The position numbers and the translations under genes were made by a program. Shown in pieces: positions 1 through 64,000 of a stretch of DNA of 64,000 bases. The DNA comes from Vibrio chagasii (lineage in GTDB: Bacteria > Pseudomonadota > Gammaproteobacteria > Enterobacterales > Vibrionaceae), in the NCBI GenBank assembly GCA_041879415.1, contig CP090851.1, positions 1,054,001-1,118,000 of the forward strand, written 5' to 3'. The first letter of the stretch is position 1, and the number at the start of each line of letters is the position of its first letter. A model generated the notes under the pieces. The model was not told where the DNA came from. It made no database searches and saw nothing but the letters and a program-made list of their open reading frames with translations.

Positions 1-623
1 AGTCTTTTCAACTCAGGTGTTAACGTCATCTGAGGGTCTTGAAATATCTGGAGTTGACCTATCCAATACTCGGTTAATCTGTCTGATGGTTTAACCTCAT
101 GAAGGCTCTTTTCGTGAAACTTACTGAGTGCTAACACGATAGATATCGCCACGAGTACGCCCGCAGTTACATAACAGGCTAGGTTCCTAGAAAAGGCGAG
201 TTTACGATATACCGATAGTGTTTGATGTCCACTGTCTTCCTCTATTAAGGAGGGAGCGGTTTCGTTGCTAGGCTGAACTACTGGCGCTACTTCCTCTGGC
301 GCTGTCATGATTGGATCATCATCTGCAGAATCGATATAAACACAATGCTCAATGAGGCGATAGCCAACCTTAGGTACTGTTACTATTGGTGAGTCTTTTA
401 CTCCGAGCTTAACGAATCTCTGGCGTAATAAACTAATACTTTTCGCAAGAGAGGTGTCTCCTATGAACTCGCTACCCCAAGCGTAGTTAATAATGTCCAC
501 CTTACTCACAATATCGGGTGCGTGTTTAAGTAGTAGTTCTAAAACACGGCTCTCTCTGTATCCAATCTTAATAGAACGATCGTCGTTATAAATACGATTT
601 GTTATAGGGTCAAATTTGATCAT
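1..623 (-). CDS. ToxR/CadC-like transmembrane transcriptional regulator (N-terminal part)
   Basis: The reading frame starts at the ATG at 623 and stays open to the left edge, so the C-terminus lies outside the window. The first ~100 residues form an OmpR/ToxR-type winged helix: ESRVLELLLKHAPDIVSK is the first helix region, AWGSEF and TSLAKSISLLRQRF the recognition region, and VPKVGYRL the wing. An acidic, proline-containing linker follows, then one hydrophobic segment (about residues 160-178) and the beginning of a periplasmic domain. This is the layout of ToxR, TcpP and CadC, which bind DNA in the cytoplasm and sense signals across the inner membrane. No strong ribosome binding site is visible before the ATG. 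The target genes cannot be read from this fragment. Family assignment is firm; identity with a named regulator is not. Confidence 0.85.
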   Translation of the reverse strand, partial: MIKFDPITNRIYNDDRSIKIGYRESRVLELLLKHAPDIVSKVDIINYAWGSEFIGDTSLAKSISLLRQRFVKLGVKDSPIVTVPKVGYRLIEHCVYIDSADDDPIMTAPEEVAPVVQPSNETAPSLIEEDSGHQTLSVYRKLAFSRNLACYVTAGVLVAISIVLALSKFHEKSLHEVKPSDRLTEYWIGQLQIFQDPQMTLTPELKR

Positions 624-894
624 ATAGCCAACGTTTTATTTTTATTATAATTATCTCAACAATGTTTGCGACTATAAACTGACTTATATATGAATTAAAG
701 TCACATGTTACTTTTTCTGATCTTTTTTTGGTTTGTCCAAAATACACAATATTTAATAATCATTAAATATAAGTAATGCCTAATTAAGCTTTCATTTTAA
801 TAGCGATAAGATGTCTTGAAAGGTCTTATAATATTTGGGGTAATTATTTAAGTAATGTTTTAGTTAATTTACTTGCCTGATTAACTTAATAAAT

Positions 895-924
895 AAAAAG
901 CCCGCATTAAGTGCGGGCTTTTTA
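895..924. terminator. Bidirectional rho-independent terminator
   Basis: A GC-rich stem (CCCGCA / TGCGGG, loop TTAAG) is flanked by A-run and T-run, so it can work on both strands. It lies just beyond the stop of the agcS gene that is read leftward. The remaining 624-942 interval is AT-rich and shows no gene; it should hold the promoter of the ToxR-like regulator. Confidence 0.85.
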
Positions 925-942
925 TTCAAACAATTATCTCAC

Positions 943-2313
943 TTAAGCTTTTACTGCGTTATAGTCGCTTGAAGTGTTCAGTGGTTTGAAAAATAGTTTA
1001 GTTTCTTCGATAACCACATGACGTAACATGATAAGGCCAATTAGGTTCGGAATAGCCATTAGGCCGTTCACGATATCTGCCATTATCCAGATCATATCAA
1101 GCTTCAAGAATGCACCAGACGCGACTAGCGCAATAAAGATGACCTTGTAAGGTAAAACTGCTTTGGTACCTAGCAAGAACACAACGCAGCGCTCGCCGTA
1201 GTAGTTCCAGCCAAGGATCGTGGTAAATGCAAAGAAGATTAAACCAACAGACACTAGCATAGGGCCTAATGTGTCTGCATTCAGACCAACAGCAAATGCA
1301 TGAGTGGTCATTGCAGCGCCAGACAAGTCAGTCTGCCAAGCTCCCGTTAAGATGAGCGCCAAACCTGTCATCGTACAAATGATGATGGTATCGAAGAAAG
1401 TACCTGTCATAGAGACAAGGCCTTGTTTTACGCATGAATCTGTTTTTGCCGCCGCCGCAGCCATTGGTGCGCTACCTAAACCAGACTCGTTAGAGAACAC
1501 ACCGCGAGCAATACCAGATTGGATTGCCAGCATGATACTCGCACCAAAGAAACCGCCTGTTGCTGCTGTATTAGTAAACGCAGAGGTAACAACAAGAGTA
1601 ACGGCATTCAGCAGTTGATCTGCATTGGAAACCAGAACGCTTAAACATGCGACGATGTACATAACCGCCATAGTTGGAACGACTTTTCCAGCCACTTTAG
1701 CGATAGATTGAATACCACCTAATGTAACAACTGCTACTAACACTGTTAGTACGACCGCTGACATCTCGCGTGAAGCACCAAATGAGATTTCTGTAGCGTC
1801 TAATATTGCGTTTACTTGTGGAAAGGTACCAATACCAAAGCAGGCTACGCCTAAAGCGAATACAGCGAACATTACCGCCAAGATTTTTGAGCCCACTCCG
1901 TATTGCAGGTAGTACATTGGGCCGCCAACCATTTCACCATTGCTATCGGTTCTGCGGTATTTCACGGCAAGAAGGCACTCAGCGTATTTAGTCGCCATAC
2001 CAAATAACGCGGCAAGCCACATCCAGAAGAGGGCACCAGGGCCCCCAATCTTGATTGCGGTCGCTACCCCAACAATGTTACCTGTACCAATAGTTGCTGA
2101 AAGCGCGGTACACAAAGCGGCAAAACTTGATACGTCACCCGTACCAGATTTGTCTTTGATGAACACCATTTTTAGCGCGGTTGGGAGGTGTCTAAACTGG
2201 AGTAAGCCTAAGCGAAAAGTAAAGTAGATACCTGTACCCACTAGCAGAATAAGCAGTGGTGGTCCCCAAACGAATTGGTTGATGGTTTGTAGTGTAGCTT
2301 GTAGGTGGTTCAT
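943..2313 (-). CDS. Sodium/proton:alanine or glycine symporter, AgcS family
   Basis: This 456-residue inner-membrane protein has about ten to eleven hydrophobic segments and the conserved AgcS signatures GTGNIVGVATAI, FWMWLAALFGMATKYAE, GGPMYYLQYG and FSNESGLGSAP. AgcS proteins import alanine or glycine with a cation. The ATG at 2313 is preceded by a good AAGGGG site. A tandem glycine riboswitch lies immediately upstream on the same strand with no other gene between, so glycine is the likely substrate or signal: in Vibrio such riboswitches sit in front of AgcS transporters and gcv genes. The gene ends at a strong terminator (895-924) and is probably monocistronic. A second AgcS paralogue at 4401-5942 lacks the riboswitch. 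Confidence 0.95.
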   Translation of the reverse strand: MNHLQATLQTINQFVWGPPLLILLVGTGIYFTFRLGLLQFRHLPTALKMVFIKDKSGTGDVSSFAALCTALSATIGTGNIVGVATAIKIGGPGALFWMWLAALFGMATKYAECLLAVKYRRTDSNGEMVGGPMYYLQYGVGSKILAVMFAVFALGVACFGIGTFPQVNAILDATEISFGASREMSAVVLTVLVAVVTLGGIQSIAKVAGKVVPTMAVMYIVACLSVLVSNADQLLNAVTLVVTSAFTNTAATGGFFGASIMLAIQSGIARGVFSNESGLGSAPMAAAAAKTDSCVKQGLVSMTGTFFDTIIICTMTGLALILTGAWQTDLSGAAMTTHAFAVGLNADTLGPMLVSVGLIFFAFTTILGWNYYGERCVVFLLGTKAVLPYKVIFIALVASGAFLKLDMIWIMADIVNGLMAIPNLIGLIMLRHVVIEETKLFFKPLNTSSDYNAVKA

Positions 2314-2440
2314 AGATTCCCCTTAATAAATTAAAAATTTAAGGAGAAGAGGGAAGGCAGTGCAGATCGCAGGGATCGGTAGCACCACTTAATACATACG
2401 GATTTCTAGATAGAATTCTTTTGTTAATTAAGGCTTGTTG

Positions 2441-2680
2441 CTTTCCACTCCTCTGTCCTTTTGCCTGAGAGTTTCACTTAGCGAATCACTGTTAGATAAG
2501 TGATGGGCACTAAGCTTGCTCCTTCGGCGACCGATTGAACGGTTCTCTCCAGAGGTTCCTCCAACGACAGTCCTCACTTTTCCGGATTTCTCCAGCATAA
2601 AGCACCTGAAAGATTTACTTCTTCGGCGGGTCAATCTAACTAAATGTTAATATTTAGTTAAAAACCACTCTCCTGCAGTC
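2441..2680 (-). ncRNA. Tandem glycine riboswitch (two aptamers)
   Basis: Read on the minus strand, the leader of the AgcS gene shows two consecutive glycine aptamers. The first runs from about 2680 to 2556, with GGAGAG near its start and then CGCCGAAGAAGTAAATC. The second runs from about 2555 to 2441 and carries the textbook elements CTGGAGAGAACC, CGCCGAAGGAGCAAGC and ACTCTCAGGCAAAAGGACAG. Two aptamers joined by a short linker with one expression platform is the known Vibrio arrangement. The 127-bp stretch between the second aptamer and the start codon has no clear terminator hairpin, so control could be at translation or by an alternative fold; the mode (on or off) is not evident by eye. Confidence 0.95.
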
Positions 2681-2863
2681 TTCATTGGAACAATTACCTG
2701 ACTGATCAGATAATCTGTAGGCGTATCCTAGATCATATAAATTGTGATGTCAGCTACAAAATATCTGTTTGAACAAATGTTGTTCAACTAAATGATTAAA
2801 CAACGCGACTCTGACGTAACTTGCTTATTTAAATGGTATAAAATAGAGAAACAAGGAGGAGTT

Positions 2864-3022
2864 ATGACTCGACTAATAGCGATTGTTTTTTTATTGGCGT
2901 TGGCATTTGTACTGTTTCGTTATAGGACAAACGAAAAAGTACAAAAATGGGTGGTGATAGTTATCGTTAGTAGCTTCCTTTTGTATACTGCCAGCCTAAT
3001 GATTTCGGAATTAACTCGTTAG
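2864..3022 (+). CDS. Small inner-membrane protein, 52 residues, unknown function
   Basis: An ATG at 2864 sits 3 bases after a strong AAGGAGGA site, so it is preferred over an upstream in-frame ATG at 2792 without one. The product has two hydrophobic stretches (about residues 2-17 and 27-44, the latter VVIVIVSSFLLYTASLM) separated by a short charged segment with RYRTNEKVQK. It is a typical two-helix mini membrane protein. It is co-directional with the coiled-coil membrane protein that begins 70 bases later and may be co-transcribed. I do not recognise a family and assign no function. Confidence 0.7.
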   Translation: MTRLIAIVFLLALAFVLFRYRTNEKVQKWVVIVIVSSFLLYTASLMISELTR

Positions 3023-3091
3023 CACTGTTTGATATAACTTAACCATCCAGTGACCGCGTAACGTTTAACATATTTTTGGGAGTACCCGCTA

Positions 3092-3826
3092 GTGAACCAG
3101 CAACCTGGACAAAGCGAACAAGATGAAGTGGTTGTTATTGAAGAACGCGATAAGCGCAGTCAGCTCTATATCGGTATCGCTGCCGTTATTGGTTTGGCTC
3201 TTGGTGGCTTGATTGGTTCTACAGTGACAGCTTCCAAGTGGGAATCCACTTATCAGGTACTCGAAGCTCGTTATCAAGAATTGAGTGAAAGCAAAACACA
3301 GTTGGTGTCTTCTGTTGAAGCGAAAGTGGCGGAAGTTGATACTGAAATTGATGCTAAGGTTGAAGCGGCTTTGGCTGAGCAAGCAGAAGCGCATCAAAAA
3401 GAACTTCAAGATCTTGCCAAGCAATCTGCCGTGTTAGAGAAAGCAAATTACTCACTAGAGCAGCAGTTAAACGAGCAGAAACAGACATTAGATAAAACAG
3501 AGCAAGATAACCAGAAGCTAAACCGTCAGGCAGATATGCAGTCGACTTTGTTTGAGCGTTCTCGCGAGCTTTTCCGCAAAGAACTACAGATTTCTCAAGA
3601 GCTAGAAAAGCTTGAGAAAGAAAGAGATACCATTGAGCAGAACCTAGGATCATTGAAGAAGGCGTGTGATGTTTTCTTAGATGGTACGTCTTGGGATGCG
3701 AAGTCTGACGCTTGTGAGAAGCAAGATAACGCGAACTCACGTCTCAGCGACATTAGACAAATGATTGAGGTTCACACCATGGATCTTGAGCAAATCAAAG
3801 CCCTAACTGAAGAGATGGGTTTGTAG
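3092..3826 (+). CDS. Membrane-anchored coiled-coil protein of unknown function
   Basis: The 244-residue product starts at a GTG (3092) preceded by a TGGGAG site. A short acidic cytoplasmic tail is followed by one membrane helix (about residues 26-48, IGIAAVIGLALGGLIGSTV) and then a long Glu/Gln/Lys-rich coiled coil over about residues 55-185 with heptad spacing. The C-terminal part has two cysteines (CDVFLDGTSWDAKSDACE) that could form a disulfide if the domain is periplasmic. Proteins of this type are often labelled as chromosome-partition-like in Vibrio genomes, but no ParA ATPase motif is present here, so that name would be wrong. A good terminator follows at 3858. Confidence 0.85.
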   Translation: MNQQPGQSEQDEVVVIEERDKRSQLYIGIAAVIGLALGGLIGSTVTASKWESTYQVLEARYQELSESKTQLVSSVEAKVAEVDTEIDAKVEAALAEQAEAHQKELQDLAKQSAVLEKANYSLEQQLNEQKQTLDKTEQDNQKLNRQADMQSTLFERSRELFRKELQISQELEKLEKERDTIEQNLGSLKKACDVFLDGTSWDAKSDACEKQDNANSRLSDIRQMIEVHTMDLEQIKALTEEMGL

Positions 3827-3857
3827 GTTAAACGCTAAGTCATACTCTTAAATTTTA

Positions 3858-3893
3858 AACACCCACATCATGCAAATGGTGTGGGTGTTTTTT
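3858..3893 (+). terminator. Rho-independent terminator
   Basis: The stem ACACCCACATCAT / ATGGTGTGGGTGT (one G-T pair) is followed by TTTTTT. It closes the unit of the coiled-coil membrane protein. The rest of the interval to 4126 shows no supported gene. Confidence 0.9.
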
Positions 3894-4126
3894 GTTGTTG
3901 CTAGGTGGTGAGAAGAATGTGTCTCTCTACTAAGAATACTTGCATCTACCTCTCCGCCATTTGTGATTGGTGCTTCATAGTTAACAGCTTTATGTGACTA
4001 GTTGGGTATTTGGTGACTTTGCGCGCATATTTATAGACGTTGTCAGCCTCATAGTGGTTCTGTTCTAGGATGAACACACGGCCTGTTGTTCTTTGGTCAT
4101 GTCATTACGATGGGGAGGGATAGACC

Positions 4127-4312
4127 ATGAATGAATATCAGTGTGAGAACTGCACCGTAGCTTATTGCTTCGATGATTGTAATTCGCCATTAGCACAACG
4201 TGAAATGATTGAGGTAGAAGAGGTGGTTGAGCGTATACAAGTATGCCAAGATTCTGAGCAGCGTGAACAGGAAAATTTAGGTACAAAAAATCCCTACAAG
4301 CAAAGCTGGTAG
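4127..4312 (+). CDS. Small cysteine-rich protein, 61 residues, possible zinc binder
   Basis: The ATG at 4127 has a GGGAGGGA site 6-10 bases upstream, which is the main support. The N-terminus has four cysteines spaced C-x2-C-x4-C-x3-C (positions 6, 9, 14 and 18), which would suit one structural zinc site. The rest is very acidic (EVEEVVERIQ) and polar, with no membrane segment. The final codons and the TAG stop lie inside the stem of a terminator hairpin, so translation and termination may interfere, or the frame may be fortuitous. No family is recognised. Confidence 0.45.
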   Translation: MNEYQCENCTVAYCFDDCNSPLAQREMIEVEEVVERIQVCQDSEQREQENLGTKNPYKQSW

Positions 4313-4319
4313 GGATTTT
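4287..4319. terminator. Bidirectional terminator overlapping the end of the small Cys-rich gene
   Basis: The stem AAATCCCTAC / GTAGGGATTT extends into flanking A and T runs. The U-run is longer on the minus strand (six), so its main job is probably to end the AgcS message that arrives from 4401. Confidence 0.85.
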
Positions 4320-4400
4320 CATTAAGCTAATGTCCTGTTCTCGCTTTCTCAAGCAAAGGGTATTACCAAAGTTTTTAGAACAGTGTTAATTAGCGAGTGA

Positions 4401-5942
4401 TTACTTTTCGTAGGTTTTGATTTCACCTGATTTCACACGAGCAACGAATGATTGCAGTTCTTTCTTAACAACAGGCATCAAGAAGTAAAGACCTAGGATG
4501 TTAAAGATAGACATTGCAAAGATAGCTGCATCAGAGAAGTCGATTACCGCACCAAATTGGATTGTTGCGCCAATTACAACGAACACACAGAACATCACTT
4601 TGAAAACCAGTTCCGTAGCCTTTCCTTCACCGAATAGGTAAGTCCATGCTTTAAGACCGTAGTACGACCAAGAAATCATAGTAGAAAATGCAAACATGAT
4701 AACGGCTAGTGCTAATGTGTATTTGAAGAAACCTGCAGTTTCAGTGAACGATGCCGCAGTTAGAGTTACACCTGTTAAACCTGAACCATCGAATGGACCT
4801 GTGTTCAAGCCCGCGATAGTGATAACCAATGCAGTCATAGTACAAATGATTACTGTATCAACGAACGGTTCTAGCAGTGACACTAGGCCTTCAGTGATTG
4901 GCTCTTTTGTTTTAACTGCTGAGTGAGCAATAGCCGCAGAACCAACACCCGCTTCGTTCGAGAAGGTAGCACGTTTCAAACCTTGAATTAACGCACCAAT
5001 GAAGCCACCAACGACGCCTTCACCAGTAAATGCACCTGTAAAGATTGCGCTGAATGCAGGACCAACTTGATCTAGGTTAGAACCGATAACAACCACAGCC
5101 ATACCGATATATAGTGCAGCCATCCAAGGAACTACTTTTTCCGTTACCGATGCAATAGAAGGCATACCACCAACAATTACAGAGAAAACAAGAGCTGCTA
5201 GTACAAGACCAGTGATAACACCGTACTCACTTGGGATATCAAACGCATACGTTAGCATTGCATGAGCTTGGTTAGCTTGGAACATGTTACCGCCACCCAG
5301 TGAACCTAAGATACACATGAGTGCGAAACCGATAGCCAGTACTTTACCCAGTCCGCCTAAACCTCTTTCACTAAGGCCCTGGCTGAGGTAGTACATAGGA
5401 CCACCCGAAACAACACCTGACGGCAAGATAGTTCGGTATTTAACACCTAAAGTACACTCACAGAATTTAGAAGCCATCCCTAGAAGGCCACACAAAATCA
5501 TCCAGAATGTTGCACCAGGACCACCGATCGCAAGGGCTGCACCAACACCGGCAATATTACCTAGGCCCACGGTTCCTGACAGAGCAGTGGTGAGTGCTTG
5601 AAAGTGAGAAACCTCACCATCTTCTTTCGATTTAGGGTCGGTGTATTTACCTTTAATGATATCGATAGCCATACCGACACGTTTAAATTGAACGAAACCA
5701 AAATAAACTGTGAAGACCATAGCTGCGAGTAATAGCCAGCCTACAATGATAGGGAAATTAGCTTCACCTACCGGTACACTTTTAAATATTAATCCAACGA
5801 ACCATCCTGTGTATTCGTTGAAAAATCCATCAACACTTTGACTTAAATTGCTAATAGCTTGATTAAATGATCCTTCTTCTGCAAATGCACTGGAACTAAA
5901 CAATAATATAAACCCAAAAAATAATTCTCTTATGTTTTTCAT
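4401..5942 (-). CDS. Sodium:alanine/glycine symporter, AgcS family (second paralogue)
   Basis: This 513-residue member of the AgcS family carries GTVGLGNIAGVGAALA, GGPMYYLSQG, FSNEAGVGSAAIAHSA and about eleven membrane segments. It differs from the first paralogue by an extended N-terminus that looks like a cleaved signal sequence (IRELFFGFILLFSSSAFAEE) plus a short periplasmic stretch (to about residue 60) before the first transport helix. The ATG at 5942 follows an AGGGAAAACC site. No glycine riboswitch is visible upstream, so regulation and possibly substrate preference differ from the copy at 943-2313. The transcript probably ends at the hairpin 4287-4319. Confidence 0.93.
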   Translation of the reverse strand: MKNIRELFFGFILLFSSSAFAEEGSFNQAISNLSQSVDGFFNEYTGWFVGLIFKSVPVGEANFPIIVGWLLLAAMVFTVYFGFVQFKRVGMAIDIIKGKYTDPKSKEDGEVSHFQALTTALSGTVGLGNIAGVGAALAIGGPGATFWMILCGLLGMASKFCECTLGVKYRTILPSGVVSGGPMYYLSQGLSERGLGGLGKVLAIGFALMCILGSLGGGNMFQANQAHAMLTYAFDIPSEYGVITGLVLAALVFSVIVGGMPSIASVTEKVVPWMAALYIGMAVVVIGSNLDQVGPAFSAIFTGAFTGEGVVGGFIGALIQGLKRATFSNEAGVGSAAIAHSAVKTKEPITEGLVSLLEPFVDTVIICTMTALVITIAGLNTGPFDGSGLTGVTLTAASFTETAGFFKYTLALAVIMFAFSTMISWSYYGLKAWTYLFGEGKATELVFKVMFCVFVVIGATIQFGAVIDFSDAAIFAMSIFNILGLYFLMPVVKKELQSFVARVKSGEIKTYEK

Positions 5943-6445
5943 GGTTTTCCCTGTCTTTTTATTAAATTATGTTTGTTTCTGTTGTGTTTGTTTTATATTT
6001 CAATAGCTTAGTTATCTCTTCGGTAGCGACAAAATGCTCTGGAGCCAAGTCGAAATGCGAAATAAATATAACTATTAATCACGTTTTATATGGATATCCT
6101 TTCGGCACGTGCACCATTAAGACTATGATATTCGGCTTACCACGTCTTATTGATAACCCTATACATAAAACGAATGGCGTCAAAGAAATTTTTACAATAA
6201 ATTTACAATTATTCGTGTTTTGTCGTCTTTTAGGAATAAGTCGATGATTTTTGAGTTGGAAAAAGCATATAAAATAGCAAGACTCATAGCATGAATGGTC
6301 TCATCTTGGCTCTGTAACTATGTTTGAAACGGCTTTTGATAAACCTGAGTTGTAATGTTGTTATCTCAGTAGGCTAAATCAGGAAAGGTGGGTTGGAGGT
6401 GATTGGTCGTAAGAACTTAGGGCCATTTTCAGTTTTGAGGGTAAT
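5943..6445. other. AT-rich intergenic region, no gene supported
   Basis: About 500 bases lie between the start of the second AgcS gene and the terminator of the efflux operon. It must contain the AgcS promoter (minus strand). A 92-codon open frame at 5969-6247 lacks a ribosome binding site and has no recognisable domain. No riboswitch-like conserved elements were found. Confidence 0.5.
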
Positions 6446-6471
6446 AAAAAAGCCCTATATTAGGGCTTTTG
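6446..6471 (-). terminator. Rho-independent terminator of the efflux operon
   Basis: The stem AAAGCCCTA / TAGGGCTTT with a short loop is followed on the minus strand by a U-run. It lies 21 bases past the stop of the last permease gene. Confidence 0.85.
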
Positions 6472-6492
6472 GTTTTTGATGAGTTAATCGGT

Positions 6493-7662
6493 TCAACGGC
6501 TATGGTCGGTAGCATGGTTAACGACGCTTTTGCTCGACTTGTGGTAGAGCTTGAGTGCCAATAACGATCCCCATAGAGCGACTTGCCCCCATAACAGCGT
6601 CCATTGAGGTGCCACTTCTTGCCACGAGGCGCCCATTTGGTTTAAAGCTAAGAACCCTTGAATCGCTGGTGTACTTGGGAACAGTTGTGATAACAGCACG
6701 AGCCATTCTGGCATCATCTCAATCGGCCAAATGAAACCAGAGGAGAAAATGAGCGGCATTGAACTGATCAGTACAACCACGGTTACGAGTTCTCTTCTTG
6801 GTACTAACTCTCCGATAAAAATCCCGATTAAACAGCTAGTCAACAAGAAGGGCAGTAACAAGGTTAAAATCTGTGAGATAGCGGCTAGCTGGTTTATGCC
6901 GTACATCGAAAAGCTGGCGCCGAAGTAGTACATCGATAACAAATAGTAGATGCCCACTAAGGTACAGCATCGAGCAAGGATAAGTTTTGCTGGGGAGATT
7001 TTACTCCAGTAACCGAATGTAGACTGGGCGTTTTGTGTCGCACCAATCAACCCGGATGCCATGGCTAGAGTTTGCTGAAGGATCAACACAAAGACAGCCG
7101 GAACCACGTAATCGATATATCCCATACGACTATTGAAAGTAGGTTTTAGATTCAAGCTAAATGCACTATAACCCTTGGCTGCGGATTCTAAAGGCACGCC
7201 TTCAATTAAGAGGTGGCTGACCTTGACTTGTGCTGCTAACGTGCCGCCTGCCTTCGCAAGCCCTTCAACTATAGTGCCGTAAACCAAGAAGTAAGATGCA
7301 TCGCCTGCATAAGAGAGCGTTGGACTTTTTCCTAAAAGTAGGTCTTTGTAGAAGTCTTCAGGAATGACGATGAACCCACCAATTTCTTGGTTAAGCACAG
7401 CCTGTTTCGCGTCAGCGATAGTGGAATCACGGCGAACCAAATCAATTTGAGAGGTCGCATCGACCATTCGCTCCAAGTGGTAGCTACTTTGGCTCTTGTC
7501 TAGGTTCACGACTGATGCCTTCAATTGTTGAGGTACTTGATTGGCGTAGGGTAGCGGGTACAAGAATGAGTAAAAGACCACGCCACCAAATACCGTCAGT
7601 AATACAACAGGGTTGCGAAGAACCGCCAGTAATTCTTGTTTCAGCAATTGAGTAAAGCTCAT
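6493..7662 (-). CDS. ABC-2-type transport permease (YhhJ-like), second of a pair
   Basis: The 389-residue product has one N-terminal membrane helix (about 18-35), a large extracytoplasmic domain (about 40-180), and a cluster of five to six membrane helices (about 185-375). This is the fold of ABC2_membrane_3 permeases such as YhhJ and YbhS/R. Such proteins normally need an ABC ATPase and an HlyD-like adaptor to expel drugs or lipophilic compounds. Here the start overlaps the stop of the first permease by 4 bases (ATGA), so the two are translationally coupled and probably form a heterodimer. No ATPase gene is in the operon or elsewhere in the window. Confidence 0.9.
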   Translation of the reverse strand: MSFTQLLKQELLAVLRNPVVLLTVFGGVVFYSFLYPLPYANQVPQQLKASVVNLDKSQSSYHLERMVDATSQIDLVRRDSTIADAKQAVLNQEIGGFIVIPEDFYKDLLLGKSPTLSYAGDASYFLVYGTIVEGLAKAGGTLAAQVKVSHLLIEGVPLESAAKGYSAFSLNLKPTFNSRMGYIDYVVPAVFVLILQQTLAMASGLIGATQNAQSTFGYWSKISPAKLILARCCTLVGIYYLLSMYYFGASFSMYGINQLAAISQILTLLLPFLLTSCLIGIFIGELVPRRELVTVVVLISSMPLIFSSGFIWPIEMMPEWLVLLSQLFPSTPAIQGFLALNQMGASWQEVAPQWTLLWGQVALWGSLLALKLYHKSSKSVVNHATDHSR

Positions 7663-8867
7663 TGATTTACTCCTTGATGTTCTACTTGTGTCGACTGTGC
7701 TGCTTGCGCTAAGTGCTTTTTAATCAACAAGATCACTATAAAAGCAGGAATAACATACCAAAACATTGAAGTGAGGTTCATCAGCGATTGCGCAGCGCTC
7801 ACACCGTAACTAGACTGAGCCGTTTGTACTTCAATGTAATGGCTAACAGGCAGTAGGCTTCTCCAACCTTGGGCAGCCGTATTCATGTCTGTGACAGGGA
7901 AGGTGATTCCCATAAAGGCAAAACTTGGTGCCGTAAATGCGCCAGCAAAACTCATTGCTCTTGCTGGATCAAGCGTCAAGAAGAAGAACAAGCAACCCAT
8001 AATGATACAACTAATAACCGTCAGTAACTGTGCGATGGTTAATGCCATAAAGCTGCCGTTAAATGGCCACTCTAAAAGGCGATAAAACCAAAAACTAAAG
8101 GCAATACCGAACCCCAAAAACAGCACAACGTAAGGGGTTAGTGTCGATGCGAGTGCTTTAACAGAAGAGTGAGATAGCCATGCTTGAAGCCCACGCGCGC
8201 GTACATTTGCAGTCAGTATCAAAATTGTTCCCACTACAATCATGATTTGCCATAAAGCAGGAATTACGGCAGATACCAAGAACTGAGCGTAACTGGTGTT
8301 CTTGTTAAACAATGGCGTGATTTGGCTTTGTACGGTGACAGCTTGCCCCAATGCAGATTGTACCGTGGTGTCACCATGTGAAAGCTGTCTAATCACTTCG
8401 AGTTGAGCGTTGAACGTGCCCTGAGCTTGCAGTAGAGCCGAGTTCACTAGTTTACCAATCAATATAAACTGGCTGTTGTAGAACACGGATACCTGCGGGT
8501 TTAGCCCAAGGTAAAGATCTCGGTCAAAGTGTCTAGGTATAACAACATAGCCGTAGATATCACGTTCAATCATGGCTTTAGCTGCTTCACTTGCGGAGCT
8601 GTATTTCTGAGTGACCTGCAGGGTAGGTGAGGCATCGACTAAGCGAGTAAACTGCTGTGAAATTTGGCTGTGTTCTAGGTCAACCACAGCAACAGGTAAG
8701 TCACGGGCGATGCCTTGTGAGAAGATCAGCCAGATACTTGCAGTAAGCAGCAAGGGTATCCAAGTTAAGCACGACAGCAGCCACTTGTCTTTACGTACAA
8801 TAGCCCACTGTCTAAGCAAATTGCTTTTCGCTTTGTGATGTTCTGGGAAGTGAGAATTAGCAGACAT
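7659..8867 (-). CDS. ABC-2-type transport permease (YhhJ/YbhR-like), first of a pair
   Basis: This 402-residue permease has the same layout as its neighbour: a cytoplasmic start, one membrane helix (about residues 33-50), an extracytoplasmic domain (DLPVAVVDLEHSQISQQFTR starts a region shared with the paralogue, which has LKASVVNLDKSQSSYHLERM), then about six helices. The shared motif shows that the pair arose by duplication. It begins 7 bases after the HlyD-like gene ends. The function inferred from family and context is export of a small hydrophobic compound through a HlyD-TolC-like conduit. The substrate is unknown. Confidence 0.9.
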   Translation of the reverse strand: MSANSHFPEHHKAKSNLLRQWAIVRKDKWLLSCLTWIPLLLTASIWLIFSQGIARDLPVAVVDLEHSQISQQFTRLVDASPTLQVTQKYSSASEAAKAMIERDIYGYVVIPRHFDRDLYLGLNPQVSVFYNSQFILIGKLVNSALLQAQGTFNAQLEVIRQLSHGDTTVQSALGQAVTVQSQITPLFNKNTSYAQFLVSAVIPALWQIMIVVGTILILTANVRARGLQAWLSHSSVKALASTLTPYVVLFLGFGIAFSFWFYRLLEWPFNGSFMALTIAQLLTVISCIIMGCLFFFLTLDPARAMSFAGAFTAPSFAFMGITFPVTDMNTAAQGWRSLLPVSHYIEVQTAQSSYGVSAAQSLMNLTSMFWYVIPAFIVILLIKKHLAQAAQSTQVEHQGVNQ

Positions 8868-8874
8868 ACGTCAC

Positions 8875-9849
8875 CTAAAGCTCAACCACGAGGCTCATAC
8901 CCATACGCAGTGTTTCGCTTGTATCTACAGGGCGTGCTTCTACTTCAAATGTACGTAAGTCAAAGCCTTGCGCAGCATCGGTTGAGCGCCAAGTTGCAAA
9001 ATCACCCATAACAGCAATATGCGTCACTTGGAAAGTCAGCGACTTATCTAAAGCGGGTAGGTAAGCTTCAAATTGTGCGCCTTTCTCAAAGTGCTTGAGC
9101 ATATCTTCACGAACGTTAAGTACCGCCCATGCGTCTTTAGTATCGATCACAGTGACAACTGGAAACCCTTGTGGCGCTAACTCTCCGCTACTCAGTAGCA
9201 CTTGAGATACCTCACCACTGAACCAGCTGTGGATCTGTGTGTCTTTTGCATAAGCTTCGACTTCAGCGACTGCACCAGCGGCCATCAATGCTTTTTGAGC
9301 GGCAGCCACTTTGGTCTCATCACGAGCACCTTCTTGTGCTAGCTGATACATCTGGAAAGCTGCGCTTTCTGTGTATTTTGCTGCTTGCCACTGTGTCTTG
9401 GCTTCATCACGCTTTTGCTCGGCGACTACGCCATCATTGTAAAGGTTGTTTACTCGCTGGTAGGTTTTTTCCATTAAATCAGCGGCTGCTTTGGCTTTCA
9501 GCCATTGGTCTTTGGCCGCTTGGATTTGCTGAGTACGTGCACCATTTTCTGCTTCTTGAGCCAGAGCACCCGCCGCTTTTTCACCAGCTTTAGCTTGTTC
9601 TAACTTAGCGTCAATTTCCGGGCTCAGAAGAGAAAAGATCAACTCACCTTTCTCAACAGAGTCGCCTTTACGCACAAATACTTCGTCAATTCGTCCTGGT
9701 ACTTTCGAAGAGATGCTGTACTGCTGAGCATCGATTTGGCCTTGAAGCTTAACGGGCTGAGGTTGGTACGCTTGGTAAAAACTGTATCCGACCCAGCCAA
9801 CAATGCCGATACCAACTATAGATAGAAGAAGAGGCTTAATAGGTTTCAT
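8875..9849 (-). CDS. HlyD/EmrA-type periplasmic adaptor (membrane fusion protein)
   Basis: The 324-residue protein has an N-terminal membrane anchor (about residues 8-26, LLSIVGIGIVGWVGYSF), a lipoyl/barrel half (VKLQGQIDAQQYSISSKVPG), a long alpha hairpin rich in Ala, Gln and Lys (about 75-195), and a return barrel segment (STDAAQGFDLRTFEVEAR). It resembles YhiI/YbhG adaptors that link inner-membrane permeases to a TolC-like channel. It lies 3 bases downstream of the outer-membrane factor gene and 7 bases upstream of the permeases, so all four genes form one operon. Confidence 0.93.
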   Translation of the reverse strand: MKPIKPLLLSIVGIGIVGWVGYSFYQAYQPQPVKLQGQIDAQQYSISSKVPGRIDEVFVRKGDSVEKGELIFSLLSPEIDAKLEQAKAGEKAAGALAQEAENGARTQQIQAAKDQWLKAKAAADLMEKTYQRVNNLYNDGVVAEQKRDEAKTQWQAAKYTESAAFQMYQLAQEGARDETKVAAAQKALMAAGAVAEVEAYAKDTQIHSWFSGEVSQVLLSSGELAPQGFPVVTVIDTKDAWAVLNVREDMLKHFEKGAQFEAYLPALDKSLTFQVTHIAVMGDFATWRSTDAAQGFDLRTFEVEARPVDTSETLRMGMSLVVEL

Positions 9850-9852
9850 GAA

Positions 9853-11298
9853 TTATCCTTTTGACTGGCTAACGGTGTCTGTTTTTGAGTCGAAATCAGA
9901 CGTAACAGAAGAAGTTAAGTAACTCGAGTAAGCATTCATCTCGCTGCTGAGCGCTAAAAGCTTGTTGAGAGAGATTAGGTATTTAAATCGTGCTGCGGAT
10001 TGCTGTGTTTTGATGCTCGCAAGGTATAGCTCAGCATCAACCACTTCTAACGAGTTAGAGAGCCCTTGAGTGAAGGCCTTTTTGCGAAGTAGCAGATTTT
10101 CTTGAGCTAGCGATAAGCTAGAGTTTAGCCCTTGGACTTCTTCAATAGCTTGGTTTGCTTCGAGATAGGTCTTTTGCACCAACACGGTTAAGTCTTGCTT
10201 CGCTTGCGACTTAAGGAATTTAACTTGCGATACTGCACTGTGCGCAGCCGCCACTTTGTCTGAACGACCTGAAGTGTCGAGTAATGGCACGTTCACACCG
10301 ATTCCGACTAACCAATCGGGTTTCATTTCACTGGCGAGTGAATCGTCTTCATAGAGGTTGTAATCTCCGTATAGGTAAACCTCTGGGTAGTACTTGCCTT
10401 TTTCTGCTTTGATTAAGCTACTTGCTTGCTTCTCTTTCGCATCGAGAATTTTTAGGCCCGGATAAGTCATCAATGTTTGATCAATAAACACATCCATATG
10501 AGGTAGGTTTTTGTTGATAAACAGTTGCTCTGAAGGTTCAACGCTTTGGCTTTGACCAAGAATTTGGGTAAGGGCTAATTGAGCAATCTTAAGATCATTT
10601 TCAGCCTTGGTGCGTTCCACTACCGCTTTATCTAAAGAAGCGTCTGCTTGAAGGCGTTCTACTCGTGCAATTTGCCCTTGCTGTTCCATCTTGATAGCGA
10701 AATCTCGGTGCTGAGTTAAGCCAGCTTCGACTGCTCGACGCGTTTCTACGACATCTTCAGCTAAGATCACTGAGAAGTAGTATTTGCTTAAGTCTTCGTA
10801 GCGAGCCTGCTTTTCCATCAAGAGTTGGCTTTGCGCTTCTTCGCTTTTACCTTCAGCAGCCGTTTGTGCTGCGGTAATTCGACCACCTGTAAAAATAGGC
10901 CATACTGCACGAATAGAAGAGCTGAAGATATCTTGCTCGGTAATCGTTGAGGTAACGCCACCTAATATAGGCTGCAGAATACTTCCGATAGCTCCCAAAT
11001 TTGGTACACCACTCAGGCTATCAGCGAACTGTTCACCATTGATGGTCACATCACTGTCAAGGTGAGTGTAGTTAGCACCTAGCGTTACTGAAGGCAGGTT
11101 GAGGCTTCCAGTTGCATTTTGGAGATGATTATAACGCTCAACATTAGCTTGTTGAGCTGCAAGAGAATTGTTGTTCTCTTGGAGAATTTGCCACGCCTCA
11201 GAAAAAGTGAGCGGGGCAGCATAGCTTGGCGTACTGATAGTACCGAAAAGGATACTGGCAATCGCAAGGCATCGGAATGTCGGTTTGGTCATCTGCAT
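9853..11298 (-). CDS. TolC-family outer-membrane efflux protein
   Basis: The 481-residue product has a signal peptide (LAIASILFGTISTPSYAA) and two OEP repeats of about 200 residues each, with long amphipathic helices and the typical LTFSEAWQILQENN opening. It would form the trimeric outer-membrane channel of the four-gene efflux system. Two ATGs (11298 and 11292) are possible starts; neither has a convincing Shine-Dalgarno sequence. A perfect 8-bp inverted repeat lies 11 bases upstream and may be an operator. This is the first gene of the operon. Confidence 0.93.
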   Translation of the reverse strand: MQMTKPTFRCLAIASILFGTISTPSYAAPLTFSEAWQILQENNNSLAAQQANVERYNHLQNATGSLNLPSVTLGANYTHLDSDVTINGEQFADSLSGVPNLGAIGSILQPILGGVTSTITEQDIFSSSIRAVWPIFTGGRITAAQTAAEGKSEEAQSQLLMEKQARYEDLSKYYFSVILAEDVVETRRAVEAGLTQHRDFAIKMEQQGQIARVERLQADASLDKAVVERTKAENDLKIAQLALTQILGQSQSVEPSEQLFINKNLPHMDVFIDQTLMTYPGLKILDAKEKQASSLIKAEKGKYYPEVYLYGDYNLYEDDSLASEMKPDWLVGIGVNVPLLDTSGRSDKVAAAHSAVSQVKFLKSQAKQDLTVLVQKTYLEANQAIEEVQGLNSSLSLAQENLLLRKKAFTQGLSNSLEVVDAELYLASIKTQQSAARFKYLISLNKLLALSSEMNAYSSYLTSSVTSDFDSKTDTVSQSKG

Positions 11299-11308
11299 TA
11301 ATTACCAA

Positions 11309-11328
11309 ATTAGAGTATTAACTCTAAT
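11309..11328. promoter_or_regulatory. Palindrome upstream of the efflux operon, possible operator
   Basis: Perfect arms ATTAGAGT and ACTCTAAT are separated by 4 bases and sit just before the TolC-like start codon, where a repressor would block transcription or initiation. No local regulator gene is adjacent on this side. Function is inferred from position and symmetry. Confidence 0.45.
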
Positions 11329-11446
11329 GTTAACAGGGGGATCATCATTTGTCTTGAACAGATTACCTCATGTAGGCAAATAACCTAATCAATCGTTAAC
11401 ATAATGTGAATGCTATTAAGGATTTAGCGGCTTAAGACAAAGAAAC

Positions 11447-11475
11447 AAAAAAAGCACGACGAATCGTGCTCTTTA
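11447..11475 (-). terminator. Rho-independent terminator of the 75-residue gene
   Basis: The stem AGCACGA / TCGTGCT with loop CGAA is followed on the minus strand by a seven-base U-run. It supports the small upstream gene at 11513-11740 being transcribed. Confidence 0.85.
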
Positions 11476-11512
11476 AGTTCAGTATAGAAGAAATTACTAC
11501 AAAGGGAGGGTG

Positions 11513-11740
11513 CTATTTAAAGCTTGGGCAATGGTGATCGGCACGCCACACCAATTGTCGTGAACCTTGCATCGTTTGTAATAAATCTCTACCTGACATT
11601 TGCGGGAAAGCTAACAACACTTTTAGATCGAGAGGGGAAGTCTCGTTCTTCTCATATGCTCTGACATGAGTAAAAGTAGATTGTAAGTTTTTGAACAGCA
11701 TAGCCTTTGTAAGGCAGATTCCAAAAGTATCGCGTTTCAT
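11513..11740 (-). CDS. Small protein of unknown function, 75 residues
   Basis: The ATG at 11740 follows AAAGGAAACCAGGCA, a reasonable ribosome binding site, and a strong terminator sits 38 bases past the stop on the same strand. The protein is soluble in appearance, with two cysteines and a histidine near the C-terminus (WRADHHCPSF) and a middle segment LDLKVLLAFPQMSGRDLLQ that could be an amphipathic helix. No family is recognised. The promoter would lie in the long intergenic stretch to its right. Confidence 0.6.
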   Translation of the reverse strand: MKRDTFGICLTKAMLFKNLQSTFTHVRAYEKNETSPLDLKVLLAFPQMSGRDLLQTMQGSRQLVWRADHHCPSFK

Positions 11741-12358
11741 TGCCTGGTTTCCTTTTCAACAATGTTTATACGTTATGTTTTTTATCCTGTTTCTATTGGA
11801 CGTTGCCACTGATCGATACTTCCTGCTCATCAATGCTTTATTGTTGGGGGCTGCTTTTTATCAGTCACCTCTTCGTTGCCAAACTAGCCGGTTGTGAAAT
11901 AGCGATGGATGAATAGGGGAGAATACTTGATCCGTTTGTTCATCATTCGTAACGGCGAGCGCGCAACTTTTACTTATCGATACGTCCAGTGAGTGAAGAG
12001 TTGTTACCTTTCTGTTAACTGACAGTCTTGTTTAAAACGCTGTCTTAAAGTTGCAACGTATAGCTTGGCAACAATAAACTCCTTCATATGCAACCATTAT
12101 AATTGTATTTATTTTAAACAACCTAAAAAACACCTAAAACCTTAGTGATCTAGCTCAATATTTGTTCGAATATTTGGTTTTTTTAGCTAATCCGTTCTAA
12201 ATGTGAACGATTGGCGCGAATGTCGGACATAAAGGAATATCAATTAACAATTTGGTTAATTATTTAGTTGAGCAATAGTCACAAATTCGGATTGGCGTAA
12301 AGGTGCTGTGATTAACTTAGTGTTAACATTGCCAGCTAAGTACTAGGGACGGATTTAT
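11741..12358. other. Long intergenic region between divergent units
   Basis: About 618 bases with no supported gene. It carries the promoter of the small leftward gene and that of the rightward two-component system. The right half is AT-rich and contains an inverted repeat at 12242-12261, noted separately. Confidence 0.5.
12242..12261. promoter_or_regulatory. Inverted repeat upstream of the sensor kinase
   Basis: The arms AATTAAC and GTTAATT are separated by 6 bases about 100 bases upstream of the kinase start, and a further GTTAAC occurs near 12322. DcuR/CitB-type regulators bind AT-rich repeats, so autoregulation is conceivable. Similar GTTAAC pairs occur upstream of tctC. Confidence 0.35.
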
Positions 12359-14011
12359 ATGAAATGGAGTAGTATCAGCTTCAGAAAAAGGTTGCTGATT
12401 ATCATGACGGTCACTGGCCTTGTTGAACTGTTGATACTTTCAGCGGCAGGCTTCGCTTATATAAAACAATCTCAAGAGCAAGAGATGGGCCTGAAAGCGC
12501 TCGGTGTTGCTGATTTTCTTGCTGAGTCACCGCTTGTGACACGTATTATTCAAGAAAATGGAACCTTAAATTCTCACGGTGCCCCTCATATTCTTTCACA
12601 AGAAACTCAAGCCAAATTCAGAAACCTTACTCAGCTGATTGGTGCTGCATTTATCGTTGTCGGTGACGAGAAGGGCGTTCGTTTGATTCACCCCTATGAC
12701 GATAGGCTTGGCAAACCAATGCGAGGCGGCGATAACCAAAAGGCCTTGGTGCATGGAGAGTCCTATGTGTCGACCGCGAAAGGCTCTCTGGGTTTTTCAG
12801 TACGTGGTAAATCAGCGGTAAAAGATGCTGATGGCACGATAATTGGTGTTGTCTCGGTCGGTTATCTTTTAGATTCCCTCCAAGACAGAATAGAACCTTA
12901 TTTGGCTTTTTTGATTGTGATGGCATTGCTGGTTGTCGCGGTTAACGCTCTTATTTCAAGCTACGTTTCTCGTCGTTTCCAACGCGCTATCTTGGGGTTT
13001 GAACCCGAAGAGATCGGCCGCCTATATGTCGAACTTGATGTGACTATGAGTACGGTTAAAGAGGGCATCTTGAGTATCGATAAGAATGGAATTTTGCGCT
13101 CAATAAACAAGAGCGCCTGCGATATTTTATCTATCGACAGAGAATCCGCCCTTAATCAACAGCGCCTTTCCGATGTATTGGCTGGCAGTGACTTGGAGCA
13201 GCTGTTATCGACAGGTGATACTGATCATGACGTCGAGCTGTATCTCAATAACAAACGAATCATCGCCAACCGAAGCCCCATCATTGTAGCGGGTGAAGTG
13301 GTAGGGGCGGTATCCAGTTTCCGATTGCGCGATGAGATTAGTGACTTAACGGATCAGCTTTCGCAAACCAAAGAATATGCCGATTTATTACGCTCACAAA
13401 CTCACGAGCATAAGAACAAGCTAAACACGATCAGTGGCTTGATCCAGATGGGTGAGTTGGAATCTGTTCAGCAATTGATTGGGCAAGAAACAGCGCACTA
13501 TCAAAGCCTTATCGAGTTCTTGAGAGAAACGGTAAAAGATCCACTGATTGCGGGCATGTTGCTAGGCAAAACCGAGCGCGCACGAGAGATAGGCTTAGAA
13601 CTCAAAGTTGAAGAGGGGTCTAGGCTAGAGGCATTACCAAATTGGCTGAACGCTGATGACGTTGTCACTATTCTTGGTAACCTGATTGACAATGCTTTTG
13701 ATGCGACGATGTCAGCGATAAAACAAGAGGGGCAGATTGTCCCTTCACGTCGAGTGATTGAAGTATCTATCAGTGATTTTGGTAACGAGATCATCGTGGA
13801 AGTGGAAGATAAAGGATGTGGATTACCCAAGCACTTGGCAACCGATGCGCTGACTGAAAAAGGGGTGTCGAGTAAAGCCAAACAAAACCGCGGTGTTGGC
13901 TTGTATTTGGTTAAGCAGCTCACTGACCGCTATCAAGGGCAGTTAGAAATGGTCGACAACAACGACTTTGGCTCGCGCATGACAGTGTATTTGCCGAAAG
14001 AAGAACAATAG
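12359..14011 (+). CDS. CitA/DcuS-family sensor histidine kinase
   Basis: The 550-residue protein has a membrane helix (about 12-34), a periplasmic PAS-type sensor domain (about 40-170) with PYDDRLGKPMRGGD and VRGKSAVKDADGTIIGVVSVGY, a second helix (178-200), a cytoplasmic PAS domain (about 225-325) and a transmitter with H349 in THEHKNKLNTISG. The HATPase has NLIDNAFDA, a DKGCGLP box and GVGLYLVKQ. These signatures define the citrate/C4-dicarboxylate kinases. It is followed after 62 bases by its response regulator. Given the tctCBA genes about 9 kb away, citrate or another tricarboxylate is the likely ligand; this is inferred, not shown. The ATG at 12359 follows AGGGACGG. Confidence 0.92.
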   Translation: MKWSSISFRKRLLIIMTVTGLVELLILSAAGFAYIKQSQEQEMGLKALGVADFLAESPLVTRIIQENGTLNSHGAPHILSQETQAKFRNLTQLIGAAFIVVGDEKGVRLIHPYDDRLGKPMRGGDNQKALVHGESYVSTAKGSLGFSVRGKSAVKDADGTIIGVVSVGYLLDSLQDRIEPYLAFLIVMALLVVAVNALISSYVSRRFQRAILGFEPEEIGRLYVELDVTMSTVKEGILSIDKNGILRSINKSACDILSIDRESALNQQRLSDVLAGSDLEQLLSTGDTDHDVELYLNNKRIIANRSPIIVAGEVVGAVSSFRLRDEISDLTDQLSQTKEYADLLRSQTHEHKNKLNTISGLIQMGELESVQQLIGQETAHYQSLIEFLRETVKDPLIAGMLLGKTERAREIGLELKVEEGSRLEALPNWLNADDVVTILGNLIDNAFDATMSAIKQEGQIVPSRRVIEVSISDFGNEIIVEVEDKGCGLPKHLATDALTEKGVSSKAKQNRGVGLYLVKQLTDRYQGQLEMVDNNDFGSRMTVYLPKEEQ

Positions 14012-14073
14012 AGCACGAGTGAATCTATGAAGATCACCGTGACGGAAAAATAATGGTTAAAGGAAGAACTTAA

Positions 14074-14769
14074 ATGAACGCAATCACGAGAGTCATGGTC
14101 ATTGAAGATGATATTGCGATTGCAGAACTTCACCATCGCTATCTAGAGCAGATGGGAGGTTTTGATGTTGTCGGAATAGCGACCACCCATTCAGAAGCAT
14201 TAATGCAGCTAGATATCTTAAAGCCAGATTTAGTGCTTTTAGATGTTTATCTGCCAGACGGCAGTGGGCTCGATATTCTTAATCATGTTAGAGGTAACAA
14301 CCAAGGGTGTGATGTAATTTTAATCACTGCAGCCCGAGATGTGGATACCTTACAGACAGCGATGCGTGGTGGTGTGGTGGATTACCTATTGAAACCAGTC
14401 ATGTTTCCTCGCTTGGAAGCTGCGCTGAAGAAGTATCAGTCACAGCAACAAGAGTTCGAGAGTGTGTCAGATCTTAACCAAGGTTTGGTCGATAAGATGT
14501 TGCAAGCCAATGCTAAAGCCGACTCTGGAAAAGTATCGACGTTGCCTAAAGGGATCGATGGCGTAACGCTCGATAAGATTCGCGCGATTTTTCAACAGGC
14601 AGATTCTGCGAACATCACGGCTGATGAGGCAGGTGAACGCATTGGTGCAAGCCGAACTACAGCACGACGTTATCTTGAGTTCTTGATTACCACCGGAGAG
14701 TTAGCCGCTGATTTGAATTACGGTACAGTGGGACGACCTGAACGCTGCTATAACAAAGCCACAAGGTAG
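14074..14769 (+). CDS. CitB/DcuR-family response regulator
   Basis: The 231-residue protein has an N-terminal receiver domain with acidic residues at E11-D13, the phospho-acceptor D57 (PDLVLLDVYLPDGSG), T/A switch (LITAARD) and K107-type lysine in LLKPVMF. The C-terminal domain carries a helix-turn-helix (ADEAGERIGASRTTARRYL) typical of CitB/DcuR regulators. AAAGGAAGAACTTAA precedes the ATG. It pairs with the kinase just upstream. Its targets are probably the tct transporter genes and itself. Confidence 0.93.
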   Translation: MNAITRVMVIEDDIAIAELHHRYLEQMGGFDVVGIATTHSEALMQLDILKPDLVLLDVYLPDGSGLDILNHVRGNNQGCDVILITAARDVDTLQTAMRGGVVDYLLKPVMFPRLEAALKKYQSQQQEFESVSDLNQGLVDKMLQANAKADSGKVSTLPKGIDGVTLDKIRAIFQQADSANITADEAGERIGASRTTARRYLEFLITTGELAADLNYGTVGRPERCYNKATR

Positions 14770-14818
14770 CGTATCTATCCTTCTTTTTAAGAGATAACCT
14801 TTATTCCTCATTATGTGT

Positions 14819-14850
14819 AAAACCAAGTTGAATAAGCTGGTTTTACTTTC
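14819..14850 (+). terminator. Weak candidate terminator after the two-component system
   Basis: AAAACCA / TGGTTTT with an interrupted inner stem is followed by a T-rich stretch. It is the only hairpin seen between the regulator and zwf. An open frame over 14813-15016 has no ribosome binding site and is not accepted. Confidence 0.4.
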
Positions 14851-15012
14851 TTTTTCACCTCTCTCTACTCACTCCACAGACCAGATGCCATTCTTTCTCG
14901 ATTACAATGTTCGAGAATGCCGATTTGCTTCTGTTTCAACCCTTGAAAAATCTATGGTCGATTATATTTTGTTCGAAAAGAGTCAATATTTAATCGATTG
15001 CCTTCACAGTGG

Positions 15013-15026
15013 TTGATGTAAATCAA
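15013..15026. promoter_or_regulatory. FNR-type box upstream of zwf
   Basis: TTGATGTAAATCAA is a perfect match to the FNR consensus TTGAT-N4-ATCAA. It lies 180 bases before the zwf start codon and 244 bases after the response regulator stop, so zwf-pgl-gnd is the only downstream target. Oxygen-linked control of the oxidative pentose pathway is suggested; it could be activation or repression depending on the unmapped transcription start. Confidence 0.6.
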
Positions 15027-15205
15027 ATACTCATAGACAATACTGTCCCGAATAGTGGTGATAGCATTCACCCTCGTTTACCAAACGCATTCTCAAGTGT
15101 AATAGGCACTTGCTATTGATGTAATAGCCAAGACCTATTATCTATTTTCGTATGTCGCTGATACCTTTAGCGAATACTAAAAACCTTGTTTTTATAGGAA
15201 AGATG

Positions 15206-16708
15206 ATGGTAATACCTGAAAACAGCAGCATCGTTATTTTTGGTGCGTCGGGAGATCTAACTTACCGTAAGTTAATTCCTGCTTTGTACCACCTGTATGC
15301 TAGCAATCAACTACCAGAATCCTTTGCGATTCTTGGAGTGAGCCGTACTGAGTACAGCGATGAGTCTTACCGTGAGAAGCTGAAGAAGTCTCTTCAGGAA
15401 ATGGAGCAAACTGAACCAGAGACGCTGAATGCATTTATTGAACATTTGCATTACCAAGCGATCAACACTTCAGATGTAGACGATTACGCTCGTTTAGCAC
15501 AACGTCTAGACAAACTTGAGCAAGACTACCAATTCGAAAACCACAACACTTTATTCTACTTGGCAACGCCGCCAAGCCTGTACGGTGTTATCCCAGCAAA
15601 CCTTGCTGCGCATGGCCTAAACGATGAAACGAATGGCTGGCGCCGTCTGATCATCGAGAAGCCATTTGGTTACGATTTAGCTTCTGCTCAAGCGTTAGAT
15701 GAAGAGATCCATCATCACTTCCAAGAACACCAGATCTACCGTATCGACCACTACTTAGGTAAAGAGACGGTACAAAACCTTCTAGTGCTTCGTTTCTCAA
15801 ACGCGATGTTTGAACCACTGTGGAACCGTAACTTTATTGATTACGTTGAAATCACAGGTGCAGAGTTCCTTGGCGTTGAAGAACGTGGCGGCTACTACGA
15901 TGGTTCTGGCGCTGTTCGTGATATGTTCCAAAACCACTTGCTACAAGTACTAGCAATGGTTGGTATGGAACCACCAGCTCAAATTAACGCTGACTCTATT
16001 CGTGATGAAGTGGTTAAAGTACTTCAGTGTCTGAAGCCTCTTGAAGAAGAAGACCTACGTAAAGATCTCGTGCTAGGTCAGTACACTGCTTCTGATGTTC
16101 GCGGCCAGCACTTGTTGGGTTACCGTGAAGAGCACGGTGTTGCAGATGACTCTCGTACTGAAACTTACATTGGTCTGAAAGCGCACATCAATAACTGGCG
16201 TTGGAACGGGGTGCCATTCTACGTGCGTACCGGTAAACGCTTACCAACACGCGTGACGGAAATCGTGATTCACTTTAAGAACACGCCGCATCCAGTATTT
16301 GGTCAAGATGCACCAGAGAACAAACTGATTATCCGTATCCAACCGGACGAAGGTATTCAGATGAGCTTTGGTTTGAAAGAGCCAGGCGCAGGCTTCAAAG
16401 CAAAAGAAGTGAAAATGAACTTCTCTTACTCTGACTTGCCAGAAACTCAAATGCTAACAGCTTACGAACGTCTGCTTCTTGATGCGCTAAACGGTGACGC
16501 AACTTTATTTGCACGTACCGATGCGGTAGAAGCATGTTGGAAGTACGTTCAACCAATCTTAGACTTCAAACAAGATCCTCAAGCACTGTTTGGCTATGCT
16601 TGTGGTACTTGGGGCCCACAGGAAGCGGATGAACTTCTGCAACGTGATGGCCGCGCATGGCGTTTCCCATGCAAAAACTTAACAGACACGGATTACTGCG
16701 AACTATGA
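15206..16708 (+). CDS. zwf: Glucose-6-phosphate 1-dehydrogenase
   Basis: This 500-residue enzyme oxidises glucose 6-phosphate to 6-phosphogluconolactone with NADP+, the first step of the oxidative pentose phosphate pathway. It shows the dinucleotide motif [17 protein letters not shown] near the N-terminus, the active-site signature RIDHYLGKE, and [11 protein letters not shown]. The start chosen (15206, beginning MVIPENSS) follows AGGAAAG; an upstream in-frame ATG at 15152 has no site and would add residues absent from Vibrio homologues. The TGA stop overlaps the pgl start (ATGA), so zwf and pgl are coupled. A FNR-like box lies upstream. Confidence 0.98.
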
Positions 16709-17421
16709 TCAACCACAAGATCTTTGAAACGCCAGAGCTAGTTGTTGAAAACCTAGCAAACGAAATGAAAGCGTACAGCGAGCAGGGAAAGCCTGTTCAC
16801 ATTTCACTGTCTGGTGGTAGTACACCTAAAATGCTTTTCAAACTATTGGCTCAAGCGCCATACGCAGAAGGCATTCAATGGAACAACCTTCACTTCTGGT
16901 GGGGTGATGAGCGTTGTGTTGCACCGGATGATGCAGAAAGCAACTTCGGCGAAGCAAATGCACTACTTTTCTCAAACGTGAACCTTCTAGCAGAGAACAT
17001 TCACCGTATTCGTGGTGAAGATGAGCCAAAAGCTGAAGCTGAGCGATTTGCTAAAGAGATGGCTGATGTGATTCCTTGTGAAAACGGCACACCTGTTTTC
17101 GATTGGATTCTGCTAGGTGTTGGCGCAGATGGCCACACTGCTTCACTATTCCCCGGTGCAACAAACTACCAAGATGAGAACCTGTCTGTACTGGCTTCTC
17201 ACCCTGAGTCTGGTCAAATCCGTGTTTCTAAAACTGCGAAAGTTTTAGAAGCAGCAAAACGAATCAGCTACCTAGTACTGGGTGCAGGTAAAGTTGAGAT
17301 CGTTAAAGAAATTCATACTACTCCTGCTTCAGAGTTGCCTTACCCGGCAGCGAAAATCCAGTCTAAAACTGGTGAAACAGAGTGGTTCCTAGATTCAAAT
17401 GCAGCAAGTGCTATCGCATAA
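16705..17421 (+). CDS. pgl: 6-Phosphogluconolactonase (DevB type)
   Basis: The 238-residue protein hydrolyses 6-phosphogluconolactone. Motifs include [13 protein letters not shown] (phosphate-binding loop), [16 protein letters not shown] and [19 protein letters not shown], all typical of the SOL/DevB family. The start at 16705 overlaps the zwf stop by 4 bases and gives the usual family length; a longer in-frame start inside zwf (16657) is not needed. It lies between zwf and gnd, giving a complete oxidative branch in pathway order. Confidence 0.97.
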
Positions 17422-17450
17422 TTGCGACTAGCCGCAAGGAGATATAAATA

Positions 17451-18899
17451 ATGAAAGGTGATATCGGTGTAATTGGCCTAGCAGTAATGGGTCAGAACCT
17501 TATCCTAAACATGAACGACCACGGCTTCAAAGTTGTGGCTCACAACCGTACTGCTGCGAAAGTAGACGAGTTTCTAGAAGGCCCAGCTAAAGGTACTAAC
17601 ATTGTTGGTGCTTACTCTCTAGAAGAGCTAGTAGAGAAACTAGAAACGCCACGTAAAGTGATGCTTATGGTTCGTGCTGGTGACGTTGTAGACACGTTCA
17701 TCGACAACCTAATCCCACTTCTAGACGAAGGCGACATCATCATTGATGGTGGTAACACTAACTACCCAGACACTAACCGTCGCGTAGCGCACTGTCGTGA
17801 AAAAGGCATCCACTTCATCGGTACTGGTGTATCTGGTGGTGAAGAAGGCGCTCGTTTCGGTCCTTCAATCATGCCAGGCGGCGCAGCTGAAGCTTGGGAA
17901 GCGGTTAAGCCAATCTTCCAAGGTATCTCTGCAAAAACTGACGCTGGCGAGCCTTGTTGTGACTGGGTTGGTAACGACGGTGCTGGTCACTTCGTTAAGA
18001 TGGTACACAACGGCATCGAATACGGTGACATGCAGCTTATCACTGAAGCTTACCAGTTCATGAAAGATGGCCTAGGTATGTCTGCTGACGAGATGCAAGC
18101 TGTGTTTGCTGATTGGAACAAGACTGAGCTAGACAGCTACCTAGTTGAAATCACTGCTGACATCCTTGGCTACAAAGATGAAGACGGTGAAGCGCTAGTT
18201 GAGAAAATCCTAGACACTGCAGGCCAAAAGGGTACTGGTAAGTGGACAGGTATCAACGCATTAGACCTTGGTATTCCTCTAACGCTTATCTCTGAGTCTG
18301 TATTCTCTCGTTGCCTATCTGCATTGAAAGATCAACGTGTTGAAGCTGAAACTCTATTCGGCAAGACAATTACTCCAGTTGAAGGTGACAAGCAAGAGTG
18401 GGTTGATGCACTACGTCAAGCTCTACTAGCTTCTAAGATCATCTCTTACGCTCAAGGTTTCATGCTAATGCGCGAAGCATCTAACGAGAACGGCTGGGAT
18501 CTAAACTACGGTAACGTAGCACTAATGTGGCGTGGTGGTTGTATCATCCGTTCTGCATTCCTAGGCAACATCCGTGATGCGTACGAAGCAAACCCAGACA
18601 TCGCGTTCCTAGGTTCTGACGAGTACTTCAAAAACATCCTACAAAGCAGCCTAGCGGCATGGCGTAAAGTAGCAGCGAAATCTCTAGAGTCTGGTATCCC
18701 AATGCCATGTACGATTTCTGCGCTATCTTTCCTAGACGGTTACACAACTGCACGTCTACCAGCTAACCTGCTTCAAGCTCAACGTGACTACTTCGGTGCT
18801 CACACTTACGAGCGTACTGACCGTCCACGTGGTGAGTTCTTCCACACAAACTGGACTGGTACAGGCGGCGACACTGCTTCTACAACTTACGACGTATAA
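17451..18899 (+). CDS. gnd: 6-Phosphogluconate dehydrogenase, decarboxylating
   Basis: The 482-residue enzyme converts 6-phosphogluconate to ribulose 5-phosphate, CO2 and NADPH. It has the N-terminal Rossmann motif IGLAVMGQNLILNM, the signature GTGVSGGEEGARFGPSIMPG, and the catalytic KMVHNGIEYGDMQLI, with the C-terminal GEFFHTNWTG substrate loop. The ATG at 17451 has an excellent AAGGAGA site. Codon use is strongly biased toward a few codons (CTA, GGT, CGT), as expected for a highly expressed gene. A strong terminator closes the operon. Confidence 0.98.
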   Translation: MKGDIGVIGLAVMGQNLILNMNDHGFKVVAHNRTAAKVDEFLEGPAKGTNIVGAYSLEELVEKLETPRKVMLMVRAGDVVDTFIDNLIPLLDEGDIIIDGGNTNYPDTNRRVAHCREKGIHFIGTGVSGGEEGARFGPSIMPGGAAEAWEAVKPIFQGISAKTDAGEPCCDWVGNDGAGHFVKMVHNGIEYGDMQLITEAYQFMKDGLGMSADEMQAVFADWNKTELDSYLVEITADILGYKDEDGEALVEKILDTAGQKGTGKWTGINALDLGIPLTLISESVFSRCLSALKDQRVEAETLFGKTITPVEGDKQEWVDALRQALLASKIISYAQGFMLMREASNENGWDLNYGNVALMWRGGCIIRSAFLGNIRDAYEANPDIAFLGSDEYFKNILQSSLAAWRKVAAKSLESGIPMPCTISALSFLDGYTTARLPANLLQAQRDYFGAHTYERTDRPRGEFFHTNWTGTGGDTASTTYDV

Positions 18900-18956
18900 T
18901 CGTAGTGAGAAGCTGTTAAGAGCTCAGATGCTTTTAAATGTGAAAGCTAGAAATCA

Positions 18957-18984
18957 AAAGGATGCCAATTGGCATCCTTTTTTG
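18957..18984 (+). terminator. Rho-independent terminator of zwf-pgl-gnd
   Basis: AAAGGATGCC AATT-centred stem (GGATGCCAATTGGCATCC is a perfect palindrome) followed by TTTTTT, 57 bases after the gnd stop. Confidence 0.9.
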
Positions 18985-19040
18985 TTGTGTGTGGTTTAGT
19001 TAACGCTTGATATTAAATTGAGATCTTGCAGGTTAAGTAC

Positions 19041-19335
19041 TAGGCCGTGTTGATCTTTCGTGGTTAAATTTTGTTCGGATGGGGACGCCTAGTCAAAAGC
19101 GTTTTAATCGCGGCGAGGGGGAAGTAGCCTAGTCATTCTAAGCAAATCTCCCTCAACAAAGAGTAAAACGCTTTTTGCGGGGGCGCCCAGCTCGAACCCT
19201 TCGGGCAGCGTTTGCTGGTCATTTCTACTGCGTTATCGGCTTCTCATGTAGGCTAGCTACACGTCAAAGCCTCAGCCTTGTACAAATACCCAGCAACTCG
19301 CTGCAAAAACCAGCTCGAAAGAACAACACGCCCTA
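19041..19335. mobile_element. MITE-like non-autonomous element, 295 bp
   Basis: The segment is bounded by near-perfect inverted termini: left TAGGCCGTGTTGATCTTTCG and, read inward on the other strand, right TAGGGCGTGTTGTTCTTTCG (18 of 20 match). Both ends begin with TA, the usual target duplication of IS630/mariner-type elements. Inside are further inverted segments (AAAAGCGTTTTA near 19096 against TAAAACGCTTTTT near 19168; GGGGACGCC against a GGGCGCCC block), so the whole element could fold. No transposase frame is present. The right end stops 1 base short of the stop codon of the HD-GYP gene. I recognise similar segments as multicopy in Vibrio genomes, but copy number cannot be checked here. 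Confidence 0.7.
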
Positions 19336-19336
19336 A

Positions 19337-20485
19337 CTAAGCTGTCATGGCTTGGGGTTGAATATCGTCGTTATATTGCTTTCTAATTGACAGGAAGTAG
19401 TCGAGGTTCTGTTTCAGCGCTTTGACACACTGTGGGTCAAACATCGAACCGTTGTGTACCTCTATGTATTCCATCACTTCACTTAATGTCCATGCTCGCT
19501 TATAGGCTCTTTTACTCATCAGCGCATCAAACACATCCGCTAAGGTCACTATTCTGGCTTCCAACGGTATGGCTTGGCCTTTTAAGGCGTCGGGTAGTCC
19601 TGAACCGTCAAACCTTTCGTGGTGATGACGAACGATATTCTTGATGAACCGAATTTCTTTTAAACACATTGAACTGTGGTGAGATAGCGACACCACATCG
19701 TTAATCATGTCTTCCCCATATAACGTATGGTTGTTCATTATTGCTTTTTCCTCATCGGAGAAACGCTCGGTACTGAACAATACATTATCTGGAATTCGGT
19801 ATTTCCCGATATCGTGAAAGGGCGCATATAAGCGAATACGATGGATGAACTGGTGGGTAATTTCTGTGTTTGTATTTGACAGGGTCCGAGCCAATTGTTC
19901 ACTGTATTTGCCCATTCTAATCAGATGCTCTTTGGTTTCCGGATCGCGAGCGTGTCCCATATTCAGTGCAATGGCTAAGGAAGATTGGAAGTGACGTTGC
20001 CGCTCGAACAGTTGAATGAACAAGCTTGAGATGACTTGAGTGAGATAAGCCATATCGCATTGTATTGATGATTTAGAAAAGAACCCAATCGATGAGGCAT
20101 TCACGAATACAAACCCAAGATTATGTTCTTGATAGTGAATAGGGGTTGTGTAACTGCTCTGATGGCCGAGCTTTAATAAATGGCAAGTTTGCTCTGTTAG
20201 TGGAGTCGAACTGAGATCGTGAATGATGCGAGTATCGAGAGATTCTGCTAATCGGGACAACGCTGATTCTGGTTTTATTTCTAGATCAATATAACGATGT
20301 TCAGCTTCTTTACTCAGGGCATCTGACACAAAATAGTTCGATGCTCGATTGTCACTGCATAATATGACCGAGAGCCGTGATAATGAGGGGTAATGTTCAC
20401 GAGCTAGCCGGAAAAGGTCATCTACGATGGCGATAATGTCCTTATCCTGTGCGGCTACTCTATTGATCTGGGAGTAGTCAAACAT
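19337..20485 (-). CDS. HD-GYP domain protein with GLP variant, putative cyclic-di-GMP phosphodiesterase
   Basis: The 382-residue cytoplasmic protein has an N-terminal region (about 1-165) with a GAF-like pattern and a C-terminal HD-GYP domain. The metal-binding residues are present (FHDIGKYRIP at 223-232 and HHERFDGSG at 288-296), but the family triad GYP reads GLP (residues 296-298). HD-GYP enzymes hydrolyse cyclic-di-GMP; GYP is mainly involved in partner contacts, so activity is possible. The ATG at 20485 is preferred to an in-frame TTG at 20497. The MITE-like element abuts its 3' end, and no terminator is seen apart from what the element may provide. About 400 bases without a gene lie upstream. 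Confidence 0.85.
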   Translation of the reverse strand: MFDYSQINRVAAQDKDIIAIVDDLFRLAREHYPSLSRLSVILCSDNRASNYFVSDALSKEAEHRYIDLEIKPESALSRLAESLDTRIIHDLSSTPLTEQTCHLLKLGHQSSYTTPIHYQEHNLGFVFVNASSIGFFSKSSIQCDMAYLTQVISSLFIQLFERQRHFQSSLAIALNMGHARDPETKEHLIRMGKYSEQLARTLSNTNTEITHQFIHRIRLYAPFHDIGKYRIPDNVLFSTERFSDEEKAIMNNHTLYGEDMINDVVSLSHHSSMCLKEIRFIKNIVRHHHERFDGSGLPDALKGQAIPLEARIVTLADVFDALMSKRAYKRAWTLSEVMEYIEVHNGSMFDPQCVKALKQNLDYFLSIRKQYNDDIQPQAMTA

Positions 20486-20885
20486 GTTGCAAGCCAACCT
20501 TTATTTATAGTTATATCATTGTTTAGTAGGGGTATTTTTATTTTTCGACGTTACTCAAACCATAGCACTGCGTGCGGATAAAAGATAATAACAATAAAAA
20601 AATAAAGGCTATTTCAGTTTGTTCTCATCATTTTTGTTAACTCGCACTTTTGTTTGTGTAGGTCCAAACAACAGCTAGCACAAATGTTGAGTGTCAGAGC
20701 ATTTAATGAACGTTTTAAAATTAAATGAAAAGATAAATAGGATAACCGACGCGCTTTATGCCATCATAACGACATAAATAAGGGCAATGGACATAATGCC
20801 TAAGTGATTGAGCAAGAAGCGGTCAGTGATGACGGTGTTCTCGCGTATATTCAAGGCGTTGATCTGCCTTGAAAAAGGTAATGTT
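20486..20885. other. Divergent intergenic region
   Basis: About 400 bases between the HD-GYP gene (leftward) and the VF530-type gene (rightward), AT-rich in its centre. Promoters for both must lie here. No gene, repeat or riboswitch is evident. Confidence 0.5.
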
Positions 20886-21299
20886 ATGACTGAAGAAGAA
20901 AGAATCGAACTGCAACGAAATAACCCACTGCATGGCTTAAAGCTTGAAACCATGATCACTGAATTAGTGGATCATTATGGTTGGGAGATTTTAGATGCGG
21001 CAATGCGTATGAACTGCTTTAACACTAAGCCAACTATCGCAAGTGCTGTTAAATACCTTAAGAAGACAGAGTGGGCTCGTGAAAAGGTTGAAAACTTCTA
21101 CCTTTACCGTTTCAAGCGTATGCCTAAAGCGTCAGACATTGAATACCAAATGCCTCCGCGTTCACGTACATTCCGCCACGGGCTAGAACCTCGTGAGCCT
21201 ATGGAGCTAACAGTCGAGTCGATTCAAGCTTCTCAAGCGAAAGCGGCTTCTGCATTTAAAGCTCGTCGCGGCGGCAACGGTCGTAATTTTCGTCGTTAA
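20886..21299 (+). CDS. VF530-family (DUF2132) DNA-binding-like protein
   Basis: The 137-residue protein begins at ATG 20886 after AAAAGG. Residues 10-80 match the VF530 domain, with NPLHGLKLETMITELVDHYG, MNCFNTKPTIASAVKYLKKT and WAREKVENFYL. The domain was named from an Aliivibrio fischeri protein and its fold suggests nucleic-acid binding. The C-terminal third is basic and ends in an Arg/Gly-rich tail (KARRGGNGRNFRR), which would strengthen nucleic-acid contact. An upstream in-frame ATG at 20808 lacks a site. The stop codon runs into a 17-bp tandem repeat. Confidence 0.9.
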   Translation: MTEEERIELQRNNPLHGLKLETMITELVDHYGWEILDAAMRMNCFNTKPTIASAVKYLKKTEWAREKVENFYLYRFKRMPKASDIEYQMPPRSRTFRHGLEPREPMELTVESIQASQAKAASAFKARRGGNGRNFRR

Positions 21300-21300
21300 C

Positions 21301-21352
21301 AAGAAAGCGTCGATAATAAGAAAGCGTCGTTAATAAGAAGGCGTCGATAAAT
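21301..21352 (+). repeat. Three tandem copies of a 17-bp unit
   Basis: The unit AAGAAAGCGTCGATAAT occurs three times head to tail (21301-21317, 21318-21334, 21335-21352) with one or two changes each, right after the stop codon of the VF530-type gene. The last ten bases of that gene (CGTCGTTAAC) resemble the second half of the unit, so the array may have grown from the gene end. Confidence 0.75.
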
Positions 21353-21405
21353 GGGGCGCCTCTAGAGACGAGCGCTACGCCTAAAAAGCGATGAACACAA
21401 AATAC

Positions 21406-21432
21406 AAAAGGAGCCTAAGCGCTCCTTTTTTC
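21406..21432. terminator. Bidirectional terminator between convergent genes
   Basis: AAAAGGAGC / GCTCCTTTTTT with a short loop separates the rightward VF530-type gene from the leftward small membrane protein gene. Confidence 0.88.
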
Positions 21433-21459
21433 GTGTATTCAGCTTAGTGCTGTTAAGTC

Positions 21460-21651
21460 TTAAGCTTCGCGATTTCTCTTTTGGTTCTTCCAGATATCGA
21501 CGACATAAACGATGGCGCTGACCAGTAAGAAAAGCGCAGATACAGAAAACAGAGCAGGCATTTTTAAGATCCACGCGAACGTTGCGGCAAGAAAAGCGAC
21601 AAAGCAAATGAGTCGACTTGATGACATGACATGACCGAGTTTAATGTTCAT
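21460..21651 (-). CDS. Small inner-membrane protein, 63 residues
   Basis: The ATG at 21651 follows a strong TAGGAGG site with good spacing, and a terminator lies just past the stop. The product has two membrane helices (about residues 13-29 and 34-53, SALFLLVSAIVYVVDIW) and a basic C-terminal tail (KNQKRNREA), giving a likely cytoplasmic tail. No family is recognised. It stands alone between convergent and co-directional units. Confidence 0.75.
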   Translation of the reverse strand: MNIKLGHVMSSSRLICFVAFLAATFAWILKMPALFSVSALFLLVSAIVYVVDIWKNQKRNREA

Positions 21652-21874
21652 AACGCCTCCTAATGAAGTCTCATTTTCGACAGGAGAATTATCCCACTTT
21701 GTTCATAGTAAAGGCTAAAAAATAGCCTAAATTAATATCAAATTTACTAATTCGATGACGGTATTCACACATTCCAAGGTGGCTATTATATAAGCAATAG
21801 AATAGCAGTCTGGCTAGTTCGAGAGTAACGTTGTGTAGATAGTCACTCTTACATGAGTAACAAAAATTCTTCGT

Positions 21875-22633
21875 TTAACTGGCGTAAAAAAAGTAGGCCG
21901 TGATTAAGAAACTAGCAATGATCACTGTATTTCGAACGTATTGTTGTGGAATACGACGAGAGACTTTGGCTGAGTAATAACCACCAACCAAGGTTCCCAT
22001 TAAAACTGCTATACCCGATGGCCAGTCAATCGAACCTTTGACGATAAAAAAGACTATCGCAGCGAGGGAAGCACAAGCCGAAACCAGTAACTTGATGCCA
22101 TTCATAACATTAATATTGGTGTAGCCAGCCAGAGCCAAGTAGCTCAATGTCACTATGCCTAAACCCGCATTGAAATAGCCTCCGTAGATACAAACAATCA
22201 GTAGTAATAGTGCTGAAAAAAATGCCCCAGCGCTGGTGGCGTGTTTGTGTTTCGCGGTTGCTTGCTTAAGCCATTTGTTTAGTGTCCCACCAAAGGTAAA
22301 CAGTAGTGCGGCAAAAAGCAGTAACCAAGGCACAGACTGGGTAAATAGAGCTTCTGGCGTGTGCAACAACAAGAAAGCACCAATACCGCCACCTAGCACG
22401 CATAAAGCGATAACGAGTTTGAGTTGCTTGGTACCGGACTGAATCTCATGACGTAAAGCGTATGCGCCACTGATGTAGCCGGCACAAGAGGCGAAAGTAT
22501 TCGTGGCGTTGGCCGCAATCGGAGGGACGCCAGCAAACAATAGAGCAGGGAAGGTTATGAAGCTGCCTCCTCCAGCAATAGAGTTAAGCACACCACCGAT
22601 TACTCCTGATAAAAATAGAATCAACCAATCCAT
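21875..22633 (-). CDS. TSUP (TauE/SafE) family membrane permease
   Basis: The 252-residue protein has seven to eight hydrophobic helices and the family hallmarks GVIGGVLNSIAGGGSFITFPAL near the N-terminus and GYFNAGLGIVTL plus GTLVGGYYSAKVSRRIP in the second half. TSUP proteins carry sulfite, sulfoacetate or related organosulfur anions, usually outward. No sulfur-metabolism gene is adjacent, so the substrate is open. The start codon ATG at 22633 lies about 240 bases from the tct operon terminator and the gene appears to be monocistronic. Confidence 0.88.
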   Translation of the reverse strand: MDWLILFLSGVIGGVLNSIAGGGSFITFPALLFAGVPPIAANATNTFASCAGYISGAYALRHEIQSGTKQLKLVIALCVLGGGIGAFLLLHTPEALFTQSVPWLLLFAALLFTFGGTLNKWLKQATAKHKHATSAGAFFSALLLLIVCIYGGYFNAGLGIVTLSYLALAGYTNINVMNGIKLLVSACASLAAIVFFIVKGSIDWPSGIAVLMGTLVGGYYSAKVSRRIPQQYVRNTVIIASFLITAYFFYAS

Positions 22634-22773
22634 AGTTTTGAATCCAACGCGTTAAATGACTGGTTACCTTACTTTATTTTGTTAAGAATATCAGAGCTGA
22701 GCGCTTTAAAAGCGTGAGTTTGTGAGTTTGCTACCATCTTGGAGTTGTGTTTATTCTCTGCGGTGGGTAAGAG

Positions 22774-22796
22774 AAAAGGAGCCAGAGGCTCCTTTT
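22774..22796 (-). terminator. Terminator of the tct operon
   Basis: AAAAGGAGCC / GGCTCCTTTT hairpin 35 bases after the tctA stop; the minus-strand U-run is short (UUUU). Confidence 0.7.
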
Positions 22797-22830
22797 GGGT
22801 TTCGTATTTTGCACTATGTGTGAATGTTGG

Positions 22831-24351
22831 TTACGCCTCGACAGGTTTTGCTCTAAAGCTCTTGAAGAGTTTAACTAGAATTGGGCTTGCAAGAACCAAC
22901 ACGGCTAGGATCGTAAATGTCATTGTAATTGGTCTTTCCCAAAGGAAGCTCAGTTCACCATCACTGATCATCAGTGCTCGTCTTAAGTTCTCTTCCATCA
23001 AACCACCTAAGATAAAGCCAAGCAGTAGCGGTGCGAGAGGGAAGTTAGCCAGCCTCAATGCAATGGCTGCCATCGCAATAATCAGCATCACAAATACATC
23101 CATGGTGTTGAAAGAGACCAAGTAAACACCTGTGATTGAGAAGAACAAAATCATTGGTAGCAATACGGTTCTCGGTACAGCCAACAGTTTAGAAATGTAC
23201 GGGATAAGCGGTAGGTTCAAGATAACCAGTACGATGTTACCAAAGTACATAGAGATGATTACCGACCAGAATACATCTGGATGCTCAACAAACAGACGAG
23301 GACCAGGCTGAATACCGTAAGCGATTAACGCGCCAAGCATGATAGCTGTTGTACCAGAGCCAGGAATACCAAGCGTTAGCAGTGGTACGAACGAGCCGCT
23401 TGAAGCCGCGTTGTTTGCTGATTCTGGAGCAACAAGACCGCGAATGCTTCCTTGACCGAATTCTTTCTGTTTGTCTTTTGGTGCAAGGCTACGCTCCATG
23501 CCGTAACTTAGGAATGCAGCAATAGTGGCACCTGCGCCCGGTAATACACCTGTAAAGAAGCCAAGGATTGAAGAGCGAATTGAAACCGGCGCGACCTCTT
23601 TGATCTCTTCTTTGGTCACTTTCATGCTGCCGATATCAGACATCTTTTGGCTTTCTTCAGCACTGGTGTCTTTTTCTGGTTTAAGAATGCCCATTAAGGT
23701 TTCGCCCAGAGCAAAGGTTGCCATCGCCAGTAGTAGGAAGCTAAAACCGTCCATTAAGTCGGTTAGGCCGAATGTGAAACGCTCGACCCCAACACCTTTG
23801 TCGATACCTACGGTTGATAGCATTAAGCCTAAGATAGTCATCATCCACGCTTTGATAACCTGACCCGGGCCAGCAAATGCTGCTACAGCAGATAGACCTA
23901 ATAGCATCAGTGCAAAGTAGTCAGAAGACTGGAAGCTCAGTGATACGCTTGCTAAAGCCGGAGCTGCAATCAAAAGCATTATCGCTGAAAGCGTACCACC
24001 TGTGAAAGAGGAGTAGGCCGCAAGTGCCAGAGCTTTACCTGCTTGGCCTTTTTGCGCCATTGGGTAGCCGTCGAAAGCGGTTACAACTGTTGAAGAACAA
24101 CCTGGAGCGTTGATTAGGATTGATGACGTCGAGCCGCCAAATACCGCGCCATAGTAAACACCTGCCATCAAGATAAGGCCAGAAGAAGGGTCTAGACCAT
24201 AGGTGATAGGGATCATCAAAGCAATCGCTGAGATTGGACCTAATCCTGGAAGCATACCGATGAAGGTACCAACGAAACAGCCCACGATAACCATCATGAT
24301 GTTCATTGGCATCACGGCGGTCGAAAGTCCTTGTAAAATTCCGTCTAACAT
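22831..24351 (-). CDS. tctA: Tripartite tricarboxylate transporter, large permease subunit
   Basis: The 506-residue protein has about eleven or twelve membrane helices and the TctA signature GTFIGMLPGLGPISAIALMI near residue 30, with a second GFFTGVLPGAGATIAAF at about residue 265 and GIPGSGTTAIMLG. TctA forms the sodium-coupled transport channel for citrate or other tricarboxylates together with TctB and the binding protein TctC. It begins 10 bases after tctB and ends at the operon terminator. Confidence 0.95.
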   Translation of the reverse strand: MLDGILQGLSTAVMPMNIMMVIVGCFVGTFIGMLPGLGPISAIALMIPITYGLDPSSGLILMAGVYYGAVFGGSTSSILINAPGCSSTVVTAFDGYPMAQKGQAGKALALAAYSSFTGGTLSAIMLLIAAPALASVSLSFQSSDYFALMLLGLSAVAAFAGPGQVIKAWMMTILGLMLSTVGIDKGVGVERFTFGLTDLMDGFSFLLLAMATFALGETLMGILKPEKDTSAEESQKMSDIGSMKVTKEEIKEVAPVSIRSSILGFFTGVLPGAGATIAAFLSYGMERSLAPKDKQKEFGQGSIRGLVAPESANNAASSGSFVPLLTLGIPGSGTTAIMLGALIAYGIQPGPRLFVEHPDVFWSVIISMYFGNIVLVILNLPLIPYISKLLAVPRTVLLPMILFFSITGVYLVSFNTMDVFVMLIIAMAAIALRLANFPLAPLLLGFILGGLMEENLRRALMISDGELSFLWERPITMTFTILAVLVLASPILVKLFKSFRAKPVEA

Positions 24352-24361
24352 AATGTTGTCC

Positions 24362-24862
24362 CTACCAAAGAGTGAAGATTAAACCAGGCTCTAGGTAGAT
24401 ATCTAAGCCTTGAGTTAAAAGAAGAAAGAACGCGATAACGAAAGGAAACGATGCGCCAAACAAGATTGACTTGCGGCGCTCTCCCAGTAGGTAAAAGCCA
24501 GCAAGCAAGAAGAAACTTGTTGCTAAAACGAAGCCTAGGTATGTCAGTCCAACGCCGTAAAACGCCATTAGCACTAAGAAACCAATCAGTAGTTTCCAGT
24601 TCAAAGGCGCGGTTTCACACTTAAGCTTTTTGTCTGGTTGGCCAGTAACAAGCAAAATCAGTGAAAGGCCGATACCAATGAAAGTCAGCAGGGTAGGCAA
24701 TGTTCTCGCGGTAAAGGGTTCGTACTCATCACCGGGAAATAGCGGAATTAGGGTAGTTTGGTAGCCGTAGCACAAGCACGCTAGCAGGAAGATCATTGCG
24801 CCGAGACGATCACTCGAAAGCAGAGACTCTTTGCTAAAAAATTTGGTTGGTAAGTCCGACAT
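24362..24862 (-). CDS. tctB: Tripartite tricarboxylate transporter, small permease subunit
   Basis: The 166-residue protein has four membrane helices in the usual TctB arrangement: two helices, a cytoplasmic or periplasmic loop (QPDKKLKCETAPLNWK) and two helices. I chose the ATG at 24862 because GGAG lies 6 bases upstream; the in-frame ATG at 24874 has no such site. It is followed closely by tctA. A 240-base gap containing a hairpin separates it from tctC. Confidence 0.92.
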   Translation of the reverse strand: MSDLPTKFFSKESLLSSDRLGAMIFLLACLCYGYQTTLIPLFPGDEYEPFTARTLPTLLTFIGIGLSLILLVTGQPDKKLKCETAPLNWKLLIGFLVLMAFYGVGLTYLGFVLATSFFLLAGFYLLGERRKSILFGASFPFVIAFFLLLTQGLDIYLEPGLIFTLW

Positions 24863-25072
24863 ATCCAACTCCATTTGGGGTGTGTAGAAAGTAAAAAAGC
24901 CGTATATGAGCGAGTTAATGAGTAATGTCTGGGATCACTAACCGAAGGTAAGCGAATTACAGTGCTGCTTTAGCCACTTGCGTGTACAACGAATCGGCAA
25001 GCTTTGGTAATACGTTACGAATAAACAAAGGAGTTTTAGTAAACTCATGTACGGCGAAACAAGGAAAGAGTA

Positions 25073-25092
25073 AGAGGGCACTATGACCCTCT
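25073..25092 (-). promoter_or_regulatory. Intercistronic hairpin between tctC and tctB
   Basis: AGAGGG / CCCTCT with an 8-base loop, 12 bases past the tctC stop, with no U-run. Such hairpins commonly stabilise the upstream message so that the binding protein is made in excess of the permease. This role is inferred from position. Confidence 0.4.
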
Positions 25093-25103
25093 ATCGTTAT
25101 TGG

Positions 25104-26075
25104 TTACTTCAAGAACCCTAGCTCACGCATTAGGTCGCCCATCTGTTTTTCTTGATCTTCTAAGAAGGCGTAGAAGTCTTTGTCAGCTTTGTAGTTATCG
25201 ATCCAGCCATTACGGTCACGAACCACTTGCCACTCATCGGTTTTGTACATTTTGCCTAACGCTTCGTTCCACTCATCGATTTTCGCTTGGCTAGTGTTTG
25301 GAGCCGCGAAGAAGCCACGCCAGTTCGCAAATACAGTTTCATTGCCGTACTCAGTTAGTGTTGGGATATCTGGTGCCGCTTCAAGACGTTTTGGTGCCGT
25401 TACTGCCAGTACTTTTACTTGTCCAGATTTAGACATCTCTAGTACTTCACCAAGACCGGTTGATAGCAGTTGTGTCTCACCAGAAAGCAGTGCTGCCATC
25501 GCCTTACCACCAGCATCGTAGGCGATGTAACGAACTTTCTTAGCATCAAAGCCTTCACCTTTAAATGCCGCTGCAACCACTAGGTGATCCATGCTGCCTC
25601 GTGCAGAGCCACCAGCGATTTTTACCTTACGAGGGTTACTTTCGAACTCTTTTACTACGTCTTCCCAAGTGTTGTATTTAGAATCCGCAGACGCAACGAT
25701 CGCACCATAGTCAGCAATCGTTGCAGCAACCGGTGTTAGGTCTCGGAAAGATTGAGGGAAGATACCCGTTAGCGAGCGAACAACGATAGGGGTAGAATTC
25801 ACCATCAATGTGTCTTCTTGACGTTGTGCCGTTTCAATTAGGTGAGCAATAGCTTTACCGCCGCCGCCACCAGATAGGTTTTGGAAAGAGACATTTTCTA
25901 CGATGTCTGATTTCACCAGTACATCACCAGTACCACGTGCTGTCATATCCCAACCGCCACCAGCGCCGCCAGGGATTAGGAAGTGGATTTTTTCTACGTC
26001 TGCAGCAAAAGTGTTGAAAGAAAAGGTTGCTGCGATAATAGAAGCCGCAAGAGTAGGTTTCAGTGCCTTGAACAT
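25104..26075 (-). CDS. tctC: Tripartite tricarboxylate transporter, periplasmic binding protein
   Basis: The 323-residue protein has a signal peptide (TLAASIIAATFSFNTFAAD) and the Bug/TctC fold, with IHFLIPGGAGGGWDMTARG near the mature N-terminus and GSARGSMDHLVVAAAF in the ligand region. It captures the tricarboxylate in the periplasm and delivers it to TctA/TctB. The ATG at 26075 follows AAGGAACGTGAACC. Two GTTAAC palindromes lie about 110 bases upstream. The order tctC-tctB-tctA is the standard one. Confidence 0.94.
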   Translation of the reverse strand: MFKALKPTLAASIIAATFSFNTFAADVEKIHFLIPGGAGGGWDMTARGTGDVLVKSDIVENVSFQNLSGGGGGKAIAHLIETAQRQEDTLMVNSTPIVVRSLTGIFPQSFRDLTPVAATIADYGAIVASADSKYNTWEDVVKEFESNPRKVKIAGGSARGSMDHLVVAAAFKGEGFDAKKVRYIAYDAGGKAMAALLSGETQLLSTGLGEVLEMSKSGQVKVLAVTAPKRLEAAPDIPTLTEYGNETVFANWRGFFAAPNTSQAKIDEWNEALGKMYKTDEWQVVRDRNGWIDNYKADKDFYAFLEDQEKQMGDLMRELGFLK

Positions 26076-26181
26076 GGTTCACGTTCCTTATGTAGGGGAT
26101 CTCTTCAATGGAGAGAAACTTATGTTTTATATCTAGCTGCTAAACATCACTCTTAGGTGTTGCTAAGCAGATGAAGTTAAA

Positions 26182-26198
26182 GTTAACGGCGTGTTAAC
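26182..26198. promoter_or_regulatory. GTTAAC repeat pair upstream of tctC
   Basis: GTTAAC occurs twice, 11 bases centre to centre, about 107-123 bases before the tctC start. A comparable AT-rich TTAAC arrangement lies upstream of the CitA-like kinase, so both may be bound by the CitB-like regulator. This is a weak inference from sequence similarity alone. Confidence 0.3.
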
Positions 26199-26310
26199 AA
26201 AATGTCTTCAATGCGGCGATATTGAGGATAAAGAACATTGGGTGAATAAAGTTCATAAAGTTCACGGAGGGTGAAAGCTTTGAGATGTCGCGATATCGGT
26301 AATCTAGGAA

Positions 26311-26340
26311 TAAAAAAAGAGAGCTAACTGAGCTCTCTTT
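26311..26340 (-). terminator. Terminator of the HD-GYP/hybrid kinase operon
   Basis: AAAGAGAGCT / AGCTCTCTTT stem followed on the minus strand by a U-run of seven, 30 bases after the hybrid kinase stop. Confidence 0.88.
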
Positions 26341-26369
26341 ACCTATTGATTCATCGTTGATTAATATCT

Positions 26370-29300
26370 TTAAGTTTCAGTGGCTAAGGAGGAGCCTCTT
26401 AGCACTTCAGAAGCTGTATCAAAATCAAATTCCTCTAACGAGTTTTCTAGTTTCTTGAACTCTGAGGCTGATAATCCAATCTCAGCGCTACTCTCAATGT
26501 TTAGAACGATGGTCAGTGCTTCAGTGTCGTCATTGGCGACGGCTTCGAGTAGTGCTTTATACAGCGCGATGTTTGTCGACACAGATACTGAATCAATATT
26601 CTGTGATTGCTCAGTATTTTCATCAGCAGGTGGGTTTGACTTATCGAATGACTGTGCCAGCGCTTGGCTTAACTCGACAGTCGTTGTGATCACTTGTTCC
26701 ATGAGTTCCGAGTCTGCAGGTTTCGACTCAAGCTTCTCACATAGCGCGTGCAACTCAGTCGCGCCTAGGTTACCTGCAACGCCTTTTAGAGTGTGTAAAT
26801 AGCGAGCTTGGGCACTGCTCGTGAGTTCAGTGTTTAAAGCTTGTTGGTCCGAATAGGCTTCAACAAAGCGATGCAATAATTTCCAATACAGTTGGTGGTT
26901 ATTGCTGGCTCGTAGTAATCCCATGTCAGTGTCTAAACCATCTATGATAGGCAGCGTTACAACTGCATCTTGTGATTTAGTCTCGGATGGTAGAGTGGGT
27001 GTTGTGAACTGCACAGGATTAGCCGGCGAAATCCAGTTCGCTAATGTGGCGAACATTGATCCGACATCGATCGGTTTGGCAATGATGTCACTCATACCAC
27101 TATTAAGCGCTTTGTCTTTGTCTCGTTCCATTACGTTTGCGGTCATGGCGATAATAGGCGTTTTAACGTCTTTTATCTCGTTACGAATGTACTGCGTTGC
27201 TTCATAACCATCCATAACTGGCATTTGGCAGTCCATTAAAATGCCATCGAAAGGGGCGCCATCAGCAATTGCTTTGTGGTAAAGGTCTATGGCTTGCTGA
27301 CCATTCTCTGCGACCGTCACTTGGATCTGTTGCCCTTCTAAAAGCTCGGTTGCCAGCTCTTGGTTAATTTCATTATCTTCAACTAACAAGATATTCGCGC
27401 CTGCGAGTTGCTGAACATTCGCAAGTTGATTTTGTTGCTCCAATTCACTACGTGATACTCGGTCTGAATCTAGTCCATAAAGCGAGACGATGGAGTCGTA
27501 AAGGTGCGATGAGGTGATGGGTTTATCCAATATACTAGGTATGCTGAACCCTCGTTCTGTGATGGCTTCGGTTAATTCTTCGCGGCCATAAGCGGTAAGC
27601 ATCATGATGTTAGGTGCTTTCGATAGGGGCAAGCCTTTGTTCAGTTCTGCAAGTAGATCAACCCCGTCACGCTTAGGCATTTTCCAGTCTGAGATAATCA
27701 AATCAAACGGCTCACTTTTATCGTCAGCTGAATGTAGCTCTACAATGGCCTCATCGACAGAAGCGCATAGTGTTGGCGTTAATTTTAGGGACTCTAAGAT
27801 ATCGCCGACGATTAAACGAGCACTCGCGTTATCATCAACCACAAGCACTCTTAAGTGATTAATCGAGGCTGGTACTACAATGCGGTTTTGTGTAATTGAA
27901 TGGCTCACGCGTGTTGAGATGGTGAAGGAAAAGGTTGAACCTTTGCCAAGCTCAGTCGAGACTTGAATGTCCCCACCCATAAGCTGGCTAAGCTCCTTAC
28001 TGATCGCTAAGCCTAAGCCTGTACCTCCGTATTTTCGTGTTGTAGAGCTATCGGCTTGAGTGAACTTGTTGAACAGCTTGTCTGCTTGTTCCTGCGTCAT
28101 ACCAATACCACTATCTGAAACGGCAAACTTCAGCTTGATATTATCCCCTTGTCTTTCAGCAACTGAGATGGAGATTTTCACTTCGCCTTTCTCTGTAAAC
28201 TTGACGGCATTATTGCTGAGGTTGATCAGTATCTGTCCTAATCTGAGTGGGTCACCGATAAGGTTGGTTGGTACGTCTCTATCAACTTGGATGAGTAGTT
28301 CGAGCCCTCGTTCAGATGCTCGTAGGCCGACTAGATTGGTGATGTTATCGAGTACATTCTCGAGATGAAAATCGACGTTTTCTATATCTAACTTACCGGC
28401 TTCGATTTTCGAGAAGTCGAGAATGTCATTGATTAGACCGAGTAGGGTATCGGACGAGAGCTTCACTTTGTGAATATAGTTACGCTGCGCCTTGGTTAAA
28501 TCAGTCTTTAATGCGAGATAACTCATGCCAATGATGGCGTTCATTGGTGTGCGAATTTCGTGACTCATATTAGCGAGGAAGTCGGATTTTGCTTGGTTTG
28601 CGGCATCGGCCTCATCTCTTGCTTCGGCTAGGCTGTGTGCGAAGGCTTCTAAAGCCGAATGTGCTTTGTTGGCGAGTAACCCCATTAGCAAGATAATGGC
28701 GAAGAAAATGACGCCTCCGACTGCTAGATGGAAGGTAACACTAGAGGAATCTTTAACATTGACACTCTCTGCTAAGTGGCGCTGTGATACAAAGTCGCGC
28801 AGTTCAACGAAGCTGCTATCCATACTATCCAGTAATTGATGACCTCGTATTTGCGAGTTAACTAAGCCCATAAATTGAGACTCATAAACACTGATGCGTT
28901 CATCAAACGCCGTCACTTTTATGTTAGGTGCGTATAGAGCGAGAAGCTGCTGGGCGTTAGTCGACTTAGCTTGCAACTGGTTGATAACGTTTGAAACCTT
29001 TTCAGCGATTAGCTTTTGCTCCTTAGAGTTGGCAAGCAGAAAGTCTCGGTTGAATCGATTCGAACGACTTAATAGTGTGCGAATAGCCAGCAGATCTTGC
29101 CCTATGAGTAATTGAGATGAGAGCTCTGCTTGGGATTGGGAAACGAGGTGATTTAGCTCAGCCACTTGGCTCTGCTTGGCTTGATAGAGTAATCCAACCG
29201 AGCGCGAAAATTCAGAACCACTGAGTGTGACTTGATTGATGAGTGACGCTCTTAGCTTAGTTGAGGAGGCTGGTACGCCTTGGAGCTGGACTAAGTTTGT

Positions 29301-30026
29301 GTAGTAGCGATTTTTTGCTTTATCAATGATGTCTAAAAGTTGCTGCCCTTTGTCATCTAAGATCTGTTCTTGCAGCTCCAAAACTAACTGTGAAGCTTTT
29401 TGCATCTCAAATTTGACCAAGGAATAGGTCTTTAGGTTTCCGTTGAGCAGGTACTCTTTCTCAAGGTTTTGTATGTTGACCGCAAGAGTGGTTAGTTGAC
29501 TGGTTTTTAGGGCGACGTTGGTTAGGTCTTCGCTGGTTAATCTTAGTGCCCTTATATTCTGACTGTTTTGATTAATGGCTTGATTATGTAGATCCCTCAT
29601 ATCCCGTAGCAGCTCTGTTGCGGCGTTTGAACGCTCATCCATGAGTGTTCTAGTCGATTGGCTCATCTTGATGATGTCGACATACTCTTTGAATTGCATC
29701 AGGTACTTAGTGAGCAAATCAACAGGTAGCGATGCAGCATATTCGCTTTCGTATTCGTTAGCGAGTTGGATGGTGTGTTCTGCTTCTTGATTAAACTCTT
29801 CAATGACTTGTTCGTTGTAATCGTTGCTGAAGGAGAGCTCGTAAACACGCAGCTTATCAAGGGAAGTCAATAATCTGGTGCTAGAGGCGTACTCTTCAAC
29901 GCCAATTAATCGATTATTGAGGTTGATCCAGGCGCCAACAGCAACGGAAAACACAACGATGGCAGCAACCAGAAAGGAGACTAAGATTATTTTTGAGTCA
30001 GTAGCAAATTTAGAAACAGTATTCAT
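26370..30026 (-). CDS. Hybrid sensor histidine kinase (HisKA-HATPase-REC-REC-Hpt)
   Basis: The 1218-residue inner-membrane protein has helices at about 12-34 and 432-452 around a ~400-residue, largely helical periplasmic sensor region of TorS-like character. The transmitter has H489 in [13 protein letters not shown], then [15 protein letters not shown] and [10 protein letters not shown]. Two receiver domains follow with D780 ([14 protein letters not shown]) and D932 ([17 protein letters not shown]), and a C-terminal Hpt with H1078 ([15 protein letters not shown]). It can run a full phosphorelay. The preceding gene, 32 bases upstream, is an HD-GYP response regulator and is the obvious output, linking the signal to cyclic-di-GMP breakdown. 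The ligand is unknown. Confidence 0.93.
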
Positions 30027-30051
30027 AAAGTACCTGTGTTCATAAAGTACC
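30022..30051 (-). repeat. 13-bp duplication covering the hybrid kinase start, with a leader mini-frame
   Basis: TTCATAAAGTACC occurs twice, 17 bases apart. On the minus strand each copy reads GGTACTTTATGAA, so ribosome site and ATG are duplicated. The upstream ATG (30043) opens a six-codon frame whose TGA overlaps the real ATG at 30026 in an ATGA arrangement, suggesting translational coupling. Confidence 0.65.
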
Positions 30052-30058
30052 AGCGTAC

Positions 30059-31102
30059 TTAGTGTTCTAGTTCATCAGTAAAAGAGTCTTTGATGGTGAG
30101 CATCTCGTCGAGCTTACTAATGAAGATCGGCACCAAGTTAGGGTCAAAGTGCTGGCCAGCTTCTTCTTGTATCAGGCCTATCGCTTTTTCGATTGGCCAA
30201 GCTTGCTTGTATGGTCGTTCGCTGGTGAGCGCATCAAATACGTCGGCAATAGCGACAATACGTGCGCTTAGTGGGATATCTTCGCCTGAAAGTTTGTGAG
30301 GGTAGCCACTGCCATCCCATTTTTCATGGTGGTACAGAGCAATTTCTTGAGCGAGTATCAGTAGCTTAGAGTCGTTGTCTCCAATGATATCGCCGCCAAT
30401 GGTGACATGGGTTTGCATGATTGCCCATTCGTCCGCATCGAGCTTTCCGGGTTTCCCAAGAATAGAGTCGGGGATACCAATTTTACCTATGTCATGCATT
30501 GGTGCAGCTTGGAACAGAAGTTCGACCCACTCATCACTAACATCGAGCTGCTGAGCAAGAATTTTGGAGTAGTAGCTCATTCGTACAACGTGCATACCAG
30601 TTTCATTATCTTTGTATTCCGCGGCGCGCCCCAGTTTTCGAATAATCTCGAGCCTACTCATGGCTAACGCTTCTGTTCTCTGCCTCACTTTTTGAGAAAG
30701 CGCTAAGTTTTGGTCATAGAGAGAAATATGAGTCACCACACGAGCTTTCACAATAGGTGGACTGACTGGCTTAGTGATGTAATCAACGGCGCCAAGTTCA
30801 AACCCTTTTTGTTCATCGACGACATCGGTTTTCGCAGTAACAAAGATCACGGGGATATCCGCAGTGACCGGGTCACTTTTAAGTCGGCGGCATACCTCAT
30901 AGCCATCCATTTCCGGCATCATAATATCAAGAAGAATAAGGTGTGGTTTCGGTGAAGAAGAGGCGATTTTTAAAGCTTTTGCACCGGACGTAGCAGCTTT
31001 GATTTTAAATTCGTCGTTTAGGATCCCTGAGAGGGTATGGATATTATCTGGGATATCGTCGACTACCAGAACAATAGGCTTGTCTGTCGTAATTTGATTC
31101 AT
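30059..31102 (-). CDS. Response regulator with HD-GYP output (RpfG-like)
   Basis: The 347-residue protein has a receiver domain (residues 8-125, phospho-acceptor D59 in [15 protein letters not shown], lysine in YITKPVSP), a helical linker and a complete HD-GYP domain ([13 protein letters not shown] at 203-215, [11 protein letters not shown] at 258-268). Proteins with this architecture, such as RpfG, hydrolyse cyclic-di-GMP when phosphorylated. It is first in an operon with the hybrid kinase. The T6SS region begins about 300 bases to the right, read in the other direction at its first gene. Confidence 0.94.
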
Positions 31103-31423
31103 TTTTCGTCCCTAAAAAATTTAATCAGATTGCTGTATTCCATGCTAATAAAGCGTAGTGGAATTTGGTGGAAATGCATGATTTCCGGAGGGTTAATTGT
31201 GGTTTTTGGAATCTGAGAGTAAAAAATAGACTTCCTTAATATGAATAGATATTTTATATGTTAACCTTTATTTAACAAAGAATAACTGCATGGATTGTGT
31301 CGTAGTGCGATCAGGGTTGAATTGTTCGAGTTGAAGTTTACGAACTTCGAGCTTTTCAGAGGTACTTAGTCGTTCAAGTAACTTTTCGAATTTACCGTGG
31401 ACTTGTTACAGGGAGAACGTGTG
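31103..31423. other. Divergent promoter region between signalling operon and T6SS-edge gene
   Basis: About 320 bases, AT-rich in the centre (31190-31290). It must hold leftward and rightward promoters. No gene or strong palindrome is visible. Confidence 0.5.
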
Positions 31424-32653
31424 ATGCCAAATAGTGGGCTGACTCTCATTCAGAAAGATATGCTATCGCTATTCGCGAACGCAGATTTGGTGGGTGTAAC
31501 CAAAATCGACAAAGTTAAAATTGCCGTGGCTGCGGCAACAGAAGTAGATAGTTTAACCGGTACAATAACAGAGGCTGTGACAGGGAGTGGAACAAGCCTC
31601 GCAGGGATGATTGAAAATATTACCGAGCAAATCAAAGAGAAGTTCCTAGATTATGCGAAGAGCATCACCAGCATTGCGATGGATGATATCAAAGCCCAAA
31701 TACTAAGTATGATCCCTAGCTTGGTTAAGAAGATCTTCGCAGATTTAGCACCTGCTATTGATGATATCAAAGAGGCAGCCAGTCGAATTTACTCCGCTTT
31801 AGGTAAAGCGGTAAACAATCATAAGACTCGCCATTTGAGTTCGATGACAACCACTCGCGTGGGCGCCGATGTAATAGATAAAATTCGTGGTGAGATCCGT
31901 GCTGTTGCTGTTCAAGATTCAATGATCGCATTGGCGCATGGTGGTGTGATTGCAATTAACCTAGCGAGTTCTGGTATCGGTGCGACTGTCACCAGTATTG
32001 TTAAAGCGGTTCTGTCTATTTTTAATTTTTTCCGCGGCTTATACGACAAATGGGTAATGGAAAGAAAGTTTCGTAAGTTTAAGCAAGAGTGTCTGATGCT
32101 TAATCAAAAGAGAGACGTGATCGGCGCTAATTTCTTCCGTGATTGGTTCAAGATGAAAATGGAAGAGATCCCCGTGATTGCGTCATACATGGTGTGCATG
32201 CCGTGTTATAGCTCTCCATATAACTTCTTATCAATAACCGACATTACGCCACCACCACCAAACATGAAGACTCGTTTAACGCGTAGAATTAAGCGAAAGT
32301 TTGGTTTTAAAGTGAACACGGATCCTTCTGTTATAAAGTTGTCTTTCCAGAAGTCGACCCTGAGTGCTTACGCTACTCTGCAAGAAGAGGCGAAGGCGTT
32401 TATCGCCAATAGTGAAATCGCGTTAGAGAGTAATAAGCCAGGAGTGAAACAGGTGCTCAATGCTGCACGCGGTGAGCCTAACTTTATACCGGGAACAGAT
32501 GAAAAAGCATTTACTAAAGCAGTAAGAAAACAGCAGGTTAAAAACTTCTTCAATGGCACGACGATCAAAGAGAGTGTAAAAGAGAGCCTAGCGCCTAAAG
32601 CACTCGCAGCGACGGTTGCTGGTGGTTTGGAATCTCTGTTGGTTCCTGAATAA
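31424..32653 (+). CDS. Protein of unknown function at the T6SS edge; possible effector or accessory factor
   Basis: The start ATG at 31424 follows AGGGAGA; an in-frame ATG at 31397 lacks a site. The 409-residue product has no signal peptide. Residues 1-160 are helical and rich in Ala, Ile and Lys; residues 164-204 are strongly hydrophobic (two stretches, VIAINLASSGIGATVTSIV and AVLSIFNFF), resembling a membrane hairpin. A basic segment follows (RLTRRIKRKFGF, about residues 280-292), preceded by TPPPPNMK. The rest is soluble. I recognise no family. It converges on the distal end of the T6SS operon, where effectors often sit; the hairpin could suit a membrane-active toxin, but no immunity gene is adjacent, so this is only a hypothesis. 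Confidence 0.85.
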   Translation: MPNSGLTLIQKDMLSLFANADLVGVTKIDKVKIAVAAATEVDSLTGTITEAVTGSGTSLAGMIENITEQIKEKFLDYAKSITSIAMDDIKAQILSMIPSLVKKIFADLAPAIDDIKEAASRIYSALGKAVNNHKTRHLSSMTTTRVGADVIDKIRGEIRAVAVQDSMIALAHGGVIAINLASSGIGATVTSIVKAVLSIFNFFRGLYDKWVMERKFRKFKQECLMLNQKRDVIGANFFRDWFKMKMEEIPVIASYMVCMPCYSSPYNFLSITDITPPPPNMKTRLTRRIKRKFGFKVNTDPSVIKLSFQKSTLSAYATLQEEAKAFIANSEIALESNKPGVKQVLNAARGEPNFIPGTDEKAFTKAVRKQQVKNFFNGTTIKESVKESLAPKALAATVAGGLESLLVPE

Positions 32654-32690
32654 CTATAACGAAAATCAGTTTTCCTGAAATAGAATAAAT

Positions 32691-32716
32691 GCGGATGATT
32701 GGTCATCCGCTTTTTT
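32691..32716. terminator. Terminator between convergent units at the T6SS edge
   Basis: GCGGATGA / TCATCCGC with loop TTGG, followed by TTTTTT on the plus strand. It ends the unknown gene; on the minus strand the U-run is poor but the hairpin may also mark the end of the T6SS operon. Confidence 0.9.
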
Positions 32717-32737
32717 GTGTCTGCTGATACCGTTGGG

Positions 32738-33508
32738 TTAGCGGTGTTGTTTGAGAAGGACCTGATAACGACTCGGTAAGCTTCCTATATTCGAAAGTTC
32801 TTCCAATATCACCGCGAGTGCGAACCAATCGTCCAATTTGCTCGTGATAGTGTGCTCTCTAGAATATCGAGGGGTGTAGCTGTTAAAGCGAAGCTTTTCT
32901 CTATCCGTTCCCATTTGGGTGACAGACCCAAAGTCGATAAGATGCGCCCGTCCTTGTTCACTCATGATTATATTGGATGGCTTAAGATCACCATGAACGA
33001 ATCCAAGTCTATGGATTTGGTTTATAGCGGTTTCTAGTGAGCTAATAAATTGAAAAGACGAACACTCAGGTAGGTTTGAGTCGTTTAGTATCTCCCGCAG
33101 TGTTTGACCACTAATGTAGGAAAGTACTAGAAAGTCTTGTTGGTAGTTAGAGAAGTAGTCGAGATATTTTGGGTAAGTGCCTTGTGTATCCAAATCTGTG
33201 TTGGAATAGAGAAACTCTGCCTCTTGTTTTAGATAGTGGCGGTGTTTTAGTTCATGAGCATATTTGATAGTGACCAATCCCCAGCTACGATGCTGAGCTA
33301 TAAATACTCGCGAGCTTAAGCGAGCAAGGTCGGTATAACCATGTTTTTGGATCGCACGTCTGAGCTGTTCATCAGTTGAACTCGTCTGGTTAGAAGAGGC
33401 ATCATCTTCGATGGGTGCAGCTCGCCTTGATGGGGAGGGCGAGCTATTAGACGGAGCGCTATTAAATTCCACTTGGCAGAGAAAACCCTGAGAAGAACCC
33501 TGGGACAA
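32738..33508 (-). CDS. T6SS-linked Ser/Thr protein kinase (PpkA-like, kinase domain only)
   Basis: The frame encodes a Hanks-type kinase: the lysine of VTIKYA (K82), catalytic loop VHGDLKPSNIIM (D174, K176) and LIDFGS (D192) are present; the canonical HRD is HGD. There is no membrane helix and no C-terminal sensor domain, so it is shorter than PpkA of Pseudomonas. In T6SS loci such kinases phosphorylate the FHA protein to switch on assembly, and an FHA gene is present here. No matching phosphatase gene is in the window. The start overlaps the end of tssM: TTG at 33508 or GTG at 33472 are possible, and the first ~50 residues are low-complexity Ser/Pro. Confidence 0.85.
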   Translation of the reverse strand: MSQGSSQGFLCQVEFNSAPSNSSPSPSRRAAPIEDDASSNQTSSTDEQLRRAIQKHGYTDLARLSSRVFIAQHRSWGLVTIKYAHELKHRHYLKQEAEFLYSNTDLDTQGTYPKYLDYFSNYQQDFLVLSYISGQTLREILNDSNLPECSSFQFISSLETAINQIHRLGFVHGDLKPSNIIMSEQGRAHLIDFGSVTQMGTDREKLRFNSYTPRYSREHTITSKLDDWFALAVILEELSNIGSLPSRYQVLLKQHR

Positions 33509-36500
33509 ATGGGTTTGATTGCCCTTGGGTTTTGATGGTGAGCTTCACTTTACTGTCTCCATAGACGAATTCAACTTGGGTGTTTTGAGCAGACGTAAAG
33601 TTCACGTTTGGCTCAAATAAGCGGAACCAGCTCCATGTACCTTTCACAGTATCTTGGCCTATGGTTGAGTCTTGAGCATTGAGTTGAACACCGAGTTTTT
33701 CGATGAACTTCGCATCACCTTGCCATGATTGTTGGCTCCACAGCGTTGGGCCATGTCGGTAAGTAAAGATAGGTTTATCTGAGATGATGGAAAACTCGGT
33801 GATGTTCGGTGTCATATCGACGGCTTTCAATTGGAAATTGATCAACACATTGGACGGATCGGCCAAGAACAGCGCACTTTTGATATCGGCTGCTTTATCC
33901 ATCATTGTCCAAACGTCAGGTGTAATTGACAACCCAGTCCCCGGTAGTAAACCCGGCAAATAGGGCGCTTCATCACTGTTCTTGATAAAGCCATTGAGGC
34001 GCGTCTGGTGGAACTTATCGACAATCCCATTGGTCACGAAGAAGGCTTTAACGTCGGCAACACTCACGTCAGATTTTGATTTTCGATTGAACGGATAAAA
34101 CGAAGCCAAACGTTGTTGATAAGGCTGATAGATCTCGTTCGACCAAGCAGTATTCAGATAGTCATGAGCCAGTGACATCACGGTTTCATTGCTTTGATGA
34201 ACCACTTTGTTCACCAGCTCTTCAGCGACTTCTAAGTGATTGCTGGATAAGCTCGCAAGTGAAGCAATAGGATTACCAGCCTGTAGAGTCGCAGATAGCG
34301 TATCAAAGGCGACCTTCTGCGGCTCTTTGGCCTCGTAAAACTTATATCCCCACTTATTCGCGTTGATAAACGCTGTAAGTAGGTTGTCTATTGGCTTTTT
34401 ACCTTGGTCACTAGCGGTAACTTGCTTTTTGTAGGCTTGGAAACTGAGTGATATTTGACGAGCGGATTCCTTTTTATCAGGATCTTGAATCGGCATGCTT
34501 GCAGGGTCTTGTTTTTTGTCATCCTGAGCGGGGATTTCAAGCTCCACATAGGTGTATTTAGCAATCGTTGAATACAAGCTAACGATTGGGTTATTGCTTG
34601 CTTCAGATAGGCTAGTTAATGCATTTTTTAACTGTGTCGGGTCGGCAACTTCTTTGACTTCAACATTACGAATTAGGTCACGCCAATAGTTAATGTAATC
34701 GTTTTGGTAAGTCTGCTTGAGTTCTCGGCTAATACGGTGAAGCTCCAATGCACTCGGGTACGCGCCCGCCACACCTTCATAAGATTGTAATGCAGACATT
34801 AAAGTCGGGGAGTTCACCGATAAGTCGAGTTCATTAAAGCCCGTCGGTGTGTAGATATATGGAACTAGGTAACCAGCAAAACTTGGTGAGAATTTGAATA
34901 CCGAATTGAAGTTATCACCCAGTTCACCACGAATATCGACACGTTTTGAGTAATCTGGTGAGCTCTGAATGTGTTCGTACAGCAGCGTCTCAATACCGGT
35001 TTGAGTGATGACCTTCTTAGCTAAACTTTCTAAATCATGGTTTGATTTAACTGGAGTCAGATTACGGGCAAAGATGTCATCCAACAGCACTTCGAGTTGA
35101 GCAATGTTGACGCTGTCGGCTTCACCTTGATCTTGCAGCGTACGAACGTAGTAATTTTTAAGCTCTTGTACGTTGGTTCTGTCTTTGCTGAAGAGTAAGC
35201 GATAGTTATTCAGCAAAGAGAGGGTTTGTGACTGATCTTCTAAGTTCACATAGACGAAGAGATCTTTCTCCAGCGTGTTTTCCATTGAAGGGATTAGAAC
35301 TTGCTGTAACTCGGCGAAATACGCCTCTTCGACCTCTGCCTTAATACTTGGGTTAGGCATAAACGGTAAGGTGTACCAAGGTTCTGGTTGATTGTAGAGG
35401 TTGTAGATTCTTTGTAGTGAGAACAGGTTCGGGATGTTATCGGCCATGTTCTCAATGTCGTACGGCGATGCAGATATTGCTTCTTTGTAACGCTCAAGCA
35501 TCACATCGGCTCTGGTCTCACGTTGGTTCTGGAAATCAAAATCAAACTTAATCACCAATAACACAGCGGCGAGCAAACCTATCCAAGAGAGTGTAAACAG
35601 CACTTGGTTAACAAGCAGGGTATTCTCTTTTCGTTTGTTCACACCGACCAGTTCGTGTTCTGCCAAGATCACATGCGTCATCAAGTATTGGGCAAACAAG
35701 GTTTGGTTTACCGGGACTTGCTCGTTCTGTTGATAGTGCTCGTGACCGACAGAATAGGAGACAGTGCTTGCCAGTAAGTCTGATTGTGCGGAGCTTTGAC
35801 CATCATGAGTGAAGTAAAACCCTCTAAACTGAAGTGCATCGCTGAGTTGTTCTCCGCGGTATAGGCGATTTAAAAACAACCACAGGTTTTGTTTCAATAA
35901 ACCAAACTGGAATGGGGCGCTCGCGATGGAGTTTCGATAATCTTGATTCAACTGCCCAGCAAGTGCATTGCTCATATTGGCAATCAGTTCACTGATTAAG
36001 TGGTCATATTCATCATTAAACCAATCGGCATCGATACCGCCGTGTTTGGAATACGGGGCTGTCGCGCCAAACACTTCGTCTCTCTTTGACTCATCAAAAG
36101 CCGAGAAGAACTGACAGAAATCACTGATACTTCCCATGTTTGAGATAACGTTATAAATCGGTAGGCTAACACCAAACGCTTGGTTAAATGTCTTAATGGT
36201 CGACTTGAGTTCATCAGCCTGTTGGGTAATTTGCTCGTTGTTCTCTAATAGCGATGACACGTCAGTCGTGAGCAGCAAGCCGTTAGCCGCTTGTCTTGGT
36301 CGCCACGCGGTGAGAGATTGGCACAGAGTTTTCAAATATTCAGGGTGTTGGTCTTCACCCATACTGATAGAGACTAAAATCGAATGCTCGCTAACCCAAA
36401 ATAGGATAGGGAATTCGATGTCATTGCCAAAGTCGTCAAGCTTATACGCCTCATAACCCATTTGCGTGATGATGCTTTTGTCTTTGTTCGGATTTTGGCT

Positions 36501-36854
36501 TAACAGCAAATAGATAGGCTGGTCATATCGGCTGGTTAAACGTGTCTTGCGTTTTTGTCCGCTGATCATACGGTTGAAATGGTTAGCCAGCTGCTTTTGT
36601 CGTTTCTGAATCAGCTCTTTGTCGAGTGACTCTTCTTGTGATTTTGCGCTGCGCTTGATCACTACCCAGTAGCAAATGACACCAACCAAGGTTGATAAAA
36701 TGGCAGCCGTGGCAAGGGCCCAAACCAGATAAGCATTGAGGGGTGTTAAAAGAATGACGCTAGAAGCGACAGTAAAAAACGCGACAGAGGCTAGAGCAGA
36801 GATACCTACCGTTTTCTTTACGTTACCTGACTTGTTTGGTTTTGCATCCGGCAT
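33462..36854 (-). CDS. tssM: T6SS membrane complex protein TssM (IcmF)
   Basis: The 1130-residue inner-membrane protein has two N-terminal helices (about 17-37 and 42-63), a cytoplasmic domain, a third helix around residue 415 and a large periplasmic part ending in the beta-rich C-terminal domain (residues ~1000-1130) that contacts TssJ. With TssL and TssJ it forms the trans-envelope complex. The nucleotide site seems lost: the P-loop region reads IYLLLSQNPNKDKSI (residues 114-128) without GxxxxGKT, and the usual TKxD position reads ISNMGS. It starts 2 bases after tssL and overlaps the kinase gene at its end. Confidence 0.93.
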   Translation of the reverse strand: MPDAKPNKSGNVKKTVGISALASVAFFTVASSVILLTPLNAYLVWALATAAILSTLVGVICYWVVIKRSAKSQEESLDKELIQKRQKQLANHFNRMISGQKRKTRLTSRYDQPIYLLLSQNPNKDKSIITQMGYEAYKLDDFGNDIEFPILFWVSEHSILVSISMGEDQHPEYLKTLCQSLTAWRPRQAANGLLLTTDVSSLLENNEQITQQADELKSTIKTFNQAFGVSLPIYNVISNMGSISDFCQFFSAFDESKRDEVFGATAPYSKHGGIDADWFNDEYDHLISELIANMSNALAGQLNQDYRNSIASAPFQFGLLKQNLWLFLNRLYRGEQLSDALQFRGFYFTHDGQSSAQSDLLASTVSYSVGHEHYQQNEQVPVNQTLFAQYLMTHVILAEHELVGVNKRKENTLLVNQVLFTLSWIGLLAAVLLVIKFDFDFQNQRETRADVMLERYKEAISASPYDIENMADNIPNLFSLQRIYNLYNQPEPWYTLPFMPNPSIKAEVEEAYFAELQQVLIPSMENTLEKDLFVYVNLEDQSQTLSLLNNYRLLFSKDRTNVQELKNYYVRTLQDQGEADSVNIAQLEVLLDDIFARNLTPVKSNHDLESLAKKVITQTGIETLLYEHIQSSPDYSKRVDIRGELGDNFNSVFKFSPSFAGYLVPYIYTPTGFNELDLSVNSPTLMSALQSYEGVAGAYPSALELHRISRELKQTYQNDYINYWRDLIRNVEVKEVADPTQLKNALTSLSEASNNPIVSLYSTIAKYTYVELEIPAQDDKKQDPASMPIQDPDKKESARQISLSFQAYKKQVTASDQGKKPIDNLLTAFINANKWGYKFYEAKEPQKVAFDTLSATLQAGNPIASLASLSSNHLEVAEELVNKVVHQSNETVMSLAHDYLNTAWSNEIYQPYQQRLASFYPFNRKSKSDVSVADVKAFFVTNGIVDKFHQTRLNGFIKNSDEAPYLPGLLPGTGLSITPDVWTMMDKAADIKSALFLADPSNVLINFQLKAVDMTPNITEFSIISDKPIFTYRHGPTLWSQQSWQGDAKFIEKLGVQLNAQDSTIGQDTVKGTWSWFRLFEPNVNFTSAQNTQVEFVYGDSKVKLTIKTQGQSNPFVPGFFSGFSLPSGI

Positions 36855-36856
36855 AA

Positions 36857-38053
36857 TCAGTTAGACTCTTCCTTGTTTAAGTCATGCGCAGAAGTGCGAA
36901 CGATAATGGCATTTATTTGGTCGTTTTCGACATACCATGCTTTGGTTTTTCTCGCTTCTTCTGAGGTGCTCGCTCTCAATATCACTCGGTAGTATTTCTT
37001 GTACGGCGAGATGATTGGTTCATAAGCTGATGGCGACAGATTGTTGATAAAAGCTTGGGCATTTTTCTTACTAGAGAACGTCGCTAATTGAACCAACCAA
37101 TTCGCCGTGCTTGGCGCTAAGCTGGTAACCTGTGATGTCTCAACCGCTTGAGCTTTACTTGCATGACGAGGTGGTGATTCAAGATCGTTGTCTTGGCTAA
37201 TAAATACGATGTCTTTAACTTCACCAGATAAGACGTAGCGCTCACTAAAGTTAGGTAAAAAGGTGAAATCGCGAGCTCGCTGGGTATGAGTCTTGGTGTA
37301 CCAAAACTCAGTGAGCCCAATACTGGTTGCTATCAGACAAAAGAAAAACAAACTGGTAATGAAGTATCGCTTACGTCGAGTCGGCTTTCTTACTTCTGGG
37401 AGCTTAACTTTAGTGCGGCAGTGAACACCGCTAACAGTGCGATACTGGCTAATGGTCTGTTCTAATTGATGGACAAATGCCTTTAGTTGCTCAGCACCAC
37501 CTTCCCGATATTGTCCTTTGAACCCGATATTGATAAAGAGATAAACGATCTCAAGAAGATCAATTAATTTGTGAGGCTGTCTCGCGGCTTTTTCGGCAAC
37601 AGAGAAGAACAGCTCACCACCGTTACGCATACCAAACAGTTCACTCAGTAGGGTTTTATTTTCCCAGCCTCGTTTCTCTCCCCACTCGGTATAAATGATG
37701 AACTCATCAATCACCACGGCATACAAAAAACAGAGCTTATCGATAACTGCAACAGGGTAGGTTAACTCGGTCGCTTGAGCTTTGATGTCGTTAATGCCCT
37801 GAATAAGTTGCTCACGGAAAACGGTTAAGTCATCTGGTTCAGATAAGGTTGAGATCTTGAGTGTCTTGGTTAGTAAATCACTGCTGATATTGATCAGTTG
37901 ATTCTCTGCTTTATCAAAGTGACGCAGAAACTCTTCTTGGGCGCTGCTGGAGTGCACCGCGACTAATTTAGAGAAAGCCTGGTCAGCCCCTGTATTAGCA
38001 GAGCCTTTTGACGCTTTATCGATGACCAGTGTTTCTTCGTCTAAATAATCCAT
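36857..38053 (-). CDS. tssL: T6SS protein TssL (DotU) with C-terminal SPOR domain
   Basis: The 398-residue protein has an N-terminal cytoplasmic DotU domain (about 40-205, with IDKLCFLYAVVIDEFIIYTEWG and WENKTLLSELFG), one membrane helix (229-248) and a periplasmic extension. Residues ~318-388 form a SPOR domain (NWLVQLATFSSKKNAQAFI and YKKYYRVILRASTSEEA), which binds denuded peptidoglycan. Extended TssL proteins more often carry OmpA-like domains; this one would anchor the complex at SPOR-type glycan sites, such as division septa. The gene lies between tssK (5 bases) and tssM (2 bases). Confidence 0.93.
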   Translation of the reverse strand: MDYLDEETLVIDKASKGSANTGADQAFSKLVAVHSSSAQEEFLRHFDKAENQLINISSDLLTKTLKISTLSEPDDLTVFREQLIQGINDIKAQATELTYPVAVIDKLCFLYAVVIDEFIIYTEWGEKRGWENKTLLSELFGMRNGGELFFSVAEKAARQPHKLIDLLEIVYLFINIGFKGQYREGGAEQLKAFVHQLEQTISQYRTVSGVHCRTKVKLPEVRKPTRRKRYFITSLFFFCLIATSIGLTEFWYTKTHTQRARDFTFLPNFSERYVLSGEVKDIVFISQDNDLESPPRHASKAQAVETSQVTSLAPSTANWLVQLATFSSKKNAQAFINNLSPSAYEPIISPYKKYYRVILRASTSEEARKTKAWYVENDQINAIIVRTSAHDLNKEESN

Positions 38054-38058
38054 AGCTA

Positions 38059-39390
38059 TTATCTCAACGCGTAAAGAACAACTTCGAGAGTTGGTATCCG
38101 AGCATCAACATGCAGCGCAATGGCATCGCGAGTGTCGAGCATATCGAGCCAGTTTCTGTCTTTGGTATCGACTTCAAAATAAGCGACGCCTTGCATCGGC
38201 TTGAGCTCACTTGGCGCAATAGGCAGTGGGGTTAATGAGATGCCAGACAGGGAGCTTCGAACCAGCTCTACAATCTTGTTGTTGCTGCTCAGTTTAGCTG
38301 AAATAGGGAACAGTTCATTTAACTCTGTACTGCTGATATCGGACTTCACACTCAGAACGAAGCGACGGTTGTATACGCTGCTTGGATCTTTGATAAGGGT
38401 GCGAAGTAAGCGGCGTTTTTCAAACAGAGATATGTCCCATTTGAACTCGATGACAGAATCTTGTTGAACGAGAGTCAGCAGGTTTCTTAAGCTTGAAAAC
38501 AGTGGGTTAAAGTTGTCGTAAAGCTTATCGTATTTTAGGGGCTGACATTGACCGGGGATCGCTGGTGTTAGTGCCATCACTTGAGCTTCAAACTGCTTTA
38601 GCTTTGAATACAGCTCGTGAGTCGGGTACTTGGTGTTGCTAATGGTTAATTCGAACCACGGTAACCACGTGTTGAGCGTTTGCAGCCAAAGGAAGTCTTG
38701 CATCATAGACTGCGGGCTTTTCTGCCCTTGGCCAGCTTCGATGCGTTTCAAAAGGTTTTGAGCACGGTTACTTACCAGTGCATGAATCTCTTTGACTCGT
38801 TCGCTAAGCAGCGTCGACGCGCCATAGTGCAAACAAGCTGGAATAAAGGCACGATCCAACATCACTTCGTCGGAATCGCTGATTTCTAGAATCTTAGCGA
38901 CCGGAATTAGGGTAAAACCAGAGGTGTCTTCTCCTGCAAACTTGAGGCCGATGTTGAGTTGTGCGACATCAACTTCGACGCTGGCGTTTTCTGAGGTTGA
39001 GGTATCGAAAACATTAATTGAACGAGTGATGTAACGGCTTTGCTCTTGACCATCTTCGCTGTAATCATTGTTACCTTGCAAAGAGATTGGCAGTGCAAGA
39101 TAGACCACGGTTTCAATAGTGCCTTGTGGAATATCGACAACGATTTCTTGCTTGAGGTTAAACTGAGTTCCATCAGGGAACACGCCGGAACAACTCGGGA
39201 TTGAGAGTTTACCGATCTTTAATAGATCATGGTTAAGTACTAACTCGGTGATGCCAAAGAAAGGGGCAAACCCAGCCAGTGTTTCAATATTCTGACGAAT
39301 GTAGTTTTGCACATAGCGGTCTTGCTGTTGAAAGTGCTGAGGTGCAATAAACATCCCTTCTTGCCACACTACTTTTTTGAAAGCGTCCAC
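38059..39390 (-). CDS. tssK: T6SS baseplate connector TssK
   Basis: The 443-residue protein starts at GTG 39390, preceded by AAAAGGA with 7-base spacing; translation then begins with the family-typical DAFKKVVWQEGMFIAPQHF. A longer in-frame start at 39447 would overlap tssJ and add residues unlike TssK. TssK links the baseplate wedge (TssF/G/E) to the membrane complex and has an N-terminal shoulder domain related to phage receptor-binding proteins. It is one of the core thirteen. Confidence 0.95.
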   Translation of the reverse strand: MDAFKKVVWQEGMFIAPQHFQQQDRYVQNYIRQNIETLAGFAPFFGITELVLNHDLLKIGKLSIPSCSGVFPDGTQFNLKQEIVVDIPQGTIETVVYLALPISLQGNNDYSEDGQEQSRYITRSINVFDTSTSENASVEVDVAQLNIGLKFAGEDTSGFTLIPVAKILEISDSDEVMLDRAFIPACLHYGASTLLSERVKEIHALVSNRAQNLLKRIEAGQGQKSPQSMMQDFLWLQTLNTWLPWFELTISNTKYPTHELYSKLKQFEAQVMALTPAIPGQCQPLKYDKLYDNFNPLFSSLRNLLTLVQQDSVIEFKWDISLFEKRRLLRTLIKDPSSVYNRRFVLSVKSDISSTELNELFPISAKLSSNNKIVELVRSSLSGISLTPLPIAPSELKPMQGVAYFEVDTKDRNWLDMLDTRDAIALHVDARIPTLEVVLYALR

Positions 39391-39431
39391 GTAAAATCCT
39401 TTTCTATAATTTTTATTGGTTGGCTGTTTTA

Positions 39432-39920
39432 CTAAAAGATTTGCCACCAGCTAGAGTCTGGCTGTATCACGGCTAGCTCTGCTTTCTTCCCTGTAATCGT
39501 TAACTCTAAAGTTTGCTCTGGATCGGTGGGCATCATGAGGACGGCTTTGGTCGTGCCATCTTGGTAATCTGCAAATTCAACCAGTGCTGCAATGTATTGC
39601 GTGTTCTTATTGATATCTAACGTCACCGTTTGTTCAGAGTTTGGCAAGACGATCGGTAACACCTGTTTTGAAACCAAGTTTGCCGCGAGCAACTGCAAGT
39701 CATTATTGTATAAATCAATAAATGGCAGTTGCTTGAACAGCTGTTGATCCGTTAGTTGGTAAAGCCTAACCACAACTGGGTTGGCTTGATCGTCGTTGTA
39801 CTGATTGATTGTCGCGTCTGCTTTTACCGTAAGCGAGTATTGAGTCACGACCGGAGCAGGGTCCGATGACGAGCATGCTGCGACGAGTAAACAAAGGGAT
39901 AAGAGTATGAGCCTTTTCAT
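39432..39920 (-). CDS. tssJ: T6SS outer-membrane lipoprotein TssJ
   Basis: The 162-residue precursor has a lipoprotein signal (LILLSLCLLVAAC, lipid on C16, followed by SSSDP) and a transthyretin-like beta sandwich: YSLTVKADATINQY, PVVVRLYQLTDQQLF and LELTITGKKAELAVI. TssJ anchors the TssM periplasmic domain to the outer membrane. Ser at +2 is consistent with outer-membrane sorting. Its ATG overlaps the stop of the FHA gene by 4 bases, indicating coupling. Confidence 0.94.
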   Translation of the reverse strand: MKRLILLSLCLLVAACSSSDPAPVVTQYSLTVKADATINQYNDDQANPVVVRLYQLTDQQLFKQLPFIDLYNNDLQLLAANLVSKQVLPIVLPNSEQTVTLDINKNTQYIAALVEFADYQDGTTKAVLMMPTDPEQTLELTITGKKAELAVIQPDSSWWQIF

Positions 39921-40864
39921 TCTCTCTCCTCACTTTGCTTTTGCATGTTCTCCATAAACAGTGCTTTGAACTGACGTCTGAAATCTCCGTTGTCTTGGCG
40001 GTGTTGGAAGTGTTTACGATAGATCTTCCAATACTTTTTATCTTTATTGCTAAAAATGCCGCTACTTACGTATTCGCTAAATTGGCTCTCAAGCTGCGTT
40101 GGTGCAAATTCGTTTAAGAACTGATCAACCGTTTGCTCTAACGCATCAAATAAGGCTTTTTGCTGCAGTTGTGGATTTTGTAAATACTGCTGATTTTTCT
40201 CGGTTAGGGTAATGAGCTTGTCGATTGATTCTTCAATTCGAGTGTTGTTCTCGATATTGACTGGCAAATACTCTAACTCTGCAGAGGATAGGGTGCTGGT
40301 GTCACCATGAGCGATTTCGTCCACTTCAATGTTGGGAACAACTTTTTCATCGTCCAGATCCTCAAATGGGTCAGAAGAGAACGGGTCATCACTCAACACA
40401 TTTTTTGAAGAGAAGTTTGATGTTTTTTTTGTGGATGTAACTTCTGGTGCCTCATCGAGAAAGTCAGTGTCGCTGTCATCCAGTTTTAAATTGAAAGGTT
40501 CTATGAAAGTGTCATCCTGTTTGCTGTTCGCTGACTCAACCTTGGGGGTACTTAATAGGCTAACCAGCAGTGTGTAACCACCTAGTTTGATGATGTCGCC
40601 ATCAGTAATAACGTACTCTTTCTCTTTTGCCAGTGATTTGTCGTTTAACGAAACGCCGTTGTTACTGATGTCCTTAATCACGTAACCGCGATCCGTTGGG
40701 TACAGCTGACAGTGAGTACGAGAAATCCATTTTGTTTGGTCTGGAAGCGCAATATCACATGACGGAGAACGACCTAAGCTTCCGCCACTTTCTGGCAGAT
40801 ACGACACTCTAGAGGAAACAACCTCTTCAGCAGGTACAGAAATCATGTGGACACTGATGGACAA
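39917..40864 (-). CDS. T6SS FHA-domain protein (TagH/Fha)
   Basis: The 315-residue protein begins at TTG 40864, chosen because AAGGAG lies at the right distance and overlaps the stop of the preceding gene. An FHA domain occupies about residues 20-105 (GGSLGRSPSCDIALPD, ISRTHCQLY, ISNNGVSLND), with the Gly-Arg, Ser and Asn residues that bind phosphothreonine. The middle is acidic and low complexity; the C-terminus is a helical TagH-type domain (PTQLESQFSEYVSSGIFSNK). It is the probable substrate or reader of the Ser/Thr kinase downstream in the same operon. Confidence 0.92.
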   Translation of the reverse strand: MSISVHMISVPAEEVVSSRVSYLPESGGSLGRSPSCDIALPDQTKWISRTHCQLYPTDRGYVIKDISNNGVSLNDKSLAKEKEYVITDGDIIKLGGYTLLVSLLSTPKVESANSKQDDTFIEPFNLKLDDSDTDFLDEAPEVTSTKKTSNFSSKNVLSDDPFSSDPFEDLDDEKVVPNIEVDEIAHGDTSTLSSAELEYLPVNIENNTRIEESIDKLITLTEKNQQYLQNPQLQQKALFDALEQTVDQFLNEFAPTQLESQFSEYVSSGIFSNKDKKYWKIYRKHFQHRQDNGDFRRQFKALFMENMQKQSEERE

Positions 40865-40867
40865 TGG

Positions 40868-41596
40868 CTACTCCTTGCACTTGGATATGGCTGTGTTAAA
40901 ACTGCCTAGGAAACCTGAGTAGGTTTTAAGAAATCGATTCGAAAAGTAGACCCCCATATCCTTGGTATCTAAGTTCGTCGAATTGAAGTAATCGAGTGGT
41001 AATGAGGCATGTTCTAGCTCCCGTTTGAATACCAACTCATCTTCTAAAACAACATCAATTTCCCTTTGTTTTAAAAGTCTTAGTAATACTTTAGCATCTC
41101 GTGGCTGCTTAACGACGTTAAATCCGTTACGTTTTAGCCAAAACCATTTGTTTGAGCCAAATTTGGCAGAAAAGTTGAGGTTTAACTTTGACAATTCATC
41201 AACCTTCGGTTCCACTCCCGGACCAAAATACCAATTCAAAGTCTGTTTAGCGATTGGAGCGGAAAGCGTCGCATACTCATCACGTTCTGATGTTTGTGTC
41301 GCAACGAAAAATCCATGCTGGCTGCCACTATGAACACGCAGTTGTGCATCAGACCAAGTAGTCATTGTTAGCTGGTAGGGTTGTCCCATCTTGCCCAAGG
41401 CACACTTCACTTTGTCTAAAGCAATGCCTTGCATCGTAGCGTTTTCATAACTTTGGTAGGGCGGCCAATCTTGAGTGGTTAGTAAAAGCCTTGATGGCCC
41501 AATTTTAAGTTGAGCGAAACCGCTCATCGACCAAGATGCCGAGAGGATAAGAGTGGCTAACGATAATCTGATGGTAGAGGCTCTAGTTAACATCAT
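40868..41596 (-). CDS. Periplasmic solute-binding-like protein (SBP_bac_3 type) inside the T6SS operon
   Basis: The 242-residue protein has a signal peptide (LSLATLILSASWSMSGFA) and a small type II binding fold: LLLTTQDWPPYQSYENATMQG opens as in amino-acid binding proteins and sensor domains, GFFVATQTSERDEYA follows, and LKQREIDVVLEDELVF closes the second lobe. There is no adjacent ABC permease or ATPase. Its start overlaps the preceding gene by 14 bases and its stop overlaps the ribosome site of the FHA gene, so it is locked into T6SS expression. It probably senses a ligand for the neighbouring membrane sensor; this is inferred. Confidence 0.85.
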   Translation of the reverse strand: MMLTRASTIRLSLATLILSASWSMSGFAQLKIGPSRLLLTTQDWPPYQSYENATMQGIALDKVKCALGKMGQPYQLTMTTWSDAQLRVHSGSQHGFFVATQTSERDEYATLSAPIAKQTLNWYFGPGVEPKVDELSKLNLNFSAKFGSNKWFWLKRNGFNVVKQPRDAKVLLRLLKQREIDVVLEDELVFKRELEHASLPLDYFNSTNLDTKDMGVYFSNRFLKTYSGFLGSFNTAISKCKE

Positions 41597-42581
41597 TAGA
41601 GTTTCCTATCACTTCAGAGATTTTCAATATAGACACTGGCGGGTAATAGTCGAGCTTCTGTGCGGCTTCGATATTCACAATATAAGAATATTGGCTGAGT
41701 GACTCTATTGGTATGTCTGAAGCTTTTTGAGTTCCTTTCAAAATGTTCTTCGCTTTGTATCCCGCAAACTGACCAACGTTGTAGTAACGACTTACGATAC
41801 CAAACAAGGCTTGGTGCTTTCTTATCGGACTTTCAGTGGCCGAGAATGTTGGGATACCCTTCGAATGTAACCCTGATACGACTTCCCCTCCTTGGGTGAT
41901 GATGTATGAATCAGGTGGTAAGTAAGCCATATCGACACCATCACGTTTCATATTATTTATCGTGAGGTTAATTAAGTCGCTGTTTGACTTACTTTTATCA
42001 ATGCTTAATGGGTACAACATAACACGCTTATTATAAATTTCCGATAACTCCATCATTTTATTTGCGGTGATAACCGAATTATTTTCATCAGCGTTATAGA
42101 TAACCCCAAGGCTAGAAATGTTATTTAGTTTATCAATGGCTTTGAACTGTATTTCATGAGGGACAATATGTGAGACACCCGTAAAATTTCTATCTTTCGA
42201 AGATAAATCAGAAATTAAATTAGAACCGACGGGGTCGGTAACAATACTAAACACGACTGGTGTCGTATTGTTTGTTCTAAAATCACTAGGTTTGGAGTAA
42301 GTACCTAATAAATTCAGTGTGATAGTGGTACCAAATGAATAGATAAGATCTGCGTTTTTATATTCTAAATCTTTGATGTGTTGCTTGAGTGCTGCCTTAT
42401 CTCGGTTGGCATCTAATATCGTGAATCGCACATCCACATGCTGAGATAAATAGTCCATGAAGCCTTGCTCAGCATCAGTTACTCCCCGCCATAACAAAAG
42501 AATGACGTGTTTTTCAGCGCTATTAGCAAACGCTGCAGGAGTCATCAAAATAAAGCTTAGAATGAACACGATCATTTTCAT
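41583..42581 (-). CDS. Periplasmic binding protein of the ABC_sub_bind (PF04392-like) family in the T6SS operon
   Basis: The 332-residue protein has a signal peptide (MKMIVFILSFILMTPAAFAN) and a two-lobed type I binding fold with the family pattern DLIYSFGTTITLNLL, PVVFSIVTDPVGSNLI, FTGVSHIVPHEIQ and SLGVIYNADENNS. Characterised relatives bind aromatic amino acids or similar ligands, and others act as sensor inputs. It overlaps the sensor-MFS gene by 4 bases (ATGA) and the SBP_bac_3-type gene by 14. No cognate permease or ATPase exists in the window, which argues for a sensing role. Confidence 0.85.
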   Translation of the reverse strand: MKMIVFILSFILMTPAAFANSAEKHVILLLWRGVTDAEQGFMDYLSQHVDVRFTILDANRDKAALKQHIKDLEYKNADLIYSFGTTITLNLLGTYSKPSDFRTNNTTPVVFSIVTDPVGSNLISDLSSKDRNFTGVSHIVPHEIQFKAIDKLNNISSLGVIYNADENNSVITANKMMELSEIYNKRVMLYPLSIDKSKSNSDLINLTINNMKRDGVDMAYLPPDSYIITQGGEVVSGLHSKGIPTFSATESPIRKHQALFGIVSRYYNVGQFAGYKAKNILKGTQKASDIPIESLSQYSYIVNIEAAQKLDYYPPVSILKISEVIGNSNDVN

Positions 42582-45145
42582 GATTGAACTCCTAGCTTAT
42601 GTTTGTCAGCTTTAAGAAAGATTGAGAAGAACAGAATCAAGCTTAATGAGCTTACGAGTAGGGAAGCACCAAATATAATAATGGTTTGGTCGTAACCGAA
42701 AATACTTAAGCTTACGCCGGCTAACATTGGCCCTGCGATATTACCGATACGCTCTGTAAGCCTAAAGATACCGATGATTTTACCTTTCTCGATGCCTTGT
42801 CCAGAAAGTAGGTCGATGACTAAAGGTATTTGAGGAGAAACACAGATGCCGTGTGCAATACCAATGATAATAACGATCAGAAGTAGCCCCAGTGTACCTT
42901 GGAAGAAATAGAAGTTGAGTAGGGCGAGCGCAGACAGTAGCCCACCAATGAAGATAAACGCCATTTTGTTTTTGAGCTTGTCGACCAAAATAGCACTCAA
43001 CGGTGAGATTAGAATGATCGCGAGGCCATAAGCCATTATTACGCGACCGGATACAGAGCTACTTTCCCCAAGAAACTGCAGGTAGACAGGACAGATGTAA
43101 TAAAGGAAGCCTGTAAGGACTATCTTTGCGGGGATAGCACTGAAGACAGTAATTAACGCGAAGTACTTGTTACTCAACAGCAGTTTGAAGTCTTGCAACT
43201 TGACGGGTTTACTTGAATTGCTGCTATTGGACTTTTCAAAGAATACATAGACCAACAGCACGCTGAGCGTGGCTAACAATCCAGCCAGCATAAAGGTTTC
43301 TGAATAGCCGAGTTTTTCCGCAAGGATGCCACCAATCGCAGCGCCGCATAGGGATCCGGAGAAGAACGACGACAGGAAGGTCGCCATGCCTTTTGTCCGG
43401 TTCGAGTCATTGGTGGTATCAGAGACATAACCCTGAGCTGAAATAAACACGATGCCGTAACCAACCGCGGTAAAGGCACGAGCGATCAACAACAATTCAA
43501 GTGATTGAATGAAAGCGGTAGCCACTAAGCCGATACACGTAATGAGTCCACCCGTGATTAACGAATGCCTTCTACCTACTTTGTCTGACCAATAGCCTGC
43601 GAATGGCAGTGAGATTGCCCAGCACAGCATGAATAGAGAAATAGGTAAACTGGTCACAAGGTTTTCAGGTATCCAGCCTGTGGTATTTTCTAATGAAGAG
43701 ACAAACGTTGGAAAAAATGCCAGCGAAGAGGCTTCAGAGAACACTAATAAAAATAGCGGCAAGCGAATGAATCGAAAATCTTGTTTATCAATATCTTGAG
43801 ATGGTTGGTTGGGATTCAGTTTGGTGATCGCTTTATTGGTGAGATTGAGTAGTTTACCAATCTCATCTCGAGTCGAGATCTTAGCAAGGTGATTCACAAT
43901 GTCTCTGTTGACCAGCATAAAGACACGCTTTACCTGATTCCAAGGTGAGATGATCATGAAGTTACACATGAACAGAATGATTTCGGCCACCACAAGGCAA
44001 GAGGCAACCAACACGGTGATCATATCCATGACGCTCTCTTTGAGCAGGTTGATGATCAAATTGTTGTCAGTCGTAACATTCAACTGAATCGTATGGCTGT
44101 TATTGAGCGTGAACGTAGACTCGCGAATAGAAGGGTGCTCTACATAAACCTCAGGATAGCGATACGTTGTTCCAGGTTGCCCTTGAAAGTTAATCGATAG
44201 AATTTCGCTGTGGTGATCGACGAAGAACGCAAATTCTTCTTCTAAACCAAATAGCCTGTCGTCAGGTACTCCCTTATCAAGTAGTCCCTTTATCATTTGA
44301 TTTAGTGAATCACCAATTAGGTTCGATTTCTGTTCAAGCTTGATTTCGTATATTTGAGAAAACTTATCGAGAGATTGGTATGAAACCCCTAAGTTGGCGA
44401 TGATAGTAAGTAAGATTGCGAGGGAGATAATAAACACGGGAAAGTGTTTGTTTTTAAACTTCTCAAACTTGGATAACGAGTTCGGAGATTGAAGCGCTTT
44501 GTGAGCTTGTGTGATCGTTGGCAGCAACTTATCTGAACCGGGCTCAGACTCAAAGATGGCGGTTGCACTTTTTACTCTACTAACAATACCTTCCAATAAG
44601 TATTTCAACGCGACAAAGGCAACCAAACATGAAAGCAGAATCCAAATTGCAGAATAGAGAAACTGAAGTTTAAGTAAGAAGGTCTTTTGCTGTTCTAATA
44701 GGGTGGTGGAGTAGTAGAGTTTTACTTGCCCCTCGACTAAGCCAAAAGAGTTGGTGATATCAAGTGATAGCTGACGATCACTTTGCTCAGTTCCTTCTCC
44801 GGTACCAAACAGTTGTTCTCCAGAGGTAGAGACAACCACCAAAGCGTTAATACCATCAACAATTTGGAGGCGGCGATCCAGCATATTCTGAATATTGGAG
44901 ATGGCAGATAGAGGTAAGCCTAAGCTGATCGCTTGGTTAATATCGTTATGAGTCTCCTCTAAGACTATCTCATAGATAGAATCAGACGTTTCAGTCAGTC
45001 TTTTTTCAAAATTGAAATAGTTCAGTGTAGCGTTTAATGCAATGGAAAACAGCAAGACCGCCATGATGGCAAACATCAACTTAACCCGCAGCGACAGGTT
45101 AAGTAACGATGCTTTGGTCAAGGTTTGGCTAGTCTTACTGCTCAT
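42578..45145 (-). CDS. Fusion of two membrane sensor units with an MFS transporter, in the T6SS operon
   Basis: The 855-residue protein starts with helix 22-42, a periplasmic domain (about 43-160) and helix 161-181; then helix 236-254, a second periplasmic domain (about 255-373), helix 374-396 and a HAMP-like segment (397-440, SPWNQVKRVFMLV and STRDEIGKLLNL). The rest (about 460-850) is a 12-helix MFS carrier with motif A (GYWSDKVGRRHSLI, 517-530). There is no kinase, GGDEF, EAL or methyl-accepting domain, so the apparent output is the transporter itself. It begins 10 bases after tssH and overlaps the binding-protein gene. I know no characterised protein with this arrangement; the architecture is read directly, the role is inferred. 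Confidence 0.85.
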   Translation of the reverse strand: MSSKTSQTLTKASLLNLSLRVKLMFAIMAVLLFSIALNATLNYFNFEKRLTETSDSIYEIVLEETHNDINQAISLGLPLSAISNIQNMLDRRLQIVDGINALVVVSTSGEQLFGTGEGTEQSDRQLSLDITNSFGLVEGQVKLYYSTTLLEQQKTFLLKLQFLYSAIWILLSCLVAFVALKYLLEGIVSRVKSATAIFESEPGSDKLLPTITQAHKALQSPNSLSKFEKFKNKHFPVFIISLAILLTIIANLGVSYQSLDKFSQIYEIKLEQKSNLIGDSLNQMIKGLLDKGVPDDRLFGLEEEFAFFVDHHSEILSINFQGQPGTTYRYPEVYVEHPSIRESTFTLNNSHTIQLNVTTDNNLIINLLKESVMDMITVLVASCLVVAEIILFMCNFMIISPWNQVKRVFMLVNRDIVNHLAKISTRDEIGKLLNLTNKAITKLNPNQPSQDIDKQDFRFIRLPLFLLVFSEASSLAFFPTFVSSLENTTGWIPENLVTSLPISLFMLCWAISLPFAGYWSDKVGRRHSLITGGLITCIGLVATAFIQSLELLLIARAFTAVGYGIVFISAQGYVSDTTNDSNRTKGMATFLSSFFSGSLCGAAIGGILAEKLGYSETFMLAGLLATLSVLLVYVFFEKSNSSNSSKPVKLQDFKLLLSNKYFALITVFSAIPAKIVLTGFLYYICPVYLQFLGESSSVSGRVIMAYGLAIILISPLSAILVDKLKNKMAFIFIGGLLSALALLNFYFFQGTLGLLLIVIIIGIAHGICVSPQIPLVIDLLSGQGIEKGKIIGIFRLTERIGNIAGPMLAGVSLSIFGYDQTIIIFGASLLVSSLSLILFFSIFLKADKHKLGVQS

Positions 45146-45155
45146 TAGCTAAGGC

Positions 45156-47768
45156 CTATTTAATCGTTAAATCGAAATCGGCGCTGTTGTTTGTCGCGCT
45201 GACCGATACATGAGTAATCGGTTCGCTGCGGCTTAAACGCCCGATACACTCTTCAGCCAACCTAGGCATCAGAGAGCGGTTAATGATTTGCTCGACAGCA
45301 CGGCCACCCGTTGTTGGGTCTGTATTACGATCCACGACAAACTGAATGAAGTCAGCATCCCATGTGAACGACGCTTGATATTGTTCTGCCAGCTTCTTCT
45401 TGATGCGATTAAGCGATATCTCGGTGATCTTCGCTAGTTCTTCATCATTAAGCGGGTAGTACGGGACAATGGTAGCTCGGCCTAAGAAAGCGGGCTTGAA
45501 GTACTGTTGCAAGTCGGGACGAATCGCTTCCAGTAGCTCGTCGTTGTCTATGCGGTCTGTAGTCTTAGCACAGACATCACAGATAGCTTGATCAGCGGCA
45601 TTAGAGGTCATGATGATAATGGTGTTTTTGAAATCAACCGTTCGGCCTTCGCTGTCTTTGATATGGCCTTTATCGAAGATTTGGTAAAACAGGTCATGTA
45701 CGCCAGGGTGCGCTTTTTCCATTTCATCTAACAGCAGTACTGAGTAAGGATTGCGTCGAATCGCTTCTGTTAACACACCACCTTCACCAAAGCCGACGTA
45801 ACCCGCTGGTGAGCCAAGCAACATAGAGATCTTATGCTCTTCTTTAAACTCAGTCATGTTGATTACAGTAAGGTCGTTGCTACCTCCGTACAGTTGCTCC
45901 GCGAGTGCCATGGCGGTTTCGGTTTTACCCACACCACTTGGGCCACACATTAAGAACACACCGATAGGTTTACGGTTATCGGTTAAACCCGCGCGGGATA
46001 TACGAATCGCTTTAGCAAGCTCATTCTTAGCAACATCTTGACCAATAACTCGGGTATTAAGCTCGTCTTCAAGGGTAAGCAGCTTAGCGATTTCATCACT
46101 CATCATGTTGCCAACCGGGATACCTGTCCAATTGGCAATCACTTGAGCGATGGTGTTGTCGTCAACCATCGCATAAACCAAAGGCTCTTCACCTTGTAGG
46201 TCTGCTAATTCGGTTCTCAGAGTATCAAGTTGTTTCTGTTTAGTGGCATCGACGGCATCTTGCTCCTGTTCTTCGGTTATCTCTTGTTGAACAGTCTTGA
46301 TTTGATCAACTAATTCAATCTCTTTCTCCCAGCGCGTGTAATACGCGGCAAGTGCCTGTTGGTTCTCTTCGATTGATTGTGTCAGCTCTTCGATTACTTC
46401 AGCGCTGTTTGAGAATAGGGCATCTTCTTTCTCTAGTGCTGCCTTCTCGTTTTCTTGATAACGAATGGTCTGTTCAAGTGTTTCCAGCACTTCTGGCTTA
46501 GCCCCTTGTGTTAAGGCAATTCGGGCGCTGGCGGTATCAAGAAGGCTGATCGCTTTGTCGGGTAACTGACGGCTTGGAAGGTAACGAATCGATAAGTTAA
46601 CAGCAGCTTCGATTGCCGATTCTGCGATAAATGCGCCGTGGTGAGCTTGCAGTGAAGCCGCTACGCCGCGAAGCATCTGCATTGCATCTTCTGCGTTGGG
46701 TTCTTCAATGGTGACGACTTGGAATCGACGTGTTAGTGCTGGATCTTTTTCAAAGTACTTCTTGTACTCGGCCCAGGTTGTCGCGGCAATGGTTTTGAAT
46801 TCACCACGAGCTAGTGCTGGTTTGAGAAGGTTAGCAGCATCGTTTTGTCCTGCTGCGCCGCCAGCACCAATAAGCGTGTGTGCTTCATCAATGAACACAA
46901 TGATTGGCACTTCAGAGCTTTTTACTTCGTTGATGACATCTTTTAGACGGTTCTCAAACTCACCCTTAACGCTAGCTCCCGCTTGAAGTAACCCAAGGTC
47001 AAGTGAGTGGATTTGTACCCCTTGCAATGCGCTTGGTACTTCATCTGCCGCGATTCTTAAAGCTAGACCTTCGACAACGGCCGTCTTACCTACGCCGGGT
47101 TCACCGACCATAATTGGGTTGTTCTGACGCTTACGACATAAGATATCAATCGCTTTTCTTACTTCAGCATTACGGCCTGAAATAGGGTCGATGTTTCCGT
47201 CGAGTGCTTGTTGCGTCAGGTTAACGGTGTATTTGCTTAATGCATCGTTACCCGCTGGAGTAGTATCAACAGAGCCGCTAGCTGAAGGAGAGGCTGTGTT
47301 GCGTGCAATCGGAGTTTTCTTGATCAAGCCTTGCAGAGACTCGAGTGACACGTTGCTTAGTGTTTCGAGTTGTAGGGTACTTACCCCTAAAACATTTTGC
47401 TGCATGAGTGCTTGGATTAGATGCAAGCTGACGATCTCTCCGTGACCGTAGTTAACCGATGCAATCATCCAAGCATCTTTGATTAACTCCGTGAGACCAT
47501 GACTCAATGTAGGCTGACCTTCATTCCCTTTCGCCAATATGGAAACTTTCTTCGTCAGTTCATTAACCAAGGCGTCTAACGAAAGCTTTTGCGATTCACA
47601 CAGAGCCATCAGCTTGGGATCTTTTTGCGAAATAAGCTGAAGAATCCAGTGTTCAGTCTCTATCGCGCCAACACCTTGATTCATTGCCGCACCCGCAGAC
47701 GCTTCTAGCGCTTGCTTGAGTTCGGGAGAAAGTTTTCCTACTAAGTTAGTGAGAGTTACTTGTGTCAT
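45156..47768 (-). CDS. tssH: T6SS AAA+ disassembly ATPase TssH (ClpV)
   Basis: The 870-residue ClpB-like ATPase has a ClpV-type N-terminal domain (to about 160), two AAA+ modules with Walker A GEPGVGKTAVVEG and GPSGVGKTETAMA, Walker B IVFIDEAHTLIG and SVLLLDEMEKAHP, and a middle coiled coil (about 405-530). It pulls apart contracted TssB/TssC sheaths for recycling. ATG 47768 is preferred over the in-frame TTG at 47774 because AAGGA lies 7 bases upstream. It follows tssG and precedes the sensory cassette. Confidence 0.96.
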   Translation of the reverse strand: MTQVTLTNLVGKLSPELKQALEASAGAAMNQGVGAIETEHWILQLISQKDPKLMALCESQKLSLDALVNELTKKVSILAKGNEGQPTLSHGLTELIKDAWMIASVNYGHGEIVSLHLIQALMQQNVLGVSTLQLETLSNVSLESLQGLIKKTPIARNTASPSASGSVDTTPAGNDALSKYTVNLTQQALDGNIDPISGRNAEVRKAIDILCRKRQNNPIMVGEPGVGKTAVVEGLALRIAADEVPSALQGVQIHSLDLGLLQAGASVKGEFENRLKDVINEVKSSEVPIIVFIDEAHTLIGAGGAAGQNDAANLLKPALARGEFKTIAATTWAEYKKYFEKDPALTRRFQVVTIEEPNAEDAMQMLRGVAASLQAHHGAFIAESAIEAAVNLSIRYLPSRQLPDKAISLLDTASARIALTQGAKPEVLETLEQTIRYQENEKAALEKEDALFSNSAEVIEELTQSIEENQQALAAYYTRWEKEIELVDQIKTVQQEITEEQEQDAVDATKQKQLDTLRTELADLQGEEPLVYAMVDDNTIAQVIANWTGIPVGNMMSDEIAKLLTLEDELNTRVIGQDVAKNELAKAIRISRAGLTDNRKPIGVFLMCGPSGVGKTETAMALAEQLYGGSNDLTVINMTEFKEEHKISMLLGSPAGYVGFGEGGVLTEAIRRNPYSVLLLDEMEKAHPGVHDLFYQIFDKGHIKDSEGRTVDFKNTIIIMTSNAADQAICDVCAKTTDRIDNDELLEAIRPDLQQYFKPAFLGRATIVPYYPLNDEELAKITEISLNRIKKKLAEQYQASFTWDADFIQFVVDRNTDPTTGGRAVEQIINRSLMPRLAEECIGRLSRSEPITHVSVSATNNSADFDLTIK

Positions 47769-47815
47769 AGTCAATTCCTTGTATCTCTATAATCTACATA
47801 TTCCGTATTTATGAA

Positions 47816-48748
47816 CTACAAAAGCAAAATCTTTACGGTCTCATTAGGGCTACGTTCAGGTGCAAGGTAGTCGATTTCACCTAATCGAGCGGCTATAGAA
47901 ACCTTGCTTGATAAACGCGGTCTGGTTAAGTACGAACGTTTAACGTTCAAATAAATGGCAACTGGTGTGCTGTCTTTTAAGTAATGCTGCGTTAAAGACA
48001 ATACGGCTTTAGCAAATTGGTCATCTTGTTGGATCTCGAGAAACTCGTTACGGTTTTTCGGGGTCACAAAAATACTCAGATTATTGAAGTGAGCGAGACA
48101 GGTTCTCCCGACTAAAAAGCCTTGGCCTAAGCGACTATTAAAATCACGATCTGTACCAATCCGAGTTAGCGAGTCTGCTGGCAATAAACGTCTTTCAAAC
48201 GCTTTGCACTCCACTTCAATGGCATAGGGGAAATAGTCATTCAGGATCTTCTTCAACGTAGTCAAACTGCGGCTCTGCTGGCTCAAAAGAAGCGAGTATT
48301 GCAGGTACTCTTTGTGCTCTTTCCCAAGCGCTGCAAAGTGGTTTAACAAGGCTGTCTTTTTTGGGTTTTGCTCACTTTCTACTAATAACCAACGTCGAGC
48401 ATTGGTTCGATAGGTAATCTCATAGTGTCGCTGATTGAACACATCCAAAAAGTCCTGTAACGAATGATCTTCATTGTGTATCGCCGCTAATAACTCTTCG
48501 TAAATATAATTGGGTATGACACCTTTGACGCCTGAAAGCGCTTGTTTCGCCAATCTGAGCTTTGCCTTGTTCCCTTTTAATGAGAAGTACTGAATCTCTT
48601 GGGGATTACCAGTTGGCATCGCTTCAGACTTTAATTGAATCTGAAACGGTGTGGTGCTTTGTGCTTGTAACTGTTCCAATCGTCTCATTGCCTGAGTGAA
48701 GTCATACTTTTCAGGCTGATTAGCAAGATCTTGAACGAAAGGCTTCAT
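47816..48748 (-). CDS. tssG: T6SS baseplate protein TssG
   Basis: The 310-residue protein matches TssG: YDFTQAMRRLEQLQ near the N-terminus, a FLDVFNQRHYEITYR segment, and GQGFLVGRTCLAHFNN with YLAPERSPNETVKILL at the end. With TssF2 and TssE it forms the baseplate wedge. The ATG at 48748 has GGAGGCGCG upstream. A 64-base gap separates it from tssF, the largest internal gap within this half of the operon. Confidence 0.93.
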   Translation of the reverse strand: MKPFVQDLANQPEKYDFTQAMRRLEQLQAQSTTPFQIQLKSEAMPTGNPQEIQYFSLKGNKAKLRLAKQALSGVKGVIPNYIYEELLAAIHNEDHSLQDFLDVFNQRHYEITYRTNARRWLLVESEQNPKKTALLNHFAALGKEHKEYLQYSLLLSQQSRSLTTLKKILNDYFPYAIEVECKAFERRLLPADSLTRIGTDRDFNSRLGQGFLVGRTCLAHFNNLSIFVTPKNRNEFLEIQQDDQFAKAVLSLTQHYLKDSTPVAIYLNVKRSYLTRPRLSSKVSIAARLGEIDYLAPERSPNETVKILLL

Positions 48749-48812
48749 CGCGCCTCCTTATGACAAGCACTTTGGCTATGTCCGGTTTGGACATTAGCGG
48801 ACGTTTGCACTG

Positions 48813-50564
48813 TTACAAACACAATTGGCTACCATGGATTTTAGGGTACTTTTTGACGATACCATCTCGGCCATAGATGCGGATCTTGAGTTGAATGTAT
48901 CGGTCAAAACTACAAAATTGTTGGAAGAAACGGTTTAGTACATCAGCAAATGCCAAGTAGGGACCTGTTGCATCCAAAGTTAATTCAATTTCGGTACCGG
49001 GTGAGAAGACGTTTTTACCCAGCACACGAATCGCAGAAACTTGCGAATTAAACGTAATTGAGTGAATCATCTGAATTTCAGCACTTGATACTTGCTCTCG
49101 GCTGCATAAGCTCAGCATGTGTTTAAGGTCGGCTACAGGGTTGCTTGACTGCACTAAAGACGAAAAGTTGGTGTTCAATAAGCTGATAAATTCCCAGTGA
49201 ACATTCTGATCAACTTCCTTAGTGATTGGTGCTGAAGGTGGATAAATAGGGGAAAAATCACCAGGTAAATCAATGCTCTCTAGGCATTCTAAAGTGCCAC
49301 TCACACCGCAGGCTTGCTTACCATTTGTACACAGTAAGCGCGTACCAAGTAGCTTGCTGAATTCAGCCGTTGGCGTATCTGAAAGTGATATCGCAATGCT
49401 CATTTCACCAAAGTGATTGTGTTTACTTTGCCAATAATCGTATCGCTGATTATGAGCATATTTCTCTTTAAAGAGAGGGACTAATGGGATTTCTCCATTA
49501 GGTGTGATTTCGTAAACATCTTGAATCTCAATGATTTCGATATTGTTGTCGCTATGAGCATCGGCATTGACGGGAACTGAAAGAGTTCGATGGTCGTAAG
49601 AAATAGGCTCACCGGTTTGCTCAAACAGATTAACCGCAGGCATAACATTTAGCTTGATAACATCTTTATTGAACAAGCGGATGAATTCGGACGGCAGTGA
49701 AGACATAAATAAGTTGATCACGATTTCCGATTCATCAAACTGGCTCGCGTATTTCGCGAAGTTCTTGAGCCTAAAGAACTGACGCTTCTCCTTGAAAAAG
49801 AAGAATTCGTTGATCAGTTGGTAGCCAGTGAACTGATTGCCGTGCTCGGGTAGAAACTTAAATTCTAGGTCGCTGATTCGATTCTTTAGCTGGTGGCTAT
49901 CAAGGGTGACGTGTTGAGCGCATTCACTATCAGAGATCGAAATCGACAAGGTGTTGTTGAGTAGCAATTCAACGAGAGAGTCTGCGTTGTTCTCAAAGCC
50001 TTTGACGAAGAAGTCTAGGTCATTGAGTTCCAAGTGACTGAAGTGAGTTTCTGGATCACCAGTGCTGAGTGATATTTGGACAACAGCGTTACTTTGACTG
50101 GCTGTTTTGGGCCTGTTGAAACTAAATGGGGCGCTTAAAGCTTTAATGTTACTTAGGCTAAACGGCGAGATTTTCAATTCATCAACGGTCCTGAATAGGC
50201 ACTCGTTTTTGGTGTTGGTGCTCGAAAACAGTGAACCTTTTGGCAAAGTACTGGATTCAATGGGACCATCTTCGGCTAGCAGCTCAAGGTACGCAACGCT
50301 CGGTACGGTTTGAATGTACGAAGGGTACAAAACACCGAGAATCCCTTCGATGACTTCTGGTAACTGCTCCGAGAGTTTCTTTTCGACTTTTGCATTCAAA
50401 AGGGCAACACCGTCAAGTAGACGAGCCATGCTTGGGTCTTCGATTTTACCCTGATGAATATTGAGCTTTTCAGCGTGTGTAGGATATTCCTGACCAAACT
50501 GTCCCAATGAACGGCGAACAAACGCCAGCTCTTGCTCAAAGTACCGCATAATAGGTTCAGTCAT
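48813..50564 (-). CDS. tssF: T6SS baseplate protein TssF
   Basis: The 583-residue protein has the hallmark N-terminus MRYFEQELAFVRR, then FGQEYPTHAEKL and DPSMARLLDGVALLNAKV, and a C-terminal domain ending near FDRYIQLKIR. TssF is the wedge component homologous to phage T4 gp6. Its start overlaps the tssE stop by 8 bases, indicating translational coupling, as expected for proteins made in fixed ratio. Confidence 0.95.
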   Translation of the reverse strand: MTEPIMRYFEQELAFVRRSLGQFGQEYPTHAEKLNIHQGKIEDPSMARLLDGVALLNAKVEKKLSEQLPEVIEGILGVLYPSYIQTVPSVAYLELLAEDGPIESSTLPKGSLFSSTNTKNECLFRTVDELKISPFSLSNIKALSAPFSFNRPKTASQSNAVVQISLSTGDPETHFSHLELNDLDFFVKGFENNADSLVELLLNNTLSISISDSECAQHVTLDSHQLKNRISDLEFKFLPEHGNQFTGYQLINEFFFFKEKRQFFRLKNFAKYASQFDESEIVINLFMSSLPSEFIRLFNKDVIKLNVMPAVNLFEQTGEPISYDHRTLSVPVNADAHSDNNIEIIEIQDVYEITPNGEIPLVPLFKEKYAHNQRYDYWQSKHNHFGEMSIAISLSDTPTAEFSKLLGTRLLCTNGKQACGVSGTLECLESIDLPGDFSPIYPPSAPITKEVDQNVHWEFISLLNTNFSSLVQSSNPVADLKHMLSLCSREQVSSAEIQMIHSITFNSQVSAIRVLGKNVFSPGTEIELTLDATGPYLAFADVLNRFFQQFCSFDRYIQLKIRIYGRDGIVKKYPKIHGSQLCL

Positions 50565-50979
50565 AGTTATCTTCTTCCAGAGAGGTCGTTAAGTCGCTTA
50601 ATGCGATTTTTGAATCAAAGATAAGGTCTTGTTCACCATGGCTGGTTTTTACTTTGGCGATGATGTTGAACGACAATGAGTTATCGCCTTCTTTTCGCTC
50701 GCCAAGCTCGACAGAAATGTTGTGTAAGCGTGGCTCAAAGCTTTTAATCCAATTTTCGATTCTTAGCGTGAGTTGTGTTTTTTCTAGTGTTGCACTGAGT
50801 AACTGAATATCTTCGATACCAAACTTCAAATTCGAACGGTTTACTTCAACTAATCGGTTGTCAATGTCAGTTAGCGAAGCCTCTGCCTCTAACAGTTTGG
50901 TGAGATGGAATTTGATGTCCTCTATCTCAGCATCTTGGTACGGTTTGGAATCGCTAACAAAGGTGGTCCAGAAACTCAT
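50557..50979 (-). CDS. tssE: T6SS baseplate protein TssE (gp25-like)
   Basis: The 140-residue protein has the gp25/LysM-like baseplate domain: SIHNI-type start is replaced by LVEVNRSNLKFGIEDIQLLS, followed by IENWIKSFEPRLHNISVEL, the conserved region carrying the Glu-Pro-Arg motif. TssE starts sheath polymerisation. Its start overlaps the upstream TssC-like gene by 1 base and its end overlaps tssF. Confidence 0.9.
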   Translation of the reverse strand: MSFWTTFVSDSKPYQDAEIEDIKFHLTKLLEAEASLTDIDNRLVEVNRSNLKFGIEDIQLLSATLEKTQLTLRIENWIKSFEPRLHNISVELGERKEGDNSLSFNIIAKVKTSHGEQDLIFDSKIALSDLTTSLEEDNYD

Positions 50980-52373
50980 TACGCCACCTCATTTAGGTCG
51001 GTAGTTAGCACCACTTCACCACTGAAATAGTCAAACTGGTATTGAGGCACAATGCGCAAAGTACAAGCGAAGCTGCCAGATTGAGAGCTCGACTCTGTGA
51101 CACTCACTTTGGCAAAGCTCAATGGGTATTTCGACAGAGTTTCTTCGTTAGCAAACGACACGTTGCTTGAGAATTTTTCTATCCAGTGCGTTAAGAACAG
51201 TTCACACTCCGTCGCGTTATTGAAGCTGCCGATCATCTCTCTTACTTGAACTTTTAAGTAATGCGCGATTCGGCAGGACATCAGTGTGGTTTGGATCTGA
51301 GTAAGGACTTTGTCGTTGTCACTTTGCCCACATTGCCAAATCGAATTGTTACCGTTGAAGTAGAATTTGTCAGTTAATGGGCTTTTAGCAAGTGGAATGA
51401 AGCCACTTTGCGCATAGAAGTTAGATAGTTGCCCGAATAAACTAATGTCGGTGACTGGCTTTTGTAGGTAACTCTCGAAATAGTGGTTCGCAGGCAGATT
51501 GATAACCGCGCCTTGAAGCTTATCGTTCCAGCGAGATTTTAAAAAACCGAACCAATTCACGCGGTGGAACTCTCGCATAACAGTGGTAGCGAGCACCATG
51601 TTGGCTAACCCCCACGCACCTTTGCCTTGTTCGTTATAAATAAACCCGGCTCTTCGATTTTTATAGGCTTCTCTGATTCTAACTTGAGGTAGCGCCATAC
51701 CAATGAAGCGAGAACTCGGTTTAGCACGGAGTTCTTGCCATGCGGTGTAATCGGGGCCTGAAAGAATCTTATTGATACGTTCGATATCTGAAAGCCAGTC
51801 CGCGCCGCTCTCACCAAAAAAAGTAGGCACTGGAGAAAACAGCATTGGACAGAGTGTCGCTTCCCCTAATTTTCCAAGTAGCTCCAAGGTAAACAAGTCG
51901 TCGTATTCAGCATCAAAATCGATATCCATAGAAATAGGGTGGCTAAAAGCTATACAACCAAACGGATGTCCCCCTAAAGTATTCAGCTCGTTGTTGCCTA
52001 TCTTGTTGTACAGGTCACTGGATTTAGTTGAGTATGCTTGGTTAACGTCGCTGGATATCTCTTCCCAGTTCATATCAAGAAGCTTTACATGTGCTCTTTG
52101 ATAGCTAACGGGTAGGGAGGCGAGTTGTTGCAGGCTAAGCCAATTACGTTCTAGCTTTTGAAACTCCGAATCATGGATAACTTCATCGAGTTGTAAACTG
52201 AGTGTGCTATCGATTTTCGATATCAGTGTTGATATCAATGAGATTAGTGAGGATTTAGAGCGCAAGCAGTGTTGGTCTAGCTCAGATAGCAGAGATAAAG
52301 CCTCTTTTAAAAAGGAATTATCTGTGTCATCTAATTGGTTGAATTTGTTTTGCCATTCTGTATTTAACTTCAT
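50979..52373 (-). CDS. Second, divergent TssC-like sheath protein
   Basis: From ATG 52373 the product is 464 residues (an in-frame start at 52430 would overlap tssC). It aligns by eye with TssC upstream: KLERNWLSLQQL versus KLEGSWRGLQKL, NTLGGHPFGCIAF versus GTAGGEPYGTFIG, GMALPQVRIREAY versus TLTLPRTLARLPY, and MSCRIAHYLKVQVREMIGS versus MASSRIAHYLKVMGRDKLG. It is clearly a paralogue but divergent, with a shorter N-terminal region, which carries the sheath linker strand in TssC. It could be a cap, baseplate-proximal or assembly subunit. A GGCCGGA hairpin lies between the two genes. Confidence 0.9.
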   Translation of the reverse strand: MKLNTEWQNKFNQLDDTDNSFLKEALSLLSELDQHCLRSKSSLISLISTLISKIDSTLSLQLDEVIHDSEFQKLERNWLSLQQLASLPVSYQRAHVKLLDMNWEEISSDVNQAYSTKSSDLYNKIGNNELNTLGGHPFGCIAFSHPISMDIDFDAEYDDLFTLELLGKLGEATLCPMLFSPVPTFFGESGADWLSDIERINKILSGPDYTAWQELRAKPSSRFIGMALPQVRIREAYKNRRAGFIYNEQGKGAWGLANMVLATTVMREFHRVNWFGFLKSRWNDKLQGAVINLPANHYFESYLQKPVTDISLFGQLSNFYAQSGFIPLAKSPLTDKFYFNGNNSIWQCGQSDNDKVLTQIQTTLMSCRIAHYLKVQVREMIGSFNNATECELFLTHWIEKFSSNVSFANEETLSKYPLSFAKVSVTESSSQSGSFACTLRIVPQYQFDYFSGEVVLTTDLNEVA

Positions 52374-52381
52374 ACAAAATT

Positions 52382-52404
52382 TTGGCCGGATTGCTCCGGC
52401 CAAA
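52382..52404 (-). promoter_or_regulatory. Hairpin between tssC and the tssC-like gene
   Basis: TGGCCGGA / TCCGGCCA with loop of four, 7 bases after the tssC stop and just before the next ATG. It could partly terminate or stabilise the abundant tssC message and hide the weak start of the paralogue, lowering its output relative to sheath subunits. Confidence 0.6.
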
Positions 52405-52410
52405 TCCCTA

Positions 52411-53889
52411 TTAGCCAGGAATCTTAGCAACCATTCGAACTGAGGTGGTCAGTTCTTCAAGTTGTAGCCAAGGTCTTAGGTGAGCGACTGCAGAGTAGGC
52501 ACCTGGCTTACCAGGTTGCTCAACCACTTCGATGCGAGATTCACAAAGAGGGGTTTTTGCACGTTGCTCGTTACCAATTGCACCAGCATTGGTGTACTGG
52601 TCGATCCATAGTTGCAGCTCGCGCTTAATGTCTGGAGCTTCAAGGTTCGAACCTAGCTTGTCTCGGCCCATTACTTTCAGATAGTGCGCGATACGGCTAC
52701 TTGCCATGATATAAGGTAGGCGAGCAGAGATCGCAGCGTTTGCTGTTGCGTCTGGGTCAGTGAAGGTTTTAGGCTTCTGTGTAGTTTGACCGCCAATGAA
52801 CACGGCGTAGTTTGAACTCTTATAGTGAACTAAAGGTAGGAAACCAAGATCAGACAGCTCTTTTTCACGCTCATCCGTTAGGTTTACTTCAGTTGGACAC
52901 TGTTGCAGTAGGTCACCAGCTTCAGACTTGTACGTTAGGTTTGGTAGGTTTTCTACCTTACCACCGTTATCAAGACCACGAATCGAAGTACACCAACCAG
53001 AAGCTGTGTAAGCTTGAGTCATTTTAAGACCAAGATCATATGCTGCATTTGACCAAACTAGCTGATCATTGCTCTTAGGTTTAGGGTTGCCATCCATATC
53101 TGTATCGAGCTCTTCGTAAGCAAACACATCGGTACTCAAGCCTTTTCCACCATAAGGTAGACGAGCAAGAGTTCGTGGAAGTGTGAGTGTTACGTAACGC
53201 GCATCATCGCTCTCACGGAATGAGTTCCATGCTGCGTAAGCTGGGGAGTCGAAGCCCGCTGCAACAGGTTTACCTTCAGAGAAGGTTTGGAAATCATTAA
53301 ACTCGAACATTTCTGCATTTGCAGCAGCAACGAATGGAGCGTGACAGGCAGCAGCAACTTCGCCCATGTAACGAAGTAGTGCAACATCTTCATCTTTTGC
53401 GCTGAACTCGTAGTCACCAATGAAGGTTCCATAAGGTTCACCGCCGGCTGTACCAAATTCACCTTGGTAAACGGCATTGAATAGTGGGCTACGGTCGATT
53501 GCAGGTGCATCTTCAAATTGGTCAAGCAGCTCTTCTTGGGTGAAATCGACCATTTTGATTTTCAGATCACGGCCAAGTTCGCTTTCTTTAACCAGTTTTT
53601 GTAGACCACGCCAAGAGCCTTCTAGTTTTTGCAGATCCTTTTGCTGCATCACTTCAGACAGTTGCTTGGATAGCTTTTTATCGATCTCTGAAATCGCGTT
53701 TTCGATGGTTTTTGTAACGTTTTTATCCCACGTCACTGTGCCTGAAAGCGCCTGCTCTGTTAGAACAGAAAACAGCTCTTTGGTGGTGTCTGCGGGAGTT
53801 TGAGTGGTAGCTTCAATCGCACGGTCTAGAAAGCTCAGTGAGCCTTCAGCAGCTTCCGGTTGCGCTTGATTTTCAGTTTCAGTACTCAT
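52411..53889 (-). CDS. tssC: T6SS contractile sheath large subunit TssC (VipB)
   Basis: The 492-residue protein has the typical FLDRAIEATTQTPADTTKEL N-terminus, KLEGSWRGLQKLVKESELG, FGTAGGEPYGTFIGDYEF and a C-terminus ending VRMVAKIPG. It polymerises with TssB into the contractile tail sheath. Its ATG overlaps the tssB stop by one base (TAATG), a coupling that ensures equimolar synthesis. A hairpin follows the stop. Confidence 0.97.
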   Translation of the reverse strand: MSTETENQAQPEAAEGSLSFLDRAIEATTQTPADTTKELFSVLTEQALSGTVTWDKNVTKTIENAISEIDKKLSKQLSEVMQQKDLQKLEGSWRGLQKLVKESELGRDLKIKMVDFTQEELLDQFEDAPAIDRSPLFNAVYQGEFGTAGGEPYGTFIGDYEFSAKDEDVALLRYMGEVAAACHAPFVAAANAEMFEFNDFQTFSEGKPVAAGFDSPAYAAWNSFRESDDARYVTLTLPRTLARLPYGGKGLSTDVFAYEELDTDMDGNPKPKSNDQLVWSNAAYDLGLKMTQAYTASGWCTSIRGLDNGGKVENLPNLTYKSEAGDLLQQCPTEVNLTDEREKELSDLGFLPLVHYKSSNYAVFIGGQTTQKPKTFTDPDATANAAISARLPYIMASSRIAHYLKVMGRDKLGSNLEAPDIKRELQLWIDQYTNAGAIGNEQRAKTPLCESRIEVVEQPGKPGAYSAVAHLRPWLQLEELTTSVRMVAKIPG

Positions 53890-54392
53890 TACTCAGCTCC
53901 TTCTTCTTTAATGCCAAGCTCATCAGAAAGAGCATTGATCGTATCTGCACTTTGTAGAACTTCTTTCAGCAGTTTCTCTAGGTCGCGAGAACGATCGGCT
54001 TTCGAAAGAAGTACCTTCAGTTGATTACGGGTTTCGACAAGTTTCTTAAGCGGTTCAACCTGTTCGATGATCGCTTCAGGTTCGAAGTCTTTCATTGAAT
54101 CGAACTTAAGGTTCGCTTCAAATTGGCTATCATCACCAGCAAGTACGTTATCTACTTTTAGGGATAGTTCAGGGCCAACGCGCTTCATTACTGTGTCGAA
54201 ATTGTCTTTATCAACGTTGTAGAAGGTACGATCTTCCACTTCTTCTTTGTCTTGTTTATGGCCTGAGTAGTCACCAATAACCCCAACAACAAAAGGGAGC
54301 TCTTTGGTTTCTACAGCGCCATTAGTCTCAACGTCATAGGTAATACTTACGCGGTTCTTACTTACGCGTTTATGTTGGGAATTTAGTGCCAC
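53889..54392 (-). CDS. tssB: T6SS contractile sheath small subunit TssB (VipA)
   Basis: The 167-residue protein has the family core ELPFVVGVIGDYSGHKQ, RTFYNVDKDNFDTVMKRV, and EANLKFDSMKDFEPEAI, then the helix LLSKADRSRDLEKLLKEVLQ that in TssB is the ClpV-proximal region. It starts after an AAGGAGAGTT site 19 bases downstream of hcp. It is coupled to tssC. Confidence 0.97.
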   Translation of the reverse strand: MALNSQHKRVSKNRVSITYDVETNGAVETKELPFVVGVIGDYSGHKQDKEEVEDRTFYNVDKDNFDTVMKRVGPELSLKVDNVLAGDDSQFEANLKFDSMKDFEPEAIIEQVEPLKKLVETRNQLKVLLSKADRSRDLEKLLKEVLQSADTINALSDELGIKEEGAE

Positions 54393-54411
54393 GGTAACTC
54401 TCCTTGTTTAA

Positions 54412-54933
54412 TTACTTAGCAGTCGAAGTGACTTTAGCTGTAGTAGCATCGAAGCCAACCTCAGGGCCTTTCTCGATCTTACCGCCGTCTGCTTCAATGT
54501 AGTAAGCCTTAGAAATCTCAGTGTAGGTTAAGCTGAAAGATTCGCTTGGAAGGGAACCGTCAGTACCTGACATGTTATAGCTAGACATACGAGCCATTTT
54601 TAGCGTTAGAATTAGGTATGGATCAGCACCAGAACCTTCACGGTTTGGTTTTGTCATCACGATTTCAACAGTGCGACCTTCTGGACCTGGCGCGTATAAG
54701 AATGTGGTTAGATGTGGTGTTGCACCATCACAGCCACGAGTCATGTTGACTTCACCAAGAGCAACCATACCTTGGTCCGCATTGTTCGCATTACCTACAT
54801 CGATACCAACACCACGAACAGCGCTCCAAGAAATACTATCAAGAGCAAAGAAACCATCTTTGCCGCCGATTTTTTCTACGGTTGCTGCACCTTTTGGTGT
54901 CGTACCATCAATTCTCATAAAAATAGAAGCCAT
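54412..54933 (-). CDS. hcp: T6SS tube protein Hcp (TssD)
   Basis: The 173-residue protein has the Hcp fold: ASIFMRIDGTTPKGAATVE start, ISWSAVRGV, MTRGCDGATPHLTTFLY and ESFSLTYTEISKAYYI. Hexamers stack into the expelled tube. It lies between tssA and tssB, preceded by an AAGGAGAAAG site. No C-terminal toxin extension is present. Confidence 0.97.
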   Translation of the reverse strand: MASIFMRIDGTTPKGAATVEKIGGKDGFFALDSISWSAVRGVGIDVGNANNADQGMVALGEVNMTRGCDGATPHLTTFLYAPGPEGRTVEIVMTKPNREGSGADPYLILTLKMARMSSYNMSGTDGSLPSESFSLTYTEISKAYYIEADGGKIEKGPEVGFDATTAKVTSTAK

Positions 54934-54964
54934 TACTTTCTCCTTGCTGACGCATTAATGTGCT

Positions 54965-56410
54965 TTACCACTCAAAATCTTGCAGGCTGCTCGATGATGA
55001 GTCGGAAGTAGATTCAGATGTTTGGTTTGTATCTGTGGTGCTATTTGAACTATCGGGAACTGACGTTACATTCGCTGGCTCTTCAATAGTCGGTTTTGCT
55101 GGCGGAGTTGCCTCCGGAGCAGAAGTCATTACAGGAACCGATTTACCTGACAAATCCATCTTGTCTAGGTTGTCCATTCCGGTCATTTGATTGATTTGGG
55201 CAATCACATTTTGTTCATTGCCAATCATCTCTTGGAGCAACTCAGGAAAGCTCATATATCCCCAACGAATAGAGCGCTCGAGTAAGAATGCGATAGGGCT
55301 ATGAGGTTCAGTCTCTTTAAAGTATTCGGCGATCTTTCTAATCTCTTGGAAGGCATGATCACGATTCACAATACCGTTGATGCTCGATACGTTCTGAACG
55401 ACAGCTTGAACTTGATTCTGAGTTAACTGAACATTTGACGCATGAGATTGTGCTTGATTTGTTTGGGCTGCTTGCCCGAAATCTTGGCTGACTGTTGTCG
55501 CTGAATTAGCGTCAATAGGGGCCACATCACTTTGCTCTAATGCCGCAGGTATCGAATCGCTTTCTACTGCGACTTCTGACGAGGCTTTGAGCACATGGAA
55601 ATCGTCATCTAAAGGCCAAGGTGCGAATTTTTCACCCACTAGGAAGTGTATCGCCTTGATGAGGTCGCGGACGTTAGTCTTGATGAAGTTAAAACTGATT
55701 AGGGTTGCACCTACTGCTTGGCATTTTTCCGCCAAGTTTTTCTCTACCAGTTCTAGTTCGTTGTAGATACTTGCCAGTTGAAAAAGCGTTTCAGAAACGC
55801 TTTGGTCAAATGCGCCTAAAGCGGATTCTTTTAGTTCATTTATGTTGCCTTTACGCTCAGCAATCAAGTAATCGCCATAGGTAACGCCAGCACAGAAGTC
55901 GAGCATTTGAAAAGGCACATAAACAGAGCTGGTATCAACGGACTCACCAACGAGTTGAAGTAAGGGCTTGGTTCTGAATTCTGCAATCTCTTTTGCTTTT
56001 CCAGCCTCATCTGAAGCTTTTAGCTTCGCTTCTGGTGGCATCGGGTTTAGCGTATCCCAGAATTGGTCGATAAATTGGTTTAAAGCAGGGAGAGTATTAG
56101 CAAGGTTTTCGAATGGGCTAGCAGTAAAAAGCTGACTGGTAATATACCAACCTAATATTTCTAAGTCTTTCGACTGAGAAATGAGTGTTTCTTCTGAGAC
56201 TTTTCGTAGCTCAGCCCAGTTATCTGTGTTGGCGTCAACCAAGGCTGGATCTGAGGATGCATCAGGTGTCTCAACTAACTGTCTGAACGACGATTGAGCG
56301 CTATTGTAAACGTTTCTTAAACTGCGATAGGCACTTCGATCTAATTTCAAATAAGAGCCAGAGGGCGCATCATCCGAGATTAGAACAAGTAGGTCGGCGA
56401 TTTCTGTCAT
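54965..56410 (-). CDS. tssA: T6SS assembly protein TssA
   Basis: The 481-residue protein starts at ATG 56410, where AGGA is 5 bases upstream; the ATG at 56416 overlaps that site. It has the ImpA_N domain (about 10-125, with SKDLEILGWYITSQLF, LNPMPPEAKLKASDE), a Gln/Ala/Ser-rich linker (about 310-345) and a C-terminal part with HAFQEIRKIAEYFKETEPHSPIAFLLERSIRWGYMS-type sequence found in the longer TssA proteins. The extreme C-terminus is low-complexity Ser/Thr. TssA primes and caps tail assembly. It heads the main structural operon. Confidence 0.92.
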   Translation of the reverse strand: MTEIADLLVLISDDAPSGSYLKLDRSAYRSLRNVYNSAQSSFRQLVETPDASSDPALVDANTDNWAELRKVSEETLISQSKDLEILGWYITSQLFTASPFENLANTLPALNQFIDQFWDTLNPMPPEAKLKASDEAGKAKEIAEFRTKPLLQLVGESVDTSSVYVPFQMLDFCAGVTYGDYLIAERKGNINELKESALGAFDQSVSETLFQLASIYNELELVEKNLAEKCQAVGATLISFNFIKTNVRDLIKAIHFLVGEKFAPWPLDDDFHVLKASSEVAVESDSIPAALEQSDVAPIDANSATTVSQDFGQAAQTNQAQSHASNVQLTQNQVQAVVQNVSSINGIVNRDHAFQEIRKIAEYFKETEPHSPIAFLLERSIRWGYMSFPELLQEMIGNEQNVIAQINQMTGMDNLDKMDLSGKSVPVMTSAPEATPPAKPTIEEPANVTSVPDSSNSTTDTNQTSESTSDSSSSSLQDFEW

Positions 56411-56416
56411 ATACAT

Positions 56417-56630
56417 CCTGTAAAAAATCTATTTGTTATTCCGATCGCACAAAGTGTCACATTTGATACATATTCCTTATGTTTCGTAAACACTTGTTAA
56501 CATTTATTAATTCTAGAGCTTTTTTGTGAAAAGTCTCATGTAAAATAGATATTTACTTAAAACTTTGAACTTCATCTAAAAAAGTGGACCGATGTCACGG
56601 TTTTGTGAAACCCTATGAAATGTAAGGTGT
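56417..56630 (-). promoter_or_regulatory. Probable promoter region of the main T6SS operon
   Basis: 214 bases between the PAAR gene stop and tssA, AT-rich (56480-56580). A direct promoter assignment is not possible by eye, and no -24/-12 sigma-54 element was found. No hairpin with U-run was seen after the PAAR gene, so read-through from vgrG is possible. Confidence 0.4.
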
Positions 56631-56930
56631 TTAGCCTCCAATCATCACTGTTGGCATACCCAAGACAATAGTGCCACCGTGGCTTGTGGTATCGCCCATA
56701 CGAGCGGCAGGTTTGCTCATAATGAGAACTGTCGCGCTGCCTTTGATGATGCTATCAGGAGGACCAACACAGACACACATGTCGCCGAGTGTTGCTGCGG
56801 GCATATTACCAATCAGAACAGTCGGAACACCGGGCCCACTGATTGGCCCGCCAACATGCGGGATAGGGGGGACAGCAGGTGTTTGCATTGGGCATACATG
56901 CATGTCGGTGAGTCGTGCGGCTAATGTCAT
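56631..56930 (-). CDS. PAAR-repeat spike tip protein
   Basis: The 99-residue protein is a plain PAAR domain with repeated small-residue beta elements (TDMHVCP, GGPISGPGVPTVLIGNMPAA, GSATVLIMSKPAARMGDTT) and the Cys/His residues that bind zinc at the tip (H11, C13, H84 region TSHGG). It has no C-terminal toxin extension. It sharpens the VgrG spike. It is 9 bases downstream of the unknown vgrG-linked gene. Confidence 0.95.
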   Translation of the reverse strand: MTLAARLTDMHVCPMQTPAVPPIPHVGGPISGPGVPTVLIGNMPAATLGDMCVCVGPPDSIIKGSATVLIMSKPAARMGDTTSHGGTIVLGMPTVMIGG

Positions 56931-56939
56931 CGGTAACTC

Positions 56940-57500
56940 CTATGCTTTGCTTCCCTTGGCAAGCTCAAGTGCTATACCGATGGATTTTTTGTAGTACTCG
57001 TCTGTTTTGTCCCAATTTGGTAGCGCTGCCGAGTGGTTAATCGCGCCAGCTACTGCCTTAGAGTATAGAAAAGGATCTGGAAGAACCGTTGGCAAATCTG
57101 GTGCCACAATACTGCCAGCTCCGTTCCAAAATACCGCTTGCGCCAACCAGGATGGGCCACAATTTAAATTGAGCTTGTTTGAGAATAGTTCACTCTTGCG
57201 CCTTTGCTCTTCTGATGGCGATTTAACCCACGCTTTTGCTGTAGAGATACATTGCTTTTGCATGGTAGACCACACGTCATTTCTTGCATCGAGTGTATGC
57301 GCTCCCCACCAAATAGCTTCACGAACGGGAAGCCCGTGAGCAAGAAGTTGAACCAAGTCGAAGTAAAGTTCGTTCTTTAACAGAGCTTCAATGGAGTCGT
57401 TGATGCTGAGATCTTCATCGATCAGTGCCTGAGCTTCGTCTGAGCTAGAGAACCGATCGATTAATTGCCGGCCTGTTTGATACGGAATCTTTTTATACAT
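56940..57500 (-). CDS. Unknown vgrG/PAAR-linked protein
   Basis: The 186-residue soluble protein lies between vgrG and PAAR on the same strand. It is mostly helical, with conserved-looking blocks LAHGLPVREAIWWGA and GPSWLAQAVFWNGAGSIVAPD. No catalytic motif or signal peptide is seen. Related small proteins occur next to vgrG/PAAR pairs in other Vibrio genomes (recalled, not verified) and may be adaptors that load cargo onto VgrG. I give no function beyond that context. Confidence 0.85.
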   Translation of the reverse strand: MYKKIPYQTGRQLIDRFSSSDEAQALIDEDLSINDSIEALLKNELYFDLVQLLAHGLPVREAIWWGAHTLDARNDVWSTMQKQCISTAKAWVKSPSEEQRRKSELFSNKLNLNCGPSWLAQAVFWNGAGSIVAPDLPTVLPDPFLYSKAVAGAINHSAALPNWDKTDEYYKKSIGIALELAKGSKA

Positions 57501-57560
57501 TTTTTTGTTCTACCTAAATTTGTGCTGCGGTCCGGTTTAAGTATTAGCGGCTTGAATCTG

Positions 57561-59543
57561 CTAATTCACCTTAACAATCGCACCTTTTAGCTCGCCCATA
57601 ACACCACCATCAAATGTACCTTTTAAGCCAGATTTAAACTCGGCACTCAGTGAGCCCTCAGCGGAAAGGGTAGTATCTGCTTTAATCGCCACGCTAAGGC
57701 CTTTGATACTGTTAGAGCTTGTTGCTTCGAGTGCTGTGGTTACACCAGATATTTTGTTCGCCGATGTTGCCTTGCTGGTCACGTTCATCCCTTCAAGATT
57801 GAGTGCGCTGCTAGCTTTGATGTCAATGTTGCTGGCTTCAATGCTAATCGAAGAGGAAGACATAGTAATTTTGCTTGATCCAACGGTTAGCTCAATTTTG
57901 TCATCGGCTTCTAACGAGATGGATTTACCTTTTTCGCTGATCGCTTTGTCTGAAGTCAGTGTGTAGTTGTCCTCTGTAGAGACTGTGACTTGTTTGGTCG
58001 TCTTCTGAAGCAATTCACCTTTGATGGTTTCAGTTAGGTTGTTTTCTACTTCCTTGGTGAAATCTTTGGTGGCATGCATGTACATGAGTTCATTGTCTTT
58101 CTTATCATCAAAATAGAGTTCATTGGCTAATCCACTTAGCTTGGTGGTGATGCCTGTTTTGGTTGAGTTTGCTTCTTTGTAAGGTGGTGGATTTTTACTG
58201 TTGTAGACACTGCCGGTGATGATAGGTTGGTCTGGATCTCCATCGATAAAGCTCACCAAGACTTCTTGTCCCACTCGCGGAATAAACTGTGCACCATAGC
58301 CGCTGCCTGCCATCATTTGAGCGACACGGACATAGCAACTGGTTTTGTCACCTGAAGCTTCAGTATCCCAATGAAACTGGATTCGAACTCGACCTTGGTC
58401 ATCTTGGTTAATTTCACCAGCGGTGCTTCCTGCAACTACAGCGCTTTGTAAACCGTGTATTTTGGATTTATCTCTCGGCGTCGGGTAATTTGGAATTGAA
58501 GTGTCGATCAGTGAGAGGTTTGTTTCACAATGGTTGTCACTGTTGTAACTAATACGGAGCTCAGTAACGAGATAGTCGCCAAGCTGAGACTTATCTAGGT
58601 GTGACGACAATGAAAACCAAGTTCCTAGTTCGAATGAATCATGCTGTGCTTCTGCGTGGACGGTTTGATAGTTTTGCTCTAGTTGTTCAATACGTCGTTT
58701 GACTAGGTTACTGGCAAGGTCTTCCATTCCACCGGTAATACCAAGGCTTGGATAGTATTGTTTGGTTAATTTGGTGTTGTTCGCGATCTTGTGACTCGAT
58801 TTCTTCTCTTTACTGCTCACCAGTTTGCTTTGTGAGTAGTCATAAGCAGTGAGCTCGATACTTGCACCATGAAACTGACCTTGCGGCATCCATTTATCTA
58901 TAAAAGGATTGCTGCCGGAAGGCGTCTCAATCATATCCATTTTACTGGCATCTGATTTTTGAAATGGACTTTGTGCGTCTTGGAGCATCATCAAGTGATC
59001 AGAATCGCTGTGTTGGAAAAAATAATGAACGCCTTCTTCCGCTAATAAACGACTGACAAAGTCGAAGTCACTTTCATTGTATTGGACACAATATTCTCGT
59101 TTAGAAGAGGGCATGGTTCCTGTTTTGAAGGATCCGCTAAAGCCCGCTTGCGTTAATACGTCTGAAACGATGTCTTTGGTTGATTGGCTTTGATATACAC
59201 GAAATGAGTGGGTGTGTTTTAGCAACCAGAACCAAGGTCTAAGAGTGACGCGGTAACTCGAATATTGCAGGTTGCTGTCCATACCCAACAGCTGAACTTG
59301 CGTAACAATACCATTGAACACTCGGGTAGCAGTTAGGTTATCGGTATCATTGACAAATCGTGTAACCGCGAGCTTTTGACCAAGCTGGTCGTCGATAACA
59401 AAGCTTTTAGATATGAGCGTTAATTCTATTTTAAACGGCTTCGATAAATATTCAGAAATAGTCAACTCGCTGACTGCATGCTCATTGCTTTTAGAATCTT
59501 TTGCCACAATGGTACTGGCAGAAGGGGAGAAATTATCCGTCAT
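57561..59543 (-). CDS. vgrG: T6SS spike protein VgrG (TssI)
   Basis: The product is 660 residues from ATG 59543, preceded by AGGCGAG; an in-frame ATG at 59579 has no site. It has the gp27-like head (SELTISEYLSKPFKIELTLI, YCVQYNESDFDFVSRLLAEEG), the OB-fold/gp5 part (DQGRVRIQFHWD, VRVAQMMAGSGYGAQFIPRVGQEVLVSF) and a long beta-helix needle of repeated Ser/Thr/Lys/Glu strands to the end. There is no C-terminal effector domain. It heads the vgrG-unknown-PAAR unit. Confidence 0.96.
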   Translation of the reverse strand: MTDNFSPSASTIVAKDSKSNEHAVSELTISEYLSKPFKIELTLISKSFVIDDQLGQKLAVTRFVNDTDNLTATRVFNGIVTQVQLLGMDSNLQYSSYRVTLRPWFWLLKHTHSFRVYQSQSTKDIVSDVLTQAGFSGSFKTGTMPSSKREYCVQYNESDFDFVSRLLAEEGVHYFFQHSDSDHLMMLQDAQSPFQKSDASKMDMIETPSGSNPFIDKWMPQGQFHGASIELTAYDYSQSKLVSSKEKKSSHKIANNTKLTKQYYPSLGITGGMEDLASNLVKRRIEQLEQNYQTVHAEAQHDSFELGTWFSLSSHLDKSQLGDYLVTELRISYNSDNHCETNLSLIDTSIPNYPTPRDKSKIHGLQSAVVAGSTAGEINQDDQGRVRIQFHWDTEASGDKTSCYVRVAQMMAGSGYGAQFIPRVGQEVLVSFIDGDPDQPIITGSVYNSKNPPPYKEANSTKTGITTKLSGLANELYFDDKKDNELMYMHATKDFTKEVENNLTETIKGELLQKTTKQVTVSTEDNYTLTSDKAISEKGKSISLEADDKIELTVGSSKITMSSSSISIEASNIDIKASSALNLEGMNVTSKATSANKISGVTTALEATSSNSIKGLSVAIKADTTLSAEGSLSAEFKSGLKGTFDGGVMGELKGAIVKVN

Positions 59544-59915
59544 AGGCTCGCCTGATAATGCTCGAAGGTGTCTCGACATAAGTTCATGTCAATACTAACG
59601 AACTGACTAAATGTTAATGTTTTATATCTAAATTTATAGCATAAAGTAAATAATATAATAGCTGTAATGACAAAGGCGTGAGGTCTTTCTATTTTATGAA
59701 AACAAATGCCATTAATTTAATTGTGGTAATTGCATGTTGATTTATATTGTTAACTGTCATTTAAATTCAAGAATATTGCGACGTAGAGAGGGATATAGGG
59801 ATATCTTAATTAATATATAGAATAATGTGTTGATAGAGGTGGAATCGCGTAGTAATAATAGAGATATTGCTAGCGTGTTACATTTCTAAGCTAGTGGTTA
59901 TTCAAGGATAGAATA
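59544..59915. other. Divergent AT-rich promoter region between vgrG and the HD-GYP receptor
   Basis: About 370 very AT-rich bases (59600-59880 especially). It must contain the leftward vgrG promoter and the rightward receptor promoter. Such AT-rich stretches are typical H-NS targets in Vibrio T6SS loci. No specific operator or sigma-54 site was identified. Confidence 0.5.
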
Positions 59916-62900
59916 ATGACAAACACAAAAATCTCATTACGGGTGACCGTTGGCGGGATGTTTTTACTTGCAACGGTACTTACGGCAATTGTTGCTGTAT
60001 CACTTCAATATTACTTCAGTAAAAAGATGGCGACTGAGCATACCTTGTCAAAACTGACGATGGTGTCTCAAGACTTAAGTGACTATATAGGTAACGTCGA
60101 CTCAGACGCGATTAATACAGCACGCTTGCTCTCTGCTGTGCATCGATCTATCAGCCATCAAATATCCAGAGAAGAATCGCGTGGGATTCTGTCTGAGGCG
60201 ATAAAAGATAATCCTCTCTTCTACAGCATTTATATCGGTTCATCTAACGACAACTTTTTCCAAATTATTAACTTGGAATCATCACCTCATGTTAGAGATA
60301 AGATAGGTGCACAGAATAGCGACCGTTGGGTAGTCATTGAAATCCGTAACCAAGATCAAGGTAGGATTCGTACCACTAAATACTATGACTTGGATTTTAA
60401 TCTTAGAGATTCTAAGACAGAGCCAAGCAACTACTTTCCAACCACAAGACCTTGGTATGTCTCTGCCAATACCGAGACTGTCGAGAAAACCCAGCCTTAT
60501 TTATTTCAACACCTTCAAATCACAGGCCAAACATATTCATTAGCGTTTGAATCCAAAGCAGTGAGCGACACTCAACATGTGATAGGGATTGATATTGTTT
60601 TGTCTTCGTTAGCGAGTAAGCTTTCTGCGAGTGCGTTGGATTTGGATGAAGACAGTAAAGTTGAGTCTTTCCTTTATTCAAGGTCAGGCAACATCATCGC
60701 GTCTAATCGCAATTATCAGTCGAGTAACATACTCCCTCAAGCTAGCCAAATTAACTGGTCTGCACAGCAACAAACCATAATAGACAATACATCGCCTCTA
60801 TTGTTTTCAAATCAAAGTGACTGGGGGCCGATGGATTTTTCGGTATCAGGAAAACCACACGGCTATGCGATTGATCTATTGAAAATGATCAGTGAGATGA
60901 GTGGAGTTCAGTTCGAATTTGTAAATGGCTTCTCGTGGGCGGAGTTAACTGGCAAATTCCAAGAGGGCAGTATTGATGGCTTACACTCGGTTCAAAATTA
61001 CGAAAGTAATGGCATTATCGGTTTATACACTGACCCGATTTATGAACTACCGTTTGCTGTAGTCACGAAGCGTGATGCTCCAGCCGTAATCAACTACCAA
61101 GAGCTTGATGGTAAGAGCGTCGCCATTTTATCTGGATGGTCAATTACACCGAAATTAAGGTCAGACTTCCCAAATATTAGGCTTTTGGAGTTTACGGATA
61201 TTGAGGCAGCGCTAGACGCTGTCGACAACGAAGAGGTTTTTGCGGTAATTGATGTTAAGCCTGTACTGTCATTTTCATTGGATAAGTTCTTCCATCAGAA
61301 CTTGAAAGTAAGTGAAGCGCTGCTTGACCTAAAAACAGACTATCCTAATCAATTCCATATCGTTTTGCAGAATAAACACCAACAGCTGTTACCTATCATC
61401 AACCAAGCCATCCAGTCGCTTACTGATGAACAGAAAATAGCGTTAGCTCAAAAGTGGTTTGATCATCATGCTTTGAATGCTGGTACGACGATTCCTTACA
61501 CGGAGCTCTATGAAAAAACGGCAACAGCGACTGTTGAAGGTGAGATGGTTGAGCTAAATCTCAATGGTGAACTTAAACATCTATATTTGAAGAAGATCGA
61601 TACGGGTGAGCATTACTCAGAATACTTTGCGGTAGCCATCCCCGAGGCTGAGATATACAGCGCAGTTAATAAGAGAGTTGCGACTTCGATCGGTGTGACA
61701 GTTCTGTTAATGAGCCTTACCTTGCCTGTTGCGTGGATCTTTGGTGCGCCGATTGTTCGGCCGATACGCCAGCTTGAAGCTGAAACCAACAAAGTGAAAC
61801 AGCGCGATTATGATAGCGTGAGGGTGCTTGATACCCGCATAAAAGAAGTATGGGAGCTATCTGTCGCGGTTAAAGACATGGCTGCGGAAATAAAGCAGCA
61901 CGAACAAACGCAGGAAGCCTTCGTCGAATCCTTTATTAAACTTATCGCGCAAGCCATCGATGACAAGTCTGCTTACACTGCAGGGCATTGTAACCGTGTG
62001 CCAGAGCTCGGTTTGATGTTGGCAGAAGCGGCTGAAAAGTCTCAATCAGACTACTTCAAAGACTTTAAATTTGAAAATGACGATGAACGTCGTGAGTTTA
62101 GAATTGCTGCGTGGCTGCATGATTGCGGAAAGATCACAACACCTGAACATATCGTCGATAAAGGCTCTAAGTTAGAAGCAAACTATAACCGTATTCATGA
62201 GGTGAGAACACGATTTGAGGTGCTTTGGCGTGACGCAGAAATTACGGCTTTGCGCAAGCAACTGGAAGGTGAGTTACCAACGGATCAGATAGCTGAAGAG
62301 TTAGCGGTAACCAAGCAAAAGCTACAAGACGATTTTGCATTCATCGCGACATCTAATGTGGGTGGTGAATTCATGAGTGATGATAAGGTCGCGCGTATTC
62401 GTTCTATCGCTGAAACAACTTGGACGCGTAACTTTGATGACCAATTGGGTTTATCGCCAATAGAGGTGATGAATCGGGTACCTAGCTCAAACTTACCTGC
62501 TATAGAGCAGCTTTTAAGTGATAGGCCAGAACATATAGTGAAACGAGACCGACCATTAGAGTTCGATCCAAAACATCAGATAAAAATGGATGTGCCTGAA
62601 CATCTATATAATCTCGGTGAGGTCTACAACCTGTGTATTGCTCGTGGCACCTTGACGGCTGAAGATCGATTCAAAATCAATGAGCATATGTTGGGCACTA
62701 TCAAAATGCTTGAAAACCTGCCATTCCCGAAAGAGTTAAGCCGTGTACCGCGTTATGCTTCCACTCACCATGAAACTCTTAAAGGTACAGGCTATCCAAG
62801 AAAGCTGACTGCTGAAGACCTTTCAATTCCAGAACGTATCCTGGTTATATCGGATATTTTTGAGGCGTTGACTGCTGCTGATAGACCTTATAAGAAAGCG

Positions 62901-63089
62901 AAGCCTATCAGTGTTGCCGTCGATATCATGTATAAAATGGCATTAGATGAGCACATCGATCTCGAACTGTTTAGGCTGTTCCTAACGAGTGGTACGCATA
63001 TTCGTTATGCGCAGGAGTATTTGAAACCTGAGCAAATTGATTTTGTAGATATCAATAAATATCTAGAAGTGACTCGTCAGATAGCCTAG
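59916..63089 (+). CDS. Multidomain HD-GYP receptor with Cache-like and solute-binding-like sensor domains
   Basis: The 1057-residue protein has helix 12-32, a Cache-like periplasmic domain (about 40-270), a complete SBP_bac_3-like domain (about 290-518, PMDFSVSGKPHGYAIDLLKMI, GSIDGLHSV, ALDAVDNEEVFAVIDVKP), helix 588-610, HAMP (611-665) and an HD-GYP output with HDCGK (735-739) and HHETLKGTGYP (951-961). The HD-to-HHE distance is about 215 residues instead of the usual ~55, because of an insertion around 745-905. It should degrade cyclic-di-GMP in response to a small ligand. It is divergent from vgrG and has its own terminator. ATG 59916 follows AAGGATAGAATA. Confidence 0.93.
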   Translation: MTNTKISLRVTVGGMFLLATVLTAIVAVSLQYYFSKKMATEHTLSKLTMVSQDLSDYIGNVDSDAINTARLLSAVHRSISHQISREESRGILSEAIKDNPLFYSIYIGSSNDNFFQIINLESSPHVRDKIGAQNSDRWVVIEIRNQDQGRIRTTKYYDLDFNLRDSKTEPSNYFPTTRPWYVSANTETVEKTQPYLFQHLQITGQTYSLAFESKAVSDTQHVIGIDIVLSSLASKLSASALDLDEDSKVESFLYSRSGNIIASNRNYQSSNILPQASQINWSAQQQTIIDNTSPLLFSNQSDWGPMDFSVSGKPHGYAIDLLKMISEMSGVQFEFVNGFSWAELTGKFQEGSIDGLHSVQNYESNGIIGLYTDPIYELPFAVVTKRDAPAVINYQELDGKSVAILSGWSITPKLRSDFPNIRLLEFTDIEAALDAVDNEEVFAVIDVKPVLSFSLDKFFHQNLKVSEALLDLKTDYPNQFHIVLQNKHQQLLPIINQAIQSLTDEQKIALAQKWFDHHALNAGTTIPYTELYEKTATATVEGEMVELNLNGELKHLYLKKIDTGEHYSEYFAVAIPEAEIYSAVNKRVATSIGVTVLLMSLTLPVAWIFGAPIVRPIRQLEAETNKVKQRDYDSVRVLDTRIKEVWELSVAVKDMAAEIKQHEQTQEAFVESFIKLIAQAIDDKSAYTAGHCNRVPELGLMLAEAAEKSQSDYFKDFKFENDDERREFRIAAWLHDCGKITTPEHIVDKGSKLEANYNRIHEVRTRFEVLWRDAEITALRKQLEGELPTDQIAEELAVTKQKLQDDFAFIATSNVGGEFMSDDKVARIRSIAETTWTRNFDDQLGLSPIEVMNRVPSSNLPAIEQLLSDRPEHIVKRDRPLEFDPKHQIKMDVPEHLYNLGEVYNLCIARGTLTAEDRFKINEHMLGTIKMLENLPFPKELSRVPRYASTHHETLKGTGYPRKLTAEDLSIPERILVISDIFEALTAADRPYKKAKPISVAVDIMYKMALDEHIDLELFRLFLTSGTHIRYAQEYLKPEQIDFVDINKYLEVTRQIA

Positions 63090-63114
63090 CTACGTGCTAG
63101 ATAGCTTCATGAAG

Positions 63115-63142
63115 AAAAGGCGCACATGGGTACGCCTTTTTT
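63115..63142 (+). terminator. Terminator of the HD-GYP receptor gene
   Basis: AAAAGGCG / CGCCTTTT with a 10-base loop, followed by TT, 25 bases after the stop. Confidence 0.8.
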
Positions 63143-63207
63143 ATGTCTGCATTTTGGTGGGCATGCTGATATAGGCAAATAACGCTTGTTTTCCTAATTG
63201 AGGCCTA

Positions 63208-63218
63208 ATTGTCGACAG
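63208..63218. promoter_or_regulatory. Partial GntR-type operator (distal)
   Basis: ATTGTCGACAG matches the palindromic unit seen twice at 63361-63392, about 260 bases before the GntR start. Confidence 0.5.
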
Positions 63219-63360
63219 GTTTTTGTAGCTTGTTTGAGCGTAAGTATAGAAGTGGATTGGTTACTCAAAATATTTATCTATATAAGACAATTGGTTACTG
63301 ATTATTGTCGCCTCGTGATAGCCTGCTCTCGTTGCTTAAATAAAATACTACCTTAGTCTA

Positions 63361-63392
63361 AATTGTCGACAATTATCTTGATTGTCGACAAT
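63361..63392. promoter_or_regulatory. Double GntR-type operator
   Basis: Two perfect palindromes, AATTGTCGACAATT (63361-63374) and ATTGTCGACAAT (63381-63392), lie 19 bases apart centre to centre, two helical turns, about 80-100 bases before the GntR/FCD gene. The GT-N2-AC core suits FadR-subfamily GntR proteins, so autoregulation is likely. Confidence 0.7.
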
Positions 63393-63469
63393 TTGATCGT
63401 GTATTTTATGTTCATGTTGTTAAGTTGTTGACAGTTTTAGTTCGACAATGAGAAGTGAGCAGAGTGAAT

Positions 63470-64000
63470 ATGAATACTGCGATAAAAGATCTTACCTTAA
63501 GCGCTAACACAAAAACGCGTGTTGGTGACAAAGAAAATACTAAGTCAGAAAGCCTGACGGAATACTTGGTTGAAGCGATAGTCAACGGTGACTTAGCGCC
63601 GGGCAGCAAGATCTCTGAACCCGAGTTAGCTAAACGCTTTGAGGTAAGTCGAGGCCCATTGCGTGAGGCGATTATGCGCGTCGAAGGGTTAGGGCTGATT
63701 GAGCGAATTCCTCATGTTGGCGCAAGAGTGATTACCTTTTCTGCTGACAAGCTACTTGAGCTTTACGCAGTTCGAGAGGCTCTAGAAGGCATGGCTGCAA
63801 GGTTAGCAGCAAGACATATCACACAAGAAGAGCTTATCGGGCTTGAAGGATTATTGTCGACACATTCCAAACATATCGATGAAGTAGAGGGGTCTTCCTA
63901 CTTTCATCAACACGGCGATTTCGATTTCCATTATCGAATCATTAAAGCCAGCCGCAACAGCAAACTTATTTCTCTACTGTGTGATGAGCTTTACCACTTG
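63470..64000 (+). CDS. GntR-family transcriptional regulator, FCD type (N-terminal part)
   Basis: The frame from ATG 63470 (or GTG 63464) is open to the right edge; 177 residues are visible. Residues ~22-95 form the GntR winged helix: LTEYLVEAIVNGDLAPGSKI, SEPELAKRFEVSRGPLREAI and GLIERIPHVGARV. From about residue 100 the FCD ligand domain begins (LLELYAVREALEGMAARLAA, DFDFHYRIIKASRNSKL) with the Asp/His residues that bind metal. In Vibrio a GntR/FCD gene of this kind sits in front of the prp methylcitrate genes, which would make this a propionate regulator; the downstream genes are outside the window, so this is a guess. Confidence 0.9.
   Translation, partial: MNTAIKDLTLSANTKTRVGDKENTKSESLTEYLVEAIVNGDLAPGSKISEPELAKRFEVSRGPLREAIMRVEGLGLIERIPHVGARVITFSADKLLELYAVREALEGMAARLAARHITQEELIGLEGLLSTHSKHIDEVEGSSYFHQHGDFDFHYRIIKASRNSKLISLLCDELYHL

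What the first reader, a model, noticed from the sequence alone, without database searches (positions are those of the whole stretch)
40868..45145. Sensory cassette built into a T6SS operon: sensor-MFS fusion plus two orphan binding proteins
Three genes lie between tssH and fha: an 855-residue protein joining two periplasmic sensor units and a HAMP-like segment to a 12-helix MFS carrier, a PF04392-like binding protein and an SBP_bac_3-like binding protein. They overlap each other by 4 and 14 bases and are 10 and 3 bases from the T6SS genes on each side, so they are made with the machine. No ABC permease, ATPase, kinase, cyclase or chemotaxis domain accompanies them. The simplest reading is a ligand-sensing system that couples extracellular solutes (for example cell-wall or amino-acid products from lysed prey) to T6SS activity or to uptake. 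This is my main candidate for an undescribed system.
Basis: partly seen in the sequence, partly recalled or inferred. Interest (0 to 1): 0.85.

Follow-up and report, generated by a model that had tools for sequence, protein, structure and literature searches.

The report
Portable sensor-carrier module in injection systems
In marine Vibrio bacteria a membrane protein that joins two predicted sensor domains to a carrier-type part, together with a binding protein, forms a portable gene pair found inside the gene clusters of bacterial injection machines, where it would likely sense a small molecule and help control the machine.

Summary
The three genes are real and placed as described, but they are not one trio. 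(1) The SBP_bac_3-like gene is a fixed part of this T6SS subtype: it lies between tssH and fha in 42 of 42 loci, with or without the other two. (2) The sensor-MFS protein (Cache-like sensors, HAMP-like linker, DHA1-type MFS) and the PF04392 binding protein form a separate module. They occur together in 45 of 45 Vibrio genomes with the sensor-MFS and on one strand in 21 of 23 other genomes. Both are missing, with SBP_bac_3 kept, in six T6SS loci that fall in three places on the T6SS tree. The module sits in T6SS clusters in 43 of the 45, in or near one in four genomes outside Vibrio, and in one T3SS locus; the tree needs four changes of T6SS association. Elsewhere it lies beside SpoIIE phosphatases, Cache cyclases, GNAT or ATP-grasp genes. 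Best reading: a ligand-gated carrier-receptor recruited repeatedly by injection machines. Ligand, docking, transport direction and output are inferred.

The parts
42578..45145 (-). sensor-MFS protein, 855 aa (module gene 1)
   Evidence: ORF; MFS_1; model; family
44681..45028 (-). first periplasmic sensor unit (about residues 40-155), a separate gene in type B T6SS loci and in 18 of 23 genomes outside Vibrio
   Evidence: model; split genes
44036..44383 (-). second periplasmic sensor unit (about residues 255-370), Cache-like
   Evidence: profile match to WalK extracellular domain 4ywz E 4.6e-5; sCache_3_2/dCache_1 in some relatives; model
43796..44059 (-). fourth TM helix with conserved acids D374 and E388, then HAMP-like linker (about residues 363-450)
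   Evidence: conservation; hydropathy; HAMP in 4 of 57 relatives
42593..43789 (-). 12-helix MFS carrier of DHA1 type (residues 453-851)
41583..42581 (-). PF04392/TrpX-like periplasmic binding protein, 332 aa (module gene 2)
   Evidence: Pfam and NCBIfam; 3lft, 3lkv; adjacency
40868..41596 (-). SBP_bac_3-like periplasmic protein, 242 aa: part of the T6SS subtype, not of the module
   Evidence: 42 of 42 loci between tssH and fha; model and fold
45156..47774 (-). TssH (ClpV)
   Evidence: TIGR03345 1150 bits
39917..40864 (-). Fha/TagH
   Evidence: FHA and T6SS_FHA_C
32738..33508 (-). small Ser/Thr kinase at the end of the T6SS operon, candidate downstream partner (inferred)
   Evidence: Pkinase E 2e-17

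Best explanation
The sensor-MFS protein and the PF04392 binding protein next to it form one portable two-gene module, separate from the SBP_bac_3 gene, that is predicted to work as a ligand-gated carrier-receptor and likely sets the activity of the injection machine whose operon it has joined. Shown here: the two genes occur together, are missing together in three places on the T6SS tree, usually overlap by 4 bases, and sit in or near differing T6SS clusters and in one T3SS locus. Inferred: an amino-acid-like ligand is captured by the TrpX-like binding protein, which docks on the paired Cache-like sensors (as LuxP does on LuxQ). The HAMP-like linker and a TM helix with an almost invariant glutamate (E388) would pass the state to a DHA1-type MFS carrier, which is the output. 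In the T6SS the likely readers are Fha and the Ser/Thr kinase encoded in the same operon. In some Alphaproteobacteria a SpoIIE phosphatase beside the module would play that part.
For: Linkage in 45 of 45 Vibrio genomes with the gene and same-strand linkage in 21 of 23 other genomes. Joint absence of both genes with SBP_bac_3 kept, in 6 genomes forming 3 nested lineages. T6SS association needs 4 changes on the sensor-MFS tree, and types A and B held together are rejected (AU p 3.6e-4). Of 7 genomes outside Vibrio with both the gene and a TssK, 5 can be compared for place, and 4 of these have the module in or within about 11 kb of the T6SS cluster. T3SS in G455. SpoIIE or Cache-cyclase neighbours. 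D374 is D or E in 82 of 82 rows and E388 is kept in 80 of 82. Purifying selection.
Against: No cytoplasmic output domain is present. Three T6SS lineages do without the module, so it is dispensable. The pair also occurs with no secretion genes in the stretch read (G176, G131, Azospirillum, G833, G743 and others), and in G643 it lies far from the genome's T6SS. The docking and the link to Fha or kinase are untested. No expression or phenotype data on the module were found.
Confidence: 0.42

Rival explanations
1. A binding-protein-assisted or binding-protein-regulated MFS transporter whose job is export or uptake of an amino-acid-like compound; it is made with the T6SS because the compound matters at the same time, but it does not regulate the machine.
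For: The carrier part is complete, conserved and of DHA1 fold. In loci without a secretion system in view the module can sit beside GNAT, ATP-grasp, D-Ala-D-Ala-ligase-like and alanine racemase genes.
Against: The sensor units are kept in all members counted; neighbours include SpoIIE phosphatases and Cache cyclases; repeated association with injection machines.
Confidence: 0.28
2. Cargo or passenger genes: the pair entered secretion loci without functional link.
For: Dispensable in three lineages; occurs elsewhere too.
Against: Intact in 33 of 34 type A loci, mostly with overlapping genes, dN/dS 0.017-0.071, and several separate secretion-system associations.
Confidence: 0.14
3. A self-protection efflux system: the sensors detect small-molecule damage or a host or competitor compound and open an exporter while the T6SS is in use.
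For: DHA1 fold as in NorA, MdfA and SotB.
Against: A TrpX-like binding protein is an odd partner for drug efflux; occurrence beside amino-acid-modifying enzymes.
Confidence: 0.08
4. One reading: all three genes are one sensory cassette.
For: Overlaps of 4 and 14 bases in the window; trio order kept in all 34 type A loci (and window).
Against: The SBP_bac_3 gene is present without the other two in 6 type A-like loci; in 3 of 3 type B clusters checked it lies at tssH-fha while the module is at the other end of the cluster, upstream of vgrG.
Confidence: 0.06

Closest known systems
TagQRST-PpkA-PppA-Fha threonine phosphorylation pathway of T6SS (recalled)
   Same: Membrane and periplasmic sensing genes encoded in a T6SS with Fha and a Ser/Thr kinase; in G844 a SpoIIE (PP2C-type) phosphatase stands beside the module in a T6SS with kinase and Fha.
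   Different: TagST is ABC/FtsX-like and TagQ/TagR are other proteins; as recalled, none has a Cache-MFS protein or a PF04392 protein.
LuxP-LuxQ and other binding-protein/sensor pairs (recalled)
   Same: A type I periplasmic binding protein paired with a membrane sensor that carries periplasmic PAS/Cache units.
   Different: LuxQ ends in a kinase; here the sensor ends in a 12-helix carrier.
TRAP and TTT transporters (recalled; TRAP abstracts seen in the listing)
   Same: A periplasmic binding protein paired with a secondary carrier.
   Different: Their membrane subunits are other families; here the membrane part is MFS with sensors.
UhpC and similar MFS receptors (recalled)
   Same: An MFS protein used as a receptor.
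   Different: UhpC has no periplasmic Cache units or binding protein and works with a kinase, UhpB.
DHA1 carriers NorA, SotB, VMAT
   Same: Fold of residues 453-851.
   Different: These carriers match only the MFS part, at 15-19% identity in the NorA, SotB and VMAT rows; sensor domains and binding protein are extra here.

Membership tests
MFS, DHA1-like | 12-helix MFS fold nearest to DHA1-type carriers | tested here: met
MFS, DHA1-like | proton-coupled transport of a small molecule | not testable with these tools
   none; only conservation
Cache/HAMP receptors | periplasmic Cache unit between two TM helices followed by HAMP | tested here: inconclusive
   model and WalK match; Pfam sCache_3_2 in 5 and HAMP in 4 of 57 relatives, none in the window protein
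Cache/HAMP receptors | cytoplasmic kinase, cyclase, phosphatase or chemotaxis output in the same protein | tested here: not met
   only MFS families follow in the window protein
PF04392 binding proteins | PF04392 above cut-off | tested here: met
   98.2 bits against 25.9
TrpX equivalog NF041285 | score above 390 bits | tested here: not met
   109.6 bits: related, not TrpX itself
ABC importer | ABC permease and ATPase encoded with the binding protein | tested here: not met
   none among the 28 ORFs of 150 aa or more scanned from 20808 to 63089 (the 13 ORFs below 20500 were not scanned); the neighbour is the MFS gene in 45 of 45 Vibrio genomes with it
TRAP or TTT transporter | TRAP DctM or TctA membrane subunit beside the binding protein | tested here: not met
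   the membrane part beside it is MFS; a TctABC set exists elsewhere in the window, 22831-26075
SBP_bac_3 amino-acid binding proteins (the 242-aa protein) | fold | tested here: met
   Foldseek E 3e-14 ArgBP, 7e-14 RmcA PBP domain; Pfam score below cut-off
SBP_bac_3 amino-acid binding proteins (the 242-aa protein) | ligand-contacting Arg and Asp (recalled motif) | tested here: inconclusive
   R105 in 36 of 40; D186 in 29 of 40
T6SS TPP sensor TagQRST | TagQ/R/S/T proteins | not tested
   not searched for as such

The most novel reading that the evidence does not exclude
A third kind of binding-protein-dependent secondary carrier, beside TRAP and TTT: a periplasmic binding protein delivers or reports its ligand through Cache/HAMP units to an MFS carrier, and injection machines (T6SS, T3SS) have repeatedly adopted this carrier-receptor as their environmental input.
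Probability: 0.27. Interest if true: 0.9.

Novelty: categorically new. Interest (0 to 1): 0.72.

Why it matters
What tells a T6SS to fire is known for few systems (general knowledge). A conserved, portable module that differing T6SS loci, and a T3SS locus, have adopted gives a concrete candidate for a shared input. It also points to a carrier controlled by a binding protein and Cache domains, a layout that my searches did not find described. It tells annotators that an 'MFS transporter' and an 'ABC substrate-binding protein' in or at the edge of T6SS clusters can be one unit, and that the SBP_bac_3 gene at tssH-fha is a separate, constant T6SS gene that deserves a name and a test.

Tried and rejected
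Trio as one unit: rejected by gene content. Remains of an ABC importer: rejected, the MFS is the constant partner. Frameshift artefact: rejected for the second sensor and MFS; two Vibrio copies are broken (G011, G083). Types A and B as one insertion: the AU test rejects it, but the groups were named after seeing the tree and long branches exist. A first version of that test left out close kin of B and is not used. Promoter and terminator scan: 5 promoter-like sites against 14.2 in shuffles, 7 terminator-like against 7.8; no sign of a separate transcription unit, but weak evidence. Solved-structure search of the SBP_bac_3-like protein by sequence: no hit. The structure search rows covered only the MFS part, so the sensors' fold was not tested that way.

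Rows dropped before counts: 7 alphaproteobacterial genomes whose match covers only the MFS part; three were fetched (L099-L101): none has a PF04392 gene directly beside it, though weak PF04392-like matches (E 1e-6 to 1e-7) lie a few kb away in L099 and L100. G1169 (match over the MFS part only, contig end). Of 12 plasmid records matched, four were opened (H1, H8, H9, H10); H10 is an MFS-only match with other neighbours. The fetched named loci L009-L012 and L014 repeat the picture (L010 ends inside the sensor-MFS) and are outside the 45. Vibrio genomes whose only fha match was 29-31% identical (other T6SSs) were not read. G202 (97% fha match, damaged locus) is not among the six module-less loci.

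Paper searches found no description of the module; they cover open-licence PMC papers only.
Full report
What is there. The window lies in a 5.2 Mb, 3-contig genome; the nearest sensor-MFS protein is from Vibrio chagasii at 99% identity. A T6SS operon runs on the minus strand: vgrG, DUF6931, tssA, hcp, tssB, two tssC-like genes, tssF, tssG, tssH, then the three genes in question, then fha, tssJ, tssK, tssL, tssM and a small Ser/Thr kinase (tssE was not checked).

Two things, not three. In 196 Vibrio genomes the sensor-MFS occurs in 45 at E<=1e-60 (an earlier sample with one protein gave 9 of 61, all in the same genus). All 45 loci were read, 44 fetched and the window itself: 34 have the window's arrangement (type A: tssH, sensor-MFS, PF04392, SBP_bac_3, fha); 9 have type B, in which the first sensor is a separate gene, then sensor-MFS, then PF04392, upstream of vgrG; 2 (G176, G131) have the pair with no T6SS genes in the stretch and no TssK in the genome. 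PF04392 follows the sensor-MFS on the same strand in 45 of 45; in two the sensor-MFS is split (G011, G083). A search for fha relatives (59 of 196 genomes) turned up T6SS loci without the sensor-MFS. Six close ones (fha 51-61% identical: G030, G181, G124, G134, G003, G080) were read: tssH is followed by SBP_bac_3 and fha, and both other genes are missing. Their best PF04392 relative anywhere in the genome is only 29-31% identical, so the module's own copy is gone. SBP_bac_3 lies between tssH and fha in 42 of 42 fetched loci where all three are visible: 33 type A, 6 module-less, 3 type B. On a tree of five T6SS proteins (quick method, LG+G4) the six module-less loci fall in three places inside type A, best read as three joint losses, although replacement by transfer cannot be excluded. 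The SBP_bac_3 gene is therefore a constant part of this T6SS subtype and the other two are a separable unit.

A portable module. Outside Vibrio, 23 genomes with a match over sensor and MFS were found in three samples (5 genomes outside Vibrio among 398 searched; 17 of 24 hits in 337, two of them shared: 3 new ones in 369) and all 23 were fetched. PF04392 is on the same strand in the same run of genes in 21, divergent nearby in 1 (G856), and the contig ends in 1 (G657). In G455 and G605 it precedes rather than follows. The first sensor is a separate gene in 18 of the 23, mostly overlapping by 4 bases. T6SS: G372 has a type B cluster. G844 has first sensor, sensor-MFS, PF04392, SpoIIE phosphatase, tssH, hcp, vgrG, DUF6931, tssB, tssC, kinase, fha, tssK. 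G1014 has the module, a porin-like gene, two vgrG and then tssB, tssC, tssK of a distant type (tssB 34% identical to the window's). G634 has it about 11 kb beyond the vgrG end of a T6SS cluster. T3SS: in G455 the module with GNAT and a SpoIIE phosphatase follows sctQ/R/T/U-type genes of a T3SS that also has SseC, HrpJ/TyeA and FHIPEP proteins. Of the 23, seven genomes have a TssK: four near the module, one far away on the same contig (G643), and two on other contigs and so unresolved (G705, G605). If chance nearness is 2-5%, four of five has probability 8e-7 to 3e-5; the 2-5% is my estimate. On the sensor-MFS tree T6SS association needs four changes and strongly supported branches force four. 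Types A and B held together are rejected (AU p 3.6e-4, and 2.5e-13 with one more row), with the cautions that the groups were named after the tree was seen and that branches are long. 'No secretion system' labels rest on limited, sometimes short, contigs. On plasmids the pair was read in two of the 11 Azospirillum records matched and one Vibrio record of type B.

Away from secretion systems the module has GNAT and ATP-grasp neighbours (Azospirillum plasmids, G833, G743), D-Ala-D-Ala-ligase-like genes (G856), GNAT plus alanine racemase (G820) or a Cache-HAMP adenylate/guanylate cyclase (G1225; G833). Together with the TrpX-like binding protein this suggests an amino-acid-type ligand; that is inference.

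Mechanism. I commit to a ligand-gated carrier-receptor: binding protein, paired Cache units, HAMP-like linker, carrier. Shown: gene linkage, fold of the carrier part by model, conservation, selection (dN/dS 0.017-0.065 for the three genes in two comparisons with high dS). Inferred: docking, ligand, direction of transport, and the link to Fha and kinase. SpoIIE phosphatases next to the module or within a few kb in G844, G705, G847, G696, G455 and G820 fit a phosphorylation output but are circumstantial.

Literature. [quoted passage not shown] its locus tags imply three genes in T6SS2 and two in T6SS3, and that the three are the window's trio is my inference. A Vibrio fluvialis paper says VS_1324 and VS_1325 of V. 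splendidus have no homologue in V. furnissii or V. [quoted passage not shown] By position beside clpB (VS_1326) and by the V. splendidus locus L009, VS_1324 and VS_1325 are very likely the module. The V. fluvialis MFS (P0149) is nearly identical to type B copy L065. So both forms had been seen but, in what I read, not recognised as one module. Passages only were read in PMC9545535, PMC9765294, PMC11371242 and PMC13249269, and only reference-list matches in PMC8276074; the terms searched there brought up nothing on the module.

Noticed in passing
40868-41596: The SBP_bac_3-like gene is a constant gene of this T6SS subtype, with two cysteines (C65, C240) in 40 of 40 relatives aligned and no paralogue in the genome at E<=1e-5.
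   Followed up: partly
50979-53889: Two TssC/VipB-like sheath genes lie in tandem, also in the type A relatives read.
   Followed up: no
59916-63089: A 1057-aa SBP_bac_3 plus HD-GYP protein is divergent from vgrG; homologues lie at the kinase end of the T6SS in module-less genomes L075-L078.
   Followed up: no
26370-31102: A hybrid histidine kinase and a response regulator with HD-GYP flank the T6SS; relatives of the HD-GYP protein lie beside several type B loci.
   Followed up: no
36857-38053: TssL carries a C-terminal SPOR domain.
   Followed up: no
22831-26075: A TctABC transporter set lies next to the hybrid kinase.
   Followed up: no
L081 (G202): A T6SS 97% identical in fha to the window has only the end of the PF04392 gene left (residues 234-332), unrelated ORFs beyond it, and a broken fha.
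   Followed up: partly
L055 (G011), L067 (G083): The sensor-MFS gene is split into two open frames in these two genomes.
   Followed up: no
L099, L100, L101: Alphaproteobacterial proteins of 813-830 aa match the family only over the MFS part and have no PF04392 gene directly beside them; one (G613) is next to a T6SS.
   Followed up: partly
L013, L016: Azospirillum plasmids carry the module with GNAT-like and ATP-grasp genes, which looks like a small-molecule pathway.
   Followed up: no
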